Of a DNA stretch of 22,243 nucleotides, positions 1 through 22,243 are shown in pieces. Source of the DNA: Labilithrix luteola. GTDB lineage: Bacteria; Myxococcota_A; Polyangia; Polyangiales; Polyangiaceae. Below the pieces are notes generated by a model. It saw only the letters and a list, made by a program, of their open reading frames with translations. It was not told the DNA's origin and searched no databases. The stretch spans positions 1 to 22,243 of the forward strand of contig JAMFST010000064.1 of assembly GCA_026225435.1 (NCBI GenBank). Direction: 5' to 3'. The position numbers and the translations under genes are program-made. Position 1 is the stretch's first letter. Each line of letters starts with the position of its first letter.

Positions 1-1
1 C

Positions 2-544
2 GTGCACGTGAGATCGTCGTTCAGCGATGTGGAGGGTACCTGGGTGACCGGAGAAGATAAGACGCTCGAGGACGTGGTCGTCGCCGGGGTCGCGTGCGAC
101 AAGGGCGAGGCGCGGGTGCAGTTCGCCGGTCTCGATGACAAGCCCGGGGTGGTCGCCGACCTGTTCGGCGCCATCGCCGAGGCGAACATCTCGGTCGACA
201 TGATCATCCAGAACGCGGCGCGCGGCGGCGAGCTCGGAGCCGACGTGACCTTCACCATGTCGAAGACCGATCTGGCGCGCGCCAAGCCGCTCTTCGACGA
301 GATCGCGGGGCGCCTCGGCGCGCGCGAGGTCCGCTACGACGAGGACGTCGCCAAGGTCTCCATCGTCGGCCTCGGCATGCGCTCGCACGCCGGCGTCGCC
401 GCCAAGATGTTCCGCGTCCTCGCCAGCGAGGGGATCAACATCCAGGCGATCTCCACCAGCGAGATCAAGGTCAGCTGCCTCATCGCCGCGAAGTACTCGG
501 AGCTGGCCGTTCGCGCGCTCCACGACATCTTCATCACCACCTGA
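2..544 (+). CDS. lysC: Aspartate kinase, C-terminal ACT-domain part (5' truncated by window edge)
   Basis: This is the regulatory end of aspartate kinase, which phosphorylates L-aspartate in the first step of lysine, threonine and methionine synthesis. The visible 180 residues begin inside the protein with the kinase/ACT junction (a HVRSSF segment followed by GTWV). Two ACT domains follow. The first (about residues 36-105) has the DKPGVVADLF and NISVDMI signatures. The second (about 115-178) has VSIVGLGMRSHAGVAAKMF, then GINIQAISTSEIKVSCLI. This is the usual order for the allosteric lysine/threonine-binding region. The catalytic amino-acid kinase domain lies before base 1, so the GTG at position 2 is an internal codon and not a start. 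The stop is TGA at 542-544. A 7-bp hairpin follows the stop closely. The family call is very secure; feedback specificity cannot be read from the sequence. Confidence 0.95.
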   Translation: MHVRSSFSDVEGTWVTGEDKTLEDVVVAGVACDKGEARVQFAGLDDKPGVVADLFGAIAEANISVDMIIQNAARGGELGADVTFTMSKTDLARAKPLFDEIAGRLGAREVRYDEDVAKVSIVGLGMRSHAGVAAKMFRVLASEGINIQAISTSEIKVSCLIAAKYSELAVRALHDIFITT

Positions 545-551
545 CGGTTCA

Positions 552-569
552 GCGCTCCTTCAGGAGCGC
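552..569. repeat. Perfect 7-bp inverted repeat just after lysC
   Basis: GCGCTCC at 552-558 and GGAGCGC at 563-569 are exact reverse complements around a TTCA loop, starting 7 bases after the lysC stop. It could form a short GC-rich hairpin that ends or stabilises the lysC transcript. No T-run follows on either strand, so it is not a convincing intrinsic terminator. Confidence 0.35.
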
Positions 570-630
570 GAGCAGGGCGCTCTCGAGTGACTCGCTGAAC
601 CAGGTTCGGCGAGGAAGTCGGGCTGGCGCT

Positions 631-849
631 CCGACGAAGGAGATCGCGCCGCAGCGGGTCCGCTTCGTCGCCTTCGATCCCGGTCTGGTTCCCGGTACCG
701 GCCTGGCGGCGGGCGAGGTGAAGAGCGCGCTCATCATCTTCGCCTGGCACCACGTGTTGCCGCTGCTCGCCCCTTTCAAGAAGGGCTGGAGCACGCCGAA
801 GCGGGCGGCGCGCGTGGCCGCCCGGCTCCTGCAGAGCCTCGCCGCCTGA
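631..849 (+). pseudogene. Remnant of a short-chain dehydrogenase/reductase (C-terminal end only)
   Basis: Reading frame 1 from about 631 to the TGA at 847-849 encodes RVRFVAFDPGLVPGTGLA, a hydrophobic HHVLPLLAPF stretch and a tail with STPKRAARVAARLL. The DPG-x-VPGTGLA pattern followed by a helix and a TP-x-x-(S/A)A-x-x-x-A-x-L tail is typical of the C-terminal third of SDR proteins in the protochlorophyllide-reductase-like/ketoreductase group. The Rossmann nucleotide motif (TGxxxGIG) and catalytic YxxxK are absent. The frame has no ATG, GTG or TTG between 541 and the conserved segment, and lysC lies immediately upstream. I therefore read it as a gene remnant left by a deletion that removed the first two thirds. 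Coordinates of the 5' edge are approximate. Confidence 0.6.
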
Positions 850-864
850 GCGGCTACGCGCGGC

Positions 865-1602
865 TCAGAGAATCCAGCCGCCGACGACGAAGTTGATGCT
901 GAACGCCGTCGTCTTCGTGTCGCCCGTGAGGTCGACGTCGAGGGCCGGGGCGAGGCCGAGGAAGTAGTGGTCCACCGGGTGGACGAGGAACGGCACCGAG
1001 AGGTTCAGGGTGAGGTTCGTCTGCGACACGCTCACGTCCACGTTGTTGACCGTGGTGTTGAGCGAGGCGGTGTTCACCCCGAGGCCGGCGCGCGGCCAGA
1101 TGGAGAAGTTCTGCGCGATGGGGATGTTGTAGCCGACGCGCGCGCCGACGCCGAAGGTGGTGTTGCCACCGTCGTTGAGCCCGACACCGGCGTCGTTGGC
1201 GAAGCCGAGGCGGACGTAACCGCCGACGCTGAGGTTGTCGATGACGAAGTAGTCGGCCGCCGGCTTGATGACGAAGGCCACGCCGGTCTTGCTCGCCGGG
1301 GCGTTGTTCCCCTCGACGGTGAAGCCGAAGGACGCGTCGTTGCTGATCGCCAGGTGCCCCTGACGGCTGAACTTCTCCGCCGGGTTGGTCCCCGATTCGA
1401 CGCGCGCGCGGTAGTTGCCGTTGCCGCCCGAGACGTAGCCGCCGTTGGGGCCGGCCTGCACGGTGTACGTCTGCGGGGGGGGCGGCGCGCCGAAGCTCTG
1501 GGCCGCAGCCGTCGACTCGGCGCCGACGAAGGTGAGCGTGCCGGCGACGACGGTGGTGACAGCGGAGGCGAGACGAAGAGCGAGCGTGCGATTGCGAGTC
1601 AT
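865..1602 (-). CDS. Predicted outer-membrane beta-barrel protein
   Basis: A 245-residue exported protein. The N-terminus (MTRNRTLALRLASAV, a hydrophobic stretch, then ESTAAAQS) is a classical Sec signal peptide with likely cleavage after AAA near residue 34. The mature part has alternating short hydrophobic strands and Gly/Asn-rich turns (VGGYVRLGFAND, FGVGARVGYNIPI, SIWPRAGLGVN, TNLTLNLSVPFLVHP, YFLGLAPALDVDL) and ends in a strand with a terminal aliphatic residue (FVVGGWIL). This is the pattern of small outer-membrane beta-barrels. The ATG at 1602 has AGGAG about 10 bases upstream and is preferred over an upstream in-frame start at 1644. The mature protein contains no cysteine. It is the last gene of the - strand block, 29 bases after its neighbour, and converges on the SDR remnant. 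The function is unknown beyond being an envelope protein. Confidence 0.75.
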   Translation of the reverse strand: MTRNRTLALRLASAVTTVVAGTLTFVGAESTAAAQSFGAPPPPQTYTVQAGPNGGYVSGGNGNYRARVESGTNPAEKFSRQGHLAISNDASFGFTVEGNNAPASKTGVAFVIKPAADYFVIDNLSVGGYVRLGFANDAGVGLNDGGNTTFGVGARVGYNIPIAQNFSIWPRAGLGVNTASLNTTVNNVDVSVSQTNLTLNLSVPFLVHPVDHYFLGLAPALDVDLTGDTKTTAFSINFVVGGWIL

Positions 1603-1631
1603 AATGGGAAGTTCTCCTGACAGGGGTGGAC

Positions 1632-2189
1632 TCACCAACCCCACGCGTATTCAACGCGGAGGAAGAGGGTGGTGAAAGACGAGTAGGTGGAGGTTGCGTA
1701 GAAATGTTCGCGGGCGGCGACACCGACCGACCAGGTGCGATCGAGCTGGTAGTCGAGGCCGAGCGCGACCTGAGCCGTCGCCAGCCCCTTCGCGTCGGGG
1801 AGGGCGCCTCCGGACAAAAGATCGCCGCCGAGCAGGATGCCGCCGTACGGCACCCAGCGCAGGACGTCGAGCACGTAGGTCGCGCCGACCGCGCCGCTGG
1901 TGAGGCCGCTGGGGCGGGAGTGGGGGACGTCCGGATCGCTGCCCGGCACGAGGCGCGACGTCTGCACCTCGGCGACGAGGTTGAACTGATCCGTGAGGCC
2001 GTACGTCGCGTCGAGACCGAAGCCCACGCCGAGGTGCATGGTGTCGCCCACCTCGAGCCCCGAGCCGCCGACGCCCGCGCCGACGTGCCACTGCTGCTCG
2101 ACCGCGCGCGCGCGCCGCTCGCCGACCAGCGAGGTCACGACGAGCGCGGCGAACGCCACGCCCGAGGAGGCTTTTCTCGCGGCCAGCAC
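1632..2189 (-). CDS. Predicted outer-membrane beta-barrel protein, Dsb-operon partner
   Basis: A 185-residue protein that starts best at GTG 2189, which places a signal peptide at the N-terminus (LAARKASSGVAFAALVV, then GERRARA before VEQQW). The mature region is barrel-like, with repeated aromatic/Gly strands (WHVGAGVGGSGLEV, MHLGVGFGLDATYGL, FNLVAEVQTSRL, ATYVLDVLRWVPYGGILLGG, AQVALGLDYQL, WSVGVAAREHFY) and a C-terminal strand ending in W (LFLRVEYAWGW), the usual BAM-recognition-type end. It begins 19 bases after the stop of the triple-Dsb lipoprotein gene with no clear Shine-Dalgarno, suggesting translation coupled to that gene. There is no cysteine in the mature protein. An alternative frame at 1651-2208 (Arg/Ala-rich) is an overlap shadow. 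The start is uncertain; the barrel assignment is by pattern only. Confidence 0.7.
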   Translation of the reverse strand: MLAARKASSGVAFAALVVTSLVGERRARAVEQQWHVGAGVGGSGLEVGDTMHLGVGFGLDATYGLTDQFNLVAEVQTSRLVPGSDPDVPHSRPSGLTSGAVGATYVLDVLRWVPYGGILLGGDLLSGGALPDAKGLATAQVALGLDYQLDRTWSVGVAAREHFYATSTYSSFTTLFLRVEYAWGW

Positions 2190-2208
2190 GACGGCCGCTG
2201 TACCACAC

Positions 2209-4290
2209 CTAGTTTTTAGTGGCCGACTTCGCCGCGGTCGCGGGCTCGCCGTCGTGGAGCGCGAGGTCGATGGCGCGGAGGAAGATGCCCGGGTCCTGCG
2301 CACCCTCGACCACGTAGCCGGTCCACTTCGGGTTCTCGGCTGAGCTGCCCGCGGCCTTCTTTCCCGCCGGTCCGACGATGACGAACGTAGGCGTACCGTT
2401 GAACCCGGCTGCGTCGGCGACCTTGGCGTCGCGGTCTACCTCGGGACGGTGCTTGCCGGGAGTCGTCTTGTCAGGGCTCGAGCCCGAGCCCGGAGGTGCC
2501 GTGGTGAGAGCCGCGCGCATCTTGTCCGCATCGAGCTTCGCCGCCGGCGCGTAGCCGACGATCGAATCGAGCTCGAGCCCGTGCTCCTCGCCGCCGTGGG
2601 CGAAGAGCGCGTCGTGCAGCGGCCAGAAGCCGGCGTTCCCCTTCTGCGCGAAGGCCTCGACCCCCGCCTCGGCGGCCAGCTCCGCGTGCGGGTGCATCTC
2701 GAGCGGACGGTTCATCCACACCAGCTGCACGTTGCCGCCGTGCTCGTCGACGAAGGTGCGCACCGTCGCCTCGGCGCGGATGCAGTAGGCGCACTGGAAG
2801 TCGGCGAACTCGACGATCGAGACCTTGGCGTTCGCCGGGCCGCGCACCGGCAGCTTGGCGAGCGGCGCCGGCAGCTCGATGGTCTTCTGCGGCGGCTTCG
2901 TGCCGGTCTTCCCCTCGGCCATGATCGTCGCGTACACCGACGCGGCCGGCGTGCCCGCCTTGGCCATCGCCGCGGCGTGATCGAGCTCCGCCTGGATGAG
3001 CGCGCGGAAGGCGCCCGCCGGCTGCGCGCCGATGAGGCGACGCCCGTTGATGAAGGTCTGCGGCGCCCCCTCCGAGTCGAGCTCGGCGCCGAGGCGCAGA
3101 TCCTCCTGGATGGCGGCGCGGTGGGTGTGCTGCTCGATGGCGCGCTTCACCTTGGCGCGGTCGAGCCCCATCTCCTGCGCGATCTGCCCGAGCGACTCTT
3201 CGCTGAGATCCACCTGCGAGGCGAAGAGGCGGTCGTGCGCATCCCAGAAGCCGGCGTCCCCCTTCTCGGCGCGCGCTTCGAAGGCCAGCTCGGCAGCCGG
3301 CTCGGCCCGCGGATGAATGGACAAAGGGAAGTTCTTCCAGACGACGCGGACCTTGCCCTCGTACTCCTTCTCGATCCCCTTCAACGTGGAATCGGCCTGG
3401 GCGCAGAAGGGGCACTGGAAGTCGCTGAAGAAGACCAGCGTGACCGGTGCGGCGGCCGGGCCCTTGGTCGGGCTGTTGCCGATGGGCACCTTCCACACGG
3501 TGGTGGTGTCCTCCGGCGGCTCGTTCGGCTCCTCGCCGCCGCTGCTCCCCGGCGGCGTGTAGTTGATCTTGCTGACCGTCACGTACAGGTCGTCGCGCGG
3601 GGTCCCCTTGTCGATGAGCGCCTTGGCTTGCTTGATCGTCTCGTCGATCGCCTCCTGGAAGACCGGGGCGGGGAGCGCGCCCGACACGAAGGCGCCGTTG
3701 ATGAAGAAGGCGGGCGTGCCGTCGACGCCGAGCTTCTCGCCCAGCGCCAGGTCGTGCGCCACCTGCTCCGTAGGGAAGCCGGTCGCCAGCTTCGCGTGCA
3801 GCTGCTCGGCGCTGACGCCGGCGGCTTGCGCCTCGGCCTCGAAGGTGTCGCCGAGCTTCTTCTCCGGCATGAGCGCGTCGTGGAACTTCCAGAACGCCGT
3901 CGACCCGCCGACCGAGTACACCGCGCTCGCCGCCTGCGCCGCCGGCTTGGCGTGCGGGTGGATCGACAGCGGGAAGTGCTTCCACACGATGCGCAGCTGG
4001 TCGGGGCCGTAGGTCTTCTTCAGCGTCTCCAGCGTCGGCTCGACCCGCTTGCAGAAGACGCACTCGAAGTCGGCGAACTCCACCACCGTCACCAGCGCCG
4101 TCGGGTTGCCCCACACCGGGTCGTCGGGATCGACGGGGACGACCGCGGTCTGATCCTTCGTCAGCGCGGCGGACTTCTCCGCGGCGGAGGCGGGAGCGAC
4201 CGGCGATACCGGCGTCTTGTGCGCGCAGGCGGCGGCGAACGTGAGAGCCGCGAACGGCAGCAAGCGGGCGAGAGAGCGAGCGGAAAACAC
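2209..4290 (-). CDS. Triple DsbA-like thioredoxin-fold lipoprotein (copy 1)
   Basis: A 693-residue predicted lipoprotein carrying three consecutive DsbA/Thioredoxin_4-type domains. The N-terminus (MFSARSLARLLPFAALTF) is a lipoprotein signal ending AAAC with the acylated Cys at residue 22, which would tether the protein to a periplasmic membrane face. Domain 1 (about 57-235) has CVFC at 77-80 and GTPAFFING at 191-199. Domain 2 (about 265-455) has CPFC at 293-296 and GAPQTFING. Domain 3 (about 480-680) has CAYC at 500-503 and NGTPTFVIVG at 631-640, with an extended loop before and after it. Each domain keeps the CxxC and the cis-Pro strand of thiol oxidoreductases. The start is GTG 4290, with AAGGA about 7 bases upstream. 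It follows a strong terminator of the copy 2 gene, so it should have its own promoter. Its own downstream partners are two barrel proteins. Family call secure; redox direction (oxidase, isomerase or reductase) unknown. Confidence 0.9.
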   Translation of the reverse strand: MFSARSLARLLPFAALTFAAACAHKTPVSPVAPASAAEKSAALTKDQTAVVPVDPDDPVWGNPTALVTVVEFADFECVFCKRVEPTLETLKKTYGPDQLRIVWKHFPLSIHPHAKPAAQAASAVYSVGGSTAFWKFHDALMPEKKLGDTFEAEAQAAGVSAEQLHAKLATGFPTEQVAHDLALGEKLGVDGTPAFFINGAFVSGALPAPVFQEAIDETIKQAKALIDKGTPRDDLYVTVSKINYTPPGSSGGEEPNEPPEDTTTVWKVPIGNSPTKGPAAAPVTLVFFSDFQCPFCAQADSTLKGIEKEYEGKVRVVWKNFPLSIHPRAEPAAELAFEARAEKGDAGFWDAHDRLFASQVDLSEESLGQIAQEMGLDRAKVKRAIEQHTHRAAIQEDLRLGAELDSEGAPQTFINGRRLIGAQPAGAFRALIQAELDHAAAMAKAGTPAASVYATIMAEGKTGTKPPQKTIELPAPLAKLPVRGPANAKVSIVEFADFQCAYCIRAEATVRTFVDEHGGNVQLVWMNRPLEMHPHAELAAEAGVEAFAQKGNAGFWPLHDALFAHGGEEHGLELDSIVGYAPAAKLDADKMRAALTTAPPGSGSSPDKTTPGKHRPEVDRDAKVADAAGFNGTPTFVIVGPAGKKAAGSSAENPKWTGYVVEGAQDPGIFLRAIDLALHDGEPATAAKSATKN

Positions 4291-4314
4291 GCGCGCATCC
4301 TTAGCGCACCCCGC

Positions 4315-4353
4315 AAAGAAAAACGGCCCGGAGCGCGAAGCCCCGAGCCGTTT
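4315..4353 (-). terminator. Intrinsic terminator of the copy 2 Dsb gene
   Basis: On the - strand this region folds into a stem of about 13 pairs. The outer arms ACGGC (with flanking A's) pair with GCCGT, followed by TCGGGGC pairing with GCTCCGG (two G-T wobbles) around a TTCGC loop. A T-rich tail (TTTTTCTTTG) comes immediately after the stem. It starts about 38 bases past the stop of the triple-Dsb gene ending at 4392 and lies just before the start of the next gene at 4290. This is the only textbook Rho-independent terminator I found in the window. Confidence 0.85.
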
Positions 4354-4391
4354 CGTTCAGCGGTCACTGCAGCGGCTTCACGCCGCGGGAG

Positions 4392-6419
4392 TCACTTCGC
4401 TTCCGCGAGAGCGCGCTTGATGACCTTCTCGAACTTCGCCTGCGGCTGCGCGCCGTTGATGAAGTAGCCGTTGATGACGAAGGCCGGCGTGCCGCTGATC
4501 TGCGCGTCGTCACCGGTCTTGGAGTCGGCGTCGATGTCGGCCTTGTGCGTCGAGTTGTCGAGCGCGGCCTTGAACTTCGCCATGTCGAGCCCCTGGTCCG
4601 AGGCGTACTGCTCGAGCGCGGCGCGCTTGATGCCATCCGGCTTCTGCTGGTTGGCGAAGAGCGTGTCGTGCATCTTCCAGAAGCCGTCGTTGCCCTTCTG
4701 CTTGTAGGCCTCCATGGCCGCCTCGGCCGCGAGCGGCGCGTCGGGGTGCATGGGGAGCGGCTTGTTGCGCCAGACGAACTTGACCTGGTCCTTGTACTCC
4801 TTCATCACCGCCTGGATCGTCGGCTCCACGCGCCCGCAGAAGGGGCACTGGAAGTCCGAGAACTCCTGGATGACGACCTTGGCCTTGAGGTTCCCCATGG
4901 CCGGTGCGTTGGGCGACAGAGCGACGTTCTTCTTCTCGAGATCCGGCGCGCCCTTGCCGTCGGCGATGATCGAGTCGTAGACCTTCGCCGCCGAGGTGCC
5001 CTTGGCGACGAGCGCCTGCGAGTGGGCGATCTCCTCGTCGATGACGGCCTTGAACTTGTCGAACGGCTGCGCGCCGACGAGGCTGCGACCGTTGATGAAG
5101 AAGTGCGGCGTGCCGCCCCCACCGAGGTCATCGGCGAGATCGGAGTCGGCGTCGATGTCCTTCTTGTAGGTGTGGTTCTTCAGGGCCGCGTGGACCTTGT
5201 CGAGGTTGAGGCCAGCCGCGGTCGCGATGGAGTCGAGGTCGGCGTCTTCCAGCTTCGGGTTCGAGGCGAAGAGCTTGTCGTGAACGTCCCAGAAGCCCTT
5301 GTCACCCTTCTCGGACTTGGCTTCCATCGCCAGCTCCGCGCAGGGTTCCGCGCGGTTGTGGAAGGGGAGCGGCTGGTTCTTCCAGACGAGGCGGACCTTG
5401 TCGCCGTAGGCGTCGTGGACCTGCTTCAGCGTGTCCTCGACGCGCTTGCAGAAGGGGCACTGGAAGTCGGAGAACTCGACCATGGTGACGAGCGCGTCGT
5501 TCTTGCCCTCGACCGGCGAGGCGCCGACCGGAACTTTGTACACCGTCTTGGTGTCTTCCTTCGGCTTGTCGTCGTCGTCGTCGCCCTTGGCGGCCGGAGC
5601 GTTCTTCTTGTTCTCCTGGCTCATGGCGACGTAGAGCTTGTCCTTCGGGGTGCCGCTGGCGAGCTTCGCCTGCGCCTTCTGGAGCTCCTGGTCGATGACG
5701 GCCTTGAACTTGTCGACCGGCTGCGCGCCCGAGAGGAGCACGCCGTTGATGAAGAAGGCCGGGGTGCCGTTGACGCCCGCGGTCTTGCCGGCCGCGTTGC
5801 TCTTGTCGACCTTGTCGGCCCAGGTGTGAGCGGTGAGGCCCGCCTGGAACTTGTTCATGTCGGTGACGCCGGCGTCCTTGGCCCACGTCGTGTAGCTGGC
5901 GTCCGACAGCGCGCCCTGGTTCTTGAAGGCGGTGTCGTGGAACTTCCAGAAGCCGTCGTTGCCGGCGAGAGCGAAGACGCCCTCACCCGCTTCGGCGGCC
6001 GGCTTGGCCTTCTCGTGGAAGGGGAGCGGCGCGTCTTTCCAGACGATGCGGATCTTGTCCTTGCCGTACTGGTCCTTCAGCTGCTGCATCGTCGGCTCGA
6101 CGCGGCCGCAGAAGGGGCACTGGAAGTCGGAGAACTCGACGATGGTGACCGGCGCGGTGCGCGAGCCCCACATCGGGTCGGCGCTGGTGATGGGGATCGC
6201 CGCGTCGGCGTCGCTCCACGCGCCACCGGCGGACGCCGTGGTGCTGTCCGCCGAGATGCTGGCGGTCTTTCCGCCGTGGGAGTCATAGCCCCACATGACG
6301 GCGCCGCCGGCGAGGAAGCTGAAAAGGAATCCGATGACGGCGACGCCGGTGTTCATTCCACCGACGGGGCCGTCGTCGTGACGCGGTCTGTCCGCCGCCA
6401 CGCTCTTGTCTTTGGCCAT
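4392..6419 (-). CDS. Membrane-anchored triple DsbA-like thiol oxidoreductase (copy 2)
   Basis: A 675-residue protein with a short basic cytoplasmic N-terminus, one membrane segment (about residues 24-45, VAVIGFLFSFLAGGAVMW) and three periplasmic DsbA-like domains. Active sites are CPFC at 101-104, 321-324 and 525-528, each in the context (E/V)FSDFQCPFC. Cis-Pro strands are GTPAFFING (about 218-226), GTPHFFING (about 436-444) and GTPAFVING (about 643-651). Domain linkers are Ala/Lys/Asp-rich, including an acidic run at about 280-286. Domain 2 has an extra Cys at 360 (EPCAELAMEA) shared with copy 3. I chose ATG 6419 because it gives a compact positively charged N-terminus; an in-frame GTG at 6446 would add nine residues, and neither has a strong ribosome site. 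The coding DNA ends at 4392 before a strong terminator. It resembles copy 3 domain by domain, so the pair arose by gene duplication after the three domains were already joined. Confidence 0.92.
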   Translation of the reverse strand: MAKDKSVAADRPRHDDGPVGGMNTGVAVIGFLFSFLAGGAVMWGYDSHGGKTASISADSTTASAGGAWSDADAAIPITSADPMWGSRTAPVTIVEFSDFQCPFCGRVEPTMQQLKDQYGKDKIRIVWKDAPLPFHEKAKPAAEAGEGVFALAGNDGFWKFHDTAFKNQGALSDASYTTWAKDAGVTDMNKFQAGLTAHTWADKVDKSNAAGKTAGVNGTPAFFINGVLLSGAQPVDKFKAVIDQELQKAQAKLASGTPKDKLYVAMSQENKKNAPAAKGDDDDDKPKEDTKTVYKVPVGASPVEGKNDALVTMVEFSDFQCPFCKRVEDTLKQVHDAYGDKVRLVWKNQPLPFHNRAEPCAELAMEAKSEKGDKGFWDVHDKLFASNPKLEDADLDSIATAAGLNLDKVHAALKNHTYKKDIDADSDLADDLGGGGTPHFFINGRSLVGAQPFDKFKAVIDEEIAHSQALVAKGTSAAKVYDSIIADGKGAPDLEKKNVALSPNAPAMGNLKAKVVIQEFSDFQCPFCGRVEPTIQAVMKEYKDQVKFVWRNKPLPMHPDAPLAAEAAMEAYKQKGNDGFWKMHDTLFANQQKPDGIKRAALEQYASDQGLDMAKFKAALDNSTHKADIDADSKTGDDAQISGTPAFVINGYFINGAQPQAKFEKVIKRALAEAK

Positions 6420-6593
6420 TTTAGGTACGTTCTTTCTGATGTTCACTGCGTGAATGCCGGCGGCGCCGACGGCGAGCCCGGAAGGAGCGCGCGCCGCAGC
6501 GACGAAGGCGGATGAAGATGTGGCCTCGCGAGCCAGCTCGAGGATCGAGCCGGCTGCGAACGAGGAGATGCGCGAGCTAGAGAAACGTCGGCT

Positions 6594-7019
6594 TCAGACG
6601 CGCGACGACGAGCGCGGCGGCCGCTCGAGCGCGAAGATCTCGCCGGCTCGAGGTCCATCCGTGGTCGTGATCGGGTCGAGCAAGCTCGCCGACGGCAAGG
6701 CAAGCTGGACGGCCGGCGGGAGCGAGCACGCGGGCATGTCCGAGTCGATGATCAGGCGCGGCGCATCGCGATGGAGCGAGCTGCTGTCGTCCGGGGCCGC
6801 CGCGGCGTCCATCCCGGCGTCGCACTCGGTCGTCACCGCACCGGGCACCGCGTCGATCTCGACCGACGTCTGCGGGGTGTCGAGCGTGGGCGGCGGCGCG
6901 TTGGCCGAAGCTCCGCGGTGATCGCACATCGGCGCGGACGCGCGCGCGTCGCCACACGCCAGCCACAGGGCGAGGCCCATGGCAGCGGTGAGAACGAAGC
7001 GGGTCCAGCGACGGAGCAT
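6594..7019 (-). CDS. Small cysteine-containing secreted protein of unknown function
   Basis: A 141-residue protein with a clear Sec signal peptide (MLRRWTRFVLTAAMGLALWLAC, likely cleaved after ARASA near residue 29). The mature part is Pro/Ala/Asp-rich and low in predicted structure. It contains Cys at 32 (PMCDHRGA), 66 (TTECDAG) and 98 (MPACSL), and a PPPTLDTPQTSVEID segment. I have a general memory of similar PMCD-x-x-GAS-x-x-APPP proteins in Polyangiales-type myxobacteria, but I cannot name a characterised homologue. The start at ATG 7019 is chosen because it begins the signal peptide; the longer open frame upstream overlaps yhbY. It sits 65 bases after yhbY and 174 bases before the copy 2 Dsb gene, on the same strand. 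It may be a disulfide client of the flanking Dsb proteins (inference). Confidence 0.65.
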   Translation of the reverse strand: MLRRWTRFVLTAAMGLALWLACGDARASAPMCDHRGASANAPPPTLDTPQTSVEIDAVPGAVTTECDAGMDAAAAPDDSSSLHRDAPRLIIDSDMPACSLPPAVQLALPSASLLDPITTTDGPRAGEIFALERPPRSSSRV

Positions 7020-7084
7020 GCGCCGTCGCACTTTGGATCGGACCGCCCCGTCTCGGCAAGCTAGGAGAGCCGTGGCCGAGCTCG

Positions 7085-7600
7085 TCAGGTCTCGTCGTCG
7101 CTGAAATCGCCGTCGGCCGGATCGGAGACCGGCTTCCCCTCGAGCTCGCGGGAGACGCGGGCGGTGGCGCGGGTCGAGCGGCCTTCTCGCGGGGTCTTGG
7201 CCGTGGCTTTCGCCTTGCGATCCGCACGCTTGGCGCGGTTCGCCTTGGCCTTGCCAGGGGGCGGCTTCACCTTGGGCGCCTTCTCTCCCGGCAGCAGGAT
7301 CTTCGGCTTCTTCGTGTTCCGCTTGAAGAGGAGGAGCGTGCGGCCGAGCAGTCCGACCATCTCCCCGCCGCTCGCCGCGGCCAGCTCCGCGGCCACCGCC
7401 TTGCGATCGTGATCCTCGGTGGTGGCGTTCTCCCCCAGCTTCACCTTGATCAGCTCGTGGGTCGTGAGCGCGCTCTTCACCGAGGCGACGAGCGCTTCCG
7501 ACAGCCCCTCCTTGCCGACGAGGACGACGGGCTTGAGAGGATGACCGAGGCCCCGGAGGTGCAGGCGCGCTTTTGCCGACAATGTGACTGTTGTATCCAC
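7085..7600 (-). CDS. yhbY: YhbY-family CRM-domain RNA-binding protein with basic tail
   Basis: A 171-residue protein whose first about 100 residues are a CRM domain, the YhbY fold that associates with the pre-50S ribosomal subunit. The match is clear: LSAKARLHLRGLGHPLKPVV, the GxxG loop GKEG at 29-32, LIKVKLGEN, and GLLGRTLLLFKRN before KPKILLP. The remaining about 65 residues are an Ala/Lys/Arg-rich tail ending in an acidic SDPADGDFSDDET. The usual bacterial YhbY is about 95-100 residues, so the tail is an extension, probably disordered and RNA-contacting. The start is GTG 7600. It lies 43 bases after the stop of the copy 3 Dsb gene on the same strand and 65 bases before the small secreted protein gene. 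Its housekeeping ribosomal role has no obvious link to the Dsb genes around it. Confidence 0.9.
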   Translation of the reverse strand: MDTTVTLSAKARLHLRGLGHPLKPVVLVGKEGLSEALVASVKSALTTHELIKVKLGENATTEDHDRKAVAAELAAASGGEMVGLLGRTLLLFKRNTKKPKILLPGEKAPKVKPPPGKAKANRAKRADRKAKATAKTPREGRSTRATARVSRELEGKPVSDPADGDFSDDET

Positions 7601-7643
7601 GGCGGCTTCGTATCACGGCGCAGCCTCTTTCACCCGGCTACCG

Positions 7644-9596
7644 CTACTTGGCTTCCGCGAGGGCGCGGTCGACGACCTTCTCGAACTTGCCGAGCGGCTG
7701 CGCGCCGCTGACGTAGTAGCCGTTGACGAGGAAGCCGGGCGCGCCGTGGATCTGCGCGTCGGCCGCGCTCTTCGTGTCGGCGTCGATCTCCGCCTGGTGC
7801 GTCAGGTGGTCGAGCGCCGCCCGGAAGCGGGTCATGTCGAGCCCCTGGCCTTCGGCGTATTGCTCGAGCGCGGCGCGTTTCAGGCCGTCGGGCTTCTGCT
7901 GGCTGGCGAAGAGCGTGTCGTGCATCTTCCAGAAGCCGTCGTTTCCCTTCTGCTTGTAAGCCTCCATCGCGGCCTCGGCGGCCAGCGGTGCGTCGGGGTG
8001 CATGGAGAGCGGCAGGTTGCGCCACACCAGCTTCACCCGGTCGCCGTACTCCTTCATCAACGCCTGGAGCGTCGGCTCGGCGCGCGCGCAGAAGGGGCAC
8101 TGGAAATCGGAGAGCTCCTCGATGACCACCTTGGCCTTGAGGTTCCCCCTGGCCGGCGCGTTCGGCGCGGCGGTGAGCGTCTTCTTCTCGAGATCGGCAG
8201 CGTGCGGCTCGACTGCCGTCTTCATCGTTTCGTCGTAGATCTTCGCGGCCGGTACCCCCTTCGCGGCGAGCGACTGCGCGCGCGCCAGCTCGTCGTCGAC
8301 GAGCGACTTGAAGCGCTCGAAGGGGACGGCGCCGACGAGGCTGCGACCGTTGACGAAGAAGTTCGGCGTCGCCGTCATGCCGAGCGAGTCGGCGAGCGCT
8401 TCGTCGGCGTCGATGTCCTTCTTGTACGTGTGGTTCTTCATGGCCGCGTGGACCTTGTCGAGGTTCAAGCCGGCGGCGGTGGCGATGGCGTCGAGGTCGG
8501 CGTCCTCCAGCTTCGGGTTCGAGGCGAAGAGCCGGTCGTGGACGTCCCAGAAGCCGCGATCGCCCTTCTCTGCCTTCGCTTCCATCGCCAGCTCGGCACA
8601 CGGCTCGGCGCGGTCGTGGAAGGGGAGCGGCTGGTTCTTCCAGACCACGCGGACCTTGTCGCCGTACGTCTCGTGCACCTGCTTGAGCGTGTCCTCGGCG
8701 CGCTTGCAGAAGGGGCACTGGAAGTCGCTGAACTCGACCAGCGTGACCAGCGCGTCGGGCTTGCCTTCGATGGGGGCAGCGCCGAGCGGCACCTTGTGGA
8801 CGGTGGTGTCGGCAGCATCCGCGGCAGCCGCGGGAGGTGCCTTGGCGGCGGCGCTCTTCCGGTTCTCCTGGCTCATGACGACGTAGACCTTGTCGGCGGG
8901 GACGCCGCTGGCGAGCTTGGCCTGCGCCTTCTGCAGCTCCTGGTCGATGACCGCTTCGTACTTGTCGACCGGCTGCGCGCCGGAGACGAGCACGCCGTTG
9001 ACGAAGAAGGCGGGCGCGCCGGTGATGCCCGCGGCGTTGCCGGCGGCGGCGTTCTTGTCGACCTTGTCCGCCCACGTGTGAGCGGACAGGCCCGCCTGGT
9101 ACTTCGCCATGTCGGGCACGCCGGCGTCCTTCGCCCAGCGCACGTAGCTCTCGGCGCCGAGGGCCGCCTGGCTCTTGAAGGCGGCGTCGTGGAACTTCCA
9201 GAAGGCGTCGTTGCCGGCGAGCGCGAAGACGCCCTGTCCCGCCTCGGCGGCCGGCTTGGCCTTCTCGTGCATGGAGAGCGGCTCGTCCTTCCAGACGAAG
9301 CGCAGCTTGTCCTTTCCGTAGTGCTCCTTCAGCTGCGCGATGGCCGGCTCGGCGCGGCCGCAGAACGGGCACTGGAAGTCGGAGAACTCGACGATGGTGA
9401 CCGGCGCGGTGCGCGAGCCCCACACCGGATCGGCGCTGCTCACGGGAATGGCCGCCTCGGCGTCGCTCCACGCGGCACCGGCGCTCGCTGCCGACGCGCG
9501 GGCATCGCCGCCGCCGTGAGCTTCGTAGCCCCACACGAGGGCACCGCCGGCGAGGAAGGCGAGGAGAAATCCGACGGTGGCGACTCCGCTGTTCAT
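7644..9596 (-). CDS. Membrane-anchored triple DsbA-like thiol oxidoreductase (copy 3)
   Basis: A 650-residue paralogue of copy 2 with the membrane anchor at the extreme N-terminus (about 5-24, GVATVGFLLAFLAGGALVWG) and three DsbA-like domains. Active sites are CPFC at 76-79, 294-297 and 500-503. Cis-Pro strands are GAPAFFVNG (193-201), ATPNFFVNG (409-417) and GAPGFLVNG (618-626). Two of the three replace the usual Thr before the cis-Pro with Ala, while copy 2 keeps Thr in all three; in DsbA-type enzymes this residue tunes redox behaviour. Domain 2 has the extra Cys at 333. The ATG at 9596 is the only usable start after an in-frame stop 30 bases upstream, which is the end of the PAP2 gene. The two genes are probably cotranscribed. 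There is no strong ribosome site. The stop is TAG at 7644-7646. Confidence 0.92.
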   Translation of the reverse strand: MNSGVATVGFLLAFLAGGALVWGYEAHGGGDARASAASAGAAWSDAEAAIPVSSADPVWGSRTAPVTIVEFSDFQCPFCGRAEPAIAQLKEHYGKDKLRFVWKDEPLSMHEKAKPAAEAGQGVFALAGNDAFWKFHDAAFKSQAALGAESYVRWAKDAGVPDMAKYQAGLSAHTWADKVDKNAAAGNAAGITGAPAFFVNGVLVSGAQPVDKYEAVIDQELQKAQAKLASGVPADKVYVVMSQENRKSAAAKAPPAAAADAADTTVHKVPLGAAPIEGKPDALVTLVEFSDFQCPFCKRAEDTLKQVHETYGDKVRVVWKNQPLPFHDRAEPCAELAMEAKAEKGDRGFWDVHDRLFASNPKLEDADLDAIATAAGLNLDKVHAAMKNHTYKKDIDADEALADSLGMTATPNFFVNGRSLVGAVPFERFKSLVDDELARAQSLAAKGVPAAKIYDETMKTAVEPHAADLEKKTLTAAPNAPARGNLKAKVVIEELSDFQCPFCARAEPTLQALMKEYGDRVKLVWRNLPLSMHPDAPLAAEAAMEAYKQKGNDGFWKMHDTLFASQQKPDGLKRAALEQYAEGQGLDMTRFRAALDHLTHQAEIDADTKSAADAQIHGAPGFLVNGYYVSGAQPLGKFEKVVDRALAEAK

Positions 9597-9626
9597 GCCA
9601 GTGACATGGCCGCCGCGGCCCGCCGG

Positions 9627-10226
9627 TTACACCTGGTGCGCGCTATCGCGTTCTTTCCTCGCCGCCTTCGCCGCCTCGAGATCGCGCCGCAAGCTGGCGA
9701 GGTACAGCTCCCCGCCGCCGAACCCGATCCCGCACCCGAGGAGCGCGCCGGCGAGGATGTCGCTCGGGTAGTGCACGCCGAGGAACACGCGGGAGATGGC
9801 CACCAGCAACGCCAGCACCACGAGCACGCTGGCGAGGAGCACCGCCCGCGCGCTGCGCCCGTCGCCACGGGCGACCACCGTGAGGACGAAGACCGCGAGC
9901 GCGAAGCTGCCGGCGGAGTGGCCGCTCGGGCAGGAGAAATCGGTCGGCGGATCGCTCACCAGCGCGCGCACCCAGGGGACGGCCTGGTACGGGCGGAGCC
10001 GGCGGATGATCAGCTTCACCGTGAAGACCAGCGCGCCGGTCGTGAGCAGTGTGCTGATGAGGTAAGCCGCCAGGCGTCGCGGGCGGCTCCAGAAGAGCAC
10101 CGGGACGAAGGCGAGGATGATCCAGCCCTCCCCGATGACGGTGACCGCCTGCATGAACGCCAGCAGCGCGGCGGGCGCGTTTCCCCCGTACAAATGTCGA
10201 AGGAGGTAGTCGTCGAAGGGGTTCAT
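9627..10226 (-). CDS. PAP2-superfamily membrane phosphatase
   Basis: A 199-residue polytopic membrane protein with all three phosphatase signature blocks of the PAP2/lipid phosphatase superfamily: KX6RP at 71-79 (KLIIRRLRP), PSGH at 100-103, and SRX5HX3D at 145-156 (SRVFLGVHYPSD). About five or six hydrophobic segments surround these. The family removes phosphate from lipid phosphates such as phosphatidic acid, phosphatidylglycerol phosphate or undecaprenyl pyrophosphate, with the active site usually on the periplasmic side; which substrate applies cannot be decided. The start ATG 10226 is preferred over the longer frame to 10430 because the extra N-terminus overlaps tyrA. It is divergent from tyrA with 70 bases between starts, and it is upstream of, and probably cotranscribed with, the copy 3 Dsb gene. 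Confidence 0.88.
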   Translation of the reverse strand: MNPFDDYLLRHLYGGNAPAALLAFMQAVTVIGEGWIILAFVPVLFWSRPRRLAAYLISTLLTTGALVFTVKLIIRRLRPYQAVPWVRALVSDPPTDFSCPSGHSAGSFALAVFVLTVVARGDGRSARAVLLASVLVVLALLVAISRVFLGVHYPSDILAGALLGCGIGFGGGELYLASLRRDLEAAKAARKERDSAHQV

Positions 10227-10296
10227 GGGCGAGGCCGCGGGGCACGGTAAGCCAAAATCGGTCGAGCCGGTCGCCAGGTCGGCTACAAACGGGGCC

Positions 10297-11442
10297 ATGA
10301 CCGACGTGCCCGCGCCCGCGCCCACGACCGAGCTGGCCCAGCTGCGCGATGCGCTCAACGCGACCGACGAGGCGCTGGTGGCCATCCTCGCCGAGCGGAT
10401 GCGCATCGTCCGCGAGGTGGCGCGCACCAAGGCGAAGCGCGGCGCGCCCAGCTTCGACCGCGAGCGCGAGGGGGCGCATCTGGACGATCTGCTCCTCTAC
10501 GCCGGCACCCACGACCTGCCCGCCGAGGTGGTGCGCGACGTCTTCGGTACGCTGTTCTCCGCCTCGCGCGGGGCGCAGCGGAAGTACCTGCAGGAGGAGG
10601 CGCCGCGCTTCTCCATCGGCATCATCGGCGGCACCCGCGGCATGGGCGGCTTCATGGCGCGCGTGTTCCTGAGCGCGGGCTTCCCGGTCGAGACGATGGG
10701 GCTCGAAGGGGGCGCGCCGCCCGAGGAGCTGGCCGCGCGGCACGATCTGGTGGTGCTGGCGGTGCCCATCGCCGCCACGGTGGCGATGGCCGAGCGGGTC
10801 GCGCCGCACGTGCGCCCGGGGAGCACGTTGATGGACGTCACCTCGCTCAAGCGCGCGCCCTTGGAAGCGATGCTGCGCGCCGCGCCCGAAGGCATCGAGG
10901 TGGTCGGCACGCATCCGATGTTCGGGCCGGCGGGAGAGGACTTCGACCGGCAGAAGGTCGTGCTGGTGCGCGGGCGCGGCACGAGCGGCTTCGCCCGGGT
11001 GAAGCAGCTCTACGAGCTGTTCGGCGCGGAGATCATCGAGAGCACGGCGGAGGAGCACGACGCGCAGATGGCGCTCATCCAGGTGCTGGTGCACGAGAAG
11101 ACGATGGTGCTCGGCTCGGTCCTCGAGCGGCGCCAGGCCGGGATCGTCCGCAGCCTGCAGTTCGCCAGCCCCATCTACCGCACGGAGCTCGCCATGATCG
11201 GGCGCATGTTCTCCCAGAGCGCCGAGCTCTACGCCGACATCCTCACCAGCAACCCGGAGTCGGCCGCGCTGTCCAAGCTCTTCGAGCAAGAGGCGAGCTT
11301 CTTCGCCGGCGCGGTGTCGCGCGGAGATCGCGAGGCGGTGGTGAAGCGCTTCGGCGAGATCGCGCTGTACATGAAGGAGTTCGCCGCCTGGGCGAAGAAA
11401 GAATCGGACACGTTGCTCCACGACGTAACCCGGCGCGGCTGA
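10297..11442 (+). CDS. tyrA: Bifunctional chorismate mutase / prephenate dehydrogenase (T-protein)
   Basis: A 381-residue fused enzyme that rearranges chorismate to prephenate and oxidises it to 4-hydroxyphenylpyruvate for tyrosine synthesis. The N-terminal AroQ-type chorismate mutase occupies about 10-95 (ELAQLRDALNATDEALVAILAERM, then VARTKAKRG). The dehydrogenase follows, with the dinucleotide loop GIIGGTRGMGG at 108-118, THPMFGP at 205-211 containing the catalytic His, and the C-terminal helical domain with SPIYRTELAMIGRMFSQSAELYADI at about 291-315. This closely tracks the enteric TyrA (about 373 residues). The start ATG 10297 is chosen because it removes a short non-conserved extension. 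A TACAAA box lies only 8 bases before the ATG, so the leader may be very short. The stop overlaps the next start as TGATG, indicating translational coupling. Confidence 0.95.
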   Translation: MTDVPAPAPTTELAQLRDALNATDEALVAILAERMRIVREVARTKAKRGAPSFDREREGAHLDDLLLYAGTHDLPAEVVRDVFGTLFSASRGAQRKYLQEEAPRFSIGIIGGTRGMGGFMARVFLSAGFPVETMGLEGGAPPEELAARHDLVVLAVPIAATVAMAERVAPHVRPGSTLMDVTSLKRAPLEAMLRAAPEGIEVVGTHPMFGPAGEDFDRQKVVLVRGRGTSGFARVKQLYELFGAEIIESTAEEHDAQMALIQVLVHEKTMVLGSVLERRQAGIVRSLQFASPIYRTELAMIGRMFSQSAELYADILTSNPESAALSKLFEQEASFFAGAVSRGDREAVVKRFGEIALYMKEFAAWAKKESDTLLHDVTRRG

Positions 11443-13115
11443 TGGCGACCGACCTGCGCACGCGCATCACCGATCCGGGGTTCACCCCCAGCTTGCGGGA
11501 CACCGCCGCCGTCGTCGACCTGCTCGCGGAGGGGGACGCGCCCGACGAGAACGACAAGAACGGCAAGACCGTCTTCGAGCTGGCCTGCAAGGCGCTGCTC
11601 CGCCTGGCGCCGCTGGGGGATCCGGCGTGGGATGCGCTGGCGAAGCTCGTCGGCGATCCGCGGCCGCGAGTGCGCGCGGGCGTGATCGACGTGCTCACCC
11701 AGATCGACGCCGAGAAGACCGTCCCGCTGGCGGTCCGCGCGCTTGCCGATGACGAGGCGGCGGTGCGGCGGCGCGCGATCGCAGCGCTCGGGCGCAAGAC
11801 CGACGAGCGCGGCGAGAAGGCGCTCCTGGCGCTGTACCCGACGGCGAGCGCGCCGCACCGGCGGGCCATCGTGCTGGCGCTGGGCAAGAGCGGCGAGGAG
11901 GCGGCGCTCATCTTCCTGCGCACGCTGTCCGACGATCCGACGACCGCGGAGGATCCCGAGCTGACGCGGCTGGTGCAGCAGGCGCGCGCGCGCCTCGAGC
12001 GCGACGAGATCCGGCAGACGCCGAGCCGCATCGTCGGGGACCGCGTGCTGGCGGCGGAGCACCTGCCGTTCGCGGTGACCTTCCTCACGCGGCGCGGCCT
12101 CGAGCCGCTGGTGGTCGAGGAGCTGGCGAGCCGCAACCTCGGTCTCGGCGCGGGGCGCATCACCGGCGAGGGGAGGGTGACCATCGCCTGGCGCGGCACG
12201 CTCGAAGGGGCGCTCGCCGCCGCACGTTGCGCGTACGGAATCGCGCTGCCGCTCACGTCGTCGACCGAGACGACGGAGGCGACTGGCACGAGCGGTGACG
12301 ACGAGGCGTTCGCGCAGTCGCTGGTGCGCGCGCTCACCTCGGAGGAGGCCAAGGCACGTCTCGCCGGCCTGACCGAGGGGCCCGTGCGCTTCCGTCTCTC
12401 CGTCGAAGGGGCCGGGCACAAGCGAGCGCTGGTGTGGAAGGTGGCCGGCGCGCTCGCGGCGAACCCGGAGACGGCCTGGCTGGTGAACGACACGCAGCAG
12501 GCGCCCTGGGAGGCGAACGTCACCCGCGCCGATCCGCTGGCGATCGACCTGCTGCCGCGCGCGCTCCTCGACGAGCGCTTCGCCTACCGCGAGCACGATG
12601 TGCCCGCGTCCAGCCACCCGCCGCTCGCCGCCGCGCTCGCTCGCGTCGCCGGAGTGCGCGCCGAGGACGTGGTCTGGGATCCCTTCGTCGGCGCCGGGAC
12701 CGAGCTCGTCGAGCGAGCCAAGCTTGGGCCCTACGCGAAGCTCTTCGGCAGCGACCGCGACGCTCCGGCCATCGCCGCGGCCCGCGCCAACGTGAAGAAG
12801 GCGGGGCTCGACGGGATCGCGCTCCGCGTCACCGACGTCTTCGCCGAGCCGCCGCCGGGCGTCACCGTCATCCTCACCAATCCGCCGATGGGGCGCCGCG
12901 TCACCGGCGCGCTCGACCTGTCGACCTTGCTCGATCGGTTCATCCTCCACGCGGCCAAGGTGCTGGCGAAGCCGGGCTCGCGGCTGGTGTGGCTCTCCCC
13001 GCAGCCCAGGCGCACACGCACCCGCGCCGAGGCCGAGGGGCTCACTCTGTCTCGCGCCCTGACCATCGACATGGGAGGCTTCGACGCAGAGCTGCAACGC
13101 TTCGATCGGCTCTGA
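11442..13115 (+). CDS. HEAT-repeat / THUMP-like / RNA methyltransferase fusion protein
   Basis: A 557-residue protein with two unrelated halves. Residues about 58-190 are HEAT-like helical repeats (DPAWDALAKLVGDPRPRVRAGVID, TVPLAVRALADDEAAVRRRAIAALG, then further helices). From about 206 a THUMP/RlmL-like N-lobe begins (LPFAVTFLTRRGLEPLVVEELAS). The C-terminus is a Rossmann SAM methyltransferase of the UPF0020/TrmN/RlmL type, with motif I DPFVGAGT at 413-420, an acidic GSDRD at 436-440 and the catalytic NPPMG at 480-484. The NPP(M/F) motif is typical of N2-guanine or N6-adenine methylation of RNA. The ATG overlaps the tyrA stop by one base. The substrate RNA is unknown. The HEAT segment is not part of standard TrmN/RlmL proteins and may mediate a protein contact. 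Confidence 0.82.
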   Translation: MATDLRTRITDPGFTPSLRDTAAVVDLLAEGDAPDENDKNGKTVFELACKALLRLAPLGDPAWDALAKLVGDPRPRVRAGVIDVLTQIDAEKTVPLAVRALADDEAAVRRRAIAALGRKTDERGEKALLALYPTASAPHRRAIVLALGKSGEEAALIFLRTLSDDPTTAEDPELTRLVQQARARLERDEIRQTPSRIVGDRVLAAEHLPFAVTFLTRRGLEPLVVEELASRNLGLGAGRITGEGRVTIAWRGTLEGALAAARCAYGIALPLTSSTETTEATGTSGDDEAFAQSLVRALTSEEAKARLAGLTEGPVRFRLSVEGAGHKRALVWKVAGALAANPETAWLVNDTQQAPWEANVTRADPLAIDLLPRALLDERFAYREHDVPASSHPPLAAALARVAGVRAEDVVWDPFVGAGTELVERAKLGPYAKLFGSDRDAPAIAAARANVKKAGLDGIALRVTDVFAEPPPGVTVILTNPPMGRRVTGALDLSTLLDRFILHAAKVLAKPGSRLVWLSPQPRRTRTRAEAEGLTLSRALTIDMGGFDAELQRFDRL

Positions 13116-13131
13116 GCGAGCGGCGAAACAG

Positions 13132-14538
13132 ATGACCACCACGCGAACCACCGAGCTTCTGGCGCAGCTGAGCAAGGTGGTCCCCGCCGAGCACCTGCTC
13201 ACCGATCCGGACACGATGGAGGGGTACAGCCACGACCAGGCGGCGTGGGCCCCCTTCGGCCGATCGCTCGCGGTGGTGCGACCGCGCTCGGCGGAGGAGG
13301 TGCAGGCGCTGGTTCGCTTCTGCATCGCCACGGGCGTCCCGCTGATCGCGCGCGGCGCCGGCACCGGGCTGTCGGGCGGCGCCAACGCCACCGACGGATG
13401 CGTCATCGTCTCCTTCGAGAAGATGGACGCCATCGTCGAGATCAACCCGCAGGAGCAGCTCGCGGTGGTGCAGCCGGGCGTGGTGAACCAGACGCTGCGC
13501 GAGGCGTGCGCCGAGAAGAACCTCTGGTATCCGCCGGATCCGGCGAGCGCGCCGTGGTCGACCCTCGGCGGCAACGTCGCCACCAACGCCGGCGGCGTGT
13601 GCTGCGTGAAGTACGGCGTCACCCGTGACTACGTGCTCGGCCTGCAGGTCGTCACCGGCACCGGCGAGCTCGTGCGGCTCGGGCGGCGCACAGCCAAGGG
13701 GGTCGCCGGCTACGATCTCGCCGGGCTCATCGTCGGCTCGGAAGGCACGCTCGGCGTCGTCACCGAGGTGACGGTGCGCCTGCGCCCCTCGCGCCCGGCC
13801 TTCGCACAGGAGCGCACCATCGTCGGCTACTTCTCGTCCATCGCCGACGCGGGCAACGCAGCCGCGGCGGTCACCGCGTCGGGCGTGATCCCGTCGGCGC
13901 TGGAGCTGGTCGACCGGCACTGCCTCGCCGCCGTCGACGCCTGGAAGAACATGGGGCTCTCGCTCGACGCACAGGTGGTGCTCCTCGCGCGCACCGATGC
14001 TCCGGGGGACGCCGGCGAGAAGGAAGCGACGCTCATCCTCGCCGCCTTCGAAGGGGCCGGCGCGACCTGGGCGGCCATGTCCACCGATCAGGAGGAGGCC
14101 GACGCGCTCTTCTCCGCGCGCCGCCTGGCGTTCCCCGCGCTCGAGCGGCTCGGGCCGGTGCTCACCGAGGACGTCTGCGTCCCGCGCGGCAAGGTCGCCG
14201 AGATGCTCACGCGCATCGAGGCCATCGCCGTGCGCCACGACACGCTCATCGCCAACATCGCGCACATCGGGGACGGGAACCTGCACCCGCTGTTGATCAC
14301 ACCCGTCGGCGACGCACCGGCGCGCGCGCGGGCCGAGAAGGCCTTCGAGGAGATCATGAGCGAGGCCATCGCGCTCGGCGGCACCGTCACCGGCGAGCAC
14401 GGGGTCGGCCTGCTGAAGATGGGCGGCCTCTCGCGCGAGCTGTCGGCGCCGGTGATGGACATGCACCGCGCGGTCAAGGCGGCGCTCGACCCCCACGGGA
14501 TCCTGAACCCCGGGAAGGTCGTCGCCGCGCGGCCCTGA
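13132..14538 (+). CDS. glcD: FAD-linked D-2-hydroxyacid dehydrogenase, GlcD-like
   Basis: A 468-residue flavoprotein of the GlcD/D-lactate dehydrogenase (VAO/PCMH) family that oxidises D-2-hydroxyacids such as glycolate or D-lactate to 2-oxoacids. The FAD-binding PCMH domain spans about 45-220, with ARGAGTGLSGGA at 73-84, PWSTLGGNVATNAGG at 141-155 and GSEGTLGVVTEV at 202-213. The C-terminal cap has HIGDGNLHP at 378-386 and GEHGVG at 421-426, the usual substrate and metal-site residues. The length equals that of typical GlcD. The GlcE and GlcF (Fe-S) partner genes are absent here, so it may act as a stand-alone dehydrogenase or have partners elsewhere. The ATG at 13132 lies 16 bases after the methyltransferase stop, consistent with the tyrA operon. 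The gene symbol is by family; the exact substrate is uncertain. Confidence 0.88.
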   Translation: MTTTRTTELLAQLSKVVPAEHLLTDPDTMEGYSHDQAAWAPFGRSLAVVRPRSAEEVQALVRFCIATGVPLIARGAGTGLSGGANATDGCVIVSFEKMDAIVEINPQEQLAVVQPGVVNQTLREACAEKNLWYPPDPASAPWSTLGGNVATNAGGVCCVKYGVTRDYVLGLQVVTGTGELVRLGRRTAKGVAGYDLAGLIVGSEGTLGVVTEVTVRLRPSRPAFAQERTIVGYFSSIADAGNAAAAVTASGVIPSALELVDRHCLAAVDAWKNMGLSLDAQVVLLARTDAPGDAGEKEATLILAAFEGAGATWAAMSTDQEEADALFSARRLAFPALERLGPVLTEDVCVPRGKVAEMLTRIEAIAVRHDTLIANIAHIGDGNLHPLLITPVGDAPARARAEKAFEEIMSEAIALGGTVTGEHGVGLLKMGGLSRELSAPVMDMHRAVKAALDPHGILNPGKVVAARP

Positions 14539-14559
14539 CGCGCGTGGTGTCTGCGGCTA

Positions 14560-15741
14560 TCAGGCCTTCGCGCCGCGCGCGTCGGGCTTGACGTAGCGAT
14601 CGGTCGCCCCCTGGATGGCTGCGGCCTGCAGCGCGTCGAGCTCCGCGTGGTTGGCCCGGGCGCTCTTCTCTGCGTTGAGCAGGCGGCGGTGCGACGGCTG
14701 GAAGACCGGCATCACGTGCCGCGCGAAGAGCTCGTAGTGACGCTGCGTCGCGTCCCAGTTGGCCCAGTCGTGCTGCATCATCATGTAGCAACCGAACCCG
14801 CCGTTCGACTGCTCGACCAGCCGCTGGATCTGCTTGATGGCGTCGTCCGGCGTGCCGATGACGCCGAGGCCGGTCTCGTTGATCCAGGCGATGCGCTCCT
14901 CGAACGTCTTGCCGACCGCGCGGAACGTCGGCAGCGCCAGCGTGTCCTGCGTGTACTCGCAGAACTGCTCGTAGCCGTAGCGCACGTCCTCGAGCGCCTG
15001 CTTCTTCGTCTCGGCGAGGTGCATCGGCCCGACCAGGCGCCACTGGCTGCGGTCGACCTTCTGCCCGTGCGCCTTCGCCTCGTCCTCGAGCACGTTCCAG
15101 TGGTGGGCGAGGACGTCGAAGCCGATCTTCGTGGTCGCGCCGAGCGAGAGGAGCCCGGCGCCGTACTTGCCGGCCATCTTCGGCCCGGTCGGCGACGCGG
15201 TGGCGGCGACGGCGAGCTCGAAGCACGGGCTCTGGTACGGCGCGAGCTGCGTCTTGGCGTTCCTCAGGTCGTACCGGGCCGTCTTTGCGGTCACCGGTTC
15301 GTCCCCCTTGAGCAGGCGCACGAGCACGTCCAGATCCTCCTCCAGCGCCGGGCGCAGGTCGGCCGGTTGCAGGCCGATCATCGTCGCGTCCTCGGGGAGC
15401 GCGCCCGGCCCCACGCCGAGCATCAGGCGACCACGCAGGAGGTGGTCCACGAGGATGGCGCGGTCCGCGAGCCAGAGCGGGTTGTGGTACGGCAGCGAGA
15501 CGACGCCGGTGCCCAGCTTGATGCGCCTGGTGACCGCGCCGACGTGGGCGATGAAGGTGAGCGGGTCGGCGATGATCTCGGTGCCGGCGGAGTGGTGCTC
15601 GCCGACCCAGGCCTCGTCGTAGTCGAGCCGGTCCATCAGCTGGATCGTCTCGATGTTGCGCTGCAGCGACACAGTCGGATTCTGCGTCGGCGGGCAGTTG
15701 AACGGCGGCATGAAGATTCCGAAGCGCATCTTGTTGTTCAT
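14560..15741 (-). CDS. LLM-class flavin-dependent monooxygenase
   Basis: A 393-residue bacterial-luciferase-like oxidoreductase. The family uses reduced FMN (usually F420-independent in this subgroup) and O2 to oxidise small organic substrates. Diagnostic segments are MRFGIFMPPF at 5-14, YDEAWVGEHHSAG at 41-53, RRIKLGTGVVSLPYHNPLWLADR at about 72-94, RGRLMLGVGPGALPED at about 103-118, and a late GTPDDAIKQIQRL. This is the branch often seen in hydrocarbon, terpene or sulfur-compound metabolism, but no substrate can be named. The start at ATG 15741 is supported by AAAGAGG five bases upstream. The open frame extends upstream, but the extra 90 residues are Arg-rich out-of-frame sequence of the regulator. 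It begins 11 bases after the stop of the GAF-Fis regulator gene, so the two are cotranscribed. It converges on glcD with 21 bases between stops. Confidence 0.9.
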   Translation of the reverse strand: MNNKMRFGIFMPPFNCPPTQNPTVSLQRNIETIQLMDRLDYDEAWVGEHHSAGTEIIADPLTFIAHVGAVTRRIKLGTGVVSLPYHNPLWLADRAILVDHLLRGRLMLGVGPGALPEDATMIGLQPADLRPALEEDLDVLVRLLKGDEPVTAKTARYDLRNAKTQLAPYQSPCFELAVAATASPTGPKMAGKYGAGLLSLGATTKIGFDVLAHHWNVLEDEAKAHGQKVDRSQWRLVGPMHLAETKKQALEDVRYGYEQFCEYTQDTLALPTFRAVGKTFEERIAWINETGLGVIGTPDDAIKQIQRLVEQSNGGFGCYMMMQHDWANWDATQRHYELFARHVMPVFQPSHRRLLNAEKSARANHAELDALQAAAIQGATDRYVKPDARGAKA

Positions 15742-15752
15742 GGGGACCTCTT

Positions 15753-16817
15753 TCAGGTGCGAATTCCGTAGCGATGGATCTTGTCGTAGAGCGAGCGACG
15801 CGAGATGCGCAGCTCCTCCGCGGCGTGCGACTTGTTGCCGCCGTGGCGGGCGAGCGACTCGAGGATGACGGCGCGCTCGGCGCGGTCGAGCGGCGACAGG
15901 TCGAGGCTCTCGGCGGCGGTCGTCGCCGTCGCCGGCTCGTCGGTGCGCGCGGCCAGGGTGTCCACCTCGAGGACCACGCCGTCGTCGAACGTCCCCGCGC
16001 TCACCGGCCACAGGCGCGCCATCAGCCCACCGGTCGCGCGCGCCTCGATCTCCACGAAGCGTGTCGCCGGCGTGACCGCGAGCACCCGCTGCCAGAGCGC
16101 ATCATGGTCGAGCGAGAGCTCGTCGCTGATGACGATCTTGTCGTTCACCGCGACCAGCGGAGCGAGCGTGCGCGCGCGGCGGCGGAGGTAGGCGTCGAGG
16201 AGGCGCTTGGTGCCGACGCTGGCGGCGGAGTGCAGCTCGGTGCGGACGTCGGCGGCCATCGAGCGGATGGCCACCTGGAGGAACTGGTTCGCCTCGCTGG
16301 CGCGGCAGGTGATGTTGACGACGCCGCACACGCGGCGGGTCACCGGGTGGAACACCGGCGCGGCCACGCAGGCCAGCTCGTGGAAGGCGCGGACGAAGTG
16401 CGCCGCGCCGAGCACCGTCGCCACCTTCTTGCTCTCGAGCGCGGTGCCGACGCCGTTGGTACCGATCTGCTCCTCGCTGAAGACGAAGCGCTGCTCGAGG
16501 TGGTGCCGCGAGATGACCCGCGCGAGGCCGGGGTCCGACACCCAGCGCCAGAGGATGGTCCCGTTGGGATCACCCAGCGCGAGACAGGCGGTGCCACCGG
16601 TGAGCAGCTCCGCGGTCTTCAGCATCACCGGCACAGCCGCGCGGATGAACGGCGAGTCGAGCGGAACGTCGACGAAGCGCGCCTCGGCCTTGTCGGGATC
16701 GACGCCGTTCCATTTCGAGCGACGCCACGACTGCACCACGTCGTCGCTCACGCCGCGCGGCGCCCGGTCCGTCTGCTGGAATGCCTCCCACGCGCGCGTC
16801 GTCGTCATGGCCGTCAT
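15753..16817 (-). CDS. GAF-domain, Fis-type HTH regulator lacking the AAA+ domain (AcoR-like)
   Basis: A 354-residue predicted transcription regulator. The N-terminal part contains DVVQSWRRSKWNGVDP (about 26-41) and a GAF-type ligand-sensing domain (about 60-190) with the AcoR-family hallmarks FSEEQIGTNGVGTAL at 113-127 and FHELACVAAPVFHP at 145-158. The C-terminus is a Fis-type helix-turn-helix, about 314-352 (ILESLARHGGNKSHAAEELRISRRSLYDKI). The AAA+ sigma-54-activating ATPase that normally lies between them (Walker A and GAFTGA) is missing; instead there is a region of about 120 residues with VNDKIVISDELSLDHDALW. It therefore cannot activate sigma-54 polymerase in the usual way and probably acts as a one-component regulator. 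The start ATG 16817 has GGGGGT just upstream. It precedes the LLM monooxygenase gene, its likely target, with a matching upstream inverted repeat. Confidence 0.85.
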   Translation of the reverse strand: MTAMTTTRAWEAFQQTDRAPRGVSDDVVQSWRRSKWNGVDPDKAEARFVDVPLDSPFIRAAVPVMLKTAELLTGGTACLALGDPNGTILWRWVSDPGLARVISRHHLEQRFVFSEEQIGTNGVGTALESKKVATVLGAAHFVRAFHELACVAAPVFHPVTRRVCGVVNITCRASEANQFLQVAIRSMAADVRTELHSAASVGTKRLLDAYLRRRARTLAPLVAVNDKIVISDELSLDHDALWQRVLAVTPATRFVEIEARATGGLMARLWPVSAGTFDDGVVLEVDTLAARTDEPATATTAAESLDLSPLDRAERAVILESLARHGGNKSHAAEELRISRRSLYDKIHRYGIRT

Positions 16818-16856
16818 CGCTACCCCCGATGACTATGGTGCGCGCGCGAGCCGTCG

Positions 16857-16879
16857 CGCTGTGCGAAAACTGCACAGCG
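16857..16879. promoter_or_regulatory. Perfect 8-bp-arm inverted repeat upstream of the GAF-Fis regulator
   Basis: CGCTGTGC (16857-16864), a 7-base spacer and GCACAGCG (16872-16879) form an exact dyad 40 bases upstream of the regulator's ATG. Its TGTGC-N7-GCACA core fits a dimeric Fis-type HTH operator, so autoregulation is the simplest reading. No other gene starts close to it, because the cystathionine synthase gene ends on the far side. Confidence 0.6.
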
Positions 16880-16883
16880 AATT

Positions 16884-16897
16884 GCGGTAATTTCCGC
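16884..16897. promoter_or_regulatory. Short AT-centred inverted repeat next to the dyad
   Basis: GCGG-TAATTT-CCGC has 4-bp arms around an AT-rich core, in an otherwise GC-rich region. It lies 5 bases beyond the larger dyad and could be a promoter element or a second half-site. It is short enough to occur by chance. Confidence 0.3.
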
Positions 16898-16941
16898 GTT
16901 ATTTGGTGCGCCGCGTCAGCGACGACGAGCGCGTCGCGAGC

Positions 16942-18420
16942 TCATTCGACGTCGCCGACCGGCGCCGCTGCGCGCAGCATCGACGACGGAACGCTCGCCG
17001 GGGTGGCGGCCGGACGGCGGGCGAGAAAATCGATGAGATCGATCTTCGTGAGGATGCCGCTGACGCGATCGCCGTCCTGCACGATGGCCACCTTGGCGTC
17101 GGCGAGCACGCCGTTGAGCAGCTCGATCTTCGTGTCCCGGGTGACCGTCGCGTAGTCCGACTCAGCGAGCTCTCCGATCGACGAGTCGAGCGTCTTGGTG
17201 CCGCCGACGAGGTGGCGCAGGATGTCCACCTCGGCGACGATCCCGCGCAGCCTGCCGTTCTCGAGCACCGGCAGCTGGCTGATGCTCATCGACTTCAAGA
17301 TCTGGATCGCCTCGCGCACCTTGCTGTTGGGCGCGACCGAGACGATCTCGTGGGTGTCCTTCCCGCCTGTCGCCTTGGCGGCGAGGATGTCCGCCACGGT
17401 GCCGAGCCCCGGGGCCTCGTCGAGGAAGCCGTTCTCGCGCATCCAGTCGTCGTTGAAGATCTTCGAGACGTACTTCTGTCCGGCGTCGCAGAGGAAGACG
17501 AGGATCTTCTCCTTCTTGTTGCGCGCGCGGGCGTACTTGATGGCGCCGGCCACCGCCGCGCCGCCCGAGCCGCCGACGAAGAGCCCCTCCTGCCGCGTGA
17601 GGTCGCGCGTCATGGTGAAGCACTCCTTGTCGTCGACGCGCACGATGTCGTCGAGGATCCCGAGGTTCATCGTGGTGGGGAAGAAGTCCTCGCCGATCCC
17701 CTCGACCTTGTACGAGAACGGCTTGGTCACGCGGCCGGTCTTCACGAAGTCGTAATAGAGCGAGCCTACCGGGTCGACGCCGACGACCTGGATGTTGGGG
17801 TTCTTCTCCTTGAAGTACTTGCCGCAGCCGCTGATGGTGCCGCCGGTGCCCATGCCGGCGACGAAGGCGTCGAAGTCGCCGCCTGTCTGCTTCCAGATCT
17901 CCGGCGCGCTCGAGAGGTAGTGCGCCTCGGGATTTGCCGGGTTGTGATACTGGTTCGCGTAGAACGAGTTGGGCGTCTCGTCGGCCAGGCGGCGCGAGAC
18001 CTTGTAGTAGCTGCGCGGGTCATCGGCCTCGACGGCCGTCGGGCAGACGACGACCCGGGCGCCGTACGCGCGCAGGGTGGCGATCTTCTCGAAGCTCATC
18101 TTGTCCGGCATGACGAAGATACATTTGTACCCACGGACGGCGGCGAGGAGCGCCAGGCTGGCGCCGGTGTTGCCGCTGGTCGCCTCGACGATGGTGCCGC
18201 CGGGCTTGAGCCCGTTCTCCTCGGCGCGGCGCAGCAGGTTCGCTGCCAGCCGGTCCTTGTGACTCCCCCCGGGGTTGAGGAACTCGCACTTCACGTAGAT
18301 GTCGGCGGCGAGCGGCTTGCCGTTCTCCACCGTCACCTTGTGCAGCTTGACGATCGGCGTGTTGCCGACGGCGTCGGTGATCGAGTTGAGCGCGCCCTGC
18401 ATGAGGTCGGGGGTGGTCAT
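16942..18420 (-). CDS. cbs: Cystathionine beta-synthase-type PLP enzyme with C-terminal CBS-domain pair
   Basis: A 492-residue PLP enzyme that condenses serine (or O-acetylserine) with homocysteine or sulfide. The fold-type II catalytic domain (about 10-330) has GNTPIVKL at 19-26, GGSHKDR with the PLP lysine K55, SGNTG at 82-86, and the phosphate-binding GTGGT at 191-195. Two CBS (Bateman) domains follow at about 355-470 (VAPNSKVREAIQILKSMSISQLPVLE; VTRDTKIELLNGVLADAKVAIV), usually an AdoMet/adenosyl sensor. There is no N-terminal heme-binding region as in animal CBS. The start ATG 18420 is preferred; a TTG at 18441 would add seven residues. It begins 21 bases after the flavoprotein gene, same strand, so they are probably cotranscribed. 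The substrate could be cysteine-synthase-like; the reverse transsulfuration name is the likelier one given the CBS pair. Confidence 0.88.
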   Translation of the reverse strand: MTTPDLMQGALNSITDAVGNTPIVKLHKVTVENGKPLAADIYVKCEFLNPGGSHKDRLAANLLRRAEENGLKPGGTIVEATSGNTGASLALLAAVRGYKCIFVMPDKMSFEKIATLRAYGARVVVCPTAVEADDPRSYYKVSRRLADETPNSFYANQYHNPANPEAHYLSSAPEIWKQTGGDFDAFVAGMGTGGTISGCGKYFKEKNPNIQVVGVDPVGSLYYDFVKTGRVTKPFSYKVEGIGEDFFPTTMNLGILDDIVRVDDKECFTMTRDLTRQEGLFVGGSGGAAVAGAIKYARARNKKEKILVFLCDAGQKYVSKIFNDDWMRENGFLDEAPGLGTVADILAAKATGGKDTHEIVSVAPNSKVREAIQILKSMSISQLPVLENGRLRGIVAEVDILRHLVGGTKTLDSSIGELAESDYATVTRDTKIELLNGVLADAKVAIVQDGDRVSGILTKIDLIDFLARRPAATPASVPSSMLRAAAPVGDVE

Positions 18421-18441
18421 CGGGCGCGGAGCGTAGCGCAA

Positions 18442-19347
18442 TCAGCCGCGTGTGAGCTGCTCGACGGTGAGCGCATGGTTCAGCATGGCGGCGGCGACCG
18501 CTCCCGCGCCGGCGGCCATGATGGCGCCTTGACGCATCGTGGTGAGATCGCCGCCGGCGTAGATGCCGGGCCGGGAGGTCTCGGCGGTCATCGGGTCGAT
18601 GCGGACGAAGCCCGGTGGCTCGAGCTCGAGGCCGAGCGCGGCGACGAGCGGGACCTGGCGCTGCGCCGGGCGGGCGAAGAGGACGTCGCGGCGGACGGTC
18701 TCGCCCTCGAGCTCGACGGCCTCGAGCTGGCCACCCGTGCCGGTGAGCCGGGTGATGCGCCGCTCCTCGACGCGGATCTTCGCGCTCGCCAGGCGAGCCG
18801 CCGCCTCGGGCGGGACCGGGATGCCGGCGTTGGTGAAGACGGTCACGTCGTCGGTCCAGCAGCGCAGCAGGATGGCGAAGTCGAGCATGTGCGGATCGCC
18901 GGCGAGGACGCCGAAGGGCCGATCCTGCACCTCCCAGGCGTGGCAGTAGGGGCACTGGAAGATCGAGGTGCCCCAGAAATCGGCGAAGCCGGGGAGGGGG
19001 AGCATCTCGTCGATCATCCCGGTGCACAGGACGATGCGCCGCGCCGTCACCGCTCCGGTGTCCGTGCTGACGGTGAAGGCGCCGCGCTCGCCGGTGATCG
19101 CCGCGATGCGCGTGTCGCGGACCGAGACGGTCCTGTACGGCGCGAGCTGCTCGCGGCCGATGCGGCGCAGCTCCGCCGGGGGCGTGCCGTCGCGCGAGAG
19201 GAAGTTGTGCATGTGCGTGGCCGCGGCGTTGCGGGCGGGCCCGGCGTCGCAGAGGAGCACGCGCTTTCGCGCCCGGCCGAGCGCGAGGGCCGCCGAGAGA
19301 CCTGCCGGGCCGCCGCCCACGATGACCGCGTCGAAGATGTCGTCCAT
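18442..19347 (-). CDS. Thioredoxin-reductase-like flavoprotein with CPYC active site
   Basis: A 301-residue FAD protein with the fold and length of thioredoxin reductase. The FAD motif GGGPAGLSAALALGRA is at 11-26, the redox pair CPYC at 132-135 (FQCPYCHAWE), and the second FAD motif IYAGGDLTT is near 260. At the NADPH domain the family's GxGxxA becomes AGDPHMLDFA (149-158), and the HRRxxxR that binds the NADP phosphate is replaced by FTNAGIP after VTV (168-170). It therefore may not be an NADPH-dependent reductase. Similar CxxCH(G/A)(W/Y)E proteins include the dithiol oxidases of the GliT/HlmI type. The start is ATG 19347, divergent from an Rrf2 regulator with an operator-like array between. 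It precedes the cystathionine synthase gene. Its physiological thiol partner is unknown. Confidence 0.83.
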   Translation of the reverse strand: MDDIFDAVIVGGGPAGLSAALALGRARKRVLLCDAGPARNAAATHMHNFLSRDGTPPAELRRIGREQLAPYRTVSVRDTRIAAITGERGAFTVSTDTGAVTARRIVLCTGMIDEMLPLPGFADFWGTSIFQCPYCHAWEVQDRPFGVLAGDPHMLDFAILLRCWTDDVTVFTNAGIPVPPEAAARLASAKIRVEERRITRLTGTGGQLEAVELEGETVRRDVLFARPAQRQVPLVAALGLELEPPGFVRIDPMTAETSRPGIYAGGDLTTMRQGAIMAAGAGAVAAAMLNHALTVEQLTRG

Positions 19348-19373
19348 TCACGTAACTTGAAGAGTGACGTGAA
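19347..19373. promoter_or_regulatory. Inverted repeat TTCACGT-N13-ACGTGAA at the flavoprotein start
   Basis: TTCACGT (19347-19353) and ACGTGAA (19367-19373) are exact complements. The element begins at the last base of the flavoprotein start codon complement and extends into the 97-bp divergent intergenic region. A regulator binding here would block the flavoprotein gene's translation-start region or promoter. Which protein binds is not shown. Confidence 0.5.
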
Positions 19374-19377
19374 AGAT

Positions 19378-19413
19378 GTCAAGCCGAGTCAAGCCGGGTC
19401 AAGCCCGCTTGAC
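19378..19413. promoter_or_regulatory. Operator-like array: three 10-bp-phased GTCAAGCC repeats ending in a palindrome
   Basis: GTCAAGCC occurs at 19378-19385, 19388-19395 and 19398-19405, exactly 10 bases apart, i.e. one helical turn. The last copy pairs with GCTTGAC (19407-19413) as a perfect 7-bp palindrome around CC. The array lies between the divergent flavoprotein and Rrf2 genes, ending 31 bases before the Rrf2 ATG. Rrf2-family proteins bind dyads at such positions, so it is probably the site of the adjacent regulator. Confidence 0.6.
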
Positions 19414-19444
19414 CGCGGTCGAGTCATGCCGCAAATCATGTTCC

Positions 19445-19915
19445 ATGAGACGCGACAGCCGCCTTTCCAGCGTGCTCCACACGCTGCTGCACCTGGCGAA
19501 CGCCAAGGGGGCGCTCACCTCGGAGAAGCTGGCGATGCTCATCGCGACCAACCCGGTGGTTATGCGCCGCATCCTCGGCGGTCTGCGCGAGGCGGGGATC
19601 GTCGGCTCGGAGAAGGGGCACGGCGGCGGCTGGACGCTGCTCCGTCGGCCCGCCGACGTCACCTTGCGCGAGATCTACGAGGCGCTGGGGATGCCGACGG
19701 TGCTGGCGATGGGGCACCGCTCGGAGTCGCCGCAGTGCCTGCTCGAGCAGGCGGTGAACCGGGCGATGGGCGGCGCCTTCGAGGCGGCTGAGGCGCTACT
19801 CCTCGCCCGGCTGGGCGACGTCACGCTGGCCGATCTGGAGAAGGACGCCGCGCTGCACATGCCGCCAGGGCACGTGCATGATCAGCGCCGCAAGACGAAG
19901 ACCGCGGTCAACTAA
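19445..19915 (+). CDS. Rrf2-family transcription regulator
   Basis: A 156-residue winged-helix regulator of the Rrf2 family. The N-terminal HTH has RLSSVLHTLLHLANAKGALTSEKLAMLI, then VVMRRILGGLREAGIVGSEKGHGGGWTLLRRPADVTLREIYEAL (to about residue 80), the classic Rrf2 pattern of recognition helix plus G-x-GGG wing. It lacks the three clustered cysteines that ligate Fe-S in IscR and NsrR; only one Cys is seen (SPQC), so it probably does not sense through a cluster and is closer to the YwnA/CymR type. The ATG 19445 is chosen because upstream residues are non-conserved; the open frame reaches 19376. It is divergent from the flavoprotein gene and is likely its regulator. It ends in a convergent overlap of 3 bases with the helicase gene. 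Confidence 0.85.
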   Translation: MRRDSRLSSVLHTLLHLANAKGALTSEKLAMLIATNPVVMRRILGGLREAGIVGSEKGHGGGWTLLRRPADVTLREIYEALGMPTVLAMGHRSESPQCLLEQAVNRAMGGAFEAAEALLLARLGDVTLADLEKDAALHMPPGHVHDQRRKTKTAVN

Positions 19916-21819
19916 CGGCGAAGCGCAGCGCGCGCCGGACCGCGCGGCAGGAACCGGTCGATGCGCAGGCGCGGCTCCGACGGATCGGGGCGCCCCGCCT
20001 TCTCGAAGAACTGCTCCGCGCTGGCCGCCTCGATGTCGAAGGTCGACCACTCCGGCCCGAGGCGGATGGCGCCGACCTGCTTGCTGGTGACACCGCCGCG
20101 GCGGCACACCACCGCGAGGATGCGCGGCGTGTTGGCGCCGAAGCGCTCGCCCCAGGTGATGCGGAAGGTGGTGTAGTCGCCGCGCGGACGACGCTCGGCG
20201 CCGCCGGCTCCTGCGCCGCCGCCCGGACCGCTGCTGGCGGCGCCGCGATCGCGGTCGCCGAAGCTCCCGCCGCCCTGGCCACCGCGGCCGGTGCGGTTGT
20301 CGCGATCGCGGAAGCTCGATCTTCCCGTCGGCAGCACCGCGGCCACCGGGGTGAGCGGCATCGGCGAGCAGACCTCGCGCGCCTCGAGCCGGGCGAGCAG
20401 CGCGTAGACGAGCTCCATCGGATCGAAGTCGCCGAGGAGCCGCGCCGCGAGCATGCGCAGCCGCGCGTCCATGTCGGAGGCCGGCGGTGCCTTCAGCTCG
20501 GCCTCGAGCGTCTCGTCGTGCGCCTTCTGCACCTCGGCGGCGCTGGGCGCGGGGCGAACATCGGCCTTGATGCGCGCGCGCGACAGGAGCCGCTGGATCT
20601 CCTCGCCGGCCGACTGGTTGGCGAGGATGACGCTGACCCCCTTGCGCCCGGCGCGCCCGGTGCGGCCGGCGCGGTGGGTGAGCGACTCGGGATCGCCCGG
20701 CGGCCCCACGTGGACCACCATGCCGACGTCCGGCACGTCGAGACCGCGCGCGGCCACGTCGGTGGCGACGAGGACGGTGAGCGCGCCGGAGCGGAACGCG
20801 TCGAGCGTCCGTGTGCGATCGCGCTGCTCGAGATCCCCGCTGATGCCGCGGGCGGAAAATCCTCGCCCGACGAGCCGCTCGGCGAGATCGGCCGTGTCGG
20901 CGCGCGTGCGCACGAAGATGAGCACGCGCTCGCCTTCGGCCAGCAGCAGCAGGTTCACCAGCGCGGCCTCCACCTCGCCGGCGCGCACCAGGTGCACCAC
21001 GTGGGCGATGTCCTCGTTGGCGGAACCGAGCGCGGTGCCTTCGGCGGAGAGCGGATCCTTCTGGTACTTCGCCCCCAGCGACATGACCGCGCGGGAGAAG
21101 GTCGCCGACACGAGGTGCGTGCGGCGGGTCGTCGGCGTCTTGCCGAGGATGGCGATGAGGTCGTCGCGGAAGCCGAGATCGAGCATCTGATCGGCCTCGT
21201 CGAGCACCACGATGGCCACCTGGCTCGCGTCGATGGCGTTCTTCTCGAGGTGGTCGAGGAGGCGCCCGGGCGTGCCGACGATCACCTCGGGGCGGGCCGA
21301 GAGGCTGCGCCGCTCGAGGGCGATGCTGGTGCCGCCGGTGACCACGACCACGTTCGCGCCGATGTCGGCGAGCAGCCAGCGGAGCTCTCCGGCGACCTGG
21401 ACCGCGAGCTCACGGGTGGGCGCAAGCACGAGCGCACGCGTGCCCGGCTTCTGCGCCGTGGCGGGGATCGGCACCTGCTCGGTCGGCGCCTCGACGTCGA
21501 AATCGTCGTCGCCCGTGGGGAGGACGCTGGTGGCCTCGGTGACCGGGACCGCCGGTGCAGGGGCCGCGGGCGTCGCGTTGCCGCTGGCCATCCCGCGCAG
21601 GTACGGCGCGATGAGAAACCCGAGCGCCACCGTCTTTCCTGAACCGGTCTTGGAAGAAACGCGCAGGTCTCGTCCGGCGTAGGCCGGGTCGAGCACCGTC
21701 TTCTGCACCAGGGTGAGACCGGTGAAACCTCGCGCAATGAGCGCGGGAACCAGCTGCGCCGGGGCGCCTTCGAAGGCGCTGGGATCGATCGGCGCGGCGG
21801 GGGGGGTGGTGTCCGTCAT
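19912..21819 (-). CDS. DEAD-box RNA helicase with DbpA-like RNA-binding tail
   Basis: A 635-residue ATP-dependent RNA helicase. The ordered motifs are Q-motif region GFTGLTLVQ at 31-39, Walker A SSKTGSGKT at 55-63, PTRELA at 134-139, TPGR at 183-186, DEAD at 207-210, SAT at 238-240, ARGLD at 357-361 and HRAGRTGRAG at 382-391. After the second RecA domain there is a Gly/Arg-rich linker (about 505-545) and a DbpA-type RNA-binding domain (about 552-610, FRITWGERFGANTPRILAVVCRRGGV). This resembles DeaD/CsdA or DbpA involved in ribosome assembly and cold shock. An unusual insert of about 50 residues, Ala/Pro-rich then acidic (TGDDDFDVEAPTEQV), lies between Walker A and PTRELA (about 77-127). The start is ATG 21819. 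The TAG stop overlaps the TAA of the opposing Rrf2 gene. Confidence 0.92.
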   Translation of the reverse strand: MTDTTPPAAPIDPSAFEGAPAQLVPALIARGFTGLTLVQKTVLDPAYAGRDLRVSSKTGSGKTVALGFLIAPYLRGMASGNATPAAPAPAVPVTEATSVLPTGDDDFDVEAPTEQVPIPATAQKPGTRALVLAPTRELAVQVAGELRWLLADIGANVVVVTGGTSIALERRSLSARPEVIVGTPGRLLDHLEKNAIDASQVAIVVLDEADQMLDLGFRDDLIAILGKTPTTRRTHLVSATFSRAVMSLGAKYQKDPLSAEGTALGSANEDIAHVVHLVRAGEVEAALVNLLLLAEGERVLIFVRTRADTADLAERLVGRGFSARGISGDLEQRDRTRTLDAFRSGALTVLVATDVAARGLDVPDVGMVVHVGPPGDPESLTHRAGRTGRAGRKGVSVILANQSAGEEIQRLLSRARIKADVRPAPSAAEVQKAHDETLEAELKAPPASDMDARLRMLAARLLGDFDPMELVYALLARLEAREVCSPMPLTPVAAVLPTGRSSFRDRDNRTGRGGQGGGSFGDRDRGAASSGPGGGAGAGGAERRPRGDYTTFRITWGERFGANTPRILAVVCRRGGVTSKQVGAIRLGPEWSTFDIEAASAEQFFEKAGRPDPSEPRLRIDRFLPRGPARAALRR

Positions 21820-21901
21820 CTGCGGCAGGGGAGTAGTCCACCTGGTCCGCGGCGTCAGGAAAGACTGGAATTACGGAACGCGTGCTACGAAATTCGCCCG
21901 C

Positions 21902-22243
21902 TCACTTGGGCAGCAAGACGAGCGCCCCATCCAGCTCGTCGGTGTCCGTCGCGCCCTTGTCGAGCCAGATGAGGCCACGTGACGTGACGAGGAGCTTCGC
22001 CGGCTGGAACTGGTCCGCGGCAAGCACCGTGGTCTTCCTGTCGGCGGAGACGCGGACGATCGATCCGTCCTTGGCGTGCTTCTCGTTGGTGCCGGCGAGG
22101 CTGTAGACGACGTCGTCGCCAGCGAAGGCGACTCCGCCGATGACGGTGGCGGCGTCGAGCGTGGCCAGCGGGGTGAGCTCCTGCCCCGGCGTCGCCAGCT
22201 GCGCCTGGCCGACCACGGAGCTCGGCCTCCCCTCGCGCGATAC
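21902..22243 (-). CDS. Unrecognised protein, C-terminal part (5' end beyond window)
   Basis: The - strand frame ends at TGA 21902-21904 and remains open to the window edge, giving the last about 113 residues. The segment has repeated beta-rich units (GGVAFAGDDVVYSL, DGSIVRVSADRKTTVLAAD, AKLLVTSRGLIWLDKG, LDGALVLLPK) resembling blades of a beta-propeller such as an SMP-30/NHL-type or other six-bladed protein. I do not recognise the family. The GTG at 22216 is in frame but is unlikely to be the true start, since the fragment begins mid-blade. It is 82 bases upstream of the helicase start on the same strand. Confidence 0.6.
   Translation of the reverse strand, partial: VSREGRPSSVVGQAQLATPGQELTPLATLDAATVIGGVAFAGDDVVYSLAGTNEKHAKDGSIVRVSADRKTTVLAADQFQPAKLLVTSRGLIWLDKGATDTDELDGALVLLPK

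Follow-up and report, generated by a model that had tools for sequence, protein, structure and literature searches.

Triple-domain DsbA-like proteins of a Labilithrix locus and a conserved small exported ORF that is a candidate nascent-chain gauge

In Labilithrix luteola, one of three genes for triple-domain DsbA-like proteins is directly preceded by a small exported open reading frame (ORF) that its conservation pattern securely marks as a dedicated, conserved coding gene with a C-terminal motif. This ORF, which we refer to as the leader, lies upstream of gene B within the window, the whole 22,243-nucleotide stretch of DNA analyzed here; genes A and C are without a leader of their own in the window (Table 1). 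In our view, the leader tells more about the locus than any other of its parts. Whether A, B, and C are multi-site thiol oxidases, with B under the control of a nascent-chain sensor, appears to us about evenly balanced. The specific form that we tentatively propose for this control, possible if short of probable, is that the leader acts as a nascent-chain gauge: its length would put a key cysteine just outside the translocon when the ribosome reaches RPP, and oxidation would free the ribosome, while failure to oxidize would turn the triple DsbA on.

Table 1. Features of the locus, in window coordinates
Feature	Position	Strand	Description
Gene A	2209..4290	-	693 aa; three DsbA-like domains, lipoprotein-like N-terminus (Cys22)
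Gene B	4392..6446	-	Hydrophobic N-terminal anchor and three DsbA-like domains, all CPFC
Gene C	7644..9596	-	650 aa; three CPFC domains; paralogue of B
Small exported Cys-containing ORF (leader), 141 aa	6594..7019	-	Directly upstream of B; C-terminus ALERPPRSSSRV; candidate arrest peptide
RPPR codons, leader residues 133-136	6612..6623	-	Near the C-terminus
Leader Cys66 codon	6822..6824	-	67 residues before Arg133
Leader Cys32 codon	6924..6926	-	Inside the motif APxCDxRGA
Spacer between leader and B, 147 bp	6447..6593	-	41% C vs 28% G
PAP2-family gene	9627..10430	-	Relative in 8/27 related loci
Small barrel-like protein after A	1632..2196	-	Start approximate, from sequence; relative in 12/27 related loci
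Terminator-like site (hairpin plus T run), B-A intergenic region	4315..4342	-	Consensus match only

Triple-domain DsbA-like proteins and their distribution

The initial annotation of this DNA described three clustered genes encoding three DsbA-like domains each, and searches with the two profile families it had named bear this out. The Pfam family Thioredoxin_4 matched three stretches per protein (E values of 7e-56 for A, 6e-79 for B, and 7e-72 for C), and DSBA matched all three proteins as well, in two separate stretches of A and in three each of B and C; for every protein the profile match exceeds the curated cut-off (PF13462/PF01323, DsbA family). The CxxC motifs lie at A77 (CVFC), A293 (CPFC), and A500 (CAYC), at B110, B330, and B534 (each CPFC), and at C76, C294, and C500 (each CPFC), such that all nine domains carry a CxxC (seven CPFC, one CVFC, one CAYC) and all nine also carry a [GA][TA]P cis-Pro site. 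The best NCBIfam model for A, B, and C is NF041057 (Rcas_1661 family thioredoxin-like (seleno)lipoprotein), which covers all three domains and gives whole-protein scores, summed over the three domains, of 259.2 (B), 250.9 (C), and 156.8 (A) against a cut-off of 190 bits. Profiles and active sites together make the assignment of DsbA-like domains secure; from the profiles we infer a DsbA fold, and the redox direction is discussed below.

The annotated lengths of 693, 675, and 650 residues match our reading of the genes, with B being 684 aa if begun at a GTG and 675 aa from an internal ATG at 6419; C shares 74% identity with B. Anchoring likewise agrees, by way of putative transmembrane segments in B and C and a lipobox in A, all read directly off the letters rather than called by a predictor. 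Beyond the 18 active-site cysteines, the three proteins contain only C22 of A, in the lipobox-like FAAAC, and C369 of B and C333 of C, both in domain 2.

Active-site conservation extends well beyond the window. In all 87 aligned triple-domain proteins, hand-chosen from homologue lists, neither the six CxxC cysteines nor the three cis-prolines vary. Among 104 triple proteins, one has a first domain with no CxxC inside the matched stretch, and a loose cis-Pro pattern missed 19, 5, and 3 proteins in domains 1, 2, and 3, respectively; the alignment of 87, though hand-chosen, is the better conservation figure. The motif itself varies by position, being mostly CPYC at position 2 (82/104) and mostly CPFC at positions 1 and 3 (81/104 and 74/104).

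A match to B occurs in 38 of 39 genomes (its own and 38 relatives), many as open frames of at least 650 aa, and in several cases as an adjacent pair of matches. Named loci come from metagenome-assembled genomes labelled Myxococcales or Polyangiaceae and from Labilithrix, Polyangium, and Byssovorax; Deltaproteobacteria and Planctomycetota contribute a few. These names suggest that the window belongs with these bacteria and that the phylum searched is Myxococcota. Of 230 homologues, obtained by joining the best 120 for B with the best 120 for A, 135 have three domains, 94 have four, and one has two. The best score per genome is bimodal over 282 genomes of the phylum, with 148 multi-domain and 134 single-domain only; this split is a score proxy, cut at 1e-68 with no genome between 1e-65 and 1e-70, and domain counts are confirmed only in fetched proteins and loci. 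Of 55 families, 21 of which comprise one genome, 50 are uniformly multi-domain or uniformly single-domain. The idea in the initial annotation of a specialized envelope thiol system stands in the sense of a conserved set (87/87 proteins; 148/282 genomes) that is no accident; its inter-domain relay does not (see below).

In a tree of individual domains from 38 sampled homologues and the window proteins, domains 1, 2, and 3 of the triple proteins each form one clade (29/29 each, support 0.995-1.0), which by sequence makes them separate old lineages. Because the clades are position-wise, the triplication predates the split between A and B. Among four-domain proteins, 10/12 domains of each position group together as a clade, and these domains are closer to one another than to those of the triple proteins; the four-domain form probably arose separately. 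Our search of the openly licensed literature found no paper on tandem or multi-domain DsbA or on DsbA in myxobacteria, and this sizeable three- and four-domain group seems not to have been described there. A plasmid search matched 3097 records, of which the best 10 were all below 40% identity and in several pieces; two records had one place spanning at least 80% of the query.

As for redox partners, the annotated lack of a quinone-linked partner holds for the window, in which the VKOR, DsbB, and DsbD families had no match among 19 ORFs scanned. It fails for the genome as a whole: contig C1440 has a 375-aa open frame in which VKOR and Thioredoxin_4 matches are separated by 175 bases. Contig C628 carries a DsbD_TM match, and DsbB has no match in this assembly, which is listed as 80% complete. 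Across the phylum, VKOR was found in 195 of 282 genomes, namely 111 of the 148 with multi-domain proteins, leaving 37 without it, and 84 of the 134 with single-domain proteins only. We rejected VKOR as a strict partner on these frequencies, which leave it a plausible, not obligate, one. DsbB was found in 26 of the 282 genomes, 25 of the 134 with single-domain proteins only versus one of the 148 with multi-domain proteins.

The further suggestion that these proteins act on multi-disulfide clients finds weak indirect support in an association with cysteine-rich DUF4215 repeats, for which the family medians are 15.25 with multi-domain DsbA versus 2 (Mann-Whitney p 8.6e-5 over 55 families, of which 21 comprise one genome; uncorrected for phylogeny, from at most ~23 scored candidates per genome). 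Against it stand clear exceptions. Four genomes of the window's own family (G003, G011, G044, and G119) and the families f14 and f21 have multi-domain DsbA and no DUF4215 match, and families f19, f33, and f37 show the reverse of the pattern.

A dedicated leader upstream of B

The leader, which the initial annotation did not include, starts with a signal-peptide-like sequence and has no Pfam match. Its 15 database relatives (8000 candidates scored) are without a Pfam domain too, and the named ones are hypothetical proteins; purifying selection is evident from dN/dS values of 0.21-0.57 over 12 pairs of relatives. When selected by the N-terminal Cys motif alone, the ORF was present in 28 of 46 surveyed loci (two entries of which, L031 and L049, are one locus), and PP was near the stop in 28 of 28. 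A hidden Markov model (HMM) built from 23 sequences gave 21 hits in 19 of the genomes searched (its own and 38 relatives), 20 of which, compared by eye, lie directly upstream and on the same strand of a triple-DsbA match; the lone exception is weak and has a stop inside. Of 144 genomes of the order, 93 had a hit with a wider HMM and 51 had none, and the best 30 loci had a DsbA ORF downstream within 1.2 kb in every case. We found no title on triple DsbA proteins or on this leader in the openly licensed literature.

Assembled from related loci, the composite gene order reads tyrA (divergent), PAP2, leader, B-type gene, A-type gene, barrel-like protein, and lysC, with relatives of the neighbors in 8-12 of 27 loci and several contigs too short to show all of them. 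In the window, C and yhbY sit between PAP2 and the leader. The barrel-like protein matched no Pfam family.

To call leaders blind to their C-termini, we took the closest small exported ORF containing two or more cysteines in each of 109 regions. Six duplicates were collapsed, two regions had too little upstream sequence, and 42 had no ORF (~26 outside the order and ~16 inside, sorted by eye), which left 59 called ORFs. PP occurs in the last 16 residues of 54 of the 59 versus 7 of 86 control ORFs from the same loci, and [RH]PP in 52 of 59 versus 2 of 86; the control is conservative, since it probably holds a few true leaders passed over by the nearest-ORF rule. At least two of the 42 ORF-less regions (L025 and G001) carry a leader by other searches. 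Among the five called ORFs without PP, those of L028 and L035 are nearer ORFs picked although a motif ORF is present, that of L081 has RPPR farther from the end, and for L048 and L093 no motif was found. The motif is specific in form: RPP[RQS] occurs in the C-termini of 43 of 54 leaders versus none in 6369 internal residues, RPPR is present in 38 of 54, and R[AG]PP in none of the 54 C-termini. The residue before PP is His in five and Glu or Met in two. Alignment A2 (23 rows) was chosen with a pattern that contained RPP, and the invariance of its RPP columns is by itself no evidence; the fair tests are the 46-locus survey and the 109-region call.

One cysteine usually keeps a set distance from this motif. 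Filtering the 54 at 60% identity gave 50 non-redundant leaders, a set for which PP is a condition, and 37 of these have a Cys 62-66 residues before the motif (permutation mean 6.6, maximum 17, 2000 trials). The best five-residue window in 1000 shuffles never exceeded 18. Widening the range to 62-68 accounts for 41 of 50, such that 13 leaders are without a Cys at 62-66 and nine without one at 62-68. A Cys at 89-95 is found in 28 of 50 (shuffle mean 8.9, maximum 21), and the second Cys varies in its distance from the motif; in leaders from other families of the order (n = 9) the pair is C-x7-C, mostly WCxxxDDPRC. Between the cysteines and the motif only a Gly at -7 is strongly kept (40/50), and one to three residues follow PP in 45 of 50. 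The window leader is atypical, with Cys66 at 67 and six residues after PP, and has the Gly at -7.

Rfam matched no known RNA regulator in the window, and terminator-like sites in the region number 10 versus 5.8 expected. In the minimum-energy fold predicted for the window spacer, a single sequence, the ribosome-binding region of B appears unpaired, so that neither SecM-style masking of this site nor its unmasking is seen.

Candidate roles for the leader and the triple DsbA proteins

We picture A, B, and C as periplasm-facing, membrane- or lipid-anchored oxidoreductases in which, judging by the active sites, all three domains would be redox-active. Each chain would offer several independent CxxC sites to Cys-containing exported proteins, somewhat like the protein disulfide isomerases (PDIs) of the endoplasmic reticulum, and re-oxidation would fall to an electron acceptor, for example the VKOR-type protein whose open frame is on contig C1440. 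The leader, in turn, probably controls the expression of B. According to PMC7513700, an extended chain needs about 50 residues to arrive at the periplasmic exit of SecYEG, and DsbA-dependent folding of PhoA in the periplasm pulls on a SecM stall. With the ribosome at [RH]PP, the conserved leader Cys would usually be 62-66 residues off (67 in the window) and would then lie ~12-17 residues past the ~50 needed to reach the periplasmic side of SecYEG. Were the cysteines oxidized and the chain compacted, the resulting pull would end the stall; were they left unoxidized, the stall would persist and triple DsbA expression would go up. For leader stalling and oxidation sensing, both hypothetical, the anatomy is good and the precedents are close. 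The main points against a sensor are that the motif takes the form RPPR and has variants with His, Glu, or Met, that 13 of 50 leaders have no Cys at 62-66, that the window leader is atypical, and that 51 of the 144 genomes gave no hit.

A rather unlikely alternative, in our estimation, is that the small ORF is an ordinary secreted client or partner of the triple DsbA, with its tail as a binding site and no translational regulation. Its signal-peptide-like start, the purifying selection on its relatives (dN/dS 0.21-0.57), and a conserved Cys motif that suits a client would all be in keeping with such a role, but the ~60 residues from Cys to RPP keep their length and little of their sequence (Gly at -7, 40/50), and 45 of 50 leaders stop one to three residues past PP. 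A nascent-chain ruler is expected to have a fixed length, little conserved sequence, and an end at the stop codon, as the leaders do, and for these reasons a ruler fits better than a folded partner.

We place somewhat less belief in the leader sensing copper or another thiophilic metal via its cysteines, with the triple DsbA guarding or repairing envelope thiols under copper stress, like ScsC. The closest anatomical match is CruR of Bordetella pertussis (DUF2946), which PMC9426467 presents as an exported protein of 145 aa with a CXXC 45 residues from a C-terminal RAPP and a 162-bp spacer. Copper relieves the CruR stall, and the same paper describes CruR as sensing cytoplasmic copper at 45 residues. 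Copper-related genes are also common downstream of RAPP leaders (PMC12992588), proteins annotated as copper resistance or suppression of copper sensitivity are among the solved relatives of the domains, and C exceeds G in the spacer, which might mark a Rho-sensitive region. However, the window leader has no DUF2946 match by Pfam, leader Cys pairs are not CXXC, the Cys-PP spacing is mostly 62-66 rather than 45 and would reach the periplasm instead of the cytoplasmic position at which CruR is described to act, and copper families are absent among the window ORFs scanned.

It seems more doubtful again that the triple DsbA works as a reductase or isomerase, held reduced by DsbD and mending wrong disulfides. 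The DsbD_TM match in the genome agrees with this role. A cis-Pro TP and CPYC or CPFC also occur in isomerase-type proteins, and Thr or Ala, as opposed to Val, before the cis-Pro also fits isomerase or reductase functions. Yet the Pfam hits include no DsbC N-terminal dimerization domain, and of the solved relatives, which comprise 4pwp/4pwo (named DsbA; MdbA), BdbD 3eu3, and the ScsC-type 4xvw and 4gxz, the best by sequence include 4pwp and BdbD, both oxidases. The oxidative direction seems the likelier of the two for A, B, and C. Finally, the electron relay among the three domains of one chain that the initial annotation had raised is highly improbable despite three regularly spaced sites per chain, as no conserved extra cysteines join the domains in the window or in the 87 relatives, the sole Cys outside CxxC and lipobox (in domain 2 of B and C) is not conserved in those relatives, and multi-domain PDI proteins work without an inter-domain relay.

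This locus provides a concrete candidate for the way in which bacteria may sense proper protein oxidation outside the membrane: the conserved cysteine of the leader usually keeps a fixed distance from a probable stall site, and the leader, where checked, nearly always stands before a disulfide-forming enzyme. If the leader is indeed a nascent-chain gauge, the capacity for oxidative folding outside the membrane would feed back directly on the catalyst of that folding, in lineages where DsbB is mostly missing and tandem DsbA is used. The three- and four-domain DsbA group could, for its part, serve as multi-site disulfide catalysts.

Comparison with known systems

Like the solved DsbA-type relatives (4pwp, 3eu3, 4xvw, and 4gxz), the domains of A, B, and C combine CxxC with a cis-Pro. 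Those relatives have one matched stretch and are mostly 175-260 aa, whereas A, B, and C have three domains, each its own conserved lineage; the NF041057 model, of 247 positions, likewise describes one domain. ERp46 and other eukaryotic multi-domain PDIs have several redox-active thioredoxin-fold domains per exported chain. Theirs is another domain type in eukaryotic proteins, while A, B, and C are bacterial and membrane-anchored, and the parallel is an analogy only.

Like CruR, the leader is a small exported upstream ORF in which a Cys motif keeps its distance from a proline motif at the C-terminus, and in both cases a spacer of ~150 bp follows. The Cys of our leaders is mostly 62-66 residues before [RH]PP, where CruR has a CXXC, RAPP at 45, and copper operons.

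The RAPP-type peptides come close in another way. In PMC12992588, RAPP/RGPP leaders are reported to be enriched upstream of DsbA-family and thioredoxin genes, and one has a conserved Cys pair; a peptide such as SLIV_27375 has, like ours, an Arg-Pro-Pro-type C-terminus, conserved Cys, and a thioredoxin-type gene downstream. Unlike SLIV_27375, predicted there to have four transmembrane segments, the window leader has a putative signal peptide and precedes a triple DsbA. Our loci show a hallmark of this class, an upstream ORF that is small and secretory and has a proline motif close to its C-terminus (54/59 vs 7/86), with RPP[R] in place of R[AG]PP (0/54). According to that paper, ApdA/ApdP mutants in which the Ala of RAPP is replaced by Pro retain only part of the arrest, and the Arg is irreplaceable; the five leaders with His and two with Glu or Met at this place speak against arrest here. 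The RQH family has R, Q, or H before APP (PMC10987492), a choice that parallels the R or H of the leaders. In sequence anatomy, the leader resembles CruR and the RAPP-type arrest peptides and equals neither.

Organization of the window

B and A, two of the three minus-strand genes encoding three DsbA-like domains each, may not form a simple operon, because a terminator-like hairpin separates them. The yhbY gene lies between C, the third such gene, and a small ORF encoding a 141-amino-acid exported, Cys-containing product upstream of B; no relative of yhbY was found in the 27 related loci compared. Three long plus-strand ORFs of the window returned zero Pfam matches.

Features of the window
Feature	Position	Strand
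Terminator-like hairpin, B/A intergenic	4315-4342	minus
yhbY (CRM-domain RNA-binding protein)	7085-7600	minus
Single ORF combining HEAT repeats and an RMKL-like methyltransferase domain	11442-13115	plus
Long ORFs of 374, 352 and 962 aa	14647-16832 and 16903-19791	plus

Four-domain DsbA proteins

Among the homologues of B and A, several proteins of approximately 870 amino acids, including P0005, P0048 and P0115, carry four DsbA domains, apparently the product of a separate tandem multiplication event. Those that bear a name are annotated as thioredoxin domain-containing protein, protein-disulfide isomerase or DSBA-like thioredoxin domain protein.

Genomic correlates of multi-domain DsbA

Across 282 genomes of the phylum, cysteine-rich DUF4215 repeats are more common in families with multi-domain DsbA (medians 15.25 versus 2, uncorrected for phylogeny), with exceptions in both directions. 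DsbB is nearly restricted to genomes lacking multi-domain DsbA, which account for 25 of the 26 DsbB-bearing genomes in the phylum.
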